Origin: a virus
Strand: one strand, 5' to 3'
Virus record (IMG/VR): IMGVR_UViG_3300034106_001917
Location: 1 to 59,073 of that record
DNA length: 59,073 bases
Under the pieces are notes generated by a model. The model saw only the letters and a list, made by a program, of their open reading frames with translations, was not told the origin of the DNA and did not search any database. This document shows positions 1-59,073 of the stretch, in pieces. Numbering within the stretch: position 1 is the stretch's first letter; each line of letters opens with the position of its first letter. The translations under genes were made by a program, and so were the position numbers.

Positions 1-1293
1 TTTGTTCTTTACGGACAAAATCCAAACTCAGGCACCACAATGATGATTGGTGCATCAAGACTAGCAAGACAACTCAAACTCATTCGACCCTCAATCAAAA
101 TCGTATTCATTGGATCACATGCTTCAGCATTACCATATGATGTGATTGGTTTGCCTTATGTTGATTTTGTATTCATCAACGAAGGTTTATATGGTCTATT
201 AGACTTGCTTCAAACAAATTACAAAGACAATTTAGATAAAGTTCGTGGTCTTGTTTATAAGAAGCATGGATTTGCTGCTACAGGTGCTCCAGGTGAGATT
301 GTAAAAACAGAAGACATGGATCGTGTGATGCCCGGTTATGCTTGGGACTTGTTACCAAAGAAAAGAAAATTACTAGACAAGTATCGGGCTCATTATTGGC
401 ACACAAATTTCTTAGATGAAGATCGTACACCATTTGCTGCTATCTCAACATCACTGGGCTGTTCATTTGGTTGTAACTTCTGTATGATCAATATTGTGAA
501 TCGTACATCATACGAACAAGGAACAGTATCATCAGATTCACGTGGTATGCGTTTCTGGTCACCTGAGTTGATGCTCAAAGAGTTTGAGTATTTGTATGAG
601 AATGGTGTTCGTACTGTGCGTTTGACTGATGAGATGTTCTTTTTGAATAAAAAGTATTACATACCAATTCTAGAAGGCATCAAACAACGTGGTATGGATT
701 TCAACTTTTGGGCATATGCACGTGTTGATTCTGTTCGCAAAGATCAATTAGAATTATTCAAAGAAGCAGGTGTCAATTGGCTATGTCTTGGTATCGAAGC
801 AGCAAATCAAAATGTACGACTTGAGATCGAAAAAGGTAAGTTTGAAGATGTAGATATTCGCCGAGTTGTTGCTGATGTAAAAGCAGCAGACATCAATATT
901 CTTGGCAACTACATGTTTGGTTTTCCAGAAGATACGATGGAGACAATGCAAGAAACACTAGACTTGTCACTTGAGTTGAATACTGAACACGCTAACTTCT
1001 ATGCAGCAATGGCATTACCTGGTAGTCCATTGTACATGTATGCAAAAAATAGTGGTTGGGATTTACCAGAGAAATTTGAAGAGTTTGCATTCTTATCTTA
1101 TGATTGTAAACCGCTACGCACAAAGACATTGACTGGTGCAGAAGTGTTGAAGTTCCGTGATGAAGCATGGCACAAATACTTTTCACATGAGCCATTCTTG
1201 AATCTTGTTGAAACAAAGTTTGGTGCTGATTCAAGACACAACCTTACAGAGATGTCAAAAATAAAATTGAAACGAAAAATACTTGGAGATTGA
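1..1293 (+). CDS. Radical SAM protein, probably B12-binding type (5' partial)
   Basis: The frame is open to base 1, so the N-terminus lies outside the window; the first in-window ATG is at 40. A Rossmann-like stretch with conserved hydrophobic strands (IKIVFIGSHASALP) precedes the radical SAM domain, the order typical of cobalamin-binding radical SAM enzymes. The [4Fe-4S] motif CSFGCNFC (CxxxCxxC) is encoded near 460-483. Such enzymes methylate or rearrange unreactive carbons using S-adenosylmethionine. The stop TGA (1291-1293) lies just upstream of a split transketolase and other sugar genes, so a role in making an unusual sugar is a reasonable inference. The substrate cannot be read from the sequence. 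Confidence 0.85.
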   Translation, partial: FVLYGQNPNSGTTMMIGASRLARQLKLIRPSIKIVFIGSHASALPYDVIGLPYVDFVFINEGLYGLLDLLQTNYKDNLDKVRGLVYKKHGFAATGAPGEIVKTEDMDRVMPGYAWDLLPKKRKLLDKYRAHYWHTNFLDEDRTPFAAISTSLGCSFGCNFCMINIVNRTSYEQGTVSSDSRGMRFWSPELMLKEFEYLYENGVRTVRLTDEMFFLNKKYYIPILEGIKQRGMDFNFWAYARVDSVRKDQLELFKEAGVNWLCLGIEAANQNVRLEIEKGKFEDVDIRRVVADVKAADINILGNYMFGFPEDTMETMQETLDLSLELNTEHANFYAAMALPGSPLYMYAKNSGWDLPEKFEEFAFLSYDCKPLRTKTLTGAEVLKFRDEAWHKYFSHEPFLNLVETKFGADSRHNLTEMSKIKLKRKILGD

Positions 1294-1295
1294 TT

Positions 1296-2066
1296 ATGGA
1301 TTTGCAAAGAAAAGCAAACTTATATCGTAAAGAATTATTTGAAAAGTTTGTTGAAGTAAAACAAGGACATCCTGGTTCTACTTTCTCAATGCTAGAGATT
1401 GTTACCACATTGTATCATGGTGGGTATGTTGGCTTTGAAGATAAAGTTATTATCAGCAAGGGTCATGCAACAGTAGCACTGTATCCTATTCTGCGTGACT
1501 TGGATATTATTCCACAAGAAGATTGGGATAATTGGGGTAAAGGTAAACCAACGTGTCTGCGTGTGTTTGGTAACATCTCAATACCAGGCATTGATATGAC
1601 ATCAGGCTCACTTGGGCATGGTATTGGTGTTGGTGCTGGTATGGCAATTGCTGATCCAAACAGTCATGTTCATGTTGTTATCTCAGAAGGTGAACTGTAT
1701 GAAGGCTCGACATGGGAAGCATTGTTGTTTGTTGCACATCGTCAAATCAAAAACATGACAATCTTTATTGACATTAATAATCTTATTATTCTTGGTAAGA
1801 CGGATGATTGTTTGATGCTCAATAGCATTCGTGAGAAGTTGTCTGGTTTCCCGTTTGACATATACTCAGTTGATGGACATAATACAAAAGAAATTACACA
1901 TGCTTTGGATGAAGTAGCATATCAACCAAAGATTATTTTATGTCATACAGTTAAAGGTAAAGGCTTCTCATTGATGGAGAACAAACCTGAATGGCATTAT
2001 ATGCAAGCAATTACACCAGAACAAATTGAACAGTGCCGTAAGGAGATTAATGATGCTACAGCGTGA
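1296..2066 (+). CDS. Transketolase N-terminal (ThDP-binding) subunit
   Basis: First half of a split transketolase, which transfers two-carbon ketol units between sugar phosphates (for example making sedoheptulose 7-phosphate). Family motifs are QGHPGSTFSMLE, SKGHATVALYP and GSLGHGIGVGAGMA. The ThDP/Mg signature, usually GDGE...NN, reads ISEGELYEG...DINN, with the metal-binding Asp replaced by Glu. I chose ATG 1296 because GGAG at 1285-1288 gives a 7-nt spacing; a TTG at 1290 is the alternative. The C-terminal subunit follows with a 17-nt overlap. The pair probably forms a heterotetramer, as in other split transketolases. Confidence 0.9.
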   Translation: MDLQRKANLYRKELFEKFVEVKQGHPGSTFSMLEIVTTLYHGGYVGFEDKVIISKGHATVALYPILRDLDIIPQEDWDNWGKGKPTCLRVFGNISIPGIDMTSGSLGHGIGVGAGMAIADPNSHVHVVISEGELYEGSTWEALLFVAHRQIKNMTIFIDINNLIILGKTDDCLMLNSIREKLSGFPFDIYSVDGHNTKEITHALDEVAYQPKIILCHTVKGKGFSLMENKPEWHYMQAITPEQIEQCRKEINDATA

Positions 2067-2970
2067 TGCATTTATTGAAGAAATAAGCAAAAGATTACAA
2101 ACAGACAGAGACATTTATTTTTTGTCAGCAGATTTTGGTGCAGCAGCACTAGATTCTCTGCGTGAAATGTATCCAGATAACTTCATTCATTGTGGTATCT
2201 CAGAACAAGCAATGATTGACATTGCAACTGGTCTTGCACTTCAAGGTAAAAAAGTATTTTGTTATGCAATGGCACCATTCATCTCTCTTCGTGCAATTGA
2301 ACAAATCAAGTGTGGACCATCGATGATGAATCTACCAATTGCTATTCTTTCAGTTGGTATTGGTATTGGTTATGCCGATGCTGGTCCTACACATTACATT
2401 ACTGAAGACTTTGCATGTATGCGTTCAATTCTCAATCTGAATGTCTATACATTGGCAGATGCAAGTTCTGCAAAAAGATTAGCAAATAGTCTCTTAGACA
2501 ATCCCGAATTGTGTTATGTTCGTTTTGATCGACATGAACAACCAGAACTACCTGTAACCAACTTTACACAAGACTTGACTTATCGTTTGATGGGTGACAC
2601 AGTTACTTCAGAGAAAGTTCTTGTGATTGGTTCAGGTAAGATGTCACACATCATTGCTGATGTCTATAAAGAAACTTCAGATAAAGTTGTTGGTATTGAT
2701 TTGATTCGTGCCAAACCATTTCCTAATACACTGAATATGTTGTTAGAAGAATGTGGTGGTGTAATTGTAGTTGATGAACAAACACCATGCGGTTCTTTGG
2801 GTGCCGCTGTGCTTGAAGCAATGTCGCAGAGAAACTCACTCAATAAAAAAGTAAAAGTAATCACACTACCAGAAGAGTATTTGTTTGAGAATGGTGGTCG
2901 TGAATATCTACTAAAGAAACACGGTTTGAGCAAAGAAAATATTCTGAAAACACTCAATGATAATTTCTAG
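2050..2970 (+). CDS. Transketolase C-terminal (pyrimidine-binding) subunit
   Basis: Second half of the split transketolase. The motif CGISEQAMIDIATGLALQG carries the conserved Glu that activates the thiamine ring, and the C-terminal third is a transketolase_C-type domain (VLVIGSGKMSHIIADVYKE). Start ATG 2050 (or 2053) follows a strong AAGGAG at 2040-2045, embedded in the end of the upstream gene. The frame can be opened to a TTG at 2026, but that has no better ribosome site. About 306 residues is normal for this subunit. It overlaps the GHMP kinase gene by 14 nt, so the three are probably translationally coupled. Confidence 0.9.
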   Translation: MMLQRDAFIEEISKRLQTDRDIYFLSADFGAAALDSLREMYPDNFIHCGISEQAMIDIATGLALQGKKVFCYAMAPFISLRAIEQIKCGPSMMNLPIAILSVGIGIGYADAGPTHYITEDFACMRSILNLNVYTLADASSAKRLANSLLDNPELCYVRFDRHEQPELPVTNFTQDLTYRLMGDTVTSEKVLVIGSGKMSHIIADVYKETSDKVVGIDLIRAKPFPNTLNMLLEECGGVIVVDEQTPCGSLGAAVLEAMSQRNSLNKKVKVITLPEEYLFENGGREYLLKKHGLSKENILKTLNDNF

Positions 2971-3940
2971 AACACCATACAGACTATCACTGTTTGGTGG
3001 TGGAACAGATTATCCAGATTGGTTTCAATCAAGGCAGACTAAGGTAATATCTGCCGCTATGGCGCATTATTGCTACATAAATTTAAAAAAGTTACCGCCT
3101 TATTTTGATTATGTAAATAGAGTTATCTACTCTAAAATAGAAAGTGTATCTGATGTTTCGCAAATAGAGCATCCTTCTGTAAGGGAGTGTTTAAAATACT
3201 ATGGCATACCTAACGGCGTTTCTATTACTCACGATGGCGATCTTCCTGCTCGTTCTGGCATTGGATCATCTTCTTCATTTACTGTTGGACTGATTCACGC
3301 TATACTGACATCACAAGGTAAGTTGCCTACACCATATGGTTTGGCAATGGATGCTATCAATATAGAACAAAACTATATTGGTGAGTCTGTTGGTGTTCAA
3401 GATCAAATCATGGCTGCGTACGGTGGCATTCGTGTCATTGAACTTTCTGGTGCAAACATGCATGTTCGTGACCTGAGAATCAAAGACGATTATGTTTTAG
3501 ATTTAGAAGATCATATCATGTTGGGTTTTTCTGGCATTGACAGATTTTCAAATGTTCATGCTAAACAACAGATTGATGCTATCAAAGAGGGTAAATCTAA
3601 AAAGCTTCTTGAAGAAATTACAACAATTACCGAAACAGCATTGCATATTCTTGAGAATCATGGTAAAATAAAAGAGATAGGTGAATTGCTGAAGTATCAG
3701 TGGAGCCGTAAGCGTGAACTTACAGATAGTGTTACAACTGATTACATAGATACAATATACAACAAAGCAATCAATGCTGGTGCATATGGTGGTAAGTTGA
3801 TGGGTGCAGGTGGTGGTGGATTCTTTATGTTTCTTGCACCACCAGATACACATCAAAAGATAAAAGAAGCAATACCTGGAATCAATGTATGGGTGCCTTT
3901 CAAGTTTGATTTTGAAGGCTCAAAAATTATTATGGAGTAA
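2957..3940 (+). CDS. GHMP-family sugar kinase (heptose-7-phosphate kinase-like)
   Basis: GHMP kinase of 327 residues. Motif 1 is RTPYRLSLFGGGTDYP, motif 2 is the ATP-binding PARSGIGSSSSFTVG, and motif 3 is KLMGAGGGGFFMF. The N-terminus and GGGTDYP resemble D-glycero-D-manno-heptose 7-phosphate kinases of the GDP-heptose route (HddA type), which phosphorylate the anomeric position. The direct neighbour is transketolase, which can make sedoheptulose 7-phosphate, the precursor of manno-heptose 7-phosphate; this fits but does not prove heptose use. No isomerase (GmhA) or phosphatase (GmhB) is in the window, so the host would have to supply them. Other GHMP sugar kinases remain possible. Confidence 0.85.
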   Translation: MIISRTPYRLSLFGGGTDYPDWFQSRQTKVISAAMAHYCYINLKKLPPYFDYVNRVIYSKIESVSDVSQIEHPSVRECLKYYGIPNGVSITHDGDLPARSGIGSSSSFTVGLIHAILTSQGKLPTPYGLAMDAINIEQNYIGESVGVQDQIMAAYGGIRVIELSGANMHVRDLRIKDDYVLDLEDHIMLGFSGIDRFSNVHAKQQIDAIKEGKSKKLLEEITTITETALHILENHGKIKEIGELLKYQWSRKRELTDSVTTDYIDTIYNKAINAGAYGGKLMGAGGGGFFMFLAPPDTHQKIKEAIPGINVWVPFKFDFEGSKIIME

Positions 3941-5118
3941 TGATGAAGTATCCTTTAATGTCAGACAATATTACTAGAGAAGATTTAGATTTGGTAATAG
4001 AACATCTAAAAAAAGATAATCCTAAACTTACAAATGGACCAGAGTGCCGTGCTTTTGAAGAAGCATGGAGTAAATGGCTTGGTGTAAAGTATTCTGTGTT
4101 TGTCAACTCAGGTGCTTCTGCAAATCTGTTGTCAATGACAATGTTGAAGATCAAACATCCAGAGGGTGGTGAAGTTATCGTGCCACCATTCACATGGGTG
4201 TCTGATATTGCTTCTATACTTCAATGTGGTTTTACTCCAGTGTTTGTGGATATTGATTTAGATACACTTGGTATGAATGAGTTTGGCATACTCAATGCAA
4301 TCACTGACAAGACACGTGCAGTCTTTATTACATATGCACAAGGCTTTGATTGCTTATCTCCTAGAGTATTAGAAGTTCTACGTCATCGTAAAATACCTTT
4401 GATTGAAGACGTTTGTGAATCACACGGTGCAACACACAACGGTAAATTGTTGGGAAGTTATGGTTGGATGTCTAACTTCTCTTTCTACTTTGCACATCAC
4501 ATGTCTACTATTGAAGGTGGTATGGTGTGTACAAATGATCCTGAAGTGTATCACACAGTTCGTATGCTTCGTTCACACGGTATGGTTCGTGAATGTGGTG
4601 ACTGGATAATGGCTGACAAATATAAAGCAGAATATCCAGAGTTGAATTCAGACTTCATATTTGCCTATGCTGCCTACAATATGCGTAACAATGAAATTGG
4701 CGGTATACTTGGGCAAAATCAGTTGAAACATTTGGATGAAAATGTTAAACTACGAAATGAGAATCTATTTTACTTCTTGTCAAAACTAGATCAAAAGAAA
4801 TATAAGGTTGACTTTAGATTGATTGGTTGCAGTAACTATGCGTTCAACATTGTTTTACAGCCAGAGTATGCAAACAAAGAGTTCGTAGAGAGATTGATGG
4901 GCAAGATGCGTGATGAACAAATTGAGTTTCGTCGTGGCTCTGCTGGTGGTGGTAATCAACTACGTCAACCATACTTGAAAAACATTGTGCCAGAAGATCA
5001 TTACAAGAAATTTCCAAATACTGATCACATGCACTTTTATTCTTTTTACATTGGTAACTATCCAACATTAAGTAAAACAGCAATTGATGAAATCACAAGC
5101 GTATTGAATAGGGTATAA
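3940..5118 (+). CDS. PLP-dependent sugar 3-dehydratase, ColD-like (DegT/DnrJ fold)
   Basis: DegT/DnrJ/EryC1/StrS-fold enzyme of 392 residues. The usual aminotransferase active-site Lys in a K-x-I-T-T-x-E-G-G context is replaced by His: FAHHMSTIEGG, His186. That replacement marks the 3-dehydratases ColD (GDP-4-keto-6-deoxymannose) and RfbH/E1 (CDP-sugars). The C-x-C iron-sulfur cysteines of E1 are absent, and the length fits ColD (388), so a ColD-like NDP-4-keto-6-deoxysugar 3-dehydratase is the better call. The ATG overlaps the stop of the kinase gene. An SDR follows, as expected for making a 3,6-dideoxy sugar, but no NDP-sugar 4,6-dehydratase is recognisable in the window. Confidence 0.75.
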   Translation: MMKYPLMSDNITREDLDLVIEHLKKDNPKLTNGPECRAFEEAWSKWLGVKYSVFVNSGASANLLSMTMLKIKHPEGGEVIVPPFTWVSDIASILQCGFTPVFVDIDLDTLGMNEFGILNAITDKTRAVFITYAQGFDCLSPRVLEVLRHRKIPLIEDVCESHGATHNGKLLGSYGWMSNFSFYFAHHMSTIEGGMVCTNDPEVYHTVRMLRSHGMVRECGDWIMADKYKAEYPELNSDFIFAYAAYNMRNNEIGGILGQNQLKHLDENVKLRNENLFYFLSKLDQKKYKVDFRLIGCSNYAFNIVLQPEYANKEFVERLMGKMRDEQIEFRRGSAGGGNQLRQPYLKNIVPEDHYKKFPNTDHMHFYSFYIGNYPTLSKTAIDEITSVLNRV

Positions 5119-5119
5119 T

Positions 5120-6052
5120 ATGAATATATTAGTGACTGGTGGTGCTGGCTATATTGGCTGCATTCTAACAGAATATTTGTTACAGATGGGTCATGAAGTG
5201 ACTGTCATTGACAACTTCATGTATAAGCAAATTGGATTGAGTCATCTTTGTGAAAACAAAAAACTTACTATTGTAAATGGTGACATTCGTAATCCACATC
5301 ACATGACACCTCTGTTGAAAAAAGCAGATGTGATTATACCTCTTGCTGCTCTTGTTGGTGCGCCGCTGTGTAACAAAGATGTTGTTGGTGCAGATACAAC
5401 AAACAAAGATGCAATGTTCTGGATGTTGAACAGCGTTTCAAATGAACAGCGTATCATTATGCCTACAACAAATTCGGCGTATGGCACAGGTGACGAAAAC
5501 AATTTCTGTACAGAAGAATCACCACTGCGACCAATCTCAAAGTATGCAATCGATAAAGTTGCAGTTGAAGAACGACTGATGCAACGTGAGAATTCTATCA
5601 GTTATCGGCTTGCTACAGTGTTTGGTATGTCACCACGTATGCGTACAGATTTGCTAGTAAATGATTTAGTTTATCGTGCAGTCAATGATGGTTATGTAAT
5701 TATCTTTGAAGGACATTTCAAACGTAATTATATTCACGTGCGTGATGTGTGTGAGGCATTTCTTCATGCGATGTATCAGTTTGAAGAGATGAAGAGTAAC
5801 ATCTACAATGTGGGCTTATCATCGGCCAACGTGTCTAAACTAGAACTCTGTGACATTATCAAGAAACACATTCCAAGTTTCACAGTTGTGGAAGGTGATA
5901 TCAAGAAAGATCCAGATCAACGTAACTACATTGTCTCTAATGAAAAGTTAGAAGCAACTGGTTGGATGCCTTACTACACACTAGATAATGGTGTAGAAGA
6001 ACTCATCAAGGGTTATACATACTTGAAGAATAATATTTACGGTAATGTATAA
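5120..6052 (+). CDS. NAD-dependent epimerase/dehydratase (extended SDR)
   Basis: Extended short-chain dehydrogenase of 310 residues acting on a nucleotide sugar. The N-terminal Rossmann motif is TGGAGYIG (GxxGxxG), followed by the acidic VIDNF after beta-2. The catalytic Ser/Thr is in PTTNSAYG and the YxxxK is SKYAIDK. It follows the ColD-like gene by 1 nt and its stop overlaps the gp55 start by one base. ColC-type epimerase/reductases act directly after ColD, so it may finish a deoxysugar; this is inference from order. Epimerase, reductase and dehydratase cannot be told apart here. Confidence 0.8.
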   Translation: MNILVTGGAGYIGCILTEYLLQMGHEVTVIDNFMYKQIGLSHLCENKKLTIVNGDIRNPHHMTPLLKKADVIIPLAALVGAPLCNKDVVGADTTNKDAMFWMLNSVSNEQRIIMPTTNSAYGTGDENNFCTEESPLRPISKYAIDKVAVEERLMQRENSISYRLATVFGMSPRMRTDLLVNDLVYRAVNDGYVIIFEGHFKRNYIHVRDVCEAFLHAMYQFEEMKSNIYNVGLSSANVSKLELCDIIKKHIPSFTVVEGDIKKDPDQRNYIVSNEKLEATGWMPYYTLDNGVEELIKGYTYLKNNIYGNV

Positions 6053-6591
6053 TGACCACATCAAATCACTACGTCAATAATGCAGATTTTCTGGCAGCAC
6101 TTGTCAAGTATCGGACAGATTGTGCTACCGCTAAAGAAAAAAACAAACCAGAACCAAAGATACCTGATTACATTGGTGAATGCTTTCTAAAGATTGCAGA
6201 ACATCTATCACGTAAACCAAACTTTATCTCATACACATATCGTGATGAGATGATATCGGATGGTGTAGAAAACTGTCTGATGTATTTTCGTAACTTTGAT
6301 CCTGCTAAGTCTAAGAATCCATTTGCTTACTTCACACAGATAATTTACTATGCCTTTCTGCGTAGAATTATGCGTGAGAAGAAACAACTGTATGTGAAGT
6401 ACAAAGCCACACAGCAGTTTGGTTTACTTGACGAAGGTGAGATGTATGAAGATGAAAATGGCAACATGAAACAGTTTGAGTTATATGACAACATCTCAGA
6501 GTTCATTCATAACTTTGAGGAAAACAAGAAGAAGAAAAAGGAAAAGAAGTCAGAGGGGCTTGAACAGTTTCTAGATGATGATGTAGAATAG
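6052..6591 (+). CDS. 55: Late-transcription sigma factor gp55
   Basis: T4 gp55-type sigma factor of 179 residues, which directs host RNA polymerase to TATAAATA late promoters. The family core is visible (IPDYIGECFLKIAEHLS, NFISYTYRDEMISDGVENC, NPFAYFTQIIYYAFLRRI), matching sigma region 2. The C-terminal tail ends GLEQFLDDDVE, a hydrophobic/acidic sequence like the T4 gp55 sliding-clamp-binding epitope. That fits clamp-activated late transcription with gp45 (18351). TATAAATA-type sites occur at 31159 and 49755, with a variant at 48201. A highly charged KKKKKEKK stretch precedes the tail. gp33 is not in the window. Confidence 0.93.
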   Translation: MTTSNHYVNNADFLAALVKYRTDCATAKEKNKPEPKIPDYIGECFLKIAEHLSRKPNFISYTYRDEMISDGVENCLMYFRNFDPAKSKNPFAYFTQIIYYAFLRRIMREKKQLYVKYKATQQFGLLDEGEMYEDENGNMKQFELYDNISEFIHNFEENKKKKKEKKSEGLEQFLDDDVE

Positions 6592-6605
6592 ATTGGAGTT
6601 ATAGT

Positions 6606-7067
6606 ATGATAATTGTGCCAGATGATATGATAGGTAAACCAGTAGGCTTTACTTGTTCGACTTTTGATTTGTTACACGCAGGACATATTCTTATGCTTGC
6701 CGAGTGTAAGCAAGTGTGTGATCATTTGATTGTTGGATTACAAACTGATCCAACCATAGATCGACCAGATACCAAAAACAAACCAATTCAATCAGTCGTT
6801 GAACGTTATGTTCAATTGTCTGCCGTAAAGTATGTAGATTCAATCGTTGTATATGAAACAGAAAAAGACCTAGAAGATTTGTTGATGTTTCTTCCAATCA
6901 CCATTCGCATTTGTGGTGAAGAATATGAAAACAAACATCTAACTGGCAAAGATATTTGTGACAGAAGAGGAATCAAAACTTACTATAACTCCAGAAAGCA
7001 TAGATTTAGTTCTACCGAGTTGAGATATAGAATTCACAAAACTGAAGAAGACAAGAAATACAAATGA
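6606..7067 (+). CDS. Cytidylyltransferase-like nucleotidyltransferase
   Basis: Small class-I nucleotidyltransferase of 153 residues with the HxGH signature in TFDLLHAGHILML and the RYVQLSAVKYVD segment typical of glycerol-3-phosphate cytidylyltransferase (TagD) and RfaE/HldE C-terminal domains. The late STELRYRI resembles the ISSTxxR motif. It would join an NMP to a phosphorylated polyol or sugar, giving for example a CDP- or ADP-linked donor. GGAG at 6595-6598 sets ATG 6606. It sits between gp55 and gp47 and overlaps gp47 by 4 nt. Given the heptose-type kinase upstream, a heptose-1-phosphate substrate is one possibility, unproven. Confidence 0.8.
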   Translation: MIIVPDDMIGKPVGFTCSTFDLLHAGHILMLAECKQVCDHLIVGLQTDPTIDRPDTKNKPIQSVVERYVQLSAVKYVDSIVVYETEKDLEDLLMFLPITIRICGEEYENKHLTGKDICDRRGIKTYYNSRKHRFSSTELRYRIHKTEEDKKYK

Positions 7068-8140
7068 AAATATGTGTATTGGGTGATACTCATTTTGGAA
7101 TGAGAGGGGATTCTTTAGATTTTCATAAATACATTGAGAAGTTCTACGATAACGTGTTCTTCCCATATCTAAAGGATCACAATGTTACAACCGTTGTACA
7201 ACTTGGTGATCTTTTCGACCGCCGTAAGTTTATTAACTTCAATTCACTCTATTTGTGTCGTAAATATTTCTTTGATAAACTACAACAAAATGGCATCACG
7301 TTCATCACATTTCTTGGTAACCACGATGTTGCGTTCAAAAACACCCTTCAGGTTAATTCCTCCACGTTACTCTTAAACGGGTATGATAATATTACTGTAC
7401 TGGATACTTTTACTACAATGCAGTTTGGGGGCATTGATGTTGATCTGGTACCTTGGATCTGTGACGATAACGAAGTTGAAACTCTTCAAAAGATAAAAGA
7501 CTCTAAGTCACAGATTGCTTTTGGTCATTTTGAAATAGCAGGCTTTGAAATGGATCGTGGCAACATCTGTCACGAAGGCACAGACAAATCAATATTCAAT
7601 AAGTATGATGTAGTTTTATCTGGTCACTTTCATCATCGTTCTGATGATGGTCATATCTATTATGTTGGTTCACCAAATGAAATGACATGGGCAGATTACA
7701 ACGATCCACGTGGGTTTGTTATCTTTGACACTCACACACGTGAACAAGAGTTTATTCCTAATCCTTACAAAATGTTTCATAAGTTGAGTTACAATGATGA
7801 ACTCGAACACTTTGCTGAGGGATATAAATCAAAATTCATGGACTATTCAATCTATGAAGGTTGTTATGTCAAGGTTGTGGTAGTCAACAAACTAAATCCG
7901 TTTCTATTTGACTTTGTGATTGATAGCATATACAAAGCGGGTGCGGCTGATGTATCAATTGTAGAAGACTTTTCCGATACAACAAACGATGTTGATCAAG
8001 AATTGGTAGATCAGGCAGAAGATACGGTAACAATACTGTCTAAGTACATAGATAATTTGACACTCAATGTTGAAAATGATAAACTGAAAAGTCTCATGCG
8101 TGAACTTTACGTGGAAGCATTGAACACAGAAATTGAATGA
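7064..8140 (+). CDS. 47: Recombination endonuclease subunit gp47 (Mre11/SbcD)
   Basis: Metallophosphoesterase nuclease subunit of 358 residues. All Mre11/SbcD motifs are visible in order: GDTHFG, QLGDLFDRR, FLGNHD, FGHFE and SGHFHHRS. With gp46 it resects DNA ends for phage recombination-dependent replication and helps degrade host DNA. The ATG overlaps the upstream stop, and its own stop overlaps gene 46 by 4 nt, the same 47-46 order as T4. Length is close to T4 gp47. Confidence 0.95.
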   Translation: MKICVLGDTHFGMRGDSLDFHKYIEKFYDNVFFPYLKDHNVTTVVQLGDLFDRRKFINFNSLYLCRKYFFDKLQQNGITFITFLGNHDVAFKNTLQVNSSTLLLNGYDNITVLDTFTTMQFGGIDVDLVPWICDDNEVETLQKIKDSKSQIAFGHFEIAGFEMDRGNICHEGTDKSIFNKYDVVLSGHFHHRSDDGHIYYVGSPNEMTWADYNDPRGFVIFDTHTREQEFIPNPYKMFHKLSYNDELEHFAEGYKSKFMDYSIYEGCYVKVVVVNKLNPFLFDFVIDSIYKAGAADVSIVEDFSDTTNDVDQELVDQAEDTVTILSKYIDNLTLNVENDKLKSLMRELYVEALNTEIE

Positions 8141-9846
8141 TATTATTTAAAAATCTTCGTTGGAAGAATCTATTATCCACAGGCAATTACTTTACCGAGG
8201 TAGCACTCAACAGTAACGCCAATACACTAATCGTTGGCACAAATGGCTCAGGCAAGTCAACAATGCTTGACGCTCTGTGTTTTGCTTTATTTGGTAAACC
8301 ATTTCGCAATGTCAACAAACCAAATCTGTTGAATAGCATTAATGGTAGAGATTGTGTTGTTGAGATAGAATTTTCTATTGGTAATAAAGAGTATAAGATT
8401 GTTCGTGGTATTAAACCAAACATCTTTGAAATTTATCAAGACAAAGTTTTGCTGAATCAAGATGCGGCTGTAAGAGATTATCAAGACTATCTAGAGAGGT
8501 TTATTCTCAAACTAAACTACAAGTCTTTTACACAGATTGTTATTCTTGGTTCAGCATCCTTTACACCATTCATGCAGTTATCTTCTGCTGATCGTCGTGC
8601 GATCATTGAGGATTTGTTAGACATTCAAATCTTCTCTACAATGAATGGTTTAGTAAAAGAAAGACTGTCAAACAATAAAGACTTAACTGTAGAAAAAAAG
8701 AATGATGTATCACTATTGTTTCAAAAATATGAGTTGAAGAAAGAGCATCAAGACAAACTCATTCAAGACAACGAAGAGAAGGTAAAAGAGTATGAGAAAG
8801 AGATACTTCTGTATAGAGAAACCATACGCACCTTACATGATGACATTAACAACTTGGAGCAAACCAAGCAAACCTTATCGGAAATCTGTGCTAAAATTCC
8901 TGAGAATGAAAAGAAGATTACTTCGTTTAAAAAAGTTGAATCTCAGATTGAAAGCAAAATATCCAAAGTGGGTACGGATAGAGAGTTCTATGAACACAAT
9001 GCTGATTGTCCAACCTGTAGGCAAGCCATTACCTTGGAGTTTAAAGAGGGGCAAATGGTCGAACTTCTATCAAAAGAACATGAACTCATTAATGGTTTGA
9101 CAGAACTTCAAGCAAAAATTACAGCACAAGAAAATATTGTTGCCGAACTGCGTGAGAAAGAAAAAGAATTATCAAATGTTCGTATTCAGTTAGCCACGAC
9201 ACAGACCAGTGTAAAAGGTTTAAATGATTCAATTACGAAATTACAAAAACAAATTGAACAGGTAGGAAAAATAAAACAAGAAAACATTGATGAGAGTGAA
9301 TTGAAAACAATCCAAAATCAAATTGAAGAAGCACAGAAAGAACTCAAAGTTTTAATTGAAGAAAAATCTTATCTTGACGTTGCTTCAGTATTACTTAAAG
9401 ACACTGGCATCAAAACAAATATCATCAAACAATATCTGCCCGTGATAAACAAGTTGGTAAACAAGTATTTGACAAGCATGGATTTCTTTGTGAACTTCAA
9501 TCTTGATGAATCGTTTAAAGAAACAATTAAGTCACGCCATCGTGATGACTTTTCTTATCACAACTTCTCAGAAGGTGAGAAACAAAGAATCGATATGGCA
9601 TTGATGTTGACATGGAGAGCAATTGCTAAGTTAAAGAACTCTACCAATACAAATCTTTTGATACTTGATGAAGTGTTCGACTCAAGTTTAGATAGCACAG
9701 GCACTGAAGAATTGATGAAGATTCTTCACAGTTTAGATGATGTAAATCTATTTGTAATTAGTCACAAAGGTGATATACTACAAGATAAGTTTGCGAACAC
9801 AATTAGGTTTGATAAGATTAAAAACTTTTCAAGGATAGTGAAATGA
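8137..9846 (+). CDS. 46: Recombination endonuclease subunit gp46 (Rad50/SbcC)
   Basis: SMC-like ATPase of 569 residues, partner of gp47. Walker A is GTNGSGKST near residue 35. Two coiled-coil arms flank a zinc hook CPTC (HNADCPTCRQAI). The ABC signature is NFSEGEKQRID and Walker B is LLILDEVFDSSLD. The coiled coils are rich in Lys and Glu, as in T4 gp46. The complex tethers and resects DNA ends. Translation is coupled to gp47 upstream and to deformylase downstream by 4-nt overlaps. Confidence 0.95.
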   Translation: MILFKNLRWKNLLSTGNYFTEVALNSNANTLIVGTNGSGKSTMLDALCFALFGKPFRNVNKPNLLNSINGRDCVVEIEFSIGNKEYKIVRGIKPNIFEIYQDKVLLNQDAAVRDYQDYLERFILKLNYKSFTQIVILGSASFTPFMQLSSADRRAIIEDLLDIQIFSTMNGLVKERLSNNKDLTVEKKNDVSLLFQKYELKKEHQDKLIQDNEEKVKEYEKEILLYRETIRTLHDDINNLEQTKQTLSEICAKIPENEKKITSFKKVESQIESKISKVGTDREFYEHNADCPTCRQAITLEFKEGQMVELLSKEHELINGLTELQAKITAQENIVAELREKEKELSNVRIQLATTQTSVKGLNDSITKLQKQIEQVGKIKQENIDESELKTIQNQIEEAQKELKVLIEEKSYLDVASVLLKDTGIKTNIIKQYLPVINKLVNKYLTSMDFFVNFNLDESFKETIKSRHRDDFSYHNFSEGEKQRIDMALMLTWRAIAKLKNSTNTNLLILDEVFDSSLDSTGTEELMKILHSLDDVNLFVISHKGDILQDKFANTIRFDKIKNFSRIVK

Positions 9847-10415
9847 GTGAGATATTAACAATTGATACTTCTGCTGGAATACAGCAGATAGAAAAGGTTG
9901 ATCCTTTACGTGTTTTTGGTGAAGACTATTTTATGCTTGGGCAAAAGATACCAGAATACAGTGGTGGATTTCCAGCGCCGGCGTTAGTGACATTAGCCAA
10001 AAGATTGAAGATGACAATGAAACTGTATGCTGGTTTAGGTTTGTCTGCCAATCAATGTGGTGTTGCTGAAAGAATGTTTGTTATTGGCACAGAAGAGTTT
10101 CAGTTAGTGTGTATCAATCCCAAAATCATTGATCAAGGGCCTTTAGTAAAAGATAAAGAAGGTTGTCTTTCTTTTCCTGGTTTGTTTTTGAATGTCGATA
10201 GACCCTCATGGATTGAGGTAGAGTTTACAGATGAAAATGGTAACGTAAATCAAGTAAAACTTCATGGATTATCTGCACGTTGTTTTCTTCATGAACTTGA
10301 TCATTTGAACGGAATAAGATATACTAATCTTGTAAAACCACTTGCATTGAAAATGGCAAGACAAAAGGCAAACAAAATCGTAAAGAAAATTGTAAGGGAA
10401 AATAAAAAACAATGA
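9843..10415 (+). CDS. def: Peptide deformylase
   Basis: Polypeptide deformylase of 190 residues; removes the formyl group from nascent proteins using a metal ion. The three family motifs are present: GLGLSANQCG (motif 1), EGCLSFPG (motif 2, Cys ligand) and HELDHLNG (motif 3, HExxH). Phage deformylases are common in marine T4-like genomes and are thought to help process phage or host proteins late in infection. A basic C-terminal tail (KKIVRENKKQ) follows the catalytic domain. Overlaps both neighbours by 4 nt. Confidence 0.95.
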   Translation: MSEILTIDTSAGIQQIEKVDPLRVFGEDYFMLGQKIPEYSGGFPAPALVTLAKRLKMTMKLYAGLGLSANQCGVAERMFVIGTEEFQLVCINPKIIDQGPLVKDKEGCLSFPGLFLNVDRPSWIEVEFTDENGNVNQVKLHGLSARCFLHELDHLNGIRYTNLVKPLALKMARQKANKIVKKIVRENKKQ

Positions 10416-11218
10416 TAGATAAACTTCTTGAAAAGATCATACAAGAAAAAGTTCACGACAAAGAGGTCGCTGTTTTACTGTCTGGTGGTGCTGATTCATT
10501 GTCAGTTGCTCTTGCTGCACATAGGTTAGGATATGATGTACATGCTTATTCATTTCATCTAAAAGACTTACCGACTTATGATGCCAGTAAAGCGGAAGAT
10601 TCTTCAAGCAAGATGGGTTGGAAGTTTACTAAAGTAATTGTTCCAGTAGATAATCTTGTAGAAGATTTTCACACATTAAGAAAAAAGTTTGAGTGTGTAA
10701 AGAAAACACAGTATGAATGTACGTTTCCTTTTCTGTATATTTTTCCACAGATAAAAGAGAAAAATATTCTTTCAGGTTTTGCTGCTGATGGACACTATGG
10801 TGTTTCGAAAAAAGCATGTATACATTTTAAGCAGCCTAAAGAATTGTTCGATCAGTTTCGTTCCAGTTATCTAAGTGATCCTCCAGGTTTAAGACAACAA
10901 TTGGCACTAAGCAAATACTATAATAAAGAGTATATAACACCATATACGGATCAAAGAGTGATTGATTACTTTCATCAGTTTGATTGGTTTCAGGTTAATC
11001 AACCTTATCAGAAGCATCATGTAGTGGAAGCGTTTACCGAATTTAAAACAATAGGTAAACCTAAACATCATATCAATCTTCAATTAGGCTCTGGTATTGA
11101 CAAGGCATTTGAAAGCCTGCTAGAATGTAATGAAATAAATTACAAAAGACGAAATCGAATGTTAGACGTTTATAGAGATTGGAAAGATCGTGGCGAAATA
11201 CGAACACTATTTGATTGA
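10412..11218 (+). CDS. PP-loop ATPase, asparagine-synthetase-like
   Basis: Protein of 268 residues with an N-terminal ATP pyrophosphatase loop LLSGGADSLS. A later ILSGFAADGHYGVSKK matches the second ATP-site segment of the asparagine synthetase synthase domain. The N-terminal glutamine amidotransferase domain is missing, so ammonia, or another nucleophile, would be used directly. The reaction (amidation, thiolation or other adenylation chemistry) cannot be fixed from sequence. It overlaps deformylase by 4 nt and the cytosine methyltransferase by 29 nt. Whether it takes part in nucleobase, tRNA or glycan modification is open. Confidence 0.75.
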   Translation: MIDKLLEKIIQEKVHDKEVAVLLSGGADSLSVALAAHRLGYDVHAYSFHLKDLPTYDASKAEDSSSKMGWKFTKVIVPVDNLVEDFHTLRKKFECVKKTQYECTFPFLYIFPQIKEKNILSGFAADGHYGVSKKACIHFKQPKELFDQFRSSYLSDPPGLRQQLALSKYYNKEYITPYTDQRVIDYFHQFDWFQVNQPYQKHHVVEAFTEFKTIGKPKHHINLQLGSGIDKAFESLLECNEINYKRRNRMLDVYRDWKDRGEIRTLFD

Positions 11219-12428
11219 AGATGTAAGAAAATCTTCCGCACGTGAATTGTTTACCGTTGTTAGCACATTTGCTGGCGGCGGTGGTAGTTCTACGGGTTAT
11301 CGTTTGGCTGGTGGTAAAGTCATTGCTATCAACGAGTTTGTTGAAGAAGCAATAAAAACTTATTCTACAAATTTTCCAGACACAAAAATCATACCTGGTG
11401 ATATTAAAAAACTTAATGGGAAAGATTTTCTTGAAGTAGCGAATCTAAAAGAAGGTGAACTCGACATACTTGATGGTTCACCACCATGCTCTGCTTTCTC
11501 TGTTGCTGGTAAAAGAGAAAAGAATTGGAAGGGTGCAGTTCATTACGAATCAGATAGTTACTTTGACTTTGACACAGGTGAAATGGTTACTGTTGGTGGC
11601 TATGAAGTCAAAGATGGTGTCAAAAAATATTCTGACGATCAAGTAGTTGAAGCAATTGAAGATTTGTTTCTTGAGTTCATTCGTATTGCTAAAGACATTA
11701 AGCCCAAAGTAATCATTGCTGAAAATGTCAAAGGCATCACGATGGGTAAAGCAAGAGATAAACTACATCAATTTCAAAATGAATTTGAAAAGATTGAGCC
11801 TGGTTATTTGGTCACGCATCATGTATTGAACGCTGCTGATTACGGTGTACCGCAAGCACGTGAAAGATTGTTCTTTGTTTGTGTTCGTCAAGATGTTGCT
11901 GACAAGGTTGGATTAAACTTTTTGAACATGAACACAATGACTTTTCCAATTCCCTCAACACCAAAACACATTAGCATTAAGACTGCCATTGATAATGTTG
12001 TGAATGATCCCGACGAAGAAAAAGAGTTGCTTGACTTTGTTGAAGGTTCTTTCCAAAAGAAATTTATTGAACTGTTACCGTTCAATCCAACAAAGCATAC
12101 GAAGCCATCTGATCCAGAGTTTCGTGACAAGAATCCAAAAGGTTCATGCTTTAATATGATTCGACCAGCAATCAATTTACCATCACCGACTTTGACACAA
12201 GCAGGTCAACAGAAAGGTGTGAGTGGCGTTTTTCATTATGCAAAGAATCGTAAGTTGACTATCAAAGAATTGAAGATACTGATGAGCATTCCTGATGACT
12301 ATGTACTAACGGGTAAGTTCGATCAGCAAGCAGAAAGATTGGGTAGAATGGTTGCACCTAAGATGATGGCTGCATTGTCATCACACGTGTATGAAAACAT
12401 TCTGAAACCATACAAGGAATCGTTATGA
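11190..12428 (+). CDS. DNA (cytosine-5) methyltransferase
   Basis: C5-cytosine DNA methyltransferase of 412 residues. Motif I is FAGGGGSSTGYRLAGG, motif IV is DGSPPCSAFS with the catalytic Cys, motif VI is ENVKG, motif VIII is PQARERLFFV, and a C-terminal motif X region follows. The target-recognition region is long and its specificity unknown. The best start is GTG 11190, preceded by GGAAAG; the frame then overlaps the PP-loop gene by 29 nt. No restriction endonuclease is adjacent, so it is an orphan enzyme, probably protecting phage DNA from host nucleases. Confidence 0.92.
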   Translation: MAKYEHYLIEDVRKSSARELFTVVSTFAGGGGSSTGYRLAGGKVIAINEFVEEAIKTYSTNFPDTKIIPGDIKKLNGKDFLEVANLKEGELDILDGSPPCSAFSVAGKREKNWKGAVHYESDSYFDFDTGEMVTVGGYEVKDGVKKYSDDQVVEAIEDLFLEFIRIAKDIKPKVIIAENVKGITMGKARDKLHQFQNEFEKIEPGYLVTHHVLNAADYGVPQARERLFFVCVRQDVADKVGLNFLNMNTMTFPIPSTPKHISIKTAIDNVVNDPDEEKELLDFVEGSFQKKFIELLPFNPTKHTKPSDPEFRDKNPKGSCFNMIRPAINLPSPTLTQAGQQKGVSGVFHYAKNRKLTIKELKILMSIPDDYVLTGKFDQQAERLGRMVAPKMMAALSSHVYENILKPYKESL

Positions 12429-13105
12429 CTAAGTTTACGTTTGCACAAAGAGAAGAAGGCTTTGACAATCACATAGAACATTCTATTCGTGGTTACACAA
12501 ATCTTTGGAATGATGTGTTGAAGTATTCTGAATACTTTGTTGAAGATGATACAAATGTTGTTGACATTGGTTGCTCTACAGGTAAGTTGCTTAAGGCAAT
12601 GATCGACCAAAACACTTTTGCACCACGTGCCAACTATGTTGGTATTGAAGTAGAAGAAGATTTTTTTGACACATATGATGCTGATGAAAAGCAATTTCAA
12701 TATTTGTCTTATCATCGTGGAGATGTTCGTGACTTTAAGTTTGAAAACTGTAGTTTGATAACATCAATTTTTACCTTACAGTTCATACAAGAAAAAGAAA
12801 GAACCGCAATCATCAAACAAATTTATGATGGCTTGAATCCTGGTGGTGCTTTTATCTTTGCTGAAAAAACAATTGCAGAATGTTCTAAGATACAAGACAT
12901 AAGAACGTTTACCTACTACGATTACAAACGTGAACACTTTACCTCAGATGACATACTCAATAAAGAAAAACAATTACGTCACATGATGAAGTTGAATACC
13001 CGAAAAGAACTCATCAATAAATGTGGCACGGCAGGGTTTTCGTTTGATCGTATCGATTCCTTCTGGCAAAACCATAGCTTTACCGCATTTGTTGCCATAA
13101 AGTAA
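12425..13105 (+). CDS. Class I SAM-dependent methyltransferase, CmoA-like
   Basis: Methyltransferase of 226 residues with motif I VVDIGCSTGKLL, an acidic VGIEVEEDF after beta-2, and ITSIFTLQFIQEKERT, similar to CmoA (carboxy-SAM synthase) and related enzymes. The N-terminal FDNHIEHSIRGY also recalls CmoA. It overlaps the cytosine methyltransferase by 4 nt. Function is uncertain: a tRNA wobble-base pathway is one option, but CmoB is not seen and many small methyltransferases share these motifs. Confidence 0.75.
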   Translation: MTKFTFAQREEGFDNHIEHSIRGYTNLWNDVLKYSEYFVEDDTNVVDIGCSTGKLLKAMIDQNTFAPRANYVGIEVEEDFFDTYDADEKQFQYLSYHRGDVRDFKFENCSLITSIFTLQFIQEKERTAIIKQIYDGLNPGGAFIFAEKTIAECSKIQDIRTFTYYDYKREHFTSDDILNKEKQLRHMMKLNTRKELINKCGTAGFSFDRIDSFWQNHSFTAFVAIK

Positions 13106-13109
13106 ACAC

Positions 13110-13138
13110 TTGACAAAGTAGTTGTTTCACGATACAAT
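13110..13138 (+). promoter_or_regulatory. Sigma-70-type promoter P1
   Basis: TTGACA at 13110-13115 and TACAAT at 13133-13138, separated by 17 nt. It starts just after the stop of the methyltransferase gene. The -35 lies in ACTTGACAAAGT, a 12-mer repeated exactly at the promoter at 15551. Transcripts would start near 13145 and read through a second promoter into the VWA/metalloprotease gene. Confidence 0.75.
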
Positions 13139-13186
13139 ATACCTCTGATATATAAGAGGGATACAAAGATGTCAATTCCGCAACAC

Positions 13187-13215
13187 TTGACAAACCCCAG
13201 TATCCCATGTATAAT
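13187..13215 (+). promoter_or_regulatory. Sigma-70-type promoter P2 (consensus)
   Basis: Perfect TTGACA (13187-13192) and perfect TATAAT (13210-13215) with a 17-nt spacer. The predicted start point near 13222 leaves a leader of about 23 nt with GAGG at 13234-13237 before ATG 13245. This rules out the upstream in-frame ATG at 13218 for this transcript. P1 and P2 share AACACTTGACAAA at their -35 region. Confidence 0.88.
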
Positions 13216-13244
13216 GTATGTTCAGTGACAGTCGAGGTTATCGA

Positions 13245-15536
13245 ATGAGCAACATTCAAAATCAAAAGTCCGGTCTTGCCAAACTCATGGCAACCGAGAA
13301 TCTTATTGTTCAACATGCCAAAGTACCAACGGCATCGTTTGATCCTAAAAACCGTGTTCTAACTTGTCCCATTTGGGAACAAATGTCGGGCGATCTTTAT
13401 GATTTGCTAATGGGTCATGAAGTTGGTCATGCCATTGACACACCTGCCGATGGCTGGCATGGTGCTGTACATGATCGTGGTCTAAACTACAAAGGCTTTT
13501 TGAATGTAGTTGAAGATGCACGTATCGAAAAACGACAGAAGCGCCGTTACCCTGGTCTGCGCCGTTCGTTTGTGAACGGCTTCAATGAACTCATGGCCAA
13601 AGACTTTTTTGGTCTGTCTGGTCGTAGTGTCAATGCACTACCATTCATTGATCGTTTGAATATCTACACAAAGTCTAGTTATTCTTTGGACATTCAGTTC
13701 AATGCAAAAGAACAGGAATTTGTTGATCGTGTTCAGGCTTGCGAAACTTGGGATGATGTTCTCAAAGTTACAAATGAGATTTGGGACTATTCAAAAGAAG
13801 AACAGTCTCAGACTAACACACCTCAAGATAACTTTGAGTATGATGAGGGTGATGACGATTACGAAACAGAACCAGGCTCAAATGAAGGCGATGCTGAGAC
13901 TGATGGTCAAGGTGAACAAAAATCTAAGACCAAAGCCAAAGGTGAAGATGGTGATCAAGAGCAAGAATCATCGGCAAGTGGTGATGAAGAGGCTGATGAA
14001 GAAGGTGATGGTGAAGGTGAAGACAAAGATGGTGTAAATCGCACCAAAGAATCTCAGAGTGTACGTGAGGATCAAAGTTCTGAACCACGGTGTGAGACTG
14101 ATGAAAACTTCCGCAACAATGAAAGCAAACTCATTGCGAAACATGCACGTGAGTATATTTACATTGATATACCTAAACCGAATCTTGCAAAGATTGTTAC
14201 ACCAGCAAAACGTGTGCAAGAAGTTCTGACTGAAGAGTTTTCGAAACAGCGACCTTCTGACTATCAAACTCTTGCCAATACTCTGTACAATGATTTTCGC
14301 CGTAAGAACGAACGATTCATTTCATTGTTGGCAAAAGAGTTTGAGATGCGTAAGGCTGCCGATAAGTTTTCTAAAGCGAAAACATCGTCAACTGGTGACA
14401 TTGATGTAAGCCGTGTCTTCAAATATCAGATTGATGATAGCATTTTCAAAAAAGTTATGCGTGTGCCTAAAGGCAAATCACATGGCTTGATTCTGTTGCT
14501 TGATAAGTCTGGTTCAATGTCTGAGAATCTTGGTGCATCATATGAACAGATACTTGTGTTGGCTACCTTCTGCCGCAAAGTAAACATACCGTTTTCGGCG
14601 TACGGTTTTGGCAATGCTGATCATGTTCGTGAAATGATCGATTTTCGTGGTGAAGAACCTGGTGCGGGTAAATCTTATGGTTGTTTCTCTGAAAACAATC
14701 GTGAGATGCACTTGTCTTCGGTGTATCTACGTGAGATGATCAATTCTAAAATGAGTAACTCAGAATTTTCTAAAGCAACAAAGAATATTCTGTGTCTCAT
14801 GAATGCATGGTCTGGTGGTCGTTATTCTAGAGGTTCAAGTTTTTATCGACCAACTTCAGATTCACTGTCCAACACACCGTTGACAGAGGCAATGATTGCT
14901 TGTCAATCGATCATCAAAGAGTTCCGCACTGTGAACAATCTTGATATTGTAAACTTGTGTGTGGTTCATGATGGTGATGCTGATGATATCAATTCGTATC
15001 ACAATCTGAATGAGAGTGCAAGCATTTCGAGCAATCGAACTTTTTTCAATGCAAACTATCACAATGTTTTTCTGACTGATAAGAAAAACAAAATTCAACA
15101 AGAGGTGCCTGAAGGTGATGATGGTGTTCGTATTGCTATCAGTAATTGGTTGACAAAAACAACTGGTGTGAAAATCATCGGCTTCTATTTGTCGCCCAAC
15201 TACAATATGAAAAATGCTGTTCGCCGCCGTTTGTTCAATGCTGAACTTGATGAACTGCGTAAAGCACCACGTGAGAATTATCTTCAAATCAAAGAAACCT
15301 ATGCCAAGTATATCAAACTGATTCGCAAAGATAAGTTTCTCGAATCAAGAAACCCTGGTTACGAATCATTCTTTATTCTACCGGGTGGTGGTGATTTGAG
15401 TATTGAAGATGAAGACTTTGAGGCACCAACAAAAGTTACCACGGCAACTTTGACTAAAGCATTCGGCAAGTATACTAAGAATCGCCAAGTCAATCGTGTT
15501 CTGGTATCACGTTTCATCGGTATGATAGCAGTTTGA
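13245..15536 (+). CDS. CobT-like protein: HExxH metallopeptidase-like region plus VWA domain
   Basis: Large protein of 763 residues from ATG 13245 (GAGG at 13234-13237). The N-terminus has HEVGH (58-62) followed by a FLNVVEDARIEKRQ segment that could supply a third metal ligand. A long Asp/Glu/Gly-rich linker follows, and then a von Willebrand A domain with the MIDAS motif LLDKSGSMSEN. CobT of aerobic cobaltochelatase has the same acidic linker and VWA arrangement. The next gene is a CobS-like MoxR AAA+ ATPase, so the two probably form an ATPase-VWA remodelling complex. The third chelatase subunit, CobN, is absent, so cobalamin synthesis is not supported. Two strong promoters suggest high early expression. 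Confidence 0.8.
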   Translation: MSNIQNQKSGLAKLMATENLIVQHAKVPTASFDPKNRVLTCPIWEQMSGDLYDLLMGHEVGHAIDTPADGWHGAVHDRGLNYKGFLNVVEDARIEKRQKRRYPGLRRSFVNGFNELMAKDFFGLSGRSVNALPFIDRLNIYTKSSYSLDIQFNAKEQEFVDRVQACETWDDVLKVTNEIWDYSKEEQSQTNTPQDNFEYDEGDDDYETEPGSNEGDAETDGQGEQKSKTKAKGEDGDQEQESSASGDEEADEEGDGEGEDKDGVNRTKESQSVREDQSSEPRCETDENFRNNESKLIAKHAREYIYIDIPKPNLAKIVTPAKRVQEVLTEEFSKQRPSDYQTLANTLYNDFRRKNERFISLLAKEFEMRKAADKFSKAKTSSTGDIDVSRVFKYQIDDSIFKKVMRVPKGKSHGLILLLDKSGSMSENLGASYEQILVLATFCRKVNIPFSAYGFGNADHVREMIDFRGEEPGAGKSYGCFSENNREMHLSSVYLREMINSKMSNSEFSKATKNILCLMNAWSGGRYSRGSSFYRPTSDSLSNTPLTEAMIACQSIIKEFRTVNNLDIVNLCVVHDGDADDINSYHNLNESASISSNRTFFNANYHNVFLTDKKNKIQQEVPEGDDGVRIAISNWLTKTTGVKIIGFYLSPNYNMKNAVRRRLFNAELDELRKAPRENYLQIKETYAKYIKLIRKDKFLESRNPGYESFFILPGGGDLSIEDEDFEAPTKVTTATLTKAFGKYTKNRQVNRVLVSRFIGMIAV

Positions 15537-15540
15537 TAAC

Positions 15541-15574
15541 ATACCGCTACTTGACAAAGTGGCGGTATCCTTTT
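15541..15574 (+). terminator. Rho-independent terminator enclosing a -35 box
   Basis: Stem ATACCGCTAC (15541-15550) pairs with GTGGCGGTAT (15559-15568), with one G-U wobble; loop TTGACAAA (15551-15558), whose ends could add two A-T pairs. It is followed by CCTTTT. It lies 4 nt after the stop of the VWA gene, so it should end that transcript. The loop is at the same time the -35 element of the next promoter. Confidence 0.75.
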
Positions 15575-15579
15575 ATAAT
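15551..15579 (+). promoter_or_regulatory. Sigma-70-type promoter P3 (consensus), -35 inside terminator loop
   Basis: TTGACA 15551-15556 and TATAAT 15574-15579, spacer 17 nt. Drives the CobS-like gene, whose TGGAG ribosome site is at 15597-15601 and ATG at 15612. The -35 sits within the loop of the preceding terminator hairpin. Confidence 0.88.
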
Positions 15580-15611
15580 AGTAGTTCCTATAGTGATGGA
15601 GAATTTATATT

Positions 15612-16802
15612 ATGACAACTCGTTCTGACAAACGACAAGCTTTTATTGATGCTCTTTTGGCAACAAAAAAATCTACGCTAACCCGTACAGAGGTACGTAA
15701 TGTTGCTAAAAAACTAGGCATATCAACTCCGCAATGGTTCATCAAAGATGAGTCTAACAAAATTAGTCGGGGTCTGTATAAAGTACCCGCTGCTGGCGTT
15801 CAGACGGCTCCACAGCCCGCTATTGAACTCTCAGCACAGGTAATCCCTATGTCAAAACCCGAACCCGTACAAGGCAGTCGCATTGCTAATGTGACAACTG
15901 ATCTTGAACTTGAGAATCTGGTTCCTTCTCAATATGACAACTATGTTCCTTTTGGCAACTTTGATGATGTGTTGTCAATTGTGAAATCAAAACAATTCTT
16001 TCCTGTGTTCATCACTGGTCAGTCTGGTAACGGTAAGACCATGAGTATCGAACAGGCTTGCGCCAAAGCAAAACGCAAATTCGTTTGCGTATCAATGACA
16101 CCCGATTCTGATGAGGGTGACTTGCTTGGTAACTATGTTTTGATCAATGGTCAGATGGAATGGCGTGACGGTCCTGTGACTGTTGCTGCCCGTCAAGGTG
16201 CTGTACTCTGTATTGATGAGATTGATTACGGCGCTCAGAATCTTTCCTGCTTGCAACGGGTACTTGAGGGTAAGCCATTCTTGCTAAAGAAAAAGAATGA
16301 ACTAGTTGTACCTGCACCTGGCTTTACTGTGTTTGCTACTGCTAACACAAAAGGTAAAGGCTCAGAAGATGGTCGCTATATGTTTACCAATGTATTGAAT
16401 GAAGCGTTTCTTGAACGTTTCCCAAATACAATGGAACAAGAGTTTCCACCTGCACGTATTGAAGAGAAGATTGTAAACAAAGAACTTGATTCGGTTGGTC
16501 GTTCTGATGATGTATTCGCCAAGAATCTAGTTACTTGGGCAAATACGATTCGTAATACATTTGCCGATGGTGGTTGCGATGAAGTTATTTCGACCCGCCG
16601 TCTGGTACATATTGTCAAAACTTTCGGTATCTACGGTGATAAGAAAAAGGCAATTGAGTATTGCTTGAATCGTTTTGATGCCGATACTAAGATTACCTTC
16701 ATTGATCTGTACACTAAAATTGATGCTGGTATTGATCCCAATGAACCAGCGGCAACTGAACAGGCCGAACCAGTAACAACTTCTGACGAACATCCGTTCT
16801 AA
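15612..16802 (+). CDS. cobS: CobS-like MoxR-family AAA+ ATPase
   Basis: AAA+ ATPase of 396 residues. Walker A is GQSGNGKT (136-143), Walker B is AVLCIDEID, sensor-1 is FTVFATAN, and an arginine-finger region (NEAFLERFPN) follows. The match is to CobS, the ATPase of cobalt chelatase, which many T4-like marine phages carry. The N-terminal ~90 residues look like a small DNA-binding or adaptor segment followed by a Pro-rich linker. The partner is the VWA protein upstream; each has its own sigma-70 promoter. The name CobS describes homology only. A role in protein or complex remodelling is as likely as cobalamin synthesis. Confidence 0.85.
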   Translation: MTTRSDKRQAFIDALLATKKSTLTRTEVRNVAKKLGISTPQWFIKDESNKISRGLYKVPAAGVQTAPQPAIELSAQVIPMSKPEPVQGSRIANVTTDLELENLVPSQYDNYVPFGNFDDVLSIVKSKQFFPVFITGQSGNGKTMSIEQACAKAKRKFVCVSMTPDSDEGDLLGNYVLINGQMEWRDGPVTVAARQGAVLCIDEIDYGAQNLSCLQRVLEGKPFLLKKKNELVVPAPGFTVFATANTKGKGSEDGRYMFTNVLNEAFLERFPNTMEQEFPPARIEEKIVNKELDSVGRSDDVFAKNLVTWANTIRNTFADGGCDEVISTRRLVHIVKTFGIYGDKKKAIEYCLNRFDADTKITFIDLYTKIDAGIDPNEPAATEQAEPVTTSDEHPF

Positions 16803-16822
16803 GGTAATCTTTCACTTTTGCC

Positions 16823-16854
16823 AGAGAGAGTGTTGACACACTCTCTCTTTTTTT
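16823..16854 (+). terminator. Strong rho-independent terminator enclosing a -35 box
   Basis: A perfect 11-bp stem AGAGAGAGTGT (16823-16833) / ACACTCTCTCT (16838-16848), tetraloop TGAC, then a run of T to 16854. It ends the CobS-like transcript. The TTGACA of the next promoter spans the loop and the top of the stem. Confidence 0.9.
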
Positions 16855-16861
16855 GTATAAT
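16833..16861 (+). promoter_or_regulatory. Sigma-70-type promoter P4 (consensus), -35 inside terminator
   Basis: TTGACA 16833-16838 and TATAAT 16856-16861 with a 17-nt spacer formed by the right arm and T-run of the terminator. Predicted start near 16868, just upstream of a folded leader (16871-16910). Drives the winged-helix gene at 16933. Confidence 0.88.
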
Positions 16862-16870
16862 ATACAGTAT

Positions 16871-16910
16871 GTAGAGAAAAGTCGCCTCTACTTTTTATTT
16901 TTCGTGCGAC
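16871..16910 (+). promoter_or_regulatory. Predicted H-type pseudoknot at the 5' end of the leader
   Basis: Stem 1: GTAGAG (16871-16876) with CTCTAC (16886-16891). Stem 2: GTCGC (16881-16885) with GCGAC (16906-16910). Loop 1 is AAAA, there is no gap between the stems, and loop 3 is 14 nt and T-rich. Stem 1 plus the T-run could alternatively act as an attenuator. The fold begins about 3 nt after the predicted start site. It may protect the 5' end, control termination or bind a regulator; no known riboswitch core is recognised. Confidence 0.5.
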
Positions 16911-16932
16911 TAATTTTTATGGAGTAAATTGA

Positions 16933-17196
16933 ATGTCTGCTAAAGAGAAAATTCTAAAGTTCCTTTCTAAGGATGGTCCTTACAATACTTTGACTGCTGC
17001 ACAAGCACGTGCCCGTTTTGGTATCGTAAACGTTGGTGCCCGCATTGAAGAACTTCGTGCAGAGGGTTACTGCATCTATACCAACAAGAAAACTCTTGCT
17101 GATGGTCGTCGCATCACTTACTACAAACTTGGTAAGCCAACCAAGAAAATGATTGCTGCCGCCCACGCAGTTCTAGGTGGTCAAGCGTTTGCCTAA
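16933..17196 (+). CDS. Small winged-helix/HTH DNA-binding protein
   Basis: Protein of 87 residues. The order KEKILKFLSKDGPYNTLTAAQ, then ARFGIVNVGARIEELRAEGY, then YTNKKTLADGRRITYYKLG matches a compact winged helix: helix 1, recognition helix, then a beta-hairpin wing. It probably regulates transcription or binds DNA. It is a single-gene unit with a consensus promoter, a structured leader and its own terminator at 17216, so it is likely made in quantity. The ribosome site GGAG is at 16921-16924. No family name can be given with certainty. Confidence 0.75.
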   Translation: MSAKEKILKFLSKDGPYNTLTAAQARARFGIVNVGARIEELRAEGYCIYTNKKTLADGRRITYYKLGKPTKKMIAAAHAVLGGQAFA

Positions 17197-17215
17197 ATTG
17201 GGCTAAAAACTGGCG

Positions 17216-17254
17216 GAGTGAGAGCATATATATTATGTGTTCTCACTCTTTTTT
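17216..17254 (+). terminator. Rho-independent terminator
   Basis: Stem GAGTGAGAGCATATA (17216-17230) pairs with 17234-17248 (TATGTGTTCTCACTC); 15 bp including G-U wobbles, loop TAT, then six T. It ends the winged-helix transcript; no clear promoter lies between it and the next gene at 17266, which may depend on readthrough. Confidence 0.85.
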
Positions 17255-17265
17255 ATGGATAGATT

Positions 17266-18081
17266 ATGCAAATACAAGTCGATATTGAACAACTAAGAAA
17301 AAATAAACTGTTCGTTGCCACGCCAATGTATGGTGGAATGAATCACGGTTTATATATGAAGTCATGTCTTGATCTTCAAACCGTTATGATTCGTTATGGC
17401 ATTGAAACAAAGTTTTCATTCCTCTTCAACGAATCTCTCATTACAAGAGCAAGAAATTACCTAGTAGATGAATTTCTACGCACAGATTTTACACACATGA
17501 TGTTTATCGATTCGGACATTCACTTTGATCCGAATGATATCGTAGCACTAATGGCACTTGATAAAGATGTTATCGGTGGTCCGTATCCAAAGAAGTCAAT
17601 CAACTGGGGCAACATTGCTGAAACTGCTCGTCGCCATCCTGATCTAAATCCAAAAGAACTTGAGAATCTTGTTGGTGAGTATGTGTTCAATGTGGTAAAA
17701 GGTACATCACAATTTCAAGTATCTGATCCATTAGAAGTAATGGAAATTGGTACAGGTCACATGATGATCAAACGTGGTGTGTTCGATAAGATGAAAGAGG
17801 CATATCCTCAAATCAAATACAAACCCGATCACATTGGTCAAGCACACTTCGATGGCTCACGCTATATTCATGCATACTTTGATACTGTGATTGATACTGT
17901 TGATTCATGTGTTGGTGGTGGCTCTGAACGTTATCTATCAGAAGACTATATGTTCTGTCAGATGTGGCGCAAGATTGGTGGACAGGTTTGGTTGTGTCCT
18001 TGGATGCGAACACAGCATATTGGTACATACGCATTTACTGGCAACATGCCCGCTGTTGCTCAGTATACTGGTAGATTGTGA
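17266..18081 (+). CDS. GT2-like glycosyltransferase
   Basis: GT-A-fold protein of 271 residues: LFVATPMYGGMNHG at the start, then a DxD-type MFIDSDIHFDP for the metal/nucleotide sugar, and a late ISEDYMFCQMWRKIGGQVW acceptor region. Similar proteins are common in T4-like aquatic phages. The donor and acceptor (DNA base, virion protein or host envelope) are unknown. It lies between the winged-helix unit and the clamp gene, away from the two sugar cassettes. Confidence 0.75.
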   Translation: MQIQVDIEQLRKNKLFVATPMYGGMNHGLYMKSCLDLQTVMIRYGIETKFSFLFNESLITRARNYLVDEFLRTDFTHMMFIDSDIHFDPNDIVALMALDKDVIGGPYPKKSINWGNIAETARRHPDLNPKELENLVGEYVFNVVKGTSQFQVSDPLEVMEIGTGHMMIKRGVFDKMKEAYPQIKYKPDHIGQAHFDGSRYIHAYFDTVIDTVDSCVGGGSERYLSEDYMFCQMWRKIGGQVWLCPWMRTQHIGTYAFTGNMPAVAQYTGRL

Positions 18082-18347
18082 TCGACTACAAGTACAGTGA
18101 AGACCGTATTCTTAAAGAGTTAAAAGATTACGTCGATAAGACATACGGTCAACACTATTCCCTAAACAAATTTCAAACCTCCGAATTCATCATTGACTGT
18201 GGGCACGGTGAAGGATTCTTTATTGGTAACATCATCAAATACGCACAACGTTACGGTAAAAAGAATGGTTACAATCGTGATGACTTGATGAAAGTTGTAC
18301 ATTATGCTATAATGGCTTTACACAACCATGATTTGACGAGGAAATAA
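18078..18347 (+). CDS. Small SaV-like (DUF3310-type) protein
   Basis: Protein of 89 residues from GTG 18078, overlapping the glycosyltransferase stop by 4 nt. The segment GNIIKYAQRYGKKNGYNRDDLMKV, with following KVVHYAIMAL, matches the NIIKYxxRxxxKNG...DL.K...Y core of the DUF3310/SaV-like family found in many phages, often near replication or nucleotide genes. Its biochemical role is not established. The -35 of the clamp promoter lies inside its 3' end. Confidence 0.65.
   Translation: MIDYKYSEDRILKELKDYVDKTYGQHYSLNKFQTSEFIIDCGHGEGFFIGNIIKYAQRYGKKNGYNRDDLMKVVHYAIMALHNHDLTRK
18285..18313 (+). promoter_or_regulatory. Sigma-70-type promoter for gene 45
   Basis: TTGATG 18285-18290, 17-nt spacer, TATAAT 18308-18313, inside the end of the DUF3310-type gene. 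Predicted start near 18320, about 30 nt before the clamp ATG at 18351. Confidence 0.7.
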
Positions 18348-18350
18348 ATT

Positions 18351-19031
18351 ATGAAACTTTCAAATGAAACACTATCTGTGTTGAAAAACTTTGCCAGCAT
18401 CAATCAAGGCATTCTGTTCAAACCAGGCAAAACAATTCGTACTATCTCAACTCATAAGAATATTCTTGCCGAGGCTGTTGTCTCTGAAGAAATTCCAAAA
18501 GAGTTTGGTGTTTATGATCTGAACAATTTTTTGTCTGTTCTTTCTCTACACAAAGAAGAGCCAGTCATTGACTTTGATGAGGCAAATGTTCTTATCTCTG
18601 GTCTACAAGGTCGTAGCAAAATCAAGTATCGTTTCTGTGCATCAAGCATGATTGTTGCTGCACCAGACAAGAATCTTGAACTCAGCAATCCAGAAATCAA
18701 ATTTGATTTGAGTGCTGAAGACTTTGATTGGATTCTTCGTGCAGCCAATGTTCTTTCTTCACCACACATTGCTATTGAATCTGATGGCAGTAAAGTCTCC
18801 GTAACTGCATTTGATTTGCAGAATGATGCAGCACACACAGAGTCTCTTGAAGTATCAAAGAGTAATGGTGACAAGTATAAGATGCTGTTCAAAACAGAGA
18901 ATTTGAAGATGCTTGCTGGTGCATATTCAGTGACTATCTCTTCAAAAGGCATTGCACACTTCAAACACAAATCAATGAGCATTCAGTATTGGATCGCTAC
19001 TGAAGCTGGTTCAAAATATGAGAAAGGTTAA
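18351..19031 (+). CDS. 45: Sliding clamp gp45
   Basis: DNA polymerase processivity clamp of 226 residues, close to T4 gp45 (228). The family pattern is seen in MKLSNETLSVLKNFASINQG, then VYDLNNFLSVLSL, then SSMIVAAPDKN and a C-terminal AHFKHKSMSIQYWIA. It forms a trimeric ring loaded by gp44/62, serves gp43, and mobilises gp55 for late transcription. The gene has its own promoter at 18285. Confidence 0.95.
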   Translation: MKLSNETLSVLKNFASINQGILFKPGKTIRTISTHKNILAEAVVSEEIPKEFGVYDLNNFLSVLSLHKEEPVIDFDEANVLISGLQGRSKIKYRFCASSMIVAAPDKNLELSNPEIKFDLSAEDFDWILRAANVLSSPHIAIESDGSKVSVTAFDLQNDAAHTESLEVSKSNGDKYKMLFKTENLKMLAGAYSVTISSKGIAHFKHKSMSIQYWIATEAGSKYEKG

Positions 19032-19033
19032 TC

Positions 19034-19249
19034 ATGGGTAAATTTGTTGTTTTTACAAATGCTTCATTAAATCACGATGGTGATTCGATTGCTATTAACA
19101 AAGACATTGTTGCATCAGTCTTTGAGTTGATTCAACCGGACACAAATGCACAATTGCAACCAAGAACAGTTATTTACGGTGTCAATAATATTGATTGGCA
19201 AGTTAAAGAACCATATCTTGAAGTGCTTGCAGCATTGAACGCTGACTGA
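19034..19249 (+). CDS. Small conserved hypothetical protein between clamp and clamp loader
   Basis: Protein of 71 residues, ATG 19034, 2 nt after the clamp stop. It reads as a short beta-rich domain (KFVVFTNASL, DSIAINKDIVASVFEL, TVIYGVNN, VKEPYLEVLAAL). The pattern recalls FlbD-like small domains, a weak resemblance. Its position within the clamp/clamp-loader operon suggests a replication link. The -35 of the gene 44 promoter lies in its last codons. Confidence 0.65.
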   Translation: MGKFVVFTNASLNHDGDSIAINKDIVASVFELIQPDTNAQLQPRTVIYGVNNIDWQVKEPYLEVLAALNAD

Positions 19250-19255
19250 TATAAT
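19227..19255 (+). promoter_or_regulatory. Sigma-70-type promoter for gene 44
   Basis: TTGCAG 19227-19232, 17-nt spacer, TATAAT 19250-19255, in the short gap before gene 44. Weak -35, perfect -10. The gene 44 ATG is at 19288. Confidence 0.6.
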
Positions 19256-19287
19256 ATACTACATTATGATTTTTGTGAAAGGTTACC

Positions 19288-20217
19288 ATGGAACATCTTC
19301 TGTGGACAGAAAAGTATCGACCACGAACAGTGGAAGATTGTATTCTACCAGAACGTTTGAAAGCAGTATTCCAACAGTACGTGAACCAGAAGGAGATACC
19401 AAATCTTCTTCTGGCTGGTGGAGCGGGCGTAGGCAAGACGACAATCGCCAAAGCCATGTGCAACGAGATCGGTTGCGACTACATGGTAATCAATGGTTCT
19501 GATGAGAATGGTGTCGATACAATTCGTGTCAAAATCAAAAACTATGCATCATCCGTTTCACTGTCTGGTGGCCGCAAAGTCATCATTCTAGATGAAGCAG
19601 ATTATCTAACACCAAACGCACAAGCAATTTTGCGTAATGCGATTGAAGAGTTTGCTGCAAACTGTTCTTTCATTTTTACCTGTAACTACAAAAACAAAAT
19701 CATTGATCCACTACACAGTCGTTGTGCGGTGATTGAATTTGGTTTGAAGAATGGTGAAAAAGCACAAATGGCTTCTGCGTTTTTCAAACGCATCACACAC
19801 ATACTCAATACAGAGAAAGTGGAGTTTGACGAAAAGGTAATTGCTGAAGTAGTCAAGAAACACTTTCCAGATTTTCGTCGTGTTATCAATGAACTTCAAC
19901 GCTATTCCAAACTCGGCAAGATTGATGTAGGCATCCTCTCTCAGATTGGTGATATTTCTCTAACACAGATTGTCAAACATTTGAAAGAAAAAGACTTTAC
20001 GTCCGTCCGTAAATGGGCAGCAACGTCGGAAATTGATAACACGACATTCTTTCGCAAACTCTATGATGCTTTGTATGACATTGTAAAGCCTCAGAGTATA
20101 CCACAAGCAGTTCTAATTCTTGCTGACTATCAGTATAAGCAAGCCTTTGTTGCCGATCACGAAATCAATCTTGTTGCTTGTTTGACAGAGATTATGGCTA
20201 ATGTGGAGTTCAAATAG
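19288..20217 (+). CDS. 44: Clamp loader large subunit gp44
   Basis: AAA+ clamp-loader ATPase of 309 residues. It begins LLWTEKYRPRTVEDCILP, has Walker A AGGAGVGKTT, Walker B VIILDEAD, sensor 1 FTCNY and the SRC arginine finger (LHSRCAVIEF). Four gp44 with one gp62 open and load gp45. Length is close to T4 gp44 (319). Confidence 0.95.
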   Translation: MEHLLWTEKYRPRTVEDCILPERLKAVFQQYVNQKEIPNLLLAGGAGVGKTTIAKAMCNEIGCDYMVINGSDENGVDTIRVKIKNYASSVSLSGGRKVIILDEADYLTPNAQAILRNAIEEFAANCSFIFTCNYKNKIIDPLHSRCAVIEFGLKNGEKAQMASAFFKRITHILNTEKVEFDEKVIAEVVKKHFPDFRRVINELQRYSKLGKIDVGILSQIGDISLTQIVKHLKEKDFTSVRKWAATSEIDNTTFFRKLYDALYDIVKPQSIPQAVLILADYQYKQAFVADHEINLVACLTEIMANVEFK

Positions 20218-20226
20218 GAGTTTGAA

Positions 20227-20832
20227 ATGTATTTACATCATGGTGGTGGAAATTCTTTAGGATGGTTTGATAGAGAAGAGTTGAAGAGGGTACAGAACTC
20301 AGTGTTTGGTGCAGTTTATTCTTTTGCTTTTTTGAGCAAAAAACCTGATATTAAAATCTTGCCCTATGAACTTGAAGAGACTTTTTATATTGGTTTATCT
20401 GGTGGTGCGGAAAATAGCAATTCACTAATTTATGATCAAAAAGATAAAAAGAAAAAAAGAGGTATGTATTATACACTCTTTGCAAAAAGAATGAATCAAC
20501 ACTTTTCTCAGTTTAGAAATGATAGAGAGAAGCATTTAGAAAAAAAATATGAACTTTTTAAAGAACACTTTTTACCTTCTTTAAATCCCGACAAGAAAAT
20601 CTATACTAATATTTGTGTGCCTGGACCAGTTACCAAAGATTATTTGATAAGAGCCCATTTGAGTTTGGTTGAGTCGGAATTCATTTACTGTTATGCCCAA
20701 AGATTTGATGATTTGCCTCTGATGAACATTGATGAGAATAAGCAAAAACATAGAAGTCAAAAAGAGACCTCTATTTCTAAAAGACAAATAGAATCTATTG
20801 CTTATGGTAATTTGGAGAAGTTTCTGGTATGA
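20227..20832 (+). CDS. GIY-YIG-like protein, possible homing-type nuclease
   Basis: Protein of 201 residues inserted between genes 44 and 62, which are adjacent in T4. The GIY-YIG features fall in order: FGAVYSF (the GIY strand, 28-31), ETFYIGLSGG (YIG, 54-56), AKRMNQHF with Arg88 and His92, then LVESEF with a candidate metal-binding Glu149, and a closing LPLMN. The coding region is richer in A/T and AAA runs than its neighbours. GIY-YIG nucleases are frequent free-standing homing enzymes in T4-like phages. Assignment is by motif order only; activity is unproven. Confidence 0.6.
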   Translation: MYLHHGGGNSLGWFDREELKRVQNSVFGAVYSFAFLSKKPDIKILPYELEETFYIGLSGGAENSNSLIYDQKDKKKKRGMYYTLFAKRMNQHFSQFRNDREKHLEKKYELFKEHFLPSLNPDKKIYTNICVPGPVTKDYLIRAHLSLVESEFIYCYAQRFDDLPLMNIDENKQKHRSQKETSISKRQIESIAYGNLEKFLV

Positions 20833-21215
20833 GCAACCCATTCGACTATGCCACAGCTATTCTACAGACTAAGAAGCAACTGATTGTAGATGATATAACT
20901 GAGAAAGACTATGCGCCTTTTCTAGTCAATCGTGCTTTGTCTCAACACAAAGACTGTCTGGCTTTTGCAAACGAGATGAATAGTAGGCACTATCTTGAGA
21001 AGAAGCTACAATTCGACTATTTACTAAATACTGTCAGGTCTATGAAAAGACCGTTTGCGAAGTGGGCTAAGGCTGAAAAAAACGATGATTTGGAATGTGT
21101 CAAACTGGTCTATGGCCTGTCCGATTCCAAAGCACGTGAGGCTTTGAGACTACTCAGCAAAGAACAAATCCAACAAATAAAAGAAAAAACCCAGAGGGGT
21201 GGATTAGGAAAATGA
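20829..21215 (+). CDS. 62: Clamp loader small subunit gp62
   Basis: Protein of 128 residues matching the gp62 core (NPFDYATAILQTKK, VNRALSQHKDCLAFANEMN, KRPFAKWAK, EALRLLSKEQIQQIKEK). It is shorter than T4 gp62 (187) but lies correctly between gp44 and RegA. It overlaps the GIY-YIG-like ORF by 4 nt, so coupling to gp44 translation now passes through the inserted gene. Confidence 0.88.
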   Translation: MSNPFDYATAILQTKKQLIVDDITEKDYAPFLVNRALSQHKDCLAFANEMNSRHYLEKKLQFDYLLNTVRSMKRPFAKWAKAEKNDDLECVKLVYGLSDSKAREALRLLSKEQIQQIKEKTQRGGLGK

Positions 21216-21216
21216 C

Positions 21217-21621
21217 ATGGTGGATCTATCTAAGTTTGTTGAAGTCGTTCTTGTAGAAGAGGACGACTTTTTAAAAGTACGAGAAACTCTAACACGAATT
21301 GGAGTATCATCAAGAAAAGAAAAGGTACTGTATCAATCTTGCCATATTCTGCATAAGCAGGGCAAGTATTACATAGTACACTTTAAAGAGTTGTTTGCAT
21401 TAGATGGTAAGCCATCTACAATTACCGAAAATGATATACAAAGACGTAATGCTATTGCCAATTTACTTGAAGAATGGGGCTTGCTAAAAATCATAAACTA
21501 TGATATAGTAGAGAATAACATGGCTCCGATTCATCAGATTAAGATCATTGCTTTCAAAGAAAAGGATGATTGGGACTTAGTTGCTAAATATAACATAGGT
21601 AAAAAAGGAAGAACCGAATAA
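21217..21621 (+). CDS. regA: Translational repressor RegA
   Basis: RegA of 134 residues (T4: 122). The start VDLSKFVEVVLVEEDDFLKV and the QRRNAIANLLEEWGLLKII segment are typical. RegA binds AU-rich initiation regions of early mRNAs and shuts down their translation, including replication genes. It sits directly after gp62, as in T4. Confidence 0.93.
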   Translation: MVDLSKFVEVVLVEEDDFLKVRETLTRIGVSSRKEKVLYQSCHILHKQGKYYIVHFKELFALDGKPSTITENDIQRRNAIANLLEEWGLLKIINYDIVENNMAPIHQIKIIAFKEKDDWDLVAKYNIGKKGRTE

Positions 21622-21633
21622 CGGTGGCACATC

Positions 21634-21816
21634 ATGAGCAAAGTGAAAAACAATGCGATTAAACTGGTTAACAAGTATACCAAAGAAGAAGTGTATACTA
21701 GAGATTACGACAACGTGATTAAAGAAGGTAACAATGAGTTTATCAAAGTCTTTAATCAAAGTAATCCACAAAGAACTTATCTTGTCAACCGCACAGCGTT
21801 TGTGGTTGCCAAGTAA
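21634..21816 (+). CDS. Small hypothetical protein
   Basis: Protein of 60 residues, SKVKNNAIKLVNKYTKEEVY onward, basic N-terminal half with a short beta-rich second half (EFIKVFNQ, RTYLVNRTAFVV). No family recognised. It is the last gene before a UUCG-loop terminator, so it is the promoter-distal end of the 45-44-62-regA operon. Confidence 0.6.
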   Translation: MSKVKNNAIKLVNKYTKEEVYTRDYDNVIKEGNNEFIKVFNQSNPQRTYLVNRTAFVVAK

Positions 21817-21818
21817 GT

Positions 21819-21845
21819 CGTGATGCCTTCGGGGTCACGCATTTT
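21819..21845 (+). terminator. UUCG-loop terminator hairpin after the regA operon
   Basis: Stem of CGTGAT(G)CC against GGGTCACG with loop TTCG (21819-21839) and a bulged G, followed by CATTTT. The C(UUCG)G loop is typical of T4-type intercistronic terminators. The short T-run suggests partial termination. Confidence 0.65.
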
Positions 21846-21871
21846 AAACTTGCTTATTAAAGGAGAAAACT

Positions 21872-22348
21872 ATGACAGTAGGACGTATTGCTTTTGGACC
21901 ATTGTTTCATCAAACTTTGGGATTTGAAAATTTTCTACGTGATGTTGAAAGCATTCTCAACGAATCAAAACCCGTAGCAAACTTTCCTCCACATAACATC
22001 ATTAAACTTGATGATAACAAGTATGTGGTAGAATTGGCTGTTGCTGGTTTTGGTAAAGATGAAATTGATATTCAAGTGCAAGAAAACACTTTGACTATCA
22101 AGGGTGACAAACAAGACAAAGACAGTCATCAATATCTACATCGTGGAATTGGTACACGTTCTTTCACTAAGTCAATCACTATTGCTGACACCATTGAAGT
22201 AAAAGGTGCAGAATATAAAGACGGTATTCTACGCATTGGACTTGAGAACATCATTCCAGAGCATAAGAAACCACGCAAGATTGAAATTGGTAATGAACTA
22301 AAAACATTTAAGCCTCAACTTCTGCAAGAAGAAAAGCAGGCTGCGTAA
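21872..22348 (+). CDS. hsp20: Hsp20/alpha-crystallin small heat-shock protein
   Basis: Small heat-shock protein of 158 residues. The alpha-crystallin domain is clear: PPHNIIKLDDNKYVVELAVA, then KDEIDIQVQENTLTIKG, then the conserved YKDGILRIGL. Such proteins hold unfolded proteins and are widespread in T4-like cyanophages. Strong ribosome site AAGGAG before ATG 21872. The gene is bounded by hairpins on both sides. Confidence 0.93.
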   Translation: MTVGRIAFGPLFHQTLGFENFLRDVESILNESKPVANFPPHNIIKLDDNKYVVELAVAGFGKDEIDIQVQENTLTIKGDKQDKDSHQYLHRGIGTRSFTKSITIADTIEVKGAEYKDGILRIGLENIIPEHKKPRKIEIGNELKTFKPQLLQEEKQAA

Positions 22349-22350
22349 TC

Positions 22351-22370
22351 AGTGGGGCGCAAGCCCCACT
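22351..22370 (+). terminator. GNRA-loop hairpin, probable weak terminator
   Basis: Perfect 8-bp stem AGTGGGGC/GCCCCACT (22351-22358 and 22363-22370) with loop GCAA, followed by only three T. It lies 2 nt after the hsp20 stop. It may end or stabilise the hsp20 mRNA. It also shows that the GTG at 22352 is not a start codon. Confidence 0.65.
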
Positions 22371-22381
22371 TTGAAAGATAC

Positions 22382-22960
22382 ATGATGGACAAAGACTTAC
22401 GATCATATCTCAAAATCTATTCTGATTGGCTAACTCCAGAAGTGTGCCAAGAAACTGTTGACGAACTTGAACTAGTAGAAGGCCAGTTTCAGACACATCA
22501 GTTCTATGACTATCATGCTGATTCTCATCATTCTTACAACAATGAACTTGCCGTTACATGGTCAAATGTAAAGCATAAGAATTATATTATGCAAAGAATT
22601 TGGGATGGTCTGAAAAGATATCATGAAGAACTTGCTGAATGGGGTTGTGATTGGTACGCTTCTTGGCAAGGGTATACTGAGGTTCGTTTCAATCGTTACC
22701 GTGAAGATACACAAATGAAACTTCACTGTGATCACATTCATTCAATGTTTGATGGTCAACGTAAAGGTATACCAACACTCACCATTCTTGGTGGTTTGAA
22801 TGGTGGCTACGAAGGTGGTGATCTGGTATTTTGGCAAGACACTCCAATAACTTTGAAAGCTGGTGAGATTATGATTTTCCCATCAAATTTTCTTTATCCA
22901 CACAGAGTAGACTTGGTGACGAAAGGCACACGATACTCTTACGTTTCTTGGACATGGTAA
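22382..22960 (+). CDS. 2-oxoglutarate/Fe(II)-dependent oxygenase
   Basis: Protein of 192 residues from ATG 22382 (22385 is an alternative). The double-stranded beta-helix metal motif HxD...H is visible as LHCDHIHS and YPHRVDLVTKGTRYSYVSW, with the Arg that binds 2-oxoglutarate in the last segment. Prolyl-hydroxylase-like oxygenases of this kind are very common in marine T4-like phages; their substrates are mostly unknown. The open frame extends to a GTG at 22352, but that lies inside a hairpin. Confidence 0.88.
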   Translation: MMDKDLRSYLKIYSDWLTPEVCQETVDELELVEGQFQTHQFYDYHADSHHSYNNELAVTWSNVKHKNYIMQRIWDGLKRYHEELAEWGCDWYASWQGYTEVRFNRYREDTQMKLHCDHIHSMFDGQRKGIPTLTILGGLNGGYEGGDLVFWQDTPITLKAGEIMIFPSNFLYPHRVDLVTKGTRYSYVSWTW

Positions 22961-23124
22961 TGAAATCGAATTCAAACTTTAAAATGAGCAAAGAATTGAA
23001 GGTTCTACTTTCAGGTCTTAGGGGCACACACAAGACTGACTACAAGCGTGAGATGATTCAAGCAACCATTGCTCCACGCATCGAATTCAAAAAGAAGAAA
23101 AAAGAAGAGACACAAGATGACTGA
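22960..23124 (+). CDS. Small basic hypothetical protein
   Basis: Protein of 54 residues. ATG 22960 overlaps the last base of the oxygenase stop (TAATG), and its TGA lies inside the next gene. The sequence FKMSKELKVLLSGLRGTHKT and a KKKKKEE tail suggest a nucleic-acid-binding peptide. It fills the gap between two real genes with the usual overlaps, which supports it; no family is recognised. Confidence 0.55.
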   Translation: MKSNSNFKMSKELKVLLSGLRGTHKTDYKREMIQATIAPRIEFKKKKKEETQDD

Positions 23125-23932
23125 TCTATTGATGGTAAGTCACTTTCATAAGGACTTTCCGTTTAATCACGAATCGTCTTGGTTGAAAGCCGCATACGCC
23201 GGCTCACATGCGCCATATGGTTGGCACGCTCCGGGACCAGGCAATTGGATCAACACTTCACACCACAAAAGTGTTTATGAGTATCGACATTACTACGGAA
23301 CACTAAATGAAGATGATTTTCTTCGTGCGCTAGGCCAACAAGCGTCTGAATACTATTTGTGGAAAAATGGTCGTGCTGACTTCATCGGCTGTACCACATA
23401 TCGTCGCTATCTTGATTTCAAATGTGATTTGGGAACAAATGTGTTGAAGGCATCAATGCCACCAACACAAGAAAGTGCTAACTATCTGTCATCTGATGAG
23501 CAAAAAGCGGCAGCACTCAAACTGCTTGAGACACATGATGCAATCACAAATCCAATTACACCAATGCCATATTCGGTACGTGAACAATATCTACAGTCAC
23601 AGCCAGCAGAGTATCTGAATTTGTTTCTAGAGGGTATCGAAAAATTATTACCCGACTACAGAGAGAGCATGAGTTGGTGGGATGAACGTGGGGCAAGTTT
23701 TGAAACATGCTATGTCATGCGTAAACAACTGTTCAGAAAGTATGCATCCGAGTTATTCGAACTTTTAGAATATGTGTGGCAGAATACAAATAAAACATAC
23801 CCAACACAACCGACAACAGCAGAGCCATTACCATGGCGCTATCCAGGATTTCTTGGTGAAAGATTTCTTCCATTCTTTTTACATGCTAACAATGTAAACG
23901 TAGCTAGAGTGCCACTTATCATTCTAGAATAG
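23117..23932 (+). CDS. DUF4422-type glycosyltransferase
   Basis: Protein of 271 residues from ATG 23117; the frame extends upstream to 23069, but that part overlaps the small basic ORF and reads as shadow sequence. The family signature is FIGCTTYRRYLDF, corresponding to the conserved YRRYF of DUF4422 transferases found in capsule and LPS clusters. The N-terminal SHFHKDFPF and the late WRYPGFLGERFLPFF also fit. Donor and acceptor unknown. Confidence 0.75.
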   Translation: MTDLLMVSHFHKDFPFNHESSWLKAAYAGSHAPYGWHAPGPGNWINTSHHKSVYEYRHYYGTLNEDDFLRALGQQASEYYLWKNGRADFIGCTTYRRYLDFKCDLGTNVLKASMPPTQESANYLSSDEQKAAALKLLETHDAITNPITPMPYSVREQYLQSQPAEYLNLFLEGIEKLLPDYRESMSWWDERGASFETCYVMRKQLFRKYASELFELLEYVWQNTNKTYPTQPTTAEPLPWRYPGFLGERFLPFFLHANNVNVARVPLIILE

Positions 23933-23984
23933 TCAAAATGATTTTTTCGTCGTGCGTTACGAATGAAGTGAGTGCTTACTTATT

Positions 23985-24482
23985 ATGAAAGAAAAATACG
24001 TAAAAGCCCATATGAAAGCGGCAAGTGTTTATGCTGAACTTTCTACCGCAAAGAGATTACAGGTAGGCTGCGTAATCGTCAAAGACAATACTATTATCGG
24101 TATTGGTTACAATGGTATGCCATCTGGTTGGGATAACAACTGTGAAGAAGTTGAGTATATTCTTAAAGAAGAATGCCAAGAAACCGATAAATGGATGACA
24201 CACAATGGCTATACTGAGACTGCTCATGGATGGACAAGACTCAAATCTAAACCGGAAGTTTTACATGCTGAATCGAACTGTTTGGCAAAAGTTTCCCGGT
24301 CAACAAACTCAAGTGATGGGGCAATAATGTTTATTACCCACGCACCGTGCTTAGAATGTGCTAAAATGATATATCAGTCGGGAATCAAGGAGGTCTATTA
24401 CAAAAACGCCTACAGAAGTGAAAACGGTATTAATTTTCTCAAAAAGTGTGATGTTAAAGTCGTTCAGTACAATGAGGAGTAA
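23985..24482 (+). CDS. cd: Deoxycytidylate (dCMP) deaminase
   Basis: Zinc deaminase of 165 residues. Zinc/active-site motifs are VLHAESN (HAE) and THAPCLECAKM (PCxxC). The N-terminal QVGCVIVKDNTIIGIGYNGMP and the 165-residue length match T4 gene cd dCMP deaminase, which makes dUMP for thymidylate synthesis, here by ThyX at 53948. The 52-nt gap upstream holds no clear promoter. Confidence 0.92.
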   Translation: MKEKYVKAHMKAASVYAELSTAKRLQVGCVIVKDNTIIGIGYNGMPSGWDNNCEEVEYILKEECQETDKWMTHNGYTETAHGWTRLKSKPEVLHAESNCLAKVSRSTNSSDGAIMFITHAPCLECAKMIYQSGIKEVYYKNAYRSENGINFLKKCDVKVVQYNEE

Positions 24483-24485
24483 ATG

Positions 24486-24716
24486 ATGAGCAATATTACA
24501 AAAGTGGCAAAACAATTGGCAGAGGCAAACTCTAAACTTCCTAAAGCATACAAGTATGATCTTGTTATGCGTGAGTTTGATAACAAGATTGAATTGATTG
24601 GTCTTGTTGATGATCCAACATATGACATTTCAGATTTCGTTGGTCGTGAAATGTTGTTTCCAAAAAAGTGGGTAACACTAGATGTTTTTGAACCAAATAC
24701 AAGGGTAGCAGTATGA
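24486..24716 (+). CDS. Small hypothetical protein
   Basis: Protein of 76 residues. Two tandem ATG codons, 24483 and 24486, follow GAGGAG at 24474-24479; 24486 gives the better 6-nt spacing. It reads as a helix (ITKVAKQLAEANSKLP), then a beta-rich part (KYDLVMREFDNKIELIGLV), then MLFPKKWVTLDVFEPN. No family recognised. Overlaps the next gene by 4 nt. Confidence 0.65.
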   Translation: MSNITKVAKQLAEANSKLPKAYKYDLVMREFDNKIELIGLVDDPTYDISDFVGREMLFPKKWVTLDVFEPNTRVAV

Positions 24717-25021
24717 ATAACGTAAAATGTTTTACATTCAAAACACACCAAACTATTATGGGTGAAGTGGTCGAAGACTGGGATACTGGATTTGCACTTA
24801 AAAATCCAATGCAAGTAATTCCTGTGCCACCACGTGCTGCAAATGATTCTGGTGGAATTGGATTTGCACCATATCTTGCATTTGTTGAGGAATTTGACAA
24901 AGGTATCACTTTCAATTCTGAAGATGTATTAACAGTCAACACACCTGTGTCTGATTTGCTGGCACAATACACAAGAATGTTTAGCCGCATTGAAATCGCA
25001 CCACCAGGTCTAAAACTTTAA
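24713..25021 (+). CDS. Hypothetical protein, possibly Sm-like beta-barrel
   Basis: Protein of 102 residues. The order of short strands (CFTFKTHQTIMGEVVEDW, then GFALKNPMQVIPVPP, then APYLAFVEEF, then ITFNSEDVLTVNTP) resembles a Sm/Hfq-type barrel with a GE turn and an NP segment. This is a weak structural guess. It overlaps genes on both sides by 1-4 nt and lies directly before the DNA polymerase, so a replication or RNA-binding role is possible. Confidence 0.6.
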   Translation: MNNVKCFTFKTHQTIMGEVVEDWDTGFALKNPMQVIPVPPRAANDSGGIGFAPYLAFVEEFDKGITFNSEDVLTVNTPVSDLLAQYTRMFSRIEIAPPGLKL

Positions 25022-27549
25022 TGTCAAAATATTATACAAATGTTTGCGTTCACGGCAATAACATTCTTTTTCGTGGAGTAAACAATGGACGGAGAGTAAA
25101 GAGCAAAGTCAAATACTCTCCGTCGTTGTTTATACAATCTAATAAACAATCTCAGTGGCGTTCATTGTTCAATGAGCCATTAGAGCCTATGACTTTTGAT
25201 ACTATTCGGGAGGCACGTGATTTTGTCAAACGTTATGAAGATGTTTCAAACTTTAAAATCTACGGCAATACACGCTATGAATACGCATTCATTGCTGATA
25301 ATTTTAGAGGCATTGTTGATTGGGATATTTCTCATCTCTCTGTCGTTTTCATAGACATTGAGGTTGGTTCTGAAAATGGATTTCCCGATCCATATAAGGC
25401 TACTGAGCCGATTACAGCAATCGCTATTCATCAATTGAATGGCGGTACTACAGTTTATGGTTATGGTGATTATGAGGTAAAAGGTGAAGAAACTTACATT
25501 CGCTGCGAAGATGAAATCGATTTGTGTGAGCGGTTTATTACTGACTGGTCAAGCAATTGGCCTGACGTTGTTACTGGTTGGAATATCAAGTTCTTTGATG
25601 TTCCTTACCTTGTCAATCGCTTCTCACGTTTATTTGGCGATGATGTAGTAAACAAGTTATCACCATGGTCGGTCTATTCAGAAAGAAAGACCATGTTCAA
25701 AGGTAAAGAACAGATTGTCTATGATCTTGTTGGCATCTCTGTTCTTGATTACCTTGAACTATATCAGTGGTATGCGCCTGGTGGTAAGAACATTGAAAAC
25801 TATCGTCTTGAGACAGTTGCAAGTGTAGAACTTGGTGAAAGTAAATTATCATATGATGAGTATGATAATCTTCATCAGTTATACAAACTTGATCATCAAA
25901 AATTTATTGAGTATAACATTAAAGATGTACATCTTGTGTTGAAACTCGAAGATAAATTGAAGTTGATTGAACTGGCATTGACTCTGGCATATGACACCAA
26001 AACAAATTATGATGACATCTTTGCACAAACAAGAATGTGGGATGCTCTGATATATAACTATTTGCTTGAGCGTAAGATTGTTGTTCCACCACGCCGTGTT
26101 GCCAAGAAGAATGAAGCGTTTGAAGGTGCATATGTCAAAGAACCACAGATTGGTTTGCACAATTGGGTTGCATCATTTGACTTGAACAGTCTGTATCCAC
26201 ATTTGATCATGCAGTACAACATCTCACCAGAAACATTGGTTGAGAAAGAAGATTACACAGATGATATGCGTCGGCTCTCTACGCAAGCATCAGTAGAAAG
26301 TTTGCTCGACAGAGAACTTGATACAAGTGTGATGAACAATGTGACAATTACACCAAACGGTCAGTTCTTTCGCACAGACAAACAAGGCTTCTTGCCAGCC
26401 ATGATGATTGAGATGTATGAAGATCGTAAAAAGTTCAAGAAGTTGATGCTGAAGGAACAACAAGACTATGAAAATGAAAAAGATGTAACTAAACGAAAAG
26501 AAATTGAAAAGCTAATTGCCAGATATAACAATCTACAGTTGGCTAAAAAAGTTTCGTTGAACTCTGCTTATGGTGCAATGGGTTCACAGTATTTTCGGTT
26601 CTATGATTTGAGACAAGCACTTGCTGTTACACAAGCAGGTCAATTGTCAATTCGTTGGATTGAAAACAAACTCAACGAATATCTAAACAAATTATTGAAA
26701 ACCGACAAAGACTATGTTATTGCTTCAGATACAGATTCGATCTATCTCAATCTTGGTCCACTGGTTGACTCTGTGTATAAAGAAAAACCAGAGGCTCAGA
26801 AAGTTATCACCTTCATGGACAAAATCTGTGAAGAGAAAATTCAACCATACATTGATAAGAGTTATCAAGACCTTGCTGAATATGTTCATGCGTTCGACCA
26901 AAAGATGCAAATGAAACGTGAAGGCTTGTCCGATAAAGGTATTTGGACAGCAAAGAAACGTTATATTCTGAATGTGTACAACAATGAAGGTGTGCAGTAT
27001 GCCAAGCCAAAACTCAAGGTCATGGGTCTTGAGATGGTTAAGTCATCAACACCTACCGTTGTGCGTGACAAGATGTATAAACTGGTTGACTTGATTGTGA
27101 ACACGGATGAAGAAACTGTACAAAAATTTGTGTCAGACTTCAGAGAAGAGTTTCGTAAACTGCCGGTTGAAGATATTTCTTTCCCAAGAGGTTGCAATGG
27201 CTTGAAAGAGTATGCTGATTCTGTTACAATATACAGAAAAGGCACACCAATTCATGTGAAAGGTGCGATACTCTACAATCATTTCCTTAAGCAGCATAAT
27301 TTGTTGACTAAGTATCCTTTGATACAAGAGGGTGAGAAGTTGAAGTTTACCTATCTCAAAACGCCGAATCCTTTCAGAGATATGGTAGTTTCGTTCCCAA
27401 CAAGATTGCCTAAAGAGTTTAATCTACAAGAATATATTGATTACGAAACTCAATTTGAAAAATCTTTTGTAGAACCGATTAAATCAATTCTTGATTGTAT
27501 TGGTTGGCAAACAGAGAAACAGTATACACTCGAATCATTCTTCACATGA
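25021..27549 (+). CDS. 43: Family B DNA polymerase gp43
   Basis: Replicative polymerase of 842 residues (T4: 898). The 3'-5' exonuclease motif is VVFIDIEVGSE, near residue 110. Polymerase motif A is FDLNSLYPHLIMQYN, motif B is KKVSLNSAYGAMGS, and motif C is ASDTDSIYLNL. The C-terminus ends YTLESFFT, a likely clamp-binding hydrophobic tail. No intron or split is seen. Flanking genes overlap by 1-4 nt. Confidence 0.97.
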   Translation: MSKYYTNVCVHGNNILFRGVNNGRRVKSKVKYSPSLFIQSNKQSQWRSLFNEPLEPMTFDTIREARDFVKRYEDVSNFKIYGNTRYEYAFIADNFRGIVDWDISHLSVVFIDIEVGSENGFPDPYKATEPITAIAIHQLNGGTTVYGYGDYEVKGEETYIRCEDEIDLCERFITDWSSNWPDVVTGWNIKFFDVPYLVNRFSRLFGDDVVNKLSPWSVYSERKTMFKGKEQIVYDLVGISVLDYLELYQWYAPGGKNIENYRLETVASVELGESKLSYDEYDNLHQLYKLDHQKFIEYNIKDVHLVLKLEDKLKLIELALTLAYDTKTNYDDIFAQTRMWDALIYNYLLERKIVVPPRRVAKKNEAFEGAYVKEPQIGLHNWVASFDLNSLYPHLIMQYNISPETLVEKEDYTDDMRRLSTQASVESLLDRELDTSVMNNVTITPNGQFFRTDKQGFLPAMMIEMYEDRKKFKKLMLKEQQDYENEKDVTKRKEIEKLIARYNNLQLAKKVSLNSAYGAMGSQYFRFYDLRQALAVTQAGQLSIRWIENKLNEYLNKLLKTDKDYVIASDTDSIYLNLGPLVDSVYKEKPEAQKVITFMDKICEEKIQPYIDKSYQDLAEYVHAFDQKMQMKREGLSDKGIWTAKKRYILNVYNNEGVQYAKPKLKVMGLEMVKSSTPTVVRDKMYKLVDLIVNTDEETVQKFVSDFREEFRKLPVEDISFPRGCNGLKEYADSVTIYRKGTPIHVKGAILYNHFLKQHNLLTKYPLIQEGEKLKFTYLKTPNPFRDMVVSFPTRLPKEFNLQEYIDYETQFEKSFVEPIKSILDCIGWQTEKQYTLESFFT

Positions 27550-28457
27550 TACATGTAGTATTACCATTTATAACTGCAATTGCACTGTCTGGTATCGCAG
27601 CATACTATTCAGTGATTGGTCTTGCACAGATATTTCCAGGTTCATACTGGCCTATTATCATTATGGGTTCCGTGCTTGAAGCAGCAAAATTGGTAACTGT
27701 ATCGTGGGTATACAATCACTGGAAGACAACATTCTCTGCACTCAAACTTTATTTTCTCATTGCTGTGGTGTTGTTGATGGGCATCACATCAATGGGTATT
27801 TTTGGTTATCTGTCGAAAGCACATATTGAACATTCAAGCACCATAGCACCACAAGTAGCAAAGGTAGAAATCTATGATGAAAAGATCAAAGTTATTCAAT
27901 CGCAAATTGAGAGGAACAACAAGAACCTTAGTCAGTATGATGAGGCTGTCGATCAAGTTATGGGCCGCTCGAAAGACGAAAAGGGTGCCGAACGGGCGAA
28001 CCAAATCCGCAAAGCCCAACAGAAAGACCGTGAGAGAATCATTGCTGAGACTAAAAGGCTTCAAAAAGAGATACAGATACTCACAGAGGAAAAGCTACCT
28101 TTATCCTTGGAAGTTAAGAAGGCTGAATCGGATTTGGGGCCTATAAAATATGTGGCCGAAGTGGTTTATGGCACACAAGATCGTGATCTAATCGACAAAG
28201 CAGTACGATTGGTTATCTTTATCATTATCATTGTATTCGATCCTTTGGCAGTATTGTTACTGATTGCAGCAAATCAAACATACCGAAGAATCAAAGAAGA
28301 TAAAGATGAGATTGAACCAATCAAAAAGGTTATAAAGAAGAAAAAACTTGACAGCACACCATCACGCACGTTAGAATCATTCTTTGTGGATGATAAGCAC
28401 ACCGTAATACCAAAAGACAAAATTGCAGATATTGGAGATATGAATGAGCGTACTTGA
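27546..28457 (+). CDS. Membrane protein with coiled-coil loop
   Basis: Protein of 303 residues from ATG 27546, overlapping the polymerase stop. Three hydrophobic segments lie in the first ~95 residues (LPFITAIALSGIAAYYSVIG, WPIIIMGSVLEAAKLV, LYFLIAVVLLMGITSMGIFG). A long charged coiled coil (~100-195) follows, then a further segment (VIFIIIIVFDPLAVLLLIAA) and a basic tail (KKVIKKKKLD). Homologues occur near polymerase and uvsX in aquatic T4-like phages. Its role is unknown; anchoring replication at the membrane is speculation. It is not holin-like in size. Confidence 0.75.
   Translation: MIHVVLPFITAIALSGIAAYYSVIGLAQIFPGSYWPIIIMGSVLEAAKLVTVSWVYNHWKTTFSALKLYFLIAVVLLMGITSMGIFGYLSKAHIEHSSTIAPQVAKVEIYDEKIKVIQSQIERNNKNLSQYDEAVDQVMGRSKDEKGAERANQIRKAQQKDRERIIAETKRLQKEIQILTEEKLPLSLEVKKAESDLGPIKYVAEVVYGTQDRDLIDKAVRLVIFIIIIVFDPLAVLLLIAANQTYRRIKEDKDEIEPIKKVIKKKKLDSTPSRTLESFFVDDKHTVIPKDKIADIGDMNERT
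28348..28377 (+). promoter_or_regulatory. Possible sigma-70-type promoter for uvsX
   Basis: TTGACA 28348-28353 with TAGAAT 28372-28377, an 18-nt spacer, inside the end of the membrane-protein gene and about 65 nt before the uvsX ATG. Perfect -35 but imperfect -10, so only moderately supported. Confidence 0.4.
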
Positions 28458-29505
28458 CAAATTGAAGAAGGCATCGACAATCAAAGAAACGTCGGTGCTT
28501 TCTAAATCGAAGTTCTTTACAGAAAAAGATATGATTCAAACTGATGTGCCTATCGTTAATGTGGCACTATCAGGCAATCTAGATGGGGGCTTGACACCAG
28601 GTCTGACGATGTTTGCTGGTCCATCAAAACATTTCAAAACAGCATTTGCTTTATTGATGGCAAAATCATACATGAACAAGTATGATGATGCTGTTGTTTT
28701 GTTTTATGATTCAGAGTTTGGTACACCACAAAGTTACTTTGATGCATTTGGTATTGATACTGAACGTGTGCTTCACACACCAATTACTGATGTTGAACAA
28801 TTGAAACACGACATCATGAATCAGTTACAGAATATTGAAAAGACTGACAAAGTAATTATTGTTCTAGATTCGATTGGTAATCTGGCATCAAAGAAAGAAG
28901 TTGAAGATTCAATCGAAGGTAAATCTGTTGCTGACATGAGCAGAGCAAAACAGATGAAATCATTGTTTCGTATGGTCACACCACATTTGACAATCAAAGA
29001 TATTCCAATGGTTGTTGTCAATCACACATACAAAGAGATTGGTATGTTCCCAAAGGACATCGTTGGTGGTGGCACAGGTTCTTATTACTCAGCAGACACA
29101 ATCTGGATTCTTGGTCGTCAACAAGACAAAGATGGCACAGAGATTGTCGGCTATAACTTTATCATCAATGTAGAAAAAAGTAGATATGTCAGAGAAAAAT
29201 CTAAAATACCTGTTACTGTATCTTTTGGTGGTGGTATTAACAAGTGGTCTGGTCTACTTGATATTGCACTCGAAGGTAATTTCGTATCCAAACCAAGCAA
29301 CGGTTGGTACGCCAAAGTAGATCAAGAAACTGGTGAAGTGCTTGAGAAGAAACGATTCGCAGATACACAAACAGAAGAATTCTGGAAAGATATTCTTGCT
29401 GATGAACGTTTCAAAGAATTCGTAAGGAAGAAATATGAAATCACTTATAGTAGCATTATGGGCGAAACTGAAACCTTGGAAGAAGAAACCGAAGTATCTG
29501 ATTGA
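28444..29505 (+). CDS. uvsX: RecA-like recombinase UvsX
   Basis: Strand-exchange recombinase of 353 residues (T4: 390). Walker A is GPSKHFKT, close to the T4 form. Walker B is VIIVLDSIGNL, followed by VVVNHTYKEIG and the GGGTGSYYSADTIWILGR loop. The C-terminus is acidic (ETETLEEETEVSD), as in RecA proteins. It overlaps the membrane-protein gene by 14 nt and the next ORF by 71 nt. Confidence 0.95.
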   Translation: MSVLDKLKKASTIKETSVLSKSKFFTEKDMIQTDVPIVNVALSGNLDGGLTPGLTMFAGPSKHFKTAFALLMAKSYMNKYDDAVVLFYDSEFGTPQSYFDAFGIDTERVLHTPITDVEQLKHDIMNQLQNIEKTDKVIIVLDSIGNLASKKEVEDSIEGKSVADMSRAKQMKSLFRMVTPHLTIKDIPMVVVNHTYKEIGMFPKDIVGGGTGSYYSADTIWILGRQQDKDGTEIVGYNFIINVEKSRYVREKSKIPVTVSFGGGINKWSGLLDIALEGNFVSKPSNGWYAKVDQETGEVLEKKRFADTQTEEFWKDILADERFKEFVRKKYEITYSSIMGETETLEEETEVSD

Positions 29506-29803
29506 CGAAGACTTTCATTTTCTACCGTCTGAAGAAGACAACAAGACAGACATCGGCATACTCAAAGGAAAGTATGCTGGTGTCATCTATCAATATGGCA
29601 AGGCAAGTATAGTTGAAGAAGGTAGTTTTGCTCGACTTGCTTTTGACTACACAATCATAAATCCATCATCTTTTGATATAGATGACTTGCAAAATGATGA
29701 AGAGTTTGTTACAATGATTGGTGACATTCTCACGGAAATACTTTTGGAAAAGCCTGATGAAAAGACTCGAAACTACCATACTGAAGAACTTAATTTTCAA
29801 TGA
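29435..29803 (+). CDS. Hypothetical protein overlapping the uvsX 3' end
   Basis: Protein of 122 residues. ATG 29435 follows AAGGAAG at 29425-29431, giving good spacing, although the first 23 codons are read from within uvsX. The N-terminus is short, hydrophobic and basic (SLIVALWAKLKPWKKKPKYL), followed by an acidic body and a FDYTIINPSSFDIDDLQND segment. A small gene occupies this place between uvsX and gene 41 in related phages. It overlaps gene 41 by 47 nt. Function unknown. Confidence 0.65.
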   Translation: MKSLIVALWAKLKPWKKKPKYLIDEDFHFLPSEEDNKTDIGILKGKYAGVIYQYGKASIVEEGSFARLAFDYTIINPSSFDIDDLQNDEEFVTMIGDILTEILLEKPDEKTRNYHTEELNFQ

Positions 29804-31163
29804 AGACTTCACAAGAAAAATTATTCCCTTCATACAAACAGAATACTTCACAGATCAAACGGAAAAAATTCTGTTTGACGAAATCAACGATCACGTAGAA
29901 CAATTCAATCATCTTCCCACATACGAATCTCTTGTAATTAATTTTACTGAATCACGCAAACTGACTGAAGATCAAATCAGAAAAGCGGTCGAAATGATTC
30001 GTGAAATCAATGCAGATAAAGACAATCCAACTGATGTAGATTGGCTTATCAAGCAAACAGAAAAGTTTTGTCAAGACAAGGCAATCTACAATGCGATCAT
30101 GAAATCTGTCAAGATTCTTGATGACAAAGCAAACAAAGAAGACAAAGGCATGATACCAAAGTTGTTGAGTGACGCACTTGGTGTGTCATTTGACAGGTCT
30201 GTTGGTCACGATTACATTGATGACTCCGATAATCGATTTGAGTTTTATCATCGTCATGAAACAAAGATACCTTTTGACCTTGATCTATTCAATAAGATTA
30301 CCAAAGGCGGTTTACCAAAGAAAACATTGAATATTGCACTTGCTGGTACTGGTGTTGGTAAATCTTTGTTCATGTGTCATGTTGCTGGTTCTTGTTTGGC
30401 ACAAGGTCTGAATGTATTGTATATCACAATGGAGATGGCTGAAGAGAGAATTGCTGAACGAATTGATGCGAATCTTTTGAATATCGATATTGCCGATCTG
30501 AACTCAATTTCTAAGCAAGACTATGATCGAAAGTTCTCGGCACTCAAAGTGAAAACACATGGTAAACTCATCATCAAAGAGTATCCAACAGCAGCGGCAT
30601 CAGCGTTGCATTTTCGAGCATTGTTAAATGAATTGCAACTCAAGAAAAGTTTCAAACCTGACATCATTTTCATTGACTATCTTAACATTTGTGCAAGTGC
30701 TAGAATCAAGCCCGGTGCTAACGTAAATAGTTATTCTTATGTTAAGGCAATTGCAGAAGAATTGCGGGGTCTAGCGGTCGAGTTTGATGTTCCCATAGTA
30801 TCAGCCACACAGACCACTAGAAGCGGCTTCACAAGCTCAGATCCCGGCTTAGAAGACACTTCTGAATCGTTCGGCTTGCCAGCCACAGCAGACTTTATGT
30901 TCGCTTTGATAAGTACCGAAGAGTTGCAACAATTGAATCAGATACTAATTAAGCAACTAAAGAATCGTTACAATGATCCCAACTATTTCAAGCGATTTGT
31001 TGTGGGTATTGACAGAGCCAAAATGAAACTGTATGATGTAGAACAGTCAGCACAAGAAGATTTGGTAGATACCGGTCAAGTTGATGACAAGCCACTGAAC
31101 ACATTTGGTGACCGTGAACGTCAGTCAGGAATGAAAAACAAGTTCGGGGGTTTTAAAGTATAA
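29757..31163 (+). CDS. 41: Replicative DNA helicase gp41 (DnaB-like)
   Basis: Hexameric helicase of 468 residues from ATG 29757. The frame is open to 29718, but KRLETTILKNLIFNEDF is the natural DnaB-type N-terminus. Walker A is LAGTGVGKSL, Walker B is IIFIDYLNIC, and the later SATQTTRSGF and DFMFALIST motifs are typical. It unwinds the fork together with the gp61 primase (52902). Its stop falls between two parts of a late promoter region. Confidence 0.95.
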   Translation: MKRLETTILKNLIFNEDFTRKIIPFIQTEYFTDQTEKILFDEINDHVEQFNHLPTYESLVINFTESRKLTEDQIRKAVEMIREINADKDNPTDVDWLIKQTEKFCQDKAIYNAIMKSVKILDDKANKEDKGMIPKLLSDALGVSFDRSVGHDYIDDSDNRFEFYHRHETKIPFDLDLFNKITKGGLPKKTLNIALAGTGVGKSLFMCHVAGSCLAQGLNVLYITMEMAEERIAERIDANLLNIDIADLNSISKQDYDRKFSALKVKTHGKLIIKEYPTAAASALHFRALLNELQLKKSFKPDIIFIDYLNICASARIKPGANVNSYSYVKAIAEELRGLAVEFDVPIVSATQTTRSGFTSSDPGLEDTSESFGLPATADFMFALISTEELQQLNQILIKQLKNRYNDPNYFKRFVVGIDRAKMKLYDVEQSAQEDLVDTGQVDDKPLNTFGDRERQSGMKNKFGGFKV

Positions 31164-31166
31164 ATA
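31159..31166 (+). promoter_or_regulatory. T4-type late promoter TATAAATA
   Basis: Exact T4 late -10 consensus TATAAATA at the end of gene 41. The expected start near 31173 gives a short leader with AGGGAG at 31178-31183 before ATG 31189. Likely recognised by gp55-RNA polymerase. Confidence 0.85.
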
Positions 31167-31188
31167 CTCTATTATCTAGGGAGTATTG

Positions 31189-32253
31189 ATGGCTTTATCC
31201 ACAGAACAATATTTAAAAATAGGTGAATTTTTTAATTCTATTCTAAAGTCATACAACTATCAAGTTGCACCTCTTGCTCCATCTGGCAAACCGGGCAAGA
31301 TCGTAAAAACTGTACGAGAGTATAGATTGCAACTAATTGATAAAAATAAAGACACATCTGCAAAATTGGTTGACGACTTAGGAAAACTATTAAGATCAGC
31401 ATCTAAAGATATAAGTTCAATACAGTATAATCAAATTTCACCAAACAGTTCAAAATTTCCAAGTTATACTTTTAAGTATGATGGGCAGGGTTTTGATTTA
31501 ATAATTGGAAGAGGTGCAAACAAAGGTGAAAATTTTGAGACAAATACTGTAACTGGATTAGCAAAAGCGTTTGCGACAAGTAAAACCTCTAGTGACTATA
31601 GCAGTGTTATTCAGCAATTAAATGAATCGAATAAAGATTTTGCTTCGGTTGAAATCAAATCTGTAAGCCAAAGAAAAGGTTCAACAAAAAAAGAAGGCGT
31701 GCCAATTGAGAAGTTGGGTGCAATTATTGGAGATATTGTTTTAACAGATACGACAAACAATAACTGGTTTATTTCTTTAAAAGATGTAAACGGAGATACG
31801 TTTAGTTCTTATTCAGGTGCAGCATCCCTTTTTAATGCAACAGGTGAATTGCAACCAAAATCTGCGGGAGCAGAATTTCTAAATGCTTTTGGTGTAGATT
31901 TGAATAAAATTCAAGAAGGTTTTGACATAAGAAACAAGAAAAAAGCGTTAAGAAAAAAAATTAAAGTTGAGAAGGCTAATCCGACAGAAATAAAAAAAAT
32001 CTTTGAACGAGCCTGGGGTATGAATTATTTTTATGTAAGGAAACAAACTCAAGGATGGAAAGTATTTTGGTTGGATAGAAAAAAATTAAATGAATTGACA
32101 AGCAACATTCAAGTTACTGATATTAGATATCCCAATCCCAAATCTAAACAAATAACAATTTATTGTGGAAATAGATTTCAAAGTTATGTTATTGAATTGA
32201 GAAACTCAAAAGCCGGTGAATACCCTAACGACACAAAGTTCAAAGTAAAATGA
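31189..32253 (+). CDS. Hypothetical late protein, possible nuclease-like core
   Basis: Protein of 354 residues; ATG 31189 is preferred over TTG 31186 because of AGGGAG at 31178-31183. It is not recognised. Visible parts: a helical N-terminus, FKYDGQGFDLIIGRGANKGE, then an acidic-Lys pattern ASVEIKSVSQRKGS (ExK), then NNNWFISLKDVNGDTFSSYS, then a basic C-terminal half. D...ExK plus a beta-rich core could be a PD-(D/E)xK nuclease, but this is a weak guess. It is the first gene after a late promoter and overlaps the KxDG protein by 4 nt, so the two may act together. Confidence 0.7.
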   Translation: MALSTEQYLKIGEFFNSILKSYNYQVAPLAPSGKPGKIVKTVREYRLQLIDKNKDTSAKLVDDLGKLLRSASKDISSIQYNQISPNSSKFPSYTFKYDGQGFDLIIGRGANKGENFETNTVTGLAKAFATSKTSSDYSSVIQQLNESNKDFASVEIKSVSQRKGSTKKEGVPIEKLGAIIGDIVLTDTTNNNWFISLKDVNGDTFSSYSGAASLFNATGELQPKSAGAEFLNAFGVDLNKIQEGFDIRNKKKALRKKIKVEKANPTEIKKIFERAWGMNYFYVRKQTQGWKVFWLDRKKLNELTSNIQVTDIRYPNPKSKQITIYCGNRFQSYVIELRNSKAGEYPNDTKFKVK

Positions 32254-33473
32254 AATTCATGGATTATATAAAAGAGAGTAAAGAAGGCAAGAATGTTCAC
32301 TTAGAACATCTTGAAGATAACGTATTAAATGGTGGTGTTTCAGGTGCCCGTGAGTCAATAGATTTTCTTCGTTCACTACGCAATATGCTTGCTGGTCATA
32401 CGGGTTCGAAAATAAATGTGACTACAAAGTGGGATGGCGCACCCGCTATCTTTGCTGGCACAAATCCAGAAAACGGTAAATTTTTTGTTGGTACAAAATC
32501 AGTGTTTGCAAAAAATGCAAAATTGAATTATACTGATGAAGATATAGATGCAAATCATCCGGGTGAAGGTTTAAACCAAAAACTAAAACTTGCACTTGCA
32601 TTCTTACCTAAGTTAGGCATCAAGGGTGTATTGCAAGGTGACATGATGTTTAGTAAAGGTGACATCAAGAAAGAAACAATTGCTGGTGAAGAATATATTA
32701 TTTTTCAACCAAACACAATTGTATATGCTGTGCCAATAAAATCAAAACTAGCACAGACAATGTTGGCTGCACAAATTGGTGTCGTGTTTCATACATCGTA
32801 TTCTGGTAAAACATTAGAGACAATGAAGGCATCATACAACATTGACATTGGACATTTGAAGCCAACGAAAGATGTTTGGTTTCGTGATGCTTCGTTTACT
32901 GATGCGTCAGGCTCAGTTACATTTACTGAAGAAGAGACAGCAGCAATTACATCTATTCTTTCAAATGCAGGCAGAGTCTTCAATTCAATACCCGCATTGA
33001 CATTGAATCGTATTGCTGCATCGGATGTTTTTCTTACACAAATCAAAACATTCAATAATACAAAAGTTCGTGAAGGTAAAAAGATTGCTGACACCAGAAT
33101 TCATACACAAGAGTTGATAAACTGGGTTGAAGCAAAACTGAATAAAGAAATTCTAGCAGCAAAGAAAGAAGATACAAAACAAAAACGTATCAAAGAAAAA
33201 AATGAAGTCATGCGTTTTTACCGTTCAAATGCAATTCAATTGAAACAAGCATTCGATTTGATGAACCTTATTGTTGATGCCAAGTTAATGATCATTCGTA
33301 AGTTAGAAACCATCAAAAGCATTGGCACATTTGTACGCACAGATGATGGTTTCCGTATTACAGCACCAGAAGGTTTTGTTGCAGTAGATCATCTTGGCAA
33401 AGCATTGAAACTGGTAGATAGATTAGAATTCAGTAGACAAAATTTCAACGCACAGAAAGCATGGGATAAGTAA
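32250..33473 (+). CDS. KxDG nucleotidyltransferase (ligase-like) with capsid-targeting-like N-terminus
   Basis: Protein of 407 residues. TTKWDGAPAIFAG carries a KxDG motif with Lys60 as the candidate AMP/GMP-attached residue of the DNA/RNA ligase and capping-enzyme superfamily. Later segments fit the other motifs loosely: FFVGTKSVFAK, GVLQGDMMF (motif III), IIFQPNTIVYAVP (IIIa) and IGVVFHTSYSG (IV). The C-terminal half is helical and basic. The N-terminus MKFMDYIKES resembles the T4 capsid-targeting peptide MKTYQEFIAE, with IKE as a possible gp21-type cut. A ligase-like protein packaged in the head is an inference. It is not T4 gp30 or gp63. Confidence 0.7.
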   Translation: MKFMDYIKESKEGKNVHLEHLEDNVLNGGVSGARESIDFLRSLRNMLAGHTGSKINVTTKWDGAPAIFAGTNPENGKFFVGTKSVFAKNAKLNYTDEDIDANHPGEGLNQKLKLALAFLPKLGIKGVLQGDMMFSKGDIKKETIAGEEYIIFQPNTIVYAVPIKSKLAQTMLAAQIGVVFHTSYSGKTLETMKASYNIDIGHLKPTKDVWFRDASFTDASGSVTFTEEETAAITSILSNAGRVFNSIPALTLNRIAASDVFLTQIKTFNNTKVREGKKIADTRIHTQELINWVEAKLNKEILAAKKEDTKQKRIKEKNEVMRFYRSNAIQLKQAFDLMNLIVDAKLMIIRKLETIKSIGTFVRTDDGFRITAPEGFVAVDHLGKALKLVDRLEFSRQNFNAQKAWDK

Positions 33474-33745
33474 TGGAATACGATATCAATAAAATTTTAG
33501 CAGAATATGCAGACGATGACTTTGGCTTCAGTGCTGTAGATGAAGTTGAATATCAAGCAGTCATTGCGGAGAAAGATGAAACTGTTGAAGAATACAAAGC
33601 AAGACTTCAGCAAGTAGAAAAAATTATTATGCCATTTCTGACAAATCTGTACAAGACCGCAAGTCAACCATACATCCACTGGCCAAATCGTGGACCAATC
33701 ATTGAGAAGCAAATGCAAAAAGTATTGAAACTGACGAGGGGATAA
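33473..33745 (+). CDS. Conserved small phage protein
   Basis: Protein of 90 residues: acidic N-terminus, a coiled-coil-like middle ([20 protein letters not shown]), and a conserved ending [20 protein letters not shown]. The YIHWPNR-type ending recurs in many myoviruses. Function unknown. It overlaps both neighbours by 1 nt. Confidence 0.7.
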
Positions 33746-34068
33746 TGATTACTATATCTGATTCTGCCGTAAAGAAAATCAAAACAATTATTGCTGAAGA
33801 AGATCCAGACTTGAAGTTGAGGGTTTTCGTTCAAGGTGGTGGTTGTTCTGGCTTTCAGTACGGTTTTACATTAGAAGAATTGCCAGCAGCAGATGATGAC
33901 TTTACATTTGAAAGAGATGGTGTTGGAGTTGTCATAGATAGTATGAGTATGCAATATATGAATGAAGCCGTGATTGATTATAAAGAAGATTTGATGGGTG
34001 CTTCATTTACAATCAAAAATCCAAACGTAACTGCAACTTGTGGTTGTGGTTCATCATTCACGATATGA
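33745..34068 (+). CDS. A-type Fe-S cluster carrier (HesB/IscA/ErpA family)
   Basis: Protein of 107 residues. The three conserved cysteines are in [11 protein letters not shown] and TCGCGSSF, at the spacing of A-type carriers that receive and deliver iron-sulfur clusters. Phage copies are known in aquatic T4-like genomes as auxiliary metabolic genes. It lies in the late region, which is odd for a metabolic gene, and overlaps the following capsid-targeting-like ORF by 4 nt. Confidence 0.92.
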
Positions 34069-34250
34069 AAACATTCAAAGATTACCTCAAGACAAACAAA
34101 GATAGCAGGCAAGAGTTTGTGTCGAAGGCTGGTGCTGGTGAGTGGGGTAGACCAGAAACGACCGCTAAATATCTTGATGACACGCCCGGTCAAAGTCAAC
34201 AACAATATAAAAAATACACAGGAAGCTGGGCAACAACAGACATAAAATAA
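34065..34250 (+). CDS. Small protein with capsid-targeting-like N-terminus
   Basis: Protein of 61 residues from ATG 34065 (overlapping the Fe-S carrier stop). The first residues [11 protein letters not shown] match the start of the T4 capsid-targeting peptide MKTYQEFIAE, but the Glu at position 10 is missing. The rest is hydrophilic ([20 protein letters not shown]). No domain recognised; a packaged internal protein is the best guess. Confidence 0.6.
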
Positions 34251-34265
34251 ATTATTGGAGATATT

Positions 34266-35108
34266 ATGAAAGATGTGATTGTAGGCTGTGCCAACAACTA
34301 TGATTGGTCCAAACTAAAATATTGGGTCAATTCTATCAATCAATCAGGCTTTGAAGGTGACAAAGTTCTGATTCTCATGAACTGTGATAAAGATACCGTA
34401 CAAAAAGTATCTAACGCAGGCTTCTCAATCATTGCATTCAATCAAGACACTGAAGGTAATTTGAAGTATCAATCGAATCTTATGGTTCACGTTGAACGTT
34501 TTGTTCACATTTACAAATTACTCAAAAGCAATGATTATCGGTATGTAATTACTACTGACGTAAGAGATGTTATCTTTCAAAAGAATCCTGTAGAATGGTT
34601 AGAAGAGAATCTTTCAGCACAAGAAGATTTGGTATTCTCTTCTGAGAGTATGAAATATAAAGATGAGCCATGGGGTCGTGAAAATATCACACAATGTTAT
34701 GGTCAAGGCATCTATGATGATTTCAAGAACAACACGATCTTCAATGTGGGTGTTCTTGCTGGTCGAGGTCATGCAATGAGAGACCTGGTGCTACAGTTAT
34801 TTTTGAACTGTATCAACAGACCAATTCCAATTGTAGATCAGGCAGTATTCAACGTAATGGTATCAAGACATCCATATGTGAAAACATCAATGTACATGAA
34901 ATCCGAAGAAGGCTGGGCATGTCAATTAGGCACAACTGCCGATCCAAGTAAGATCGAACAATTCAGACCACATCTTTTAGAACCATCACCGAAATTAGAA
35001 GGTGATAAGGTTGTAACTTCAACAGGAATAGAGTATACTATTGTACATCAGTATGATCGTGTGCCAGAATGGCGTAAAGTGATTGAGGCAAAATATGACG
35101 ACAAATAG
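34266..35108 (+). CDS. GT-A-type glycosyltransferase
   Basis: Protein of 280 residues. It begins KDVIVGCANNYDWSKLKYWV and has a metal-binding TTDVRDVIFQKNP (DxxD) in the place of the DxD motif, followed by FNVGVLAGRG and VDQAVFN, as in glycosyltransferases that read nucleotide-sugar donors. It opens the second sugar cassette and overlaps the following methyltransferase by 14 nt. Donor could be the product of the nucleotidyltransferase at 36482, but that is inference. Confidence 0.72.
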   Translation: MKDVIVGCANNYDWSKLKYWVNSINQSGFEGDKVLILMNCDKDTVQKVSNAGFSIIAFNQDTEGNLKYQSNLMVHVERFVHIYKLLKSNDYRYVITTDVRDVIFQKNPVEWLEENLSAQEDLVFSSESMKYKDEPWGRENITQCYGQGIYDDFKNNTIFNVGVLAGRGHAMRDLVLQLFLNCINRPIPIVDQAVFNVMVSRHPYVKTSMYMKSEEGWACQLGTTADPSKIEQFRPHLLEPSPKLEGDKVVTSTGIEYTIVHQYDRVPEWRKVIEAKYDDK

Positions 35109-35775
35109 AATCAAAGAACTATTTTGGGAATTAGAAAAACCATCTACTAAATGGTCAGGCTACTTTGATGTTTATGAAAGACATCTAAAGAAGTTTGTGG
35201 GTAAAGCACCACGCATACTTGAAATTGGTGTACTTGGTGGCGGCTCAATTGAAATGTGGCTGAAATACTTTGGACCAGATACATCAGTTGTTGCCATTGA
35301 CATCAACGAAGAATGTTTGAAATATGAGTATACTGGTGATGTCAAGATTGTGATGGGTGATCAAGGCGACCCAGAGTTTTGGGATGAGTTTCTCAAAACA
35401 CAAAACAAGTTTGACATTGTAATTGATGATGGCTCACATGTAATGAATCATCAAATCACTACACTCAACAAAGTTTTTCCACACATCAAAGAGGGTGGTG
35501 TATACATTTGTGAAGACACTCACACAAGTTATTGGCCACAGCCATGGGGTGGTGTATTTCGTGGTGCTGGCACATTCACCGAACACTGTAAGCGGGCAAC
35601 TGATATAGTCAATCAGCAGCACTTTCAAGGCTCACCAATTTCACAAGATGCACTAGATGCATATCACAATCTGTATTCTGTAGCATTCTACAACAGTATG
35701 GTTGTGATGGAAAAAGAACAACTCAAGCCATTTGGCATCACAGACAACAAAGCAAACGTGGGGCGTGAACTATGA
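35095..35775 (+). CDS. Class I methyltransferase, sugar O-methyltransferase-like
   Basis: Protein of 226 residues from ATG 35095 (overlaps the upstream stop). Motif I is ILEIGVLGGGSIEMWL, and the later KFDIVIDDGSHVMNHQ is typical of TylF/MycE-like and rhamnosyl O-methyltransferase-like enzymes. EGGVYICEDTHTSYW follows. It would methylate a hydroxyl of a sugar or cyclitol. It overlaps the next gene by 4 nt. Confidence 0.75.
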   Translation: MTTNRIKELFWELEKPSTKWSGYFDVYERHLKKFVGKAPRILEIGVLGGGSIEMWLKYFGPDTSVVAIDINEECLKYEYTGDVKIVMGDQGDPEFWDEFLKTQNKFDIVIDDGSHVMNHQITTLNKVFPHIKEGGVYICEDTHTSYWPQPWGGVFRGAGTFTEHCKRATDIVNQQHFQGSPISQDALDAYHNLYSVAFYNSMVVMEKEQLKPFGITDNKANVGREL

Positions 35776-36485
35776 GAATAGCACTCTGTATCTCTGGCCA
35801 ACCAAGAATGTGGGAAAAAGGCCATGCATATCATTACGAAAATATTATCAAAGATAATGATGTAACTGTCTTTCTGCATTCATGGGAAATGCCCGCTGAA
35901 GAGATGCAAAAGATTTCTTCAAAGTATAATGCATACAGTTTCAAAACATCACCAAATCCTACAGTTGATTTGTCAAAGTATACAAACACACCACCACCAT
36001 CACCAAATTGGAAAGTCAAAGATGGTCGTATGTCAACATATGCTCAGTTGTATGCAATCAGAGAATGCATGAAAACAAAGTATGAATATGAAAAATACTT
36101 TGAAATGAAGTTTGATTGGGTCATTCGTTCACGATTCGACTTTGCTATTAACACTCGTATACCATTTGAAGAACTAGACAATAGTAAGTTGTACATACCA
36201 AACTGTCGCATGACACCAGAACGTGACTTTGGTAATGATCAGTTTGCGTTCTCATCATCCGAAAATATGGACAAGTATGCTGATGCTTACAATCACATTG
36301 ATGAGTTCTACAATTCTGGTGTGCAATACATGATGGAAGATTTCATGAGTGCCAACTGGAAGAGACACAATCTTGTTGGTGAAAATCTTGTATATTGCGA
36401 TGTCAATCATCCGTTTTCACCAGGAGAATATAACAGCACATGGCATTCTCTTTTGAGAAATGATATGGAAGAATGGCTCAAATGA
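35772..36485 (+). CDS. Glycosyltransferase-like protein
   Basis: Protein of 237 residues. RIALCISGQPRMWEKG at the start and FDWVIRSRFDFAINT with an Asp-rich, DxD-like position are typical of a family of phage and bacterial surface-sugar proteins. GRMSTYAQLYAIRECM and NDQFAFSSSENM follow. Probably a transferase in the same cassette, but without a clear classical DxD the call is tentative. Confidence 0.65.
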   Translation: MRIALCISGQPRMWEKGHAYHYENIIKDNDVTVFLHSWEMPAEEMQKISSKYNAYSFKTSPNPTVDLSKYTNTPPPSPNWKVKDGRMSTYAQLYAIRECMKTKYEYEKYFEMKFDWVIRSRFDFAINTRIPFEELDNSKLYIPNCRMTPERDFGNDQFAFSSSENMDKYADAYNHIDEFYNSGVQYMMEDFMSANWKRHNLVGENLVYCDVNHPFSPGEYNSTWHSLLRNDMEEWLK

Positions 36486-37204
36486 ATCTGATAATCTGTA
36501 TGGCGGGTTACAACACCCGTTTCCATGACGTTGGCTTTGACATACCAAAATATCTTTTGCCTTGGAATGGCAAAACAATCATATACGATATTTTGAAGAA
36601 TCTTGGTTGGGTCAATCAACTTATTCTTGTGGCCAACAAAAGAGACATTTATTTCAAAGAGCAACTTGTTGAAGCAATCAAGCCATTGGGATGGAACGAA
36701 AGTAATATTCTTTATATCGGTGATACAAAAGGTCAAGCACACACAGCAGCGATTGGAATTGAACAACTGAACAACAAGAACTTACCAACATTTGTACACA
36801 ATGCAGATACAATCATCAAGGGTCGTCGTATAGATTTTATTGCCGATGACTTGACCGCAAAGCATGATGCATACATTGATGTGTTTGTGGGTAATTCACC
36901 AAAGTATTCTTATGTTCGTGCATTTGAAAACACGGTAATTGAAATTGTGGAAAAGAAACAAATCTCACCTTATGCATCATCGGGCTTCTATGGTTTTCTA
37001 ACTGGTCATCTTTACCTAGAATATTATAACAAGTTAGCCGAAAAAGATGGTGAATTGTATATTGCAGATGTGATACAAAGTATGATACAATCTAATAAAC
37101 AAGTATTCATGAATCCTCTTGGCAGCAATCAAGAAACGATTGTGCTAGGCAGTCCTCAAGAATACGGTATTGAGATAGCAAGGCAAACACTAGGTGCAAA
37201 ATGA
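36482..37204 (+). CDS. Sugar-phosphate nucleotidyltransferase
   Basis: Protein of 240 residues. NLIICMAGYNTRFHDVGFDIPKYLLP matches the NTP-transferase signature (GxGxRF...PK). The later FVHNADTIIKG supplies the Asp for metal binding and ASSGFYGFLTG is a usual sugar-binding part. It would charge a sugar or cyclitol phosphate with an NMP. ATG 36482 gives the 4-nt ATGA overlap; an in-frame ATG at 36473 is less likely. It precedes the APH-like kinase, so kinase plus nucleotidyltransferase may act in series. Confidence 0.82.
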   Translation: MNLIICMAGYNTRFHDVGFDIPKYLLPWNGKTIIYDILKNLGWVNQLILVANKRDIYFKEQLVEAIKPLGWNESNILYIGDTKGQAHTAAIGIEQLNNKNLPTFVHNADTIIKGRRIDFIADDLTAKHDAYIDVFVGNSPKYSYVRAFENTVIEIVEKKQISPYASSGFYGFLTGHLYLEYYNKLAEKDGELYIADVIQSMIQSNKQVFMNPLGSNQETIVLGSPQEYGIEIARQTLGAK

Positions 37205-38154
37205 CAACTATACCATTGAAAGGTGGCTCACTCAGTAAAACTTACTGGCTACCAGATGAGAAGATTGTTCGCAAAGAAATCTCACGTATAAAAAATCGTG
37301 AATATGGTTTCATGCGTTGGTATTCTCAGTTGAAGAAGTTACAAGAATATAACACACTGTATCCTGGTTTGTTTCCTAAAGTTGTAAATGTAGATTCTAC
37401 TAGTGTTGAAGCATGGTTTGATTTGGAATATCTTGAAGGCTTTCGTGATATCAAAAGCATTCTTAGTAAAGACACACTGAGTGAAGAACAAATCTTCAGA
37501 ATGAGTCAAGCAGTCTGGAGAGGACTGAATACACTTCACTCAATCAGAAAAGAACCTATTGCTGGCACACCAAAACTTTATTTTGTTGAAGAGATACAAC
37601 AGAAGATTGAAGATGCCATCAAAATAAAAGAGTTTGAAGATTTCTTCTATTATGGCACTTACCATTTCAATGGTGAAGTTGTTACAGGTATAGGTGGTTA
37701 TCTTCATGTTCTGAAAGAATACTTTGCAGAATTAGAAAATGATGATGAGTGTAACATTCACGGTAATCCTACACTAGAAAATATCATGTATTCATTTAAT
37801 GAAGATCGTGTTGTCTTCATTGACTTATATGATGAGAGTATGTGGAACACCAAGTATCTTGACTATGCACAAGTGTTACAATGTTCTCGTAGTCACTATG
37901 GCTTCATCAACGATCATGATGTTCGTGTAAAAGGAATTGATGTGTCTATTTCTCATGGTGGTGTGGATCACTTTGAGACATTCAACAAACACTTTATCTC
38001 TGAGTTACCAGAAGATAAAATGAAACTCATAGATATACTAGAAGCATCACAGTTCATTCGTATGCTTCCGTTCAAACTGCTTGCTGGTGATATTGATAAA
38101 GCAAAATATTTTTATGTTCATGCATGTAAACTGTTTAGTAAGGCGATGAAATGA
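37201..38154 (+). CDS. APH/choline-kinase-like phosphotransferase
   Basis: Protein of 317 residues. The catalytic loop NIHGNPTLENIMY follows the HGD...N pattern of aminoglycoside/choline kinases, with Asn in place of the usual catalytic Asp. The metal motif is VVFIDLYDE. The N-terminal lobe has KIVRKEIS, a candidate ATP-binding Lys. It may phosphorylate a small sugar or cyclitol. Because of the HGN variant, activity needs testing. It lies between a nucleotidyltransferase and a cyclase, with 4-nt overlaps on both sides. Confidence 0.7.
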   Translation: MTTIPLKGGSLSKTYWLPDEKIVRKEISRIKNREYGFMRWYSQLKKLQEYNTLYPGLFPKVVNVDSTSVEAWFDLEYLEGFRDIKSILSKDTLSEEQIFRMSQAVWRGLNTLHSIRKEPIAGTPKLYFVEEIQQKIEDAIKIKEFEDFFYYGTYHFNGEVVTGIGGYLHVLKEYFAELENDDECNIHGNPTLENIMYSFNEDRVVFIDLYDESMWNTKYLDYAQVLQCSRSHYGFINDHDVRVKGIDVSISHGGVDHFETFNKHFISELPEDKMKLIDILEASQFIRMLPFKLLAGDIDKAKYFYVHACKLFSKAMK

Positions 38155-39287
38155 GTTTAGACTTTATGATGGATTATGACAAGTTCAAACGAACTTGGTC
38201 AGTCAAAACAGAACTACCAGTAGAATTCAAACTTACATACTCTGCTGACATCTTCAGCCCAAGTAATCAAGATATTGTAAACATCACGAACAGTGATCGT
38301 AGAATTATTGTTATTGATTCTGAAGTGCATGATCTATACAAAGATAGCATTGCAGCATACTTTGGCGCTGTCAAGTTGAGTTGCAAAATACTTTGTGTAG
38401 ACTGCAAAGAAGAAAATAAAAACTGGAAGAATGTAGATCGTATCTTAGACTTTTTTGAACAGAATGGAGTGTTACGCCGTGAACCGATTATCGCAATTGG
38501 CGGGGGTGTCCTGCTTGACATTGTTGGCTTTGCTTGCAGCATTTATCGTCGTGGAATTCCATATATCAAAATCCCCACAACACTTCTGGCGATTGTTGAT
38601 GCATCAGTCGGCTCAAAAGTAGGTGTCAATCATTTAGGTAGACGCAATCGTATTGGTGCGTACTATCCACCATTGGCGACATATATTGATAAGAAGTTTA
38701 TTCGCACACAGAGTGAACGTGAGATTGTCAATGGCATTGCAGAGATATTCAAACTTGCAGTCATCAAATCACCAGAACTATTTCATCTGCTAGAAGAAAA
38801 TGCAGAGATATTGATTGATGAAAAGTTTCAGTATGGTGCAGTGCCAGTTCGTGTAATCAATCTTGCTATCACAGATATGATTGCAGAACTAGGACCAAAC
38901 CTGTGGGAAAAACGATTAGATCGTTGTGTAGATTTTGGTCACACATTTAGTCCTGTGATTGAGATGGCTAACATACCAGAGTTGTTACATGGTGAAGCAG
39001 TAGCGTTAGACTGCTTGTATAGTTCGTGTATTTCATTCATTCGTGGTTACATTGACACAGTTCAATTGAAACGAATCTTTGGTGTTGCAAAGAGATTGAA
39101 ACTAAAAACATTTCATAAAGACTTCACAAACATGAAGTATTTGTTAGAAAGTCTGCGTGATGCAACCAAACATCGTAATGGCGATCAGTATGCACCACTA
39201 CCTATTGCAATTGGCAACTACAAGATTGTCAATGATATCACAGAAGATGAAATGAAATTGGCTATTGATCTTTTTGAGGAGATATGA
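38151..39287 (+). CDS. Sugar phosphate cyclase, 2-epi-5-epi-valiolone-synthase-like
   Basis: Protein of 378 residues of the dehydroquinate-synthase superfamily. NAD-binding GGGVLLDIVGF (117-127), SIYRRGIPYIKIPTTLLAIVD, active-site VGSKVGVN (Lys156), and likely zinc ligands Glu198, His264 and His280. The stretch AELGPNLWE...DFGHTFSPVIE is more like 2-epi-5-epi-valiolone synthases (ELxPNL...DFGHTFSP), which cyclise sedoheptulose 7-phosphate, than dehydroquinate synthases (NLGHTFGHAIE). No other shikimate gene is nearby. With transketolase at 1296-2970, and a kinase, nucleotidyltransferase and SDR adjacent, a C7-cyclitol product is plausible. Other sugar phosphate cyclase activities cannot be excluded. 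Confidence 0.78.
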   Translation: MSLDFMMDYDKFKRTWSVKTELPVEFKLTYSADIFSPSNQDIVNITNSDRRIIVIDSEVHDLYKDSIAAYFGAVKLSCKILCVDCKEENKNWKNVDRILDFFEQNGVLRREPIIAIGGGVLLDIVGFACSIYRRGIPYIKIPTTLLAIVDASVGSKVGVNHLGRRNRIGAYYPPLATYIDKKFIRTQSEREIVNGIAEIFKLAVIKSPELFHLLEENAEILIDEKFQYGAVPVRVINLAITDMIAELGPNLWEKRLDRCVDFGHTFSPVIEMANIPELLHGEAVALDCLYSSCISFIRGYIDTVQLKRIFGVAKRLKLKTFHKDFTNMKYLLESLRDATKHRNGDQYAPLPIAIGNYKIVNDITEDEMKLAIDLFEEI

Positions 39288-39958
39288 TGCGTAAGGTTGC
39301 TGTAGTCACTGGTTGTAGTTATGGTCTTGGTTATGATATAGCAGGTAGATTAATTGATGAGGGCTATTTTGTTTATGGTCTATCACGTTCACAACCACCT
39401 ATGGACTTGTATTCATATCCCGATACATTTGAATGGGTTGAATGCGACATAACAAAGTCAAAACAAGTTGAAGATGCATTTAAAACAATTGGCACATACA
39501 TTGATGTGCTTGTAAACAATGCTGGTGTGTATGAGTGGGGATTGTTCAAAGACGAACTTTCATTTGAATCGATAGACAAGATTATTGATTTGAATGTCAA
39601 AGGCACGATGTATGTAACACTAAAAGCACTCAAGTTACTGAATAAAGGTAGCGACATTTTCTTCATCAATTCTGTTGCTGGTCTAAAAGAGATGGAATGG
39701 GAAGCAGTTTACTCAGCATCTAAACATGCCATCACAGCATTTGCTGGTGCATTGGGTGCAGAATTACACACACAGATGAATGAGATTCGTGTCACAAGCA
39801 TTCATCCTGGTGGTATACAAACACCTATGCAAAAAGATCACCCAGATAGAAAGAAGTTTTTAGAACCAAAAGAAGTAAGTGACACGATTGTTCATGTCAT
39901 TAAATCAAAAGCAACTTACAAAACAATCAAACTATTTTCGGATGTAGAATGGCACTAA
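39284..39958 (+). CDS. Short-chain dehydrogenase/reductase
   Basis: Classical SDR of 224 residues. The cofactor motif is TGCSYGLG (TGxxxGxG), the structural NNAG is in LVNNAG, catalytic Ser is in FINSVAG, and YxxxK is YSASK. It overlaps the cyclase gene by 4 nt, so it probably oxidises or reduces the cyclitol or a related sugar. In characterised cyclitol pathways an SDR acts after the cyclase and kinase; that parallel is the reason for the inference. Confidence 0.85.
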   Translation: MMRKVAVVTGCSYGLGYDIAGRLIDEGYFVYGLSRSQPPMDLYSYPDTFEWVECDITKSKQVEDAFKTIGTYIDVLVNNAGVYEWGLFKDELSFESIDKIIDLNVKGTMYVTLKALKLLNKGSDIFFINSVAGLKEMEWEAVYSASKHAITAFAGALGAELHTQMNEIRVTSIHPGGIQTPMQKDHPDRKKFLEPKEVSDTIVHVIKSKATYKTIKLFSDVEWH

Positions 39959-40656
39959 TACCCTCACAACAGATGTTCATTGTAACATCTGCACTCAACC
40001 CAAATATGGGCATACTCAATCGCCAAGAAAGACTTGAACAAACGATTGAAGGTCTTGTGTCACTCAGACGAAAATGTCCAGACGCCATTGTTATTTTGGC
40101 TGATGGTTCACCAGAGCCAGTAGAAAGAGAAAAATATGACAGTATGAGTCAATTTGTCAATCTGATTGTTGATTTTTCTGGTGATAGGGAAATAGCACAA
40201 TTTGCGTCAATTGGCCGTAAAAGTGAAGCAGAGAATGTGTTGATGTTAAAAGTGATGATGCTTTTAAAACAATCAGCGAACATGATGCGATTGATGCATT
40301 CTGTTAGTAGAATTTATAAATTTTCAGCACGGACCGTATTTCTTGATGATTTTGATATAACTGAACATGATCACTTTGGAAAATATGTGTTCAAAAAAAG
40401 AATGCCAACTTGGATGGGCGGTGAAGTTGCTGAAACATTTACTGATTTACTGATTACTCGTTTTTTCTCATTTTGTCCGAGTCTGATTGATGATTATTCA
40501 ATTGTTTGTAGAAGAAATGTTGATGTAATTCAAAATACTAGAGTTGACACTGAACATGCTCATTTCTTCAACATTGAGTCTGACCGTCTTGTAGAACTTG
40601 ATAAAATACACTGTCAAGGTGTCATGGCCAGCACAGGAGCAACGGAAATCTACTAA
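39949..40656 (+). CDS. Hypothetical protein at the end of the sugar cassette, possibly GT-like
   Basis: Protein of 235 residues overlapping the SDR by 10 nt. FIVTSALNPNMGILNRQERLEQT and AIVILADGSPEPV look like the start of a GT-A fold (strand, loop, then Asp), and TVFLDDFDITEHDHFGKYVF could hold the DxD. It is probably the fourth transferase-like gene of the cassette, though no certain family match is visible. Its stop overlaps a CTAAATA late-promoter-like box. Confidence 0.55.
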   Translation: MALIPSQQMFIVTSALNPNMGILNRQERLEQTIEGLVSLRRKCPDAIVILADGSPEPVEREKYDSMSQFVNLIVDFSGDREIAQFASIGRKSEAENVLMLKVMMLLKQSANMMRLMHSVSRIYKFSARTVFLDDFDITEHDHFGKYVFKKRMPTWMGGEVAETFTDLLITRFFSFCPSLIDDYSIVCRRNVDVIQNTRVDTEHAHFFNIESDRLVELDKIHCQGVMASTGATEIY

Positions 40657-40667
40657 ATACTAAATAA
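40653..40667 (+). promoter_or_regulatory. Tandem CTAAATA late-promoter-like boxes
   Basis: Two overlapping CTAAATA copies (40653-40659 and 40660-40666) end the sugar cassette. They differ from TATAAATA in the first bases, but resemble late elements reported for related cyanophages. A leader of about 25 nt with GAGGG follows before ATG 40699. Moderately supported. Confidence 0.5.
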
Positions 40668-40698
40668 CAGAAACAACTGCCGCAGAGGTAGAGGGATT

Positions 40699-43215
40699 AT
40701 GAAATTTAGAGATTTTCTACGTGAACAGAAAGAGAAACATGCCGTCCTAGCATTTGGCCGCATGAATCCGATTACAAACGGTCACGAAAAACTAGTCAAT
40801 AAAGTCAAAGAGATTGCCGACAAAGTTGGTGGCTCACATCACATCGTTCTGTCACACTCACAGGACGCTAAGAAAAATCCCCTTACAGCAGATCAAAAAG
40901 TCAAACACGCTAAACGTGCATTTCCTGGCACGAACTTCACAGCAGCATCCAAAGATAAACCAACATTCTTTGATCATGCAGAAGCACTTCACAAGAAAGG
41001 TGTAACTCATCTTCATATGGTTGGTGGCTCTGACCGCACAGAAGAATATCACAAACTGTTACACAAGTACAATGGCACACATGAGGGTGCCCGTTTCAAT
41101 TTCAAATCAATCAAAGTACACTCAGCAGGTGAACGTGATCCTGATGCTGAAGGTGTAACTGGTATCTCTGCTTCAAAGATGCGTGAACATGCAAAGAGTG
41201 GCGATCTTGATTCTTTCAAGAAAGGCGCACCATCGTCAATGTCTCATGCCCATGTCAAACAAATGTTCAATGATGTACGTAAAGGTATGAGACTACACGA
41301 AGAAATCATTCGTGAGGGTGTTCACGACAAAGGTATTTTCAAAGCAGTGTTTCTTGGCGGCGGTCCAGGCTCAGGTAAAGATTATGTGTTGAGTAAAACA
41401 CTAGACGGTCATGGGCTGACAGAAATCAATTCAGACAAGGCACTTGAGTATTTGATGGACAAAGAAGGTCTTGATAAGAGAATGCCTGAAGATGAAGAAG
41501 CACAGCGTAATGCTGTTCGTAAACGTGCAAAGAATGTTACAGAGTTGCGTCAACGTTTAGCATTACATGGTCGCAATGGATTGATCATCAATGGTACAGG
41601 TGATGATCCAGAAAAATATGCCAAGATCAAAGACATGCTTGAGAAGTTGGGCTATGAAACTTCGATGATCATGGTCAATACTGCTGATGAAGTATCAAAA
41701 GAAAGAAACATCGAACGTGGTCAACGTGGTGGTCGTACAGTACCAGAAGACATTCGTAAAGAGAAATGGGATTCAGTACAAGCGGCACGACCAATGTTTG
41801 GCAAACTGTTTCGTGACAACTATGTTGAGTTTGATAACTCTGAAGATTTGCGTACAGCCGCACCAGAAGTTGTAGAAGCAAAGACAAAAGAACTAGACGG
41901 CATTTTCAAAAACATACAAAAGTTTGTAGGTAAGCCACCAAAGAATGATTCGGCAAAAGGCTGGATTGCCACAGAGTTGGGTAAGAAAGATACGGCACCA
42001 ATTCGTACTGACATGAAGCCACATAAAGATGCTGGCACACACGATGACATGAATACCATGGGTCTAGAGTATTATGGTTTTGGTCGTTATGGTAAAGATG
42101 GTAAAGTTACACATCGTTCAGTACATGGTAGTCTAGTACCAGTAGAAAAGATTGCAAAGACTGTTGAAACTCATCAAAACAAAATGGCTAAGATGAATGA
42201 AGCCGTTACAGTTTCAGTCACAGGCGATACAGTAGAAGAAGTTACACGTACACTTCGTTTACTCAAGTCGGATGAAGAAGACATGGTAGAAGAAGAGGAA
42301 GTAAATACAATGTCTGATCCTGGTGCATACAATCTACTGATGCTTGGCAAAAGCATGATTAAAGAAGATTTGCGTCAATGGTTTGATCCTAAACATCCCA
42401 AGGGTGGTTGGAAGCGTATCAATAGTAAAGGTGAAGCAATTGGTCCATGTGCCAGAGAACCGGGTGAAGCAAAGCCTAAGTGCATGTCAAATGAAAAGAG
42501 AGCAATGCTATCAAAGAAAGAACGTGCTTCTGCTGTAAAAGCAAAGCGCCGCCATGATCCAAATCCAGAACGCAAAGGCGCACCAATTAATGTGTCGAGT
42601 TTTGGTAAAGGTAAGATTAGTGAAGAAACAGAGAAGAAACAAAAGTTGTTGACAGATAAAAATGGTAAAACACGATTGTTTTATATTCGTGGTTCAGCGG
42701 CAAAAGAAGCACACCAGAAAGGTGGCACAGTAGCAAAAGTAGGCAATAGATATGTTGTCAAACTAAAAGAGGACTTACATGAAATACATTCACCTGATAA
42801 TTCTGCGATTGAAGCAATTTATGGACAGAATAGTTCCACCCCATCAGCCAAAGAACTTGGAAAAGTTAGAACCGGTACTGGAAGAAAAGATCGACCAGCC
42901 CTTGACAAGCCCGTTGCCGAAGGAAGAAGAACAATCAGTCTTGCCAGCATCAAAGAAAACTTCCAGAAAAAAGTCGAAGAATCAATCGACAAAGGCATAG
43001 AACCTGGTATTTCAATGGCGGGTGCTGGTGAATCTCCTGCTAGAGACATGGGTGAGAAGTTGAGCAAGAAAGGCAAAGCAACACAAGTTGTACCAAAGAA
43101 CATTAGTGAACTTACTGGCGATACAACCACAGCATCAATCGGTGATCAAAAAGAAGATGAATTGAAGAAAAAAGGTATCTCACTTATAACATTTAAAAAG
43201 AGAAACTACATATGA
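40699..43215 (+). CDS. Fusion: NMNAT-like nucleotidyltransferase + P-loop kinase + C-terminal virion-type modules
   Basis: Protein of 838 residues. The N-terminus MKFRDFLREQ resembles the T4 capsid-targeting peptide, with a possible gp21-type cut after LRE. Residues 15-200 form a nucleotidyltransferase domain: GRMNPITNGH (20-29) and GISASKMR, like NadM/NadR NMN adenylyltransferase. A P-loop domain follows (FLGGGPGSGKD, 219-228; GLIINGTGDDPEKY), like kinases or zeta-toxin enzymes. The arrangement recalls NadR (NMN adenylyltransferase plus ribosylnicotinamide kinase). The C-terminal ~400 residues are modular and Lys/Glu-rich (WFDPKHPKGGWKRI; CAREPGEAKPKC). Role could be NAD supply or an injected effector; not settled. 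Confidence 0.7.
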   Translation: MKFRDFLREQKEKHAVLAFGRMNPITNGHEKLVNKVKEIADKVGGSHHIVLSHSQDAKKNPLTADQKVKHAKRAFPGTNFTAASKDKPTFFDHAEALHKKGVTHLHMVGGSDRTEEYHKLLHKYNGTHEGARFNFKSIKVHSAGERDPDAEGVTGISASKMREHAKSGDLDSFKKGAPSSMSHAHVKQMFNDVRKGMRLHEEIIREGVHDKGIFKAVFLGGGPGSGKDYVLSKTLDGHGLTEINSDKALEYLMDKEGLDKRMPEDEEAQRNAVRKRAKNVTELRQRLALHGRNGLIINGTGDDPEKYAKIKDMLEKLGYETSMIMVNTADEVSKERNIERGQRGGRTVPEDIRKEKWDSVQAARPMFGKLFRDNYVEFDNSEDLRTAAPEVVEAKTKELDGIFKNIQKFVGKPPKNDSAKGWIATELGKKDTAPIRTDMKPHKDAGTHDDMNTMGLEYYGFGRYGKDGKVTHRSVHGSLVPVEKIAKTVETHQNKMAKMNEAVTVSVTGDTVEEVTRTLRLLKSDEEDMVEEEEVNTMSDPGAYNLLMLGKSMIKEDLRQWFDPKHPKGGWKRINSKGEAIGPCAREPGEAKPKCMSNEKRAMLSKKERASAVKAKRRHDPNPERKGAPINVSSFGKGKISEETEKKQKLLTDKNGKTRLFYIRGSAAKEAHQKGGTVAKVGNRYVVKLKEDLHEIHSPDNSAIEAIYGQNSSTPSAKELGKVRTGTGRKDRPALDKPVAEGRRTISLASIKENFQKKVEESIDKGIEPGISMAGAGESPARDMGEKLSKKGKATQVVPKNISELTGDTTTASIGDQKEDELKKKGISLITFKKRNYI

Positions 43216-43739
43216 AATCGTTCAAAGATTACATGACAGAAAGATGCTGGCCAGGTTACAAACCAGCACCGGGCAAAAAAGCATATGCCAAAGGCTCATG
43301 TGTAAAAGAAGAGAGAGAAGGTGATGCTGGTGGTGCAGACAATCCCGTATTCACAAAGCCAAAGATGAAGATGGGTGTCAACAAAGCGATTGCTAAAATT
43401 TCAAAAGAAGAATATGAAGCCGACGATGGTCCATTGACAGAAGATCAGTTGAATCAGTTAAAAGAAGGTGAAGCATGGACACGCAAAGAAGGACAGTCTG
43501 AGTCTGGCGGTTTGAATCGTAAAGGTATTGAATCATATCGTCGTGCTAACCCAGGTTCAAAATTATCGATGGCTGTAACAACAAAACCAAGCAAACTGAA
43601 GCCAGGTTCAAAAGCAGCGAATCGTCGTAAATCATTCTGTGCAAGAATGGGCGGGATGAAGCGTAGACTAACATCAGCAAAGACAGCACGTGATCCAGAT
43701 TCACGTATCAATAAAGCCTTAAGAAAATGGAATTGCTGA
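43212..43739 (+). CDS. Small cysteine-containing module protein with capsid-targeting-like N-terminus
   Basis: Protein of 175 residues. The N-terminus MKSFKDYMTER resembles the capsid-targeting peptide and has MTE as a candidate cut. RCWPGYKPAPGKKAYAKGSC and the C-terminal RRKSFCARMGGMKRR...KWNC are short Cys-bearing modules that recur in aquatic phage proteins. The final W-N-C matches the W-D-C ending of the protein at 43963. Basic overall; possibly nucleic-acid-binding. Confidence 0.65.
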   Translation: MKSFKDYMTERCWPGYKPAPGKKAYAKGSCVKEEREGDAGGADNPVFTKPKMKMGVNKAIAKISKEEYEADDGPLTEDQLNQLKEGEAWTRKEGQSESGGLNRKGIESYRRANPGSKLSMAVTTKPSKLKPGSKAANRRKSFCARMGGMKRRLTSAKTARDPDSRINKALRKWNC

Positions 43740-43966
43740 TGAAAACATTTAAATCCTTCATAGTTGAAGAAAAGAAAGCAACAATAACTAAGAAAGAAAG
43801 TTATCGTGGCAGAACAACAGCCGATGTTGAATATAATGTGCATGATGAAAATGGCCGTCTTATTAGAACCACAAAAACTAAAAGAGAAGCAAAAATGTGG
43901 AAAGATATGCATGAACTATCAAGGGAAGAAATGCATAAAAAATATCCGGAGTTAAAGCCAAAATGA
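43739..43966 (+). CDS. Small protein with capsid-targeting-like N-terminus
   Basis: Protein of 75 residues from ATG 43739, overlapping the upstream stop. MKTFKSFIVEE is the closest of the set to the T4 capsid-targeting peptide MKTYQEFIAE, with IVE as a candidate cut. The rest is strongly charged (KKATITKKESYRGRTT, DMHELSREEMHKKYPEL). No domain recognised. Overlaps the next gene by 4 nt. Confidence 0.65.
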   Translation: MKTFKSFIVEEKKATITKKESYRGRTTADVEYNVHDENGRLIRTTKTKREAKMWKDMHELSREEMHKKYPELKPK

Positions 43967-44241
43967 AAACTTTCAAACAACATTTAGAAGAAGCAACATA
44001 TCAGGGTAAAGAAGTACCATTGAACAAGCCTATGCCGGGTGACGTAAAGAAATCAAAAGTTTACGTCGATCCGGATGGTGATGGTAAAGCACAAAAAATA
44101 AATTTTGGTGATAAGAATCTGTCAATCAAAAAAGATCAACCAGCACGTAAGAAATCATACTGTGCTAGATCAGGCGGCATTAAAGGTACAAGTGATAAGA
44201 CTTCAGCAAATTATTGGTCAAGAAAGGCATGGGACTGCTAA
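43963..44241 (+). CDS. Small cysteine-containing module protein with capsid-targeting-like N-terminus
   Basis: Protein of 92 residues. MKTFKQHLEEATYQGKEV opens with a capsid-targeting-like peptide and LEE as candidate cut. VPLNKPMPGDVKKSKVYVD, INFGDKNLSIKKD and KKSYCARSGGIK follow, a module recurring in aquatic phage proteins. The ending W-D-C pairs with W-N-C of the protein at 43212. The next gene starts immediately after its stop. Confidence 0.65.
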   Translation: MKTFKQHLEEATYQGKEVPLNKPMPGDVKKSKVYVDPDGDGKAQKINFGDKNLSIKKDQPARKKSYCARSGGIKGTSDKTSANYWSRKAWDC

Positions 44242-45552
44242 GTGGCACAATTTAGAACCGACCTACACAAGATAGATTCTGGACAAGTATTCACTCGTTA
44301 TGAAGTGAATATGATGTCTGATCGTCTTACGCCATCTGGTACTATGACAGATGCGTTTGGTCGTTTACGTATATCACAACCACTTACTCTTTTCGACAGC
44401 ACACATCGTTTTGCTGATAATGGATTATGGGTAACAGCAAATACAGCAGGAAATAGTTCATATGCCTTTGTGAACAATCAAAGTATGATTACAATGACTG
44501 TAGGAACAACTGCAAATGCTGAAGTCATTCGTGAGACAACAAAAGTATTTTCATACCAGCCAGGTAAATCTTTGTTGATTATGTCAACATTTGCTATGAA
44601 CACACCAAAGGCAAATGTGCGTCAAAGAGTTGGATATCATGGCGCAGAGAACGGAATCTATCTTGAGAATGACGGAACAACAAATTACTTTGTATTAAGA
44701 AGCAACACATCAGGTACGATTACAGAAGAAAGAGTTGCACAATCAAACTGGAATATAGACAAGTTTGACGGCACAGGATACTCAGCACAAAGCGGTGGTG
44801 CAGAACACACTGGTGGACTTGATGTAAGCAAAACAAATATTCTTTGGATGGATATTGAATGGCTCGGTGTTGGTGATGTTCGTTGTGGATTTGTCGTTGA
44901 TGGTAAACTAACTCCGGCACACATATTCCATAACGATAATGTAAACACAGTTCCCTACATGACAACTGCAACATTACCGTTGCGATATGAAATCAAGAAT
45001 ACTGGAGTTACCGCAAGTAATTCTACTTTGAAACAAATCTGCTCAACAGTAATTTCTGAAGGTGGCTACGAATTATATGGTACACAACAGGCCATTCAAA
45101 CACCTGTTGATACTCCGATTGATTTACCTGTTGCAGGAACATATTACAATCTAATTTCTCTGAGACTCAAATCAACAAGATTGGATGCAATTGCTATTCT
45201 TACTGCGATATCTTTATTAGCCGTAACGAACAATTCATATTATAATTGGCAAATTAGAGCAGGCGGCACAACAACTGGTGGAACATGGGTGAGTGCGGGA
45301 GATAATTCTGCCGTAGAGTATAAGATAGATGCCGCAACAATTACTGGTGGAAGAGTGTTAGCATCAGGCTTTACAACTTCTACTACACAAAGTTCTATGC
45401 CAGTAGATATTCTTAGAGAAGCACTATTCAAGTTTCAATTAGAGAGAAATGGTTTAACGAATACCCCATACGAAATCACATTGTGTGTAGCAGCATCATT
45501 TGCTGGTTCTGATATTTTTGCAGCAATGGATTGGGAAGAAGTCACAAGATAA
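44242..45552 (+). CDS. Virion structural protein (tail/fibre-type)
   Basis: Protein of 436 residues from GTG 44242, directly after the upstream stop. Rich in Thr, Ser, Gly, Asn and short beta-strands (NGLWVTANTAGNSSYAFVNN; SLLIMSTFAMNTP; GGTTTGGTWVSAGDNSAVEY), as in tail-fibre, baseplate or capsid-decoration proteins. DAFGRLRISQPLTLFDSTHR at the start is a conserved stretch in aquatic phage virion proteins. No enzyme motif is visible. Confidence 0.75.
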   Translation: MAQFRTDLHKIDSGQVFTRYEVNMMSDRLTPSGTMTDAFGRLRISQPLTLFDSTHRFADNGLWVTANTAGNSSYAFVNNQSMITMTVGTTANAEVIRETTKVFSYQPGKSLLIMSTFAMNTPKANVRQRVGYHGAENGIYLENDGTTNYFVLRSNTSGTITEERVAQSNWNIDKFDGTGYSAQSGGAEHTGGLDVSKTNILWMDIEWLGVGDVRCGFVVDGKLTPAHIFHNDNVNTVPYMTTATLPLRYEIKNTGVTASNSTLKQICSTVISEGGYELYGTQQAIQTPVDTPIDLPVAGTYYNLISLRLKSTRLDAIAILTAISLLAVTNNSYYNWQIRAGGTTTGGTWVSAGDNSAVEYKIDAATITGGRVLASGFTTSTTQSSMPVDILREALFKFQLERNGLTNTPYEITLCVAASFAGSDIFAAMDWEEVTR

Positions 45553-45575
45553 TAAAACTAAATCAGGAGAACAAC

Positions 45576-46415
45576 ATGTCAATTTTCAATGACAAAGCAC
45601 TGAAAGGTGTAGCAGCAGAAGTAGCAAAGATCATGGCTGAAACAAGTCATGGCTCACAACCAAAAACAGACAAAGAGAAATCTTTGGCAGCACTGGCACA
45701 TCCAAAAGATAAGATCACACACAAAGATGTGTTAGTTGGTCGTGGTGTACTGAAGAAAGAAGAGAAAGAACAACTGGATGAAGCATTTCCAACAGTAGCA
45801 GATGCCAAGAAGCGTATGGATGCTGGTAAGACTGCAACAGGCTCAGTCACAAAAACAGCAACAGGTCTTGTACATAAGCGTGACTACAAAGACGATGATG
45901 CTGATGAAGCACCAAAGAAAAACACAGGTTACGGTGCCCGTCAAAACTTCAAGCGTTCAACACGTGTAAATGAATCAACATCATTTACGAAAATGCTTGA
46001 ACTGTACAATGAACATGGTCTGAAAGTTTTGGCACCAATTGAAACTGAAGAAGAACAAATTGGTGATCACACAATTCAAGTCATTGATGCTGACAAAGTA
46101 AATGGCGTTGTTGAGACAATCGTTGAAGAGCCAACAAATGATGAGTTCACAAAAGAATATGAAGATCAAAAAGCAAGTTTTGAAGGTAAAAAGAAACAAC
46201 CAAAAGTTGCTGCTGGTAAGACAACTGGCGTAAAAGAAATGCCTGAAAGTTATCAGCAAATTGATGAACGTGAACTGACAAAAGGTGAAGCCAAGAAGAA
46301 AGAAGAATATGTAAAAGGTATGAAAAAAGGTCTTTCTGGTTTCAAACAGCGTTATGGTGAAAGAGCAAAATCGGTAATGTATGCTACGGCTACAAAAATG
46401 GCTAAAAAGGACTAA
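45576..46415 (+). CDS. Modular virion-associated protein
   Basis: Protein of 279 residues from ATG 45576 with AGGAG upstream; the longer frame from 45531 overlaps the previous gene. Highly charged and repetitive: KKEEKEQLDEAFP is one of the EE...LDE junctions shared with the next protein, and TGYGARQNFKRSTRVNES and MKKGLSGFKQRYGERAKSVM resemble modules in aquatic phage virion proteins. Likely packaged or prohead-associated. No capsid-targeting-type N-terminus. Confidence 0.65.
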   Translation: MSIFNDKALKGVAAEVAKIMAETSHGSQPKTDKEKSLAALAHPKDKITHKDVLVGRGVLKKEEKEQLDEAFPTVADAKKRMDAGKTATGSVTKTATGLVHKRDYKDDDADEAPKKNTGYGARQNFKRSTRVNESTSFTKMLELYNEHGLKVLAPIETEEEQIGDHTIQVIDADKVNGVVETIVEEPTNDEFTKEYEDQKASFEGKKKQPKVAAGKTTGVKEMPESYQQIDERELTKGEAKKKEEYVKGMKKGLSGFKQRYGERAKSVMYATATKMAKKD

Positions 46416-46417
46416 TC

Positions 46418-48205
46418 ATGTCAGTCGCCGATAAGTTACATCAACGACAAATGGCTCTGCGTAAGAAGTCGGGACTACCACATCCCGACTATTACAAAGA
46501 GTTGGGTCATTCTTACGGTATTTCTGATGACAAAGAGAGACTTGCAAAGCAGGCAGAAATCAAAAAGAAATACAAAGTTGAAGAAGTTGAACAACTTGAT
46601 GAGATGCCAGAGTCGAGCATGAAGACACGTGATGTTCATGCACATCTTCGTAAATCAGGTTGGACATTGAAGCGTACAGGTGGTGGACATGATGTATATG
46701 CTCATCCAAAGTCAAAAGAACACATTGCTGTTCCAAGACATAAACAACTCAAAGCACCATTGATTCGTGGTATTATGAAAGCATCAAGAGTCTCCGAAGA
46801 GACAGAGATTGATGAACAATTAGAAAAGAAAGGACGATTCGTGTCTGGACCAGTTAAAAAACCTTTTAAGTCTTCTACGATTGTTTCACCAATTAAAGAG
46901 GCAAAAGACCCACGTGAGTATGATTATGAGGGCGACATGGCAATGTCACAACTTCGTTCACTAGTTTTCAATGCAGAAGACTTGATTGAAATGATGGATG
47001 AAAATACAAATCTTCCTGAGTGGGTACAATCAAAGATTACACTTGCTGAAGATTATATCTCTACAGCAGCAAACTATCTGCGTGGCGAATTGACCGAAGC
47101 AGCAAATCCCGCACAACAAGCAGCGATTGCAATCAACATGAAGAAAAAAGGTATCAAGCCTAAAAACGAAGAAGTTGAACATCTTGATGAGATTAGTTCT
47201 GATACAGCTAAATCATATCTTGACAAGGTTCGATTTAAGCAGGCAAAAAGAGCAGTAAAGGCAAACATAGGCGCACCAAGAGAAAAGCCATTGGCTGCTG
47301 CTGCTCTTGACAGAACAGCCAAGAGTATGGAACTTGCTCGTAAGCGTGTAAAAGAAGAAGTTGAACTTCAAGAAGGTCGCCCATCACAGCGTCATCCACT
47401 AGAAGGTCACGATTATCACAAGAAATCCAATGAAGCGTTAGTTCATATTGCCAAAGATGCTCATGAAGCAGCAGAAGCAATGAAGAGTCATAATACAACA
47501 GCAGAAAACAAATATCGTGATCAAGCAAATGATTCTGCAACTGTAAGACACTGGAGAAAAAAGAATGGTATGCCTGATTGGTATAAAAAGAAGTATGGGC
47601 ATGTCAACGAAGAATTTGAACTTGATGAGGGTATGGAAGGTGGAACATATGTGCGCCGAGACTTATCAGGTAGACCTATTGCTCCAAAATCAACTCTGTC
47701 ATTCAGAAAATATGCTGTTAAATCTGACGGAACTCAAGGTAAAGAACTTAAAGTTGGTACTTTGACACCATACACAGATAAAGAAAAAAGAGAAAGAGAT
47801 AGTGAAGAGGTACGCTCTGGGCACATTTCGGCAGATAAGTATAAAGAACACATGAAAAAGTATGGTCATCTTTACAAGAAAGAAGAATTTGAGTACCTTG
47901 AAGAGAAGAATGAACCAACCAATCCAGCACTTTGGTCAAAAGCAAAATCATTAGCACGTTCTAAGTTTGATGTATATCCATCAGCATACGCCAACGGTTG
48001 GGCCGCAAAGTGGTACAAGTCAAAAGGTGGTGGTTGGAAGACTGTAAGTGAAGATGTTGATGATCCAAGTGCAGCAGCAAGAACTCTGTCACGCAAGGCT
48101 CAGATTGTTAAAGATGCTGCAAAAGGAAAAAAACAAGAACAAGAACAGGCATCGGATAAGTTTCAAAAAGACCCCGAATTGTCTAGCGATATACAGAAAA
48201 CATAA
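46418..48205 (+). CDS. Modular polyprotein-like protein with HicA-like toxin domain
   Basis: Protein of 595 residues built from modules separated by repeated EE(V/F)E...LxE junctions: LDE60-62, LDE256-258, LQE317-319, LDE402-404 and LEE494-496. Residues 68-125 match HicA/YcfA mRNA interferases: TRDVHAHLRKSGWTLKRTGG, then HDVYAHP with candidate catalytic His91, then IAVPRHKQLKAPLIRGIMKA. Residues 162-227 hold a YDYEGDMAMSQLRSLV...LPEWVQSKIT module common in aquatic phages, and 500-540 a SKFDVYPSAYANGWAAKWYK module. The junctions fit the (L/I)xE cleavage rule of T4 prohead protease gp21. Protease-released head cargo including a toxin is an inference. No HicB antitoxin is seen. Confidence 0.7.
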   Translation: MSVADKLHQRQMALRKKSGLPHPDYYKELGHSYGISDDKERLAKQAEIKKKYKVEEVEQLDEMPESSMKTRDVHAHLRKSGWTLKRTGGGHDVYAHPKSKEHIAVPRHKQLKAPLIRGIMKASRVSEETEIDEQLEKKGRFVSGPVKKPFKSSTIVSPIKEAKDPREYDYEGDMAMSQLRSLVFNAEDLIEMMDENTNLPEWVQSKITLAEDYISTAANYLRGELTEAANPAQQAAIAINMKKKGIKPKNEEVEHLDEISSDTAKSYLDKVRFKQAKRAVKANIGAPREKPLAAAALDRTAKSMELARKRVKEEVELQEGRPSQRHPLEGHDYHKKSNEALVHIAKDAHEAAEAMKSHNTTAENKYRDQANDSATVRHWRKKNGMPDWYKKKYGHVNEEFELDEGMEGGTYVRRDLSGRPIAPKSTLSFRKYAVKSDGTQGKELKVGTLTPYTDKEKRERDSEEVRSGHISADKYKEHMKKYGHLYKKEEFEYLEEKNEPTNPALWSKAKSLARSKFDVYPSAYANGWAAKWYKSKGGGWKTVSEDVDDPSAAARTLSRKAQIVKDAAKGKKQEQEQASDKFQKDPELSSDIQKT

Positions 48206-48208
48206 ATA
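48201..48208 (+). promoter_or_regulatory. Late-promoter-like CATAAATA
   Basis: CATAAATA, one base off the T4 late consensus, at the end of the polyprotein gene. Expected start near 48215, AGGAG at 48226-48230 and ATG at 48238. Confidence 0.65.
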
Positions 48209-48237
48209 ACTAATCAAAGATTTATAGGAGAAAACTC

Positions 48238-48606
48238 ATGTCACTATGGGGTAATTTAGATGCTGCTAACAATGCGCCAATTTTTGGTCCTACTGGTGGA
48301 ATTGGATTAACAGCAAACACGCAAGCACTTTATGGTAACACAACCTTTGCGACAACAGACAGTGATTTAGGTCGCTCTGGTCAAGCAATTGGCGTTTTTG
48401 GTGTTGATGCAGCAGAAGCAGCGAACACAGTAAGCACCGCAAATACAGCAGGCGCACATGCCGGTTGGATTCTGAGAAAAGAAGGTACAGGTGGTCGTGC
48501 TGGTCGCATTCAAACCGAAACTTTAGTTGCTATGGGTTCCATGTACGGTGATCCAGATACAACTGGAGCCGGCGATGGTGGTGAAGACGCTACACTTGAA
48601 CCTTAA
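48238..48606 (+). CDS. Probable virion structural protein
   Basis: Protein of 122 residues, rich in Gly, Ala, Thr (NAPIFGPTGGIGLTANTQAL; RSGQAIGVFGVDAAEAAN; GTGGRAGRIQTETLVAMGSM). It has its own late promoter, a strong AGGAG and a strong terminator, so it is likely made in large amounts late, as expected of a structural or decoration protein. No named family. Confidence 0.7.
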   Translation: MSLWGNLDAANNAPIFGPTGGIGLTANTQALYGNTTFATTDSDLGRSGQAIGVFGVDAAEAANTVSTANTAGAHAGWILRKEGTGGRAGRIQTETLVAMGSMYGDPDTTGAGDGGEDATLEP

Positions 48607-48615
48607 CTGATTGAA

Positions 48616-48640
48616 GCGGCTGGCTTCGGTCAGCCGCATT
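48616..48640 (+). terminator. UUCG-loop terminator
   Basis: Nine-pair stem GCGGCTGGC (48616-48624) / GTCAGCCGC (48629-48637) with one G-U wobble and loop TTCG closed by C-G, followed by ATTTATT. Ends the single-gene late unit at 48238; the T-run is short, so some readthrough into 48645 is likely. Confidence 0.8.
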
Positions 48641-48644
48641 TATT

Positions 48645-49037
48645 ATGTCTTTTGAGAATCTAACCGATGATAATATAATGTTGTACGCTGCCAAGGCCTA
48701 TGATAGGCCTAATTGCGTTATGAGTGAATTCACTGAAGACATGAAACGATTGAATTATCTCAAACGATTGTTCAGGCGTTATCAAAAACATGGTGAAATG
48801 CGTGAGCGTCTGATACTCAATCACATTGTAGTTCTATACAATATTTTTGGTCCAGAAGTGTCAACAAGAATATTGTTTTACAATACAAATAAAGAAGACT
48901 ATAGTATACTGAAAACATACTTGTTGTTTTTGAATCTTATGCCAGAAAAAGTTCGTGGCATCAACGGCACAGACATTATATCATCAGAAATACCAGTTGA
49001 TATGAATGTCGCAGAAGTTCTAAGAAATCTAAAATGA
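48645..49037 (+). CDS. Conserved phage protein
   Basis: Protein of 130 residues, helical: TDDNIMLYAAKAYDRPNCVM, then EFTEDMKRLNYLKRLFRRYQ, then LNHIVVLYNIFGPEVSTRIL. The same pattern occurs in many aquatic T4-like phages near virion genes. Function unknown. The ATG follows the terminator hairpin closely; the next gene overlaps by 4 nt. Confidence 0.7.
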   Translation: MSFENLTDDNIMLYAAKAYDRPNCVMSEFTEDMKRLNYLKRLFRRYQKHGEMRERLILNHIVVLYNIFGPEVSTRILFYNTNKEDYSILKTYLLFLNLMPEKVRGINGTDIISSEIPVDMNVAEVLRNLK

Positions 49038-49750
49038 TAATTGGACCAGGCATAACAATCACTGGCGGCATCTATGTTGATTCACAGATACCGATTAGTG
49101 GTGTTTATACGCTAAACACCGGAACAAAAGCACCAGTTCTTGGTGCTGGTGCCCAAAGTCCTTTTCCTGCGTCTGGTTGGACATCTATCATATCCGCAAC
49201 AGGTGATGATGCGAACACAAACGTATCACTTCCATTTACTTGGACATATAATAATACAGGCTATACAAACTTCTTTCCCAATTCAAATTATTATGTAACA
49301 TTTGGTTTGGGTTCAACTGTGTTCAATAGTTTGAGTGCAAGCAACCCAGCACTCAATAAAATATTTTTTGCTGGTGCTGACAACTCTTGGCAGAGAGTCT
49401 CAACCATTGTTTCGGGTACAGATTATAGAAGGTTACGTTGGGAAGGCACAGCCTCTACTTCTGGCACACCTGGCAACCCAAACATGGTTTATGAATTGAC
49501 ATTCTTCAATCCAAGTTTGACTGGTGGTAATCCGTGGCTTGAATTACTTGTTGGTGTACAAGCAAGAGGAAATTCAAATCCTGCTGTTATTTCAGGTCTA
49601 TATGGTCAAGCCGCAAAACTGACAGGTGGCGATTTGGGTCCATCAAATCGTGGTGTGACTGCCAATCAGAGTTATGTTATGGTGGGAAATAGCACAGGAA
49701 CATCATGGACTGTATATACTGGCTATAATGTTGGTGGTACAGGGTACTAA
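49034..49750 (+). CDS. Tail-fibre or virion surface-type protein
   Basis: Protein of 238 residues with Gly/Ser/Thr/Asn-rich beta-type sequence (IIGPGITITGGIYVDSQIPI; GWTSIISATGDDANTNVSLP; RGVTANQSYVMVGNSTGTSW). A Trp- and Gly-rich mid-part (SWQRVSTIVSGTDYRRLRWE) could be a receptor- or sugar-binding beta-sandwich. No enzyme motif. Likely a virion surface component. Confidence 0.65.
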   Translation: MIIGPGITITGGIYVDSQIPISGVYTLNTGTKAPVLGAGAQSPFPASGWTSIISATGDDANTNVSLPFTWTYNNTGYTNFFPNSNYYVTFGLGSTVFNSLSASNPALNKIFFAGADNSWQRVSTIVSGTDYRRLRWEGTASTSGTPGNPNMVYELTFFNPSLTGGNPWLELLVGVQARGNSNPAVISGLYGQAAKLTGGDLGPSNRGVTANQSYVMVGNSTGTSWTVYTGYNVGGTGY

Positions 49751-49754
49751 TACA

Positions 49755-49762
49755 TATAAATA
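49755..49762 (+). promoter_or_regulatory. T4-type late promoter TATAAATA
   Basis: Exact TATAAATA 5 nt before ATG 49768. The expected start point falls about at the ATG, so the mRNA would be leaderless for that ORF, or the promoter mainly serves downstream lysis genes. Confidence 0.8.
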
Positions 49763-49767
49763 GAACT

Positions 49768-50001
49768 ATGTCAAACGAATTCAAAAAAGAATGTGGTCAA
49801 GGTTATTATTGGTGTAGCACTGATAAAACCTGTAAGCCACTCAAAGAAGATGCTGGTGCTATGGGTGCGCCGGCGAACGCCGTAGGTGGTGGAGCTATTG
49901 CTGGTCTTGGCGTAGGACCACAAGGTGAACCTGGCGTAAAGAAACGCAAAACTGCAACATTCATCTCATTCATAAAGAGAAAGTCAAATGTGGCTTCTTA
50001 G
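49768..50001 (+). CDS. Small cysteine-containing protein, possible virion protein
   Basis: Protein of 77 residues. KKECGQGYYWCSTDKTCKPL is a short Cys module like those of small aquatic-phage virion proteins, followed by a Gly/Ala-rich linker with GPQGEPG (collagen-like) and a basic C-terminus (KKRKTATFISFIKRKS). No ribosome site is visible in front of the ATG, consistent with leaderless translation from the TATAAATA promoter. Overlaps the spanin gene by 14 nt. Confidence 0.55.
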   Translation: MSNEFKKECGQGYYWCSTDKTCKPLKEDAGAMGAPANAVGGGAIAGLGVGPQGEPGVKKRKTATFISFIKRKSNVAS

Positions 50002-50425
50002 TTTTTTGCCATCAGGCTTTCTTTTATTCATTATCAACACAGTTTTAGTTTGTGGTGTTATCGGCACCATTTTAGGTTTTGTAGGTAGCAGATTGCTATT
50101 CATTAGCAGCTATGCTAACATTATCAAATATGTTTCCATAGCACTGCTCTGTATCGGTATATACTGGAAAGGAGGCTATAGCGTCGAGCAAGAGTGGCGT
50201 CAACGAGTGGCTGAACTAGAGGAGAAAGTGAAAGATGCAGAAAAGAAATCACAGCAGACAAATGTTGTTATTGAAACGCAGATCAGAGAGAGAACAAAGA
50301 GAGTCGTTGAAAAACGAGAGATTGTTGTCCAAAAGATTAAAGAAGTGGAAAAAGTTATTGATGCGAAATGCGAACTTGATCCCAACGTAATAAGTATTTT
50401 GAACGAAGCAGCCAAGAAGCCATGA
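49988..50425 (+). CDS. Probable inner-membrane spanin (Rz-like)
   Basis: Protein of 145 residues. Two hydrophobic segments (GFLLFIINTVLVCGVIGTI and IIKYVSIALLCIGIYW), then a long periplasmic coiled coil (VEQEWRQRVAELEEKVKDAE onward) and a Cys near the end. The next gene is a small lipoprotein overlapping by 4 nt, the classic i-spanin/o-spanin pair that fuses inner and outer membranes at lysis. The second hydrophobic segment is atypical for Rz, which usually has one. Confidence 0.75.
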   Translation: MWLLSFLPSGFLLFIINTVLVCGVIGTILGFVGSRLLFISSYANIIKYVSIALLCIGIYWKGGYSVEQEWRQRVAELEEKVKDAEKKSQQTNVVIETQIRERTKRVVEKREIVVQKIKEVEKVIDAKCELDPNVISILNEAAKKP

Positions 50426-50682
50426 AAAAATTACTTATAGTTTTATTGCTGAGTGGCTGTAGTACAACAGTACCAGTGGCTCGCAAGTTTCCCGAAATGC
50501 CAGAATCATTAGGGAGACCTTGCCCGCCACTGACGCAAGTGCAAGAAGGCACGACCAAACTGAGTGAAGTGATTACGGTCGTATCTGATAACTACATGGA
50601 GTATCATAAGTGTAGTGACAAAGTTGACATGTGGATAGAATGGTATAGATTACAAAAGGAGATTTTTGATTCCGTAAAATAA
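50422..50682 (+). CDS. Probable outer-membrane spanin lipoprotein (Rz1-like)
   Basis: Protein of 86 residues. Signal sequence KKLLIVLLLSGCSTT with lipobox LSGC, so the mature protein starts at Cys13 and is lipid-anchored. Pro-rich start (FPEMPESLGRPCPPL), as in Rz1. It overlaps the i-spanin gene by 4 nt rather than being nested in it. Partner of the protein at 49988. Confidence 0.78.
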   Translation: MKKLLIVLLLSGCSTTVPVARKFPEMPESLGRPCPPLTQVQEGTTKLSEVITVVSDNYMEYHKCSDKVDMWIEWYRLQKEIFDSVK

Positions 50683-50697
50683 TACCTGAGGATACAC

Positions 50698-51315
50698 ATG
50701 GAACTCACAAAAGAACAATTAAAACAATTACTACCAAAAAACCCATACATTGATCAGTGGCACAAAGCATTAAGCCAATTACTTCCAGATTATGAAATCA
50801 ATACTCCACAGCGTATTGCTGCATTTATTGCACAGTGCGCTCATGAGTCTGGTGGTTTTGTTTTTCTTACAGAGAATCTGAACTACAAAGCCGAGAGCCT
50901 AACAAAGTTGTTTGGAAAATATTTTCCTAACTTGGCTGTCGCTAAAGAATACGAAAGAAAACCAGAGAAGATTGCCAATCGCATTTATGCCAATCGTATG
51001 GGCAATGGCGACGAAGCATCTGGTGACGGCTACAAATATCGTGGTCGTGGACTGATTCAGTTGACTGGCAAAACAAATTATACTTGGTTTGCCGCATCAC
51101 TTGAAATTTCTCCAGAAGAAGCAGCAGAATATACGCAAACATTCGAAGGCGCTGCACAATCTGCATGTTGGTTTTGGGAAACAAACAAAATCAATGCATT
51201 CGCAGATAAGGGTGATATTCTTGGTATGACCAAGAGAATCAATGGTGGAACCATAGGACTTGAAGATCGTAAGAAACATTATGAACACGCCCTTCATGTT
51301 CTAGGAGTTCACTAA
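50698..51315 (+). CDS. GH19-family endolysin
   Basis: Lysozyme/chitinase-like endolysin of 205 residues. The catalytic Glu is in CAHESGGFVF, and YKYRGRGLIQLTGKTNY is the typical GH19 core. GAAQSACWFWETNKINAFAD and the final TIGLEDRKKHYEHAL also fit. It cleaves peptidoglycan at lysis. No signal peptide, so it needs a holin. It lies inside the lysis cassette. Confidence 0.92.
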   Translation: MELTKEQLKQLLPKNPYIDQWHKALSQLLPDYEINTPQRIAAFIAQCAHESGGFVFLTENLNYKAESLTKLFGKYFPNLAVAKEYERKPEKIANRIYANRMGNGDEASGDGYKYRGRGLIQLTGKTNYTWFAASLEISPEEAAEYTQTFEGAAQSACWFWETNKINAFADKGDILGMTKRINGGTIGLEDRKKHYEHALHVLGVH

Positions 51316-51539
51316 TGAGATATCTGGTACTATTACTATTACCATTGTTAGTTGCTTGTCAGGAAAACTATCGTTATCCTTGCCAAGACCCAGAGAACTG
51401 GGATACAAAACAATGTAAAAAACCCTATTGTAGCGCAAACGGGACTTGTCCAGAAGACTTGACACATTACGAAAAGAATAAAATTGGTCAGCCTTCAGCA
51501 CAAATGCAACAAGTGCCATTTAGAGGAGATTGCAGATGA
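51315..51539 (+). CDS. Small cysteine-rich lipoprotein
   Basis: Protein of 74 residues. The signal RYLVLLLLPLLVACQ has lipobox LVAC. The mature part holds several Cys (YPCQDPENW; QCKKPYCSANGTCPEDL), probably forming disulfides in the periplasm. Possibly a second o-spanin-type or superinfection-related lipoprotein. The ATG overlaps the endolysin stop. Confidence 0.7.
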   Translation: MRYLVLLLLPLLVACQENYRYPCQDPENWDTKQCKKPYCSANGTCPEDLTHYEKNKIGQPSAQMQQVPFRGDCR

Positions 51540-52018
51540 TAAAGGAATTATGGTCAGGAGAAAGATATACAACTGAAGAACTGAATGCACGACTCAAGTT
51601 TTTCATCGGTATTATTTTAGGTCTTACACTGTTTGGTATTGTATTTGTTGTTTTGTACAGTTTGATTTTTGTCACTCAGCCAATGAATGGCATGAGTCCT
51701 GTAGACAACAAATTTTTTGAATTGATTATTCCAATTGCTACATTCTTGACTGGTACGCTGTCAGGTATTATGTTAGCAGGTGATGATAAAGAGTTGAGAG
51801 CAAAGGCACTTGAAGCAGCAAACAAGCCACCGCCACCATCTCCACCACCAGCGCCAGTAAGTTCGATGGGCTTTAGTTCACCAATGAGCATGGCTGGGTT
51901 TGCAGCACCAATGGGTATGTCTGCTGGATTTGATGCATTTGCATCATTTGCACCAACAGTAGCAACAGGTTTTGGTGGTAAAGAAGCACCAGCACAGCCA
52001 CCACATCCAGAACTGTGA
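51536..52018 (+). CDS. Membrane protein with Pro-rich linker, holin candidate
   Basis: Protein of 160 residues from ATG 51536 (GAGG upstream; overlaps the lipoprotein stop). Two hydrophobic segments (FFIGIILGLTLFGIVFVVLY and IIPIATFLTGTLSGIMLAG) lie in the first ~80 residues. Then comes PPPPSPPPAP and a Met/Gly/Ala/Phe-rich low-complexity tail (SSMGFSSPMSMAGF). Two-TM architecture and place next to an endolysin make it a holin candidate, but the long tail is unusual. Confidence 0.6.
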   Translation: MIKELWSGERYTTEELNARLKFFIGIILGLTLFGIVFVVLYSLIFVTQPMNGMSPVDNKFFELIIPIATFLTGTLSGIMLAGDDKELRAKALEAANKPPPPSPPPAPVSSMGFSSPMSMAGFAAPMGMSAGFDAFASFAPTVATGFGGKEAPAQPPHPEL

Positions 52019-52242
52019 AAAAATTTATGATACAAATGCTCACCGCTGAAGGTGAGCAACAGCCTAGCAGCAAAAGGTTCATTACTTTTTTGGCGTTTCT
52101 TTTGCTTGCTACTGGCTTCATTGCCGAATTGTTTTTTGAAAAGAAATTGAATCCACAGACACTTGATGTTATAATGTATGTTGTGCTTGGTGGATTGGGA
52201 TTTACCGCAACCGAAAAATTTGTTTCGAAGGAAGAAAAATGA
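52015..52242 (+). CDS. Small two-TM membrane protein, holin candidate
   Basis: Protein of 75 residues, GTG 52015 overlapping the previous stop. Two TM segments (RFITFLAFLLLATGFIAELFF and DVIMYVVLGGLGFTA) with a short positively charged start and charged end (KFVSKEEK), the size and shape of a class II holin. Equally plausible with the protein at 51536; which forms the hole cannot be told. Confidence 0.6.
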   Translation: MKKFMIQMLTAEGEQQPSSKRFITFLAFLLLATGFIAELFFEKKLNPQTLDVIMYVVLGGLGFTATEKFVSKEEK

Positions 52243-52436
52243 AAAAAGAAATAGCATTTATCTCAATGATTTTGTTTCTGCTTTTTGCACCACTGACCAA
52301 CGCTGCGTTTGCCGCTGAAGAAAAGAAAGTATGTGTCAAAGAGTTTGACAACAAAACTAAAAAAGAAAAAGAAGTTTGTAAAACAATCAAAGTGCATAAG
52401 AAATTAGAAGGCACAAAGATTCCAGAGAAGAAATAA
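52239..52436 (+). CDS. Small secreted protein
   Basis: Protein of 65 residues. Signal peptide KKEIAFISMILFLLFAPLTN with likely type I cleavage after AAFA. The mature ~40 residues are Lys/Glu-rich with two Cys (KVCVKEF; EVCKTIK) and could form one disulfide. No family recognised. Overlaps the preceding gene by 4 nt. Confidence 0.6.
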   Translation: MKKEIAFISMILFLLFAPLTNAAFAAEEKKVCVKEFDNKTKKEKEVCKTIKVHKKLEGTKIPEKK

Positions 52437-52437
52437 A

Positions 52438-52866
52438 ATGGACGGAGAAGTAGCACTCAAAGTGGAAGTTGGCGTTCTCAAAGAAAAAGTCTATACGCTT
52501 GTAGACCTTTGTGAGAAGATGGACCGTGTTATTGAGAAACTTACGGACAATAACGCTACCGTGGTCAACCAAATTTACAACGACATGGAAAAAAGAAGAG
52601 AAGATACCGCAAGTGATATCAAAGAACTCCATTCAAGAATAACTACCGTGGACAGAAATCTATCAGATAAGATTGAACTGACTGAACGTAGAATTATGGA
52701 TGAAATCAAATCACTCCGTGATCATATTACCGAACACAATCAAAAAGAAGATGATGACCTAAAGTCGTTGATGCAGTGGAAGTGGATGGTTGCCGGTGGT
52801 GTTGTCGTTGTTGCATGGGTTATTTCTAACATAAAATTTGAATATCTGGCAAAATTTTTTAGTTGA
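52438..52866 (+). CDS. Coiled-coil protein with C-terminal membrane anchor
   Basis: Protein of 142 residues. Long coiled coil of charged heptads (VEVGVLKEKVYTLVDLCEKM; ERRIMDEIKSLRDHITEHNQ), then WKWMVAGGVVVVAWVISNIKF as a single TM and a short tail. Tail-anchored topology opposite to Rz. Perhaps an antiholin or a lysis-control factor; no evidence beyond place. Ends just before the primase promoter. Confidence 0.6.
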   Translation: MDGEVALKVEVGVLKEKVYTLVDLCEKMDRVIEKLTDNNATVVNQIYNDMEKRREDTASDIKELHSRITTVDRNLSDKIELTERRIMDEIKSLRDHITEHNQKEDDDLKSLMQWKWMVAGGVVVVAWVISNIKFEYLAKFFS

Positions 52867-52895
52867 TTGCTTTTTGTGAGTAGTAATGTTATAAT
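52867..52895 (+). promoter_or_regulatory. Extended -10 sigma-70 promoter before primase
   Basis: TTGCTT 52867-52872, 17-nt spacer, TATAAT 52890-52895, with TGT just before the -10 (extended -10). Expected start about 52902, the primase ATG itself, so the transcript would be leaderless or nearly so. Confidence 0.65.
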
Positions 52896-52901
52896 GAGTT
52901 T

Positions 52902-53951
52902 ATGGCCTTATACATTGATGCGAAATATGTGAGAATGGTTTCTTCCCGCTTGCGTAACTTCAAGCAGAAGAATACTAACTTGTGGAATTTTTCATGCCCT
53001 TATTGTGGCGATTCCAAAACGAACACACTCAAAGCCCGAGGCTATGTATTTGCCAAGGGCAATGATTTATTTTACCGTTGTCATAACTGTGGAGTAGGAA
53101 CAAATGTCGCCAATTTCCTCAAGCACATCGACCCATCCTTACATGGAGAGTATGTACTCGAAAAATACAAGTCGGGCACAACCGGAGTTGCCAACACGTA
53201 TCACAGAAAGAGTGAAGTATCACCACGAATCGTCACCAACCCACCCAAATTTGGTCACATCAAAAAGCGCAGCATATTTGAACATGGGGAATGGCTCAGT
53301 AGTTTACCAAGTGGACATTTTTGTCTAACATATGCAGAAAATCGGCTAATCCCCGAAGAACATTATGATAAGTTGTTGTTCACTTCAAACTATAAAGCAT
53401 TTTGTGATGCGCTAATTCCAAATCACGATAAAAATCTAGTTGAAGACGCTAGACTAGTTATACCGTATTTCAATTATCAGAACGAACTCATTGCAGTGAG
53501 TGGTCGTGCATTAGAGACAAGCGACCGCACACTACGCTATGTTACATTGAGAACAAATGATTCTGATAATAAGCTTGTTTATGGTATGGATCGTCTGAAT
53601 CTGAAGGAGCGTGTGTATCTTGTTGAAGGTCCACTAGATAGTTTGTTTCTGAAGAATTGTGTAGCGTCGGGTGATGCGAATTTATCTTTGACGGTGAAAA
53701 ATATTCAAGCAGAAAAAATTACGCTTGTATTTGACAATGAACCAAGAAATAAAGAAGTGTGTAAGTTGATTGAAAATGCTATCAAATCGAATCATAATGT
53801 TGTGATTTGGCCAGATAACATTGATGGTAAAGATATTAATGAGATGGTGTTGAATGGTTTTTCATCTGGCGAAATCCAAGAGATTATAGATAGTAATACA
53901 TTTTATGGTCTTGAAGCTATAGCCAAATTTACTTTTTGGAAGAAATTATGA
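52902..53951 (+). CDS. 61: DNA primase gp61
   Basis: T4-type primase of 349 residues (T4: 342). Zinc ribbon SCPYCGDSK...YRCHNCG near the start, then the Toprim domain: VYLVEGPLDSLFLKN (Glu) and LVFDNEPRNKE (DxE/D). Makes RNA primers with gp41. It is separated from the other core genes, next to nucleotide genes. Overlaps ThyX by 4 nt. ATG 52902 sits at the predicted transcription start. Confidence 0.93.
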   Translation: MALYIDAKYVRMVSSRLRNFKQKNTNLWNFSCPYCGDSKTNTLKARGYVFAKGNDLFYRCHNCGVGTNVANFLKHIDPSLHGEYVLEKYKSGTTGVANTYHRKSEVSPRIVTNPPKFGHIKKRSIFEHGEWLSSLPSGHFCLTYAENRLIPEEHYDKLLFTSNYKAFCDALIPNHDKNLVEDARLVIPYFNYQNELIAVSGRALETSDRTLRYVTLRTNDSDNKLVYGMDRLNLKERVYLVEGPLDSLFLKNCVASGDANLSLTVKNIQAEKITLVFDNEPRNKEVCKLIENAIKSNHNVVIWPDNIDGKDINEMVLNGFSSGEIQEIIDSNTFYGLEAIAKFTFWKKL

Positions 53952-54601
53952 ATGTGAAGTTAGTTGGTGTAACCGCACCAATAAATGGTTACGGCTCTGC
54001 TGAAGATTTGATTGTACACATGGCACGTGTGTCAAATCCAAGCAATCAGGGAATGAACAGTGATCCCGCTAGATTGATTCGTTATCTTATCAAAAATCAA
54101 CATTGGTCACCATTTGAAATGGTCAGTGTCGTTATGGAAATAAACACTACACGTGACATTGCAAGACAAATCTTGCGACATCGTAGTTTTTCTTTTCAAG
54201 AGTTCAGCCAAAGATATGCTGATCCGACAAAAGATTTAGGCTTTGAACTACGAGAGGCAAGATTACAAGATACAAAGAATCGTCAAAACTCTATTGAGAC
54301 TGACGACAATGATTTGCAGTCGGAATGGAAAATAAAGCAAGTCAATCTGATTGCAGAAGTGAAAGCAGCATATGATTGGGCGATAACAAATGGTATCGCA
54401 AAAGAGCAGGCACGTGTAGTATTACCAGAAGGCAACACACAGTCACGTATGTACATGAACGGTACATTACGTAGTTGGATTCATTACTGTCAGTTGCGTA
54501 TGGAAAATGGCACACAAAAAGAACACATGGAAGTAGCACAAGCTTGTTGGAAAGTTATAGCAGATAAATTTCCAAATGTGGTAGTAGCACTAGAACAATA
54601 A
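53948..54601 (+). CDS. thyX: Flavin-dependent thymidylate synthase ThyX
   Basis: Protein of 217 residues from ATG 53948 (ATGA overlap; TTG 53936 is an alternative). ThyX signature RHRSFSFQEFSQRY matches RHRxxSxNExSxRY with Asn changed to Gln. Makes dTMP from dUMP with FAD and NADPH. T4 itself uses the ThyA-type enzyme; ThyX is usual in aquatic T4-like phages. Works with dCMP deaminase at 23985. Confidence 0.92.
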   Translation: MNVKLVGVTAPINGYGSAEDLIVHMARVSNPSNQGMNSDPARLIRYLIKNQHWSPFEMVSVVMEINTTRDIARQILRHRSFSFQEFSQRYADPTKDLGFELREARLQDTKNRQNSIETDDNDLQSEWKIKQVNLIAEVKAAYDWAITNGIAKEQARVVLPEGNTQSRMYMNGTLRSWIHYCQLRMENGTQKEHMEVAQACWKVIADKFPNVVVALEQ

Positions 54602-54614
54602 CAATGGAGAAGAA

Positions 54615-56408
54615 ATGGTAGATAAGAGCAGCATTACAATAGACCTAGAAAGAGATAAATTATTCGATGAACTCGGAATCAAAAGACTCAAAGAATCATA
54701 TATGCGTGAAGACGAAACAAGTCCTCAAGAAAGATTTGCGTTTGTATCCGCTGCTTTTGGAACTGATGAGGCTCATGCTCAACGTTTGTACGATTACAGT
54801 AGTAAGCATTGGCTATCTTATTCTACTCCTATTTTATCTTTCGGTCGCTCTAAGCGTGGCTTGCCTATTAGCTGCTTTCTTCCCTATTTGGATGATTCAG
54901 CAGAAGGTTTGGTCAATACTCTTTCAGAAGTAAATTGGCTGTCAATGCTAGGGGGTGGTGTTGGAATCGGTTTGGGTATTCGTTCTGCTGATGATAAGTC
55001 CGTTGGTATCATGCCTCATCTACGTACTTACGATGCATCTTCATTGGCATATAGACAAGGTCGTACAAGGCGTGGCTCTTATGCTGCTTATCTTGACATT
55101 TCTCATCCTGACATTATCAATTTCTTAGAGATGAGAAAGCCTACGGGTGATCCTAATCTACGCACATTGAATCTACATCACGGCATTAACATCACTGATG
55201 ATTTTATGTTGTTGATTGAAAAGTGTATGCTTGATCATGATGCCGATGATACATGGGAACTCAAAGATCCACATAGTGGTGAAGTGCGTGATAAAGTAAG
55301 CGCACGTGAATTGTGGCAGCGCATTCTTGAAACACGTATGTTGACTGGTGAACCATACATTCACTTTATTGATACGAGTAATCGTTTGATGCCAGAGTTT
55401 CAAAAGCAAAAAGGCTTGAGCATCAAACAATCTAATTTGTGTTCAGAAATTATTTTACCTACAGATAAACAGCGTACAGCAGTTTGCTGCCTATCATCTG
55501 TAAACTTGGAGTATTATGATGATTGGAAGAGTAATGAACTTTTTCTGCGGGACGTGGCGGAAATGCTTGATAATGTACTTCAGTATTTTATTGACAATGC
55601 TCCTGATGTTATTCACCGAGCCAGGTTCTCTGCTCAACAAGAGCGCAGTATTGGTGTGGGGGCTCTTGGTTATCATGCTCTTCTTCAGAAAAAAAATATT
55701 GCGTTTGAATCAGCAGTAGCAAAGTCATTCAACAATCAAGTATTCAAACATATTCGTGAGAGACTAGATGATGCAAACATCCAATTGGGAAAAGAAAGAG
55801 GTGAGGCTCCTGATGCTGTTGGTTCAGGTAAAAGGTTTAGCCATATGCTTGCCATTGCTCCTAATGCTTCAAGTTCCATTATCATGGGCAATACTAGTCC
55901 CTCCGTTGAGCCTTATCGTGCTAATGCTTATAGACAAGACACTCTTTCGGGTGCTTTTCTAAACAAAAATAAATTCTTGGATAAAATCATCAAGGAGAAA
56001 TGTGATGCAGACAACAAATTGGACTATCAAGAAATCTGGTCAAGTATCATTGCAAACGACGGTTCCGTCCAGCACTTGGATTTCTTGGATGACTACACCA
56101 AAGATGTCTACAAAACTGGTATGGAAATTGACCAAAGATGGGTTGTGGACCACGCCGCTGACAGACAGCATTACATTGACCAGGCGCAATCCATTAACCT
56201 CTTTTTTAGACCTGATGTGAATGTTAAATACTTACATGCAGTACACTTTCAGGCATGGAAACAAGGCTTGAAGACGTTGTATTACTGCCGTTCAGAGAAA
56301 CTAGCAAAGGCTGACAAAGTATCCAAAAAGATTGAACGTGAGATTATACAAGAAATCGATTTGAAGCAACTGGCTACTGAGGAGGTCTGTTTAGCGTGTG
56401 AGGGCTAA
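54615..56408 (+). CDS. nrdA: Ribonucleotide reductase class I large subunit NrdA
   Basis: Protein of 597 residues. Active-site residues are all visible: Cys87 in PISCFL, Asn274-Leu-Cys276-Ser-Glu278 in SNLCSE, and CCLSSVN at 291. C-terminal redox pair CLACEG. The family is about 750 residues with an N-terminal ATP-cone; here that cone is missing, so dATP feedback inhibition through it should be lost. PNASSSIIMGNTSPSVEP is the conserved loop. Partner NrdB is at 58554. Confidence 0.95.
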   Translation: MVDKSSITIDLERDKLFDELGIKRLKESYMREDETSPQERFAFVSAAFGTDEAHAQRLYDYSSKHWLSYSTPILSFGRSKRGLPISCFLPYLDDSAEGLVNTLSEVNWLSMLGGGVGIGLGIRSADDKSVGIMPHLRTYDASSLAYRQGRTRRGSYAAYLDISHPDIINFLEMRKPTGDPNLRTLNLHHGINITDDFMLLIEKCMLDHDADDTWELKDPHSGEVRDKVSARELWQRILETRMLTGEPYIHFIDTSNRLMPEFQKQKGLSIKQSNLCSEIILPTDKQRTAVCCLSSVNLEYYDDWKSNELFLRDVAEMLDNVLQYFIDNAPDVIHRARFSAQQERSIGVGALGYHALLQKKNIAFESAVAKSFNNQVFKHIRERLDDANIQLGKERGEAPDAVGSGKRFSHMLAIAPNASSSIIMGNTSPSVEPYRANAYRQDTLSGAFLNKNKFLDKIIKEKCDADNKLDYQEIWSSIIANDGSVQHLDFLDDYTKDVYKTGMEIDQRWVVDHAADRQHYIDQAQSINLFFRPDVNVKYLHAVHFQAWKQGLKTLYYCRSEKLAKADKVSKKIEREIIQEIDLKQLATEEVCLACEG

Positions 56409-56534
56409 ATGTCATTCGAATTAAATCCAAAGAAACCAAAGCCGCATCCGAAGCGACCGATATACAAAGAAAAAACTCCTGCTCCGTCAAAAGAGCAGGA
56501 GAAAAAAGACAATAATAAAAACAAAGAAAAGTGA
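56409..56534 (+). CDS. Very small basic, Pro/Lys-rich protein
   Basis: Protein of 41 residues, ATG directly after the nrdA stop and TGA overlapping the next GTG. SFELNPKKPKPHPKRPIYKE then Lys/Glu/Asn-rich. It carries a perfect 9-bp hairpin. Tight coupling on both sides supports it, but low complexity makes homology hard to judge. Confidence 0.5.
   Translation: MSFELNPKKPKPHPKRPIYKEKTPAPSKEQEKKDNNKNKEK
56476..56501 (-). terminator. Hairpin oriented as a minus-strand terminator
   Basis: Perfect 9-bp stem CTCCTGCTC/GAGCAGGAG with an 8-nt loop. On the minus strand the stem is followed by TTTTT (plus-strand AAAAA at 56471-56475), so it would stop antisense transcripts; on the plus strand there is no T-run. 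No minus-strand gene is seen, so it may guard against antisense transcription into nrdA. Confidence 0.5.
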
Positions 56535-57169
56535 AAACAATTGCGTTATTTTTACACCAACCTAAATGTTCGGTTCAATCTGGAAATGGAATAATTAAAG
56601 CGTTACATCCGTTTTATAAATTTAAGATATTCACTAAGCATGAACTTGAAGACAATTTTTTTGATGATGTTGATATGGTTTGTTTTCCTGGTGGCGTTGG
56701 CGATTCCGATAGTTGGGATCGCTTACTTAAATCTCATGTTGACGGCATCCGTAAGTTCATTGCTGGTGGTGGGCGTTACTTGGGTATATGCATGGGAGCA
56801 TATTGGGCGGGAACTGACTACTTTGACATTCTTAATGATGTTGGAATAAGTCAATACATAACTCGACCTAACACAGACACAAGACGCCCTCATGCAAAAC
56901 AAATGAAAGTTATATGGGATGATAAACCCGAAGAACTTTTCTTTTATGATGGCTGTGCAATTTTTGGTGATGAATCGAAGTATGATGTAATAGCAAGATA
57001 TCCTAACGGTGATGCGATGGCTATCATGCAGGGCAATATTGGTTTGATTGGGTGTCATCCCGAAGCACAACAACATTGGTATGAAGATTATTCTTGGATG
57101 AAGAAAAGATGGAATGGTAGTAAAGAATATTTACTGTTAGATTTTGTGAACAGAATGATGGAAAAATGA
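56531..57169 (+). CDS. Class I glutamine amidotransferase-like protein (BPL_N type)
   Basis: Protein of 212 residues, GTG 56531. Nucleophile elbow YLGICMGAYWAG (Cys), VCFPGGVGDS, and GCHPEAQQHW with the His-Glu pair. Resembles the GATase1-like domain fused to biotin-protein ligases (BPL_N). The partner domain is absent, so what it hydrolyses or transfers is unknown. Overlaps the small ORF by 4 nt. Confidence 0.78.
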   Translation: MKTIALFLHQPKCSVQSGNGIIKALHPFYKFKIFTKHELEDNFFDDVDMVCFPGGVGDSDSWDRLLKSHVDGIRKFIAGGGRYLGICMGAYWAGTDYFDILNDVGISQYITRPNTDTRRPHAKQMKVIWDDKPEELFFYDGCAIFGDESKYDVIARYPNGDAMAIMQGNIGLIGCHPEAQQHWYEDYSWMKKRWNGSKEYLLLDFVNRMMEK

Positions 57170-57170
57170 T

Positions 57171-57299
57171 ATGATACTTGAAATTGTTATGTGGGGTTTC
57201 TTTTCAGCATGGGGCTGGTTCGGGGCCAATTATATCAAAGATCAAATTTGGCCACCTGAGCCACCAACAGCAGAAAAGAAAGTTGAAGAGAAAAAATAA
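57171..57299 (+). CDS. Very small membrane protein
   Basis: Protein of 42 residues. One TM, ILEIVMWGFFSAWGWFGANY, followed by KDQIWPPEPPTAEKKVEEKK. The start follows the GATase stop by 1 nt and its TAA overlaps the next ATG. Below the usual ORF size limit, but spacing and composition support it. Confidence 0.6.
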   Translation: MILEIVMWGFFSAWGWFGANYIKDQIWPPEPPTAEKKVEEKK

Positions 57300-57553
57300 T
57301 GTGGGCATATATTTTTACATTTGTCTGTATGTTTGTTACAGACATTGTTTATACGCAGTTACTTAAATCCGTACAAAATGATAGACCATTAGCATCAAGT
57401 ATTTGGGCATCAGCAATTACATTTTTGGGTGGTGTAGCAATTATCAACTACACGAACGATAACACGATGATTATACCAGCAGTTCTTGGTGCATTTGCAG
57501 GAACATATGTTGGTATGAAGTTTCACTTACATGAGAAAAAATGGCACATCTAG
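57299..57553 (+). CDS. Small membrane protein (three TM)
   Basis: Protein of 84 residues with three hydrophobic segments (AYIFTFVCMFVTDIVYTQLL; SSIWASAITFLGGVAIINY; MIIPAVLGAFAGTYVGM) and a short His/Lys tail. Small TM proteins of this type occur beside nrd genes in aquatic T4-like phages. No family assigned. It overlaps the next gene by 13 nt. Confidence 0.6.
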   Translation: MWAYIFTFVCMFVTDIVYTQLLKSVQNDRPLASSIWASAITFLGGVAIINYTNDNTMIIPAVLGAFAGTYVGMKFHLHEKKWHI

Positions 57554-58173
57554 TCGCAAACATACCACCAGTACACTGTTACATAAGAAAAGAATTTCTG
57601 TATGACTTTGAGAAAGGTCACGGTGAGTATGAGCCGTGTATCTGGATTTCAATCAAAAGCATCAGAGGACAAGCATTTAGAATAGAGGCATATCTACCAA
57701 ACTATGGCGCACTTTACGATAAACTACCATTACATGCTTTTGTTAGCAGAACGGATAATCTCCCAAAAACTTTTTTACCTTTAGACACATTGCAAATCTG
57801 GGACTGTTTCAGTTATGATTTCACAGTAATACAAAAAGCATTTTTACGAAATCTTACATGTAAGTTTTATGCCAAGGACAAACAGTTCTATGAAGGCAAT
57901 TACATGTTTACTGTTGATCACTCAGCGCCAGATTTGAACATCATAGATACAAGTTATGCAGAATGGCCAGAAGATCACAAGAGTTTCAACTTCATTGAAT
58001 TGTACAATGGTCAGTATGCAGCACAACCAAACAATCGTTGCTTGTTCTTAGATGCAGCAAGCAATCCAAAAGAATTGAAGTTTCCAGACTTCAAAGTTTG
58101 CACCAAGAAGTATGTTGTAGAACAAAAGCCCAAATGGTCTTTGGGTGATACTGAAACTGTAATGTATGAATAG
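57541..58173 (+). CDS. Conserved hypothetical protein
   Basis: Protein of 210 residues. Beta-rich with aromatic residues (HLVANIPPVHCYIRKEFLYD; GEYEPCIWISIKSIRGQAFR; CFSYDFTVIQKAFLRNLTCK). No recognised domain or enzyme motif. The same kind of protein is seen near nrd genes in aquatic T4-like phages. No signal peptide. Confidence 0.65.
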   Translation: MAHLVANIPPVHCYIRKEFLYDFEKGHGEYEPCIWISIKSIRGQAFRIEAYLPNYGALYDKLPLHAFVSRTDNLPKTFLPLDTLQIWDCFSYDFTVIQKAFLRNLTCKFYAKDKQFYEGNYMFTVDHSAPDLNIIDTSYAEWPEDHKSFNFIELYNGQYAAQPNNRCLFLDAASNPKELKFPDFKVCTKKYVVEQKPKWSLGDTETVMYE

Positions 58174-58181
58174 GAGAAGTT

Positions 58182-58319
58182 ATGTCAGTAAAAGCACCTA
58201 ACGTGAGCAAACATAAATCAGTTCATAAAAGAACAAAGCAAGGCGGTCACAAGAAAACAGCAAGTATGAGTAAACACGAAAAGCGTTCACATAAAAAATA
58301 TAGAGGTCAGGGCAAATGA
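58182..58319 (+). CDS. Very small His/Lys-rich basic protein
   Basis: Protein of 45 residues, almost all Lys, His, Arg, Ser, Thr (SVKAPNVSKHKSVHKRTKQG then HKKTASMSKHEKRSHKKYRG). AGGAG sits upstream of ATG 58182. It could bind nucleic acid or host polymerase. Its stop overlaps the thioredoxin start by 4 nt. Confidence 0.55.
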   Translation: MSVKAPNVSKHKSVHKRTKQGGHKKTASMSKHEKRSHKKYRGQGK

Positions 58320-58561
58320 AAAAAGTAGTACGATTTACGGCATCGTGGTGTGGACCATGTAAGATGTTAGCCAAAACATTAGAAGAAGTAAAAACGAGTG
58401 TACCAATTGAAGTGATTGATATTGATTCACAACCTGATATCGCAGCAGAATTTGGCATTCGTGGTGTACCAACATTGGTGATGATGGAAGATAATGTAGC
58501 AACAAAAAGATTAGTAGGAAATAAAACAAAACAAGAACTAGAGGCATTCATCAATGATTAA
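58316..58561 (+). CDS. nrdC: Thioredoxin/glutaredoxin-like NrdC
   Basis: Thioredoxin fold of 81 residues. Active site SWCGPCKM is the classic WCGPC; the cis-Pro is in RGVPTLVMM. Probably the electron donor for the ribonucleotide reductase encoded on both sides. Overlaps the small basic ORF and NrdB. Confidence 0.9.
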   Translation: MKKVVRFTASWCGPCKMLAKTLEEVKTSVPIEVIDIDSQPDIAAEFGIRGVPTLVMMEDNVATKRLVGNKTKQELEAFIND

Positions 58562-59073
58562 AAAGCACGAAACAAGACTAACAGACGAAAGAACATCATT
58601 CAAACCATTTGCATATCCTTGGGCATACGAAAGTTGGCTAAAGCATGAACAATCACACTGGCTTCACACTGAAGTGCCAATGCTTGAGGATGTTAAAGAT
58701 TGGAAGAATAAACTTACGCAGAACGAAAAGAATTTTCTCACTCATATATTCAGATTTTTTACTCAGGGTGACATTGATGTTGCAGGTGGTTATGTTAATA
58801 ATTACTTACCTTATTTTCCTCAGCCAGAAGTAAGAATGATGTTGTTGGGTTTTGCAGCACGTGAAGCACTACACATCGCAGCATACTCACATCTGATTGA
58901 AACACTTGGTATGCCTGACACGACATACACAGAGTTTCTTGAATACCAAGCAATGAAAGACAAACATGATTACGTTCTTAATCTTAGCGCACAGAATGGC
59001 GATAGGGCTTCTACTGCTGCTCATATTGCAGTATTCTCTGCTTTCACCGAAGGGATGCAACTATTCAGTTCCT
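58554..59073 (+). CDS. nrdB: Ribonucleotide reductase class I small subunit NrdB (3' partial)
   Basis: Starts ATG 58554 and runs off the window. The part seen has the di-iron motif: an Asp in TQGDIDV, then EALHIAAYSH with Glu, His and the Tyr of the stable radical (ExxHxxxY). The second EH pair lies beyond the window or near its end. Forms the class Ia enzyme with NrdA. Overlaps thioredoxin by 8 nt. Confidence 0.93.
   Translation, partial: MIKKHETRLTDERTSFKPFAYPWAYESWLKHEQSHWLHTEVPMLEDVKDWKNKLTQNEKNFLTHIFRFFTQGDIDVAGGYVNNYLPYFPQPEVRMMLLGFAAREALHIAAYSHLIETLGMPDTTYTEFLEYQAMKDKHDYVLNLSAQNGDRASTAAHIAVFSAFTEGMQLFSS

Follow-up and report, generated by a model that had tools for sequence, protein, structure and literature searches.

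What is known of C7-cyclitols comes mainly from antibiotics, glucosidase inhibitors and sunscreens (PMC9200736, PMC4426668). The viral DNA analysed here (59,073 nucleotides; hereafter the window) encodes a sugar phosphate cyclase among genes for sugar handling, which poses the question whether a phage makes such a cyclitol, and for what. An earlier note, made from the sequence alone, had interpreted the locus as a possible phage-encoded C7-cyclitol cassette with the same four enzyme types as the acarbose and validamycin pathways.

Layout of the block

All four open reading frames of the cassette (NT-KIN-CYC-SDR) are present on the + strand where the earlier note had placed them, and the 4-nt overlaps that it described were found as ATGA at each of the NT/KIN, KIN/CYC and CYC/SDR junctions (Table 1). 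Glycosyltransferase-like genes and a methyltransferase do lie directly upstream, as it had claimed. The conserved block is wider than the interval first marked, starting at GT1 and gaining GT3 as an eighth gene, and reads GT1, MT, GT2, NT, KIN, CYC, SDR, GT3. For MT, an alternative TTG start is possible at 35083. NT has a second in-frame ATG at 36473; the start at 36482 is favoured because the relative from a Fibrobacteria MAG (L065) begins MNLILTMAG.

Table 1. Genes and selected residues of the block, with window coordinates.
Feature	Coordinates	Strand	Evidence
GT1, glycosyltransferase-like	34266..35108	+	phrog_1579 glycosyltransferase 2.6e-6; kept upstream of cassette in phage contigs
MT, SAM-dependent methyltransferase	35098..35775	+	Methyltransf_24 PF13578 3.9e-6
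GT2, DUF7796-like, probable glycosyltransferase	35772..36485	+	DUF7796 2.1e-5; phrog_13607
NT, nucleotidyltransferase, predicted NDP-cyclitol maker	36482..37204	+	NTP_transferase PF00483 2.5e-11; PDB 4evw 1.4e-19
KIN, APH-fold kinase-like	37201..38154	+	APH PF01636 2.9e-5; model pLDDT 91
KIN H187-G188-N189, replacing catalytic HGD of APH kinases	37759..37767	+	invariant in alignment A3
CYC, EEVS-type sedoheptulose 7-phosphate cyclase (predicted)	38151..39287	+	DHQ_synthase 5.7e-36 and DHQS_C; ValA 4p53 1.1e-83
CYC third metal ligand E198	38742-38744	+	aligned with ValA E219
CYC D261-to-H341 segment (D261, H264, H280, H341)	38931..39173	+	aligned with ValA
SDR, short-chain dehydrogenase, predicted cyclitol ketoreductase	39284..39958	+	adh_short 4e-40
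GT3, 235 aa, GT-A-fold, candidate cyclitol transferase	39949..40656	+	AlphaFold model and Foldseek

The phage origin proposed earlier agrees with the presence in the window of T4-like replication genes. The replication proteins are nearest to those of Synechococcus phages. Despite this, a typical cyanophage identity was rejected, as the psbA/psbD family is absent from 16 related records of up to 172 kb.

Identity of the cyclase

Several lines of evidence identify CYC as a predicted 2-epi-5-epi-valiolone synthase (EEVS)-type sedoheptulose 7-phosphate cyclase rather than a dehydroquinate synthase (DHQS), an assignment that is well supported. Among solved relatives, ValA is the best match (284 bits, ∼41% identity), followed by DDGS (224 bits) and DHQS (at most 143 bits), and the lowest score of the comparison is 97 bits. 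The corresponding E-values are 1.1e-83 for ValA (4p53), 2.2e-65 for DDGS, 8e-41 for the best DHQS and 9e-27 for DOIS. The stretch ELGPNL...DFGHTFSP, to which the earlier note had drawn attention, aligns with ELQPNL...DFGHSFSP of ValA, while the DHQS counterpart reads NxGHTFGH.

CYC residues D261, H341, H264, H280 and E198 correspond to D287, H366, H290, H306 and E219 of the ValA chain. In the usual ValA numbering, the residues at 287 and 366 of the PDB chain are D281 and H360. The metal ligands E198, H264 and H280 are conserved in all 44 phage sequences covering them. The EEVS-type pair D261/H341 is likewise found in 44/44 phage sequences, and in the same columns of 80/80 bacterial sequences. 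These columns hold A and T in DDGS, and DHQS has N and no H. The active-site comparison proposed in the earlier note thus sets CYC with ValA and apart from both DHQS and DDGS. In the tree, phage CYC lies on the side of EEVS and apart from DHQS and DOIS, and phages and EEVS form one group with support of 100/96; the tree holds no EVS reference, DDGS is a single long branch and the fork between EEVS and DDGS is partly unresolved. Phage CYC and the proteins of cassette-bearing prokaryotes make up one supported subclade, separate from ValA. Best match, active-site residues and tree placement all bear out the EEVS-like reading put forward earlier.

An ordinary dehydroquinate synthase, acting as an auxiliary gene that feeds the aromatic amino acid pathway of the host, is suggested by the Pfam label DHQ_synthase and by a score of 214.6 bits with the NCBIfam aroB equivalog model. 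This score lies below the model cutoff of 305, however, and CYC is 60-140 bits nearer to EEVS than to DDGS or DHQS. DHQS-diagnostic residues are replaced (D261 for Asn, S267-P268 for Gly-His), and the tree disagrees. As the earlier note had observed, the window appears to lack another shikimate-pathway enzyme; none was found among the ∼40 window proteins scanned with Pfam. Bacteria with a CYC orthologue mostly retain a separate DHQS, with a DHQS-like match in 5/6 cassette-bearing prokaryote genomes. Scores, residues and tree rule the shikimate reading out for practical purposes, and we give it hardly any credence. A different possibility is that CYC accepts sedoheptulose 7-phosphate but releases 2-epi-valiolone, a desmethyl-deoxygadusol-like enol or a new isomer, in which case the cassette would lead to another cyclitol. 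The identity of ∼41% to ValA, the make-up of the tree and a confident comparison limited to the metal site and two positions of the fingerprint leave some room for this. Against it, D261/H341 are as in ValA and unlike DDGS, and the phages group with EEVS rather than DDGS, with the partly unresolved fork as a proviso. We regard a different product as rather unlikely.

Partner enzymes and distribution of the cassette

KIN matches PF01636 above the gathering score, and the nearest solved folds to its model are APH(2'')-Ia (TM 0.54) and APH(3'). The catalytic Asp (HGD/HxD) is missing from the cassette copies: 41/42 phage sequences carry HGN and one carries LGN, and HGN is found in 6/6 prokaryotic cassettes. 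KIN relatives outside the cassette carry HGD. The loss of this Asp across the cassette family means that KIN could be inactive or perform other chemistry. If KIN were a pseudokinase, the four genes would encode an incomplete NDP-cyclitol pathway, and a host kinase or another route would provide the phosphate. In line with this, the best PDB profile match, through the HGN motif, is the JAK2 pseudokinase region, albeit with a weak E-value of 0.01. On the other hand, K25, E34, N194 and D208 are invariant in the alignment, which is consistent with predicted nucleotide and metal binding, and KIN is strictly kept together with the other three genes, with pairwise dN/dS well below 1. A pseudokinase seems unlikely to us. 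In cyanobacterial relatives, kinase and nucleotidyltransferase domains are fused in one protein.

The best models for NT are of the Arch_glmU and RmlA types; the glgC model is absent from the list, and NT does not belong to the GlgC-like group of AcbR/VldB. NT is 36-40% identical to its counterpart in most bacterial cassettes. SDR orthologues with an identical C-terminal EWH occur in L055, L065 and L105. In the Prochlorococcus and myxobacterium cassettes, an aldo/keto reductase unrelated to SDR stands in its place, and this exchange speaks for a ketoreductase step. GT2 has distant relatives in cyanophages, two of which overlap a gene annotated as capsular polysaccharide biosynthesis. A few relatives (e.g. 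L020 and L041) have the block without MT. A sequence search of the PDB with GT3 gave no match, nor did a search among cultured phages. Its fold came from the predicted structure (pLDDT 92.6, pTM 0.91), for which 50/50 listed Foldseek matches are GT-A transferases, led by GT6, GT8 and GT15. These matches reach a TM of only about 0.5, and GT3 belongs to no assigned family. It is a GT-A-fold candidate for the cyclitol transferase.

At least 44 contigs of uncultured phages contain the eight-gene block, and the four-gene cassette is absent from all cultured phages searched. A first contig profile scan with a phage-heavy alignment returned no matches; a core alignment including ValA gave some. Gene order is identical in every viral contig covering the region and the genes are under purifying selection, which excludes chance. 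In six sister phage contigs, GT2 and GT3 flank another cassette, consisting of an APH kinase and an NT-HAD fusion, sometimes with an epimerase, and the two cassettes never co-occur in one contig. The slot between these flanks thus looks like a swappable sugar-nucleotide module. A split transketolase at the left end of the window was considered as a dedicated supplier of sedoheptulose 7-phosphate. It is missing from most CYC-carrying related contigs, including those of 133, 146 and 172 kb, and is therefore no obligatory partner.

Outside viruses, the set of kinase, cyclase, reductase and nucleotidyltransferase occurs rarely. Cassettes of four genes are present in Polynucleobacter strain 80A-SIGWE (L105) and in one MAG each of Fibrobacteria (L065) and Woesearchaeota (L055); Prochlorococcus (L048, L052) and Myxococcales (L049) have three-gene versions. 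We know of no characterised member. The Polynucleobacter cassette sits between Wzz/ManC and further glycosyltransferase genes, i.e. in a surface-polysaccharide locus, and is the only one in such an unmistakable setting; no surface-polysaccharide genes were identified around the Fibrobacteria cassette.

A predicted route to activated cyclitols

We lean towards reading the locus as a swappable sugar-nucleotide cassette of the phage that yields a C7-cyclitol (carbasugar) in activated form, to be used for modifying glycans. CYC would cyclise sedoheptulose 7-phosphate from the host, with loss of the phosphate, to give 2-epi-5-epi-valiolone or a near isomer. SDR would then reduce the ring ketone to give a cyclitol, KIN would phosphorylate it, and NT would couple the cyclitol phosphate to a nucleotide. 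GT-A-type enzymes of the block (GT3, perhaps with GT1 and GT2) may finally transfer the cyclitol to a glycan, and MT could optionally add a methyl group. Transfer is likely to be directed at the cell-surface polysaccharide of the host during infection, less likely at a virion protein, and an altered host surface could exclude competing phages. On sequence grounds, CYC as an EEVS-type cyclase, the conservation of the block and the slot swap are well supported; we infer the order of reduction, phosphorylation and coupling, the nucleotide, the stereochemistry, the acceptor and the benefit.

Alternatively, the activated cyclitol could decorate the phage itself, on DNA bases or virion proteins. T4 relatives glucosylate their own DNA, and the window encodes a C-5 cytosine methylase, a 2OG-Fe(II) oxygenase and ThyX. 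However, the thymidylate synthase/dCMP hydroxymethylase family is absent from 8 related records of up to 172 kb, on which DNA glucosylation was set aside (a weak argument, as the records are possibly fragments), and in the bacterial counterparts there is no phage DNA that could be modified. We consider self-decoration distinctly unlikely. It is more doubtful still that the cassette makes a free small molecule, such as an acarbose- or streptol-like inhibitor, that acts on the glycan metabolism of host or competitor. Known EEVS pathways do end in such molecules (PMC9200736, PMC8599487), but no AcbS/VldE-type pseudoglycosyltransferase or export gene was identified here, glycosyltransferase-like genes and a methyltransferase are constant neighbours, and the orthologous Polynucleobacter cassette lies within its polysaccharide locus. 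The exchange of the slot for another sugar-nucleotide set in sister phages also points to a module for glycans and not to a secreted pseudo-oligosaccharide. Together with the kinase-nucleotidyltransferase fusion and the GT-A fold of GT3, the Polynucleobacter locus and the slot swap make an NDP-cyclitol for glycan decoration the best reading, better than an acarbose-like small molecule.

More tentatively, and with slightly less than even confidence, we propose that a pathway dedicated to nucleotide-activated carbasugars is common to phages and scattered bacteria, that its products enter surface glycans as building blocks or caps, and that the unusual HGN kinase drives it. In one T4-like lineage, the cassette slot would exchange sugar-nucleotide modules, and related phages would write different sugars on the same glycan. 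If true, a conserved, swappable phage cyclitol set would extend C7-cyclitols to glycan decoration in viruses and account for EEVS genes that are otherwise orphans in the genomes of Polynucleobacter, Prochlorococcus and others. The cassette offers a four-enzyme in vitro system, a candidate transferase in GT3 and a kinase family whose catalytic loop is altered, and sister phages differing mainly in the sugar cassette are a natural experiment.

In the open-access literature, we found no report of phage EEVS or cyclitol genes. T4-like cyanomyophages and pelagimyophages carry glycosyltransferases along with enzymes of sugar synthesis, which are believed to modify the O-chain of the host; in the portions of that account considered here, the gene sets comprise ordinary sugar enzymes, e.g. 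rfaE and UDP-glucose 6-dehydrogenase, and a sugar phosphate cyclase is not mentioned (PMC7029224). Within the superfamily of CYC, EboD and DDGS also have sedoheptulose 7-phosphate as inferred or known substrate (PMC5133447, PMC4426668), yet DDGS and EboD-like sequences, the latter assigned by motif only, fall outside the phage clade. ValA resembles CYC in full-length similarity, metal ligands, the D281/H360-type positions and the LWE and VDFGH[ST]FSP motifs, and differs in identity, gene neighbours and tree subclade. In the acarbose and validamycin pathways (acb, val), a sedoheptulose 7-phosphate cyclase, kinase, reductase and nucleotidyltransferase precede transfer (PMC9200736), the same chemical logic as in the phage cassette. 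Equivalence of the four enzymes, as claimed, is nevertheless not borne out. The nucleotidyltransferase there is GlgC-like and that of the phage is not, the phage kinase has an APH fold with HGN, the candidate transferase has a GT-A fold, and neither an AcbO-type 2-epimerase nor an AcbS/VldE pseudoglycosyltransferase was identified in the block with Pfam, NCBIfam or PHROGs (the record is a fragment). Of the original interpretation, the phage origin and the EEVS-like cyclase stand, and a C7-cyclitol cassette remains the best reading, without this equivalence. The closest counterparts are instead the four-gene cassettes of a few bacteria. Like the phage cassette, these and the three-gene versions unite KIN with HGN, CYC, NT and SDR or an aldo/keto reductase as adjacent genes, in another gene order and at 27-51% identity.

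Cassette organisation and cyclase identity

The four cassette genes lie where the earlier note had placed them and are joined by ATGA overlaps. The enclosing block extends further, upstream as far as GT1 and downstream as far as GT3. The window, an IMG/VR virus record, also encodes T4-like replication genes (sliding clamp, clamp loader, UvsX, DNA polymerase and helicase).

Genes of the cassette and its enclosing block (window positions)
Gene	Position	Assignment
GT1	from 34266	first gene of the block, followed by a methyltransferase (MT) and GT2
NT	36482-37204	nucleotidyltransferase; Pfam NTP_transferase
KIN	37201-38154	APH-like kinase; Pfam APH
CYC	38151-39287	sugar phosphate cyclase; Pfam DHQ_synthase with DHQS_C
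SDR	39284-39958	short-chain dehydrogenase; Pfam adh_short
GT3	39949-40656	235 aa, last gene of the block

CYC had been read as a 2-epi-5-epi-valiolone synthase (EEVS)-like enzyme rather than a dehydroquinate synthase (DHQS), and scores, residues and phylogeny all agree with this. Against all PDB sequences, its top match is ValA (284 bits, E 1.1e-83), the EEVS of validamycin biosynthesis, followed by Anabaena DDGS (224 bits), DHQS enzymes (143 or less) and DOIS (97), and it scores below the cutoff of the aroB equivalog model (214.6 vs 305). Aligned with 80 bacterial homologues, CYC retains the metal ligands E198, H264 and H280, and its D261 and H341 match D287 and H366 of the ValA PDB chain, which the published numbering counts as Asp281 and His360. 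At these two columns DDGS carries Ala and Thr, and DHQS sequences carry Asn and lack the His. All five sites agree in the 44 of 44 phage sequences that cover them. In a maximum-likelihood tree of 77 proteins, the phage cyclases form a single group (100/96) within the part containing ValA and other EEVS-like proteins; DHQS, DOIS, two motif-assigned EboD-like sequences and a Streptomyces outlier fall outside it. Because DDGS is represented by one long branch where the fork is partly open, and the tree holds no EVS reference, the exact product formed from sedoheptulose 7-phosphate (SH7P) is assigned less firmly than SH7P itself.

SH7P, the predicted substrate of CYC, is a product of transketolase. 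A second sugar cluster (window 1290-7067) holds a transketolase split over two genes, together with a DegT aminotransferase, an epimerase, an RfaE domain II-like adenylyltransferase and a GHMP kinase that most resembles the D-glycero-D-manno-heptose 7-phosphate kinase HddA. The transketolase is missing from most of the related contigs with CYC. At 46418-48205, a 595-aa protein contains an internal HicA toxin-like domain (PF07927).

Conservation and exchange among phages

Two scans of IMG/VR recovered 45 CYC loci (identity 61-100%) on 44 contigs, all metagenomic and many fragmentary. The order GT1-MT-GT2-NT-KIN-CYC-SDR-GT3 is held wherever the contig extends, with MT missing from a few. Pairwise dN/dS is mostly 0.02-0.28, reaching 0.37 when SDR is compared across the most distant pair, synonymous sites being near saturation in distant pairs. 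Among the cultured-phage records searched, KIN and GT3 had no match, and CYC matched at 26-31% only, annotated, if at all, as 3-dehydroquinate synthase; this search may have passed over records closely similar to the window. Compared with the window, one contig (L016:8290-11137) is 95% identical in CYC, 70% in NT and 58% in KIN; these unequal values and the conflict between the CYC and KIN trees point to recombination within the cassette.

Searching with the flanking gene upstream of the cassette recovered 80 phage loci. In six contigs (L214, L244, L245, L246, L247 and L251), the same flanks enclose other genes in place of the four: an APH-type kinase of 248 aa whose HGD motif is normal, and a 340-aa protein that joins a nucleotidyltransferase-like N-terminus to a HAD hydrolase domain. 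Three of the six add an NAD-dependent epimerase. The two sets never occur in one locus. This substitution suggests that kinase-plus-nucleotidyltransferase modules are swapped in this slot while the transferase genes on either side stay constant. Sugar phosphate cyclases themselves release phosphate (PMC5133447), so a phosphatase would be unnecessary in the cyclitol version, which may account for its missing HAD domain. Cyanobacterial relatives (L261:418-2490 and L138-L148) have nucleotidyltransferase and APH domains fused, in one case separated by a HAD domain, and are possibly one-protein versions of the alternative cassette. A further phage with the same flanks (L257:3321-7228) has a quite different slot, with a DUF707 protein, a radical SAM enzyme and two methyltransferases.

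The kinase and cellular counterparts

The KIN model (pLDDT 91.4) matches APH(2'')-Ia with a TM of 0.54. Its HGN motif (window 37759-37767) occurs in all prokaryotic cassettes and in all phages except one (LGN), and the HGN group forms one side of a branch in the KIN tree (90/92); relatives outside the cassette carry HGD, as in the APH catalytic motif. KIN is possibly a pseudokinase, or else a kinase whose catalytic loop has changed, and it is the weakest link of the proposed pathway. HGN in place of HGD likens the family to the JAK2 pseudokinase domain. For the GT3 model (pLDDT 92.6, pTM 0.91), the PDB matches listed are GT-A glycosyltransferases, at a TM of about 0.5.

Among the best 80 genome loci, where several matches are MAGs and possibly mis-binned, KIN, CYC, SDR and NT occur together in Polynucleobacter (L105), a Fibrobacteria MAG (L065) and a Woesearchaeota MAG (L055), and NT, KIN and CYC in two Prochlorococcus single-cell genomes (L048, L052) and a Myxococcales MAG (L049). 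Their cyclases and those of the phages form one supported subclade (99/95), which also includes a Halomonas cyclase without cassette. A separate DHQS-like match is present in five of the six cassette genomes, the exception being the small Woesearchaeota MAG. In Prochlorococcus, an aldo/keto reductase (PF00248) lies directly 3' of CYC, with a 38% identical myxobacterial counterpart; the presence of an unrelated reductase type at the same position speaks for a step that reduces a ketone. The Polynucleobacter locus also holds ManC, a GT2, Wzz, GT9 and GDP-mannose dehydratase, and a polysaccharide flippase adjoins the Woesearchaeota cassette. A 385-aa protein without Pfam match, a candidate cyclitol transferase, flanks the cassette at L055:12230-13387 and L065:7516-8682 (34% identical). 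In samples of 399, 386, 151, 41, 396 and 279 genomes, full-length strong KIN matches were confined to the seed genomes; the cassette is rare in the cellular genomes sampled.

Proposed pathway and known systems

We propose that CYC would convert SH7P, most likely to 2-epi-5-epi-valiolone, whose ketone SDR would reduce before phosphorylation by KIN and nucleotide activation by NT. GT3 or the neighbouring transferases could then transfer the product onto a host surface glycan, possibly with methylation.

Pelagimyophages and cyanomyophages are known to encode O-chain genes, with coinfection protection as the suggested benefit (PMC7029224); the parts of that account used here mention no sugar phosphate cyclase. 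The earlier note had likened the cassette to the acarbose and validamycin pathways. The logic is indeed shared with the acarbose scheme (PMC9200736), but the nucleotidyltransferase is of a different type, and neither an epimerase nor a pseudoglycosyltransferase turned up in the block. Cyclitol chemistry and the phage-glycan setting are each known already; their combination and the exchangeable cassette are new as far as we have searched the open-access literature.
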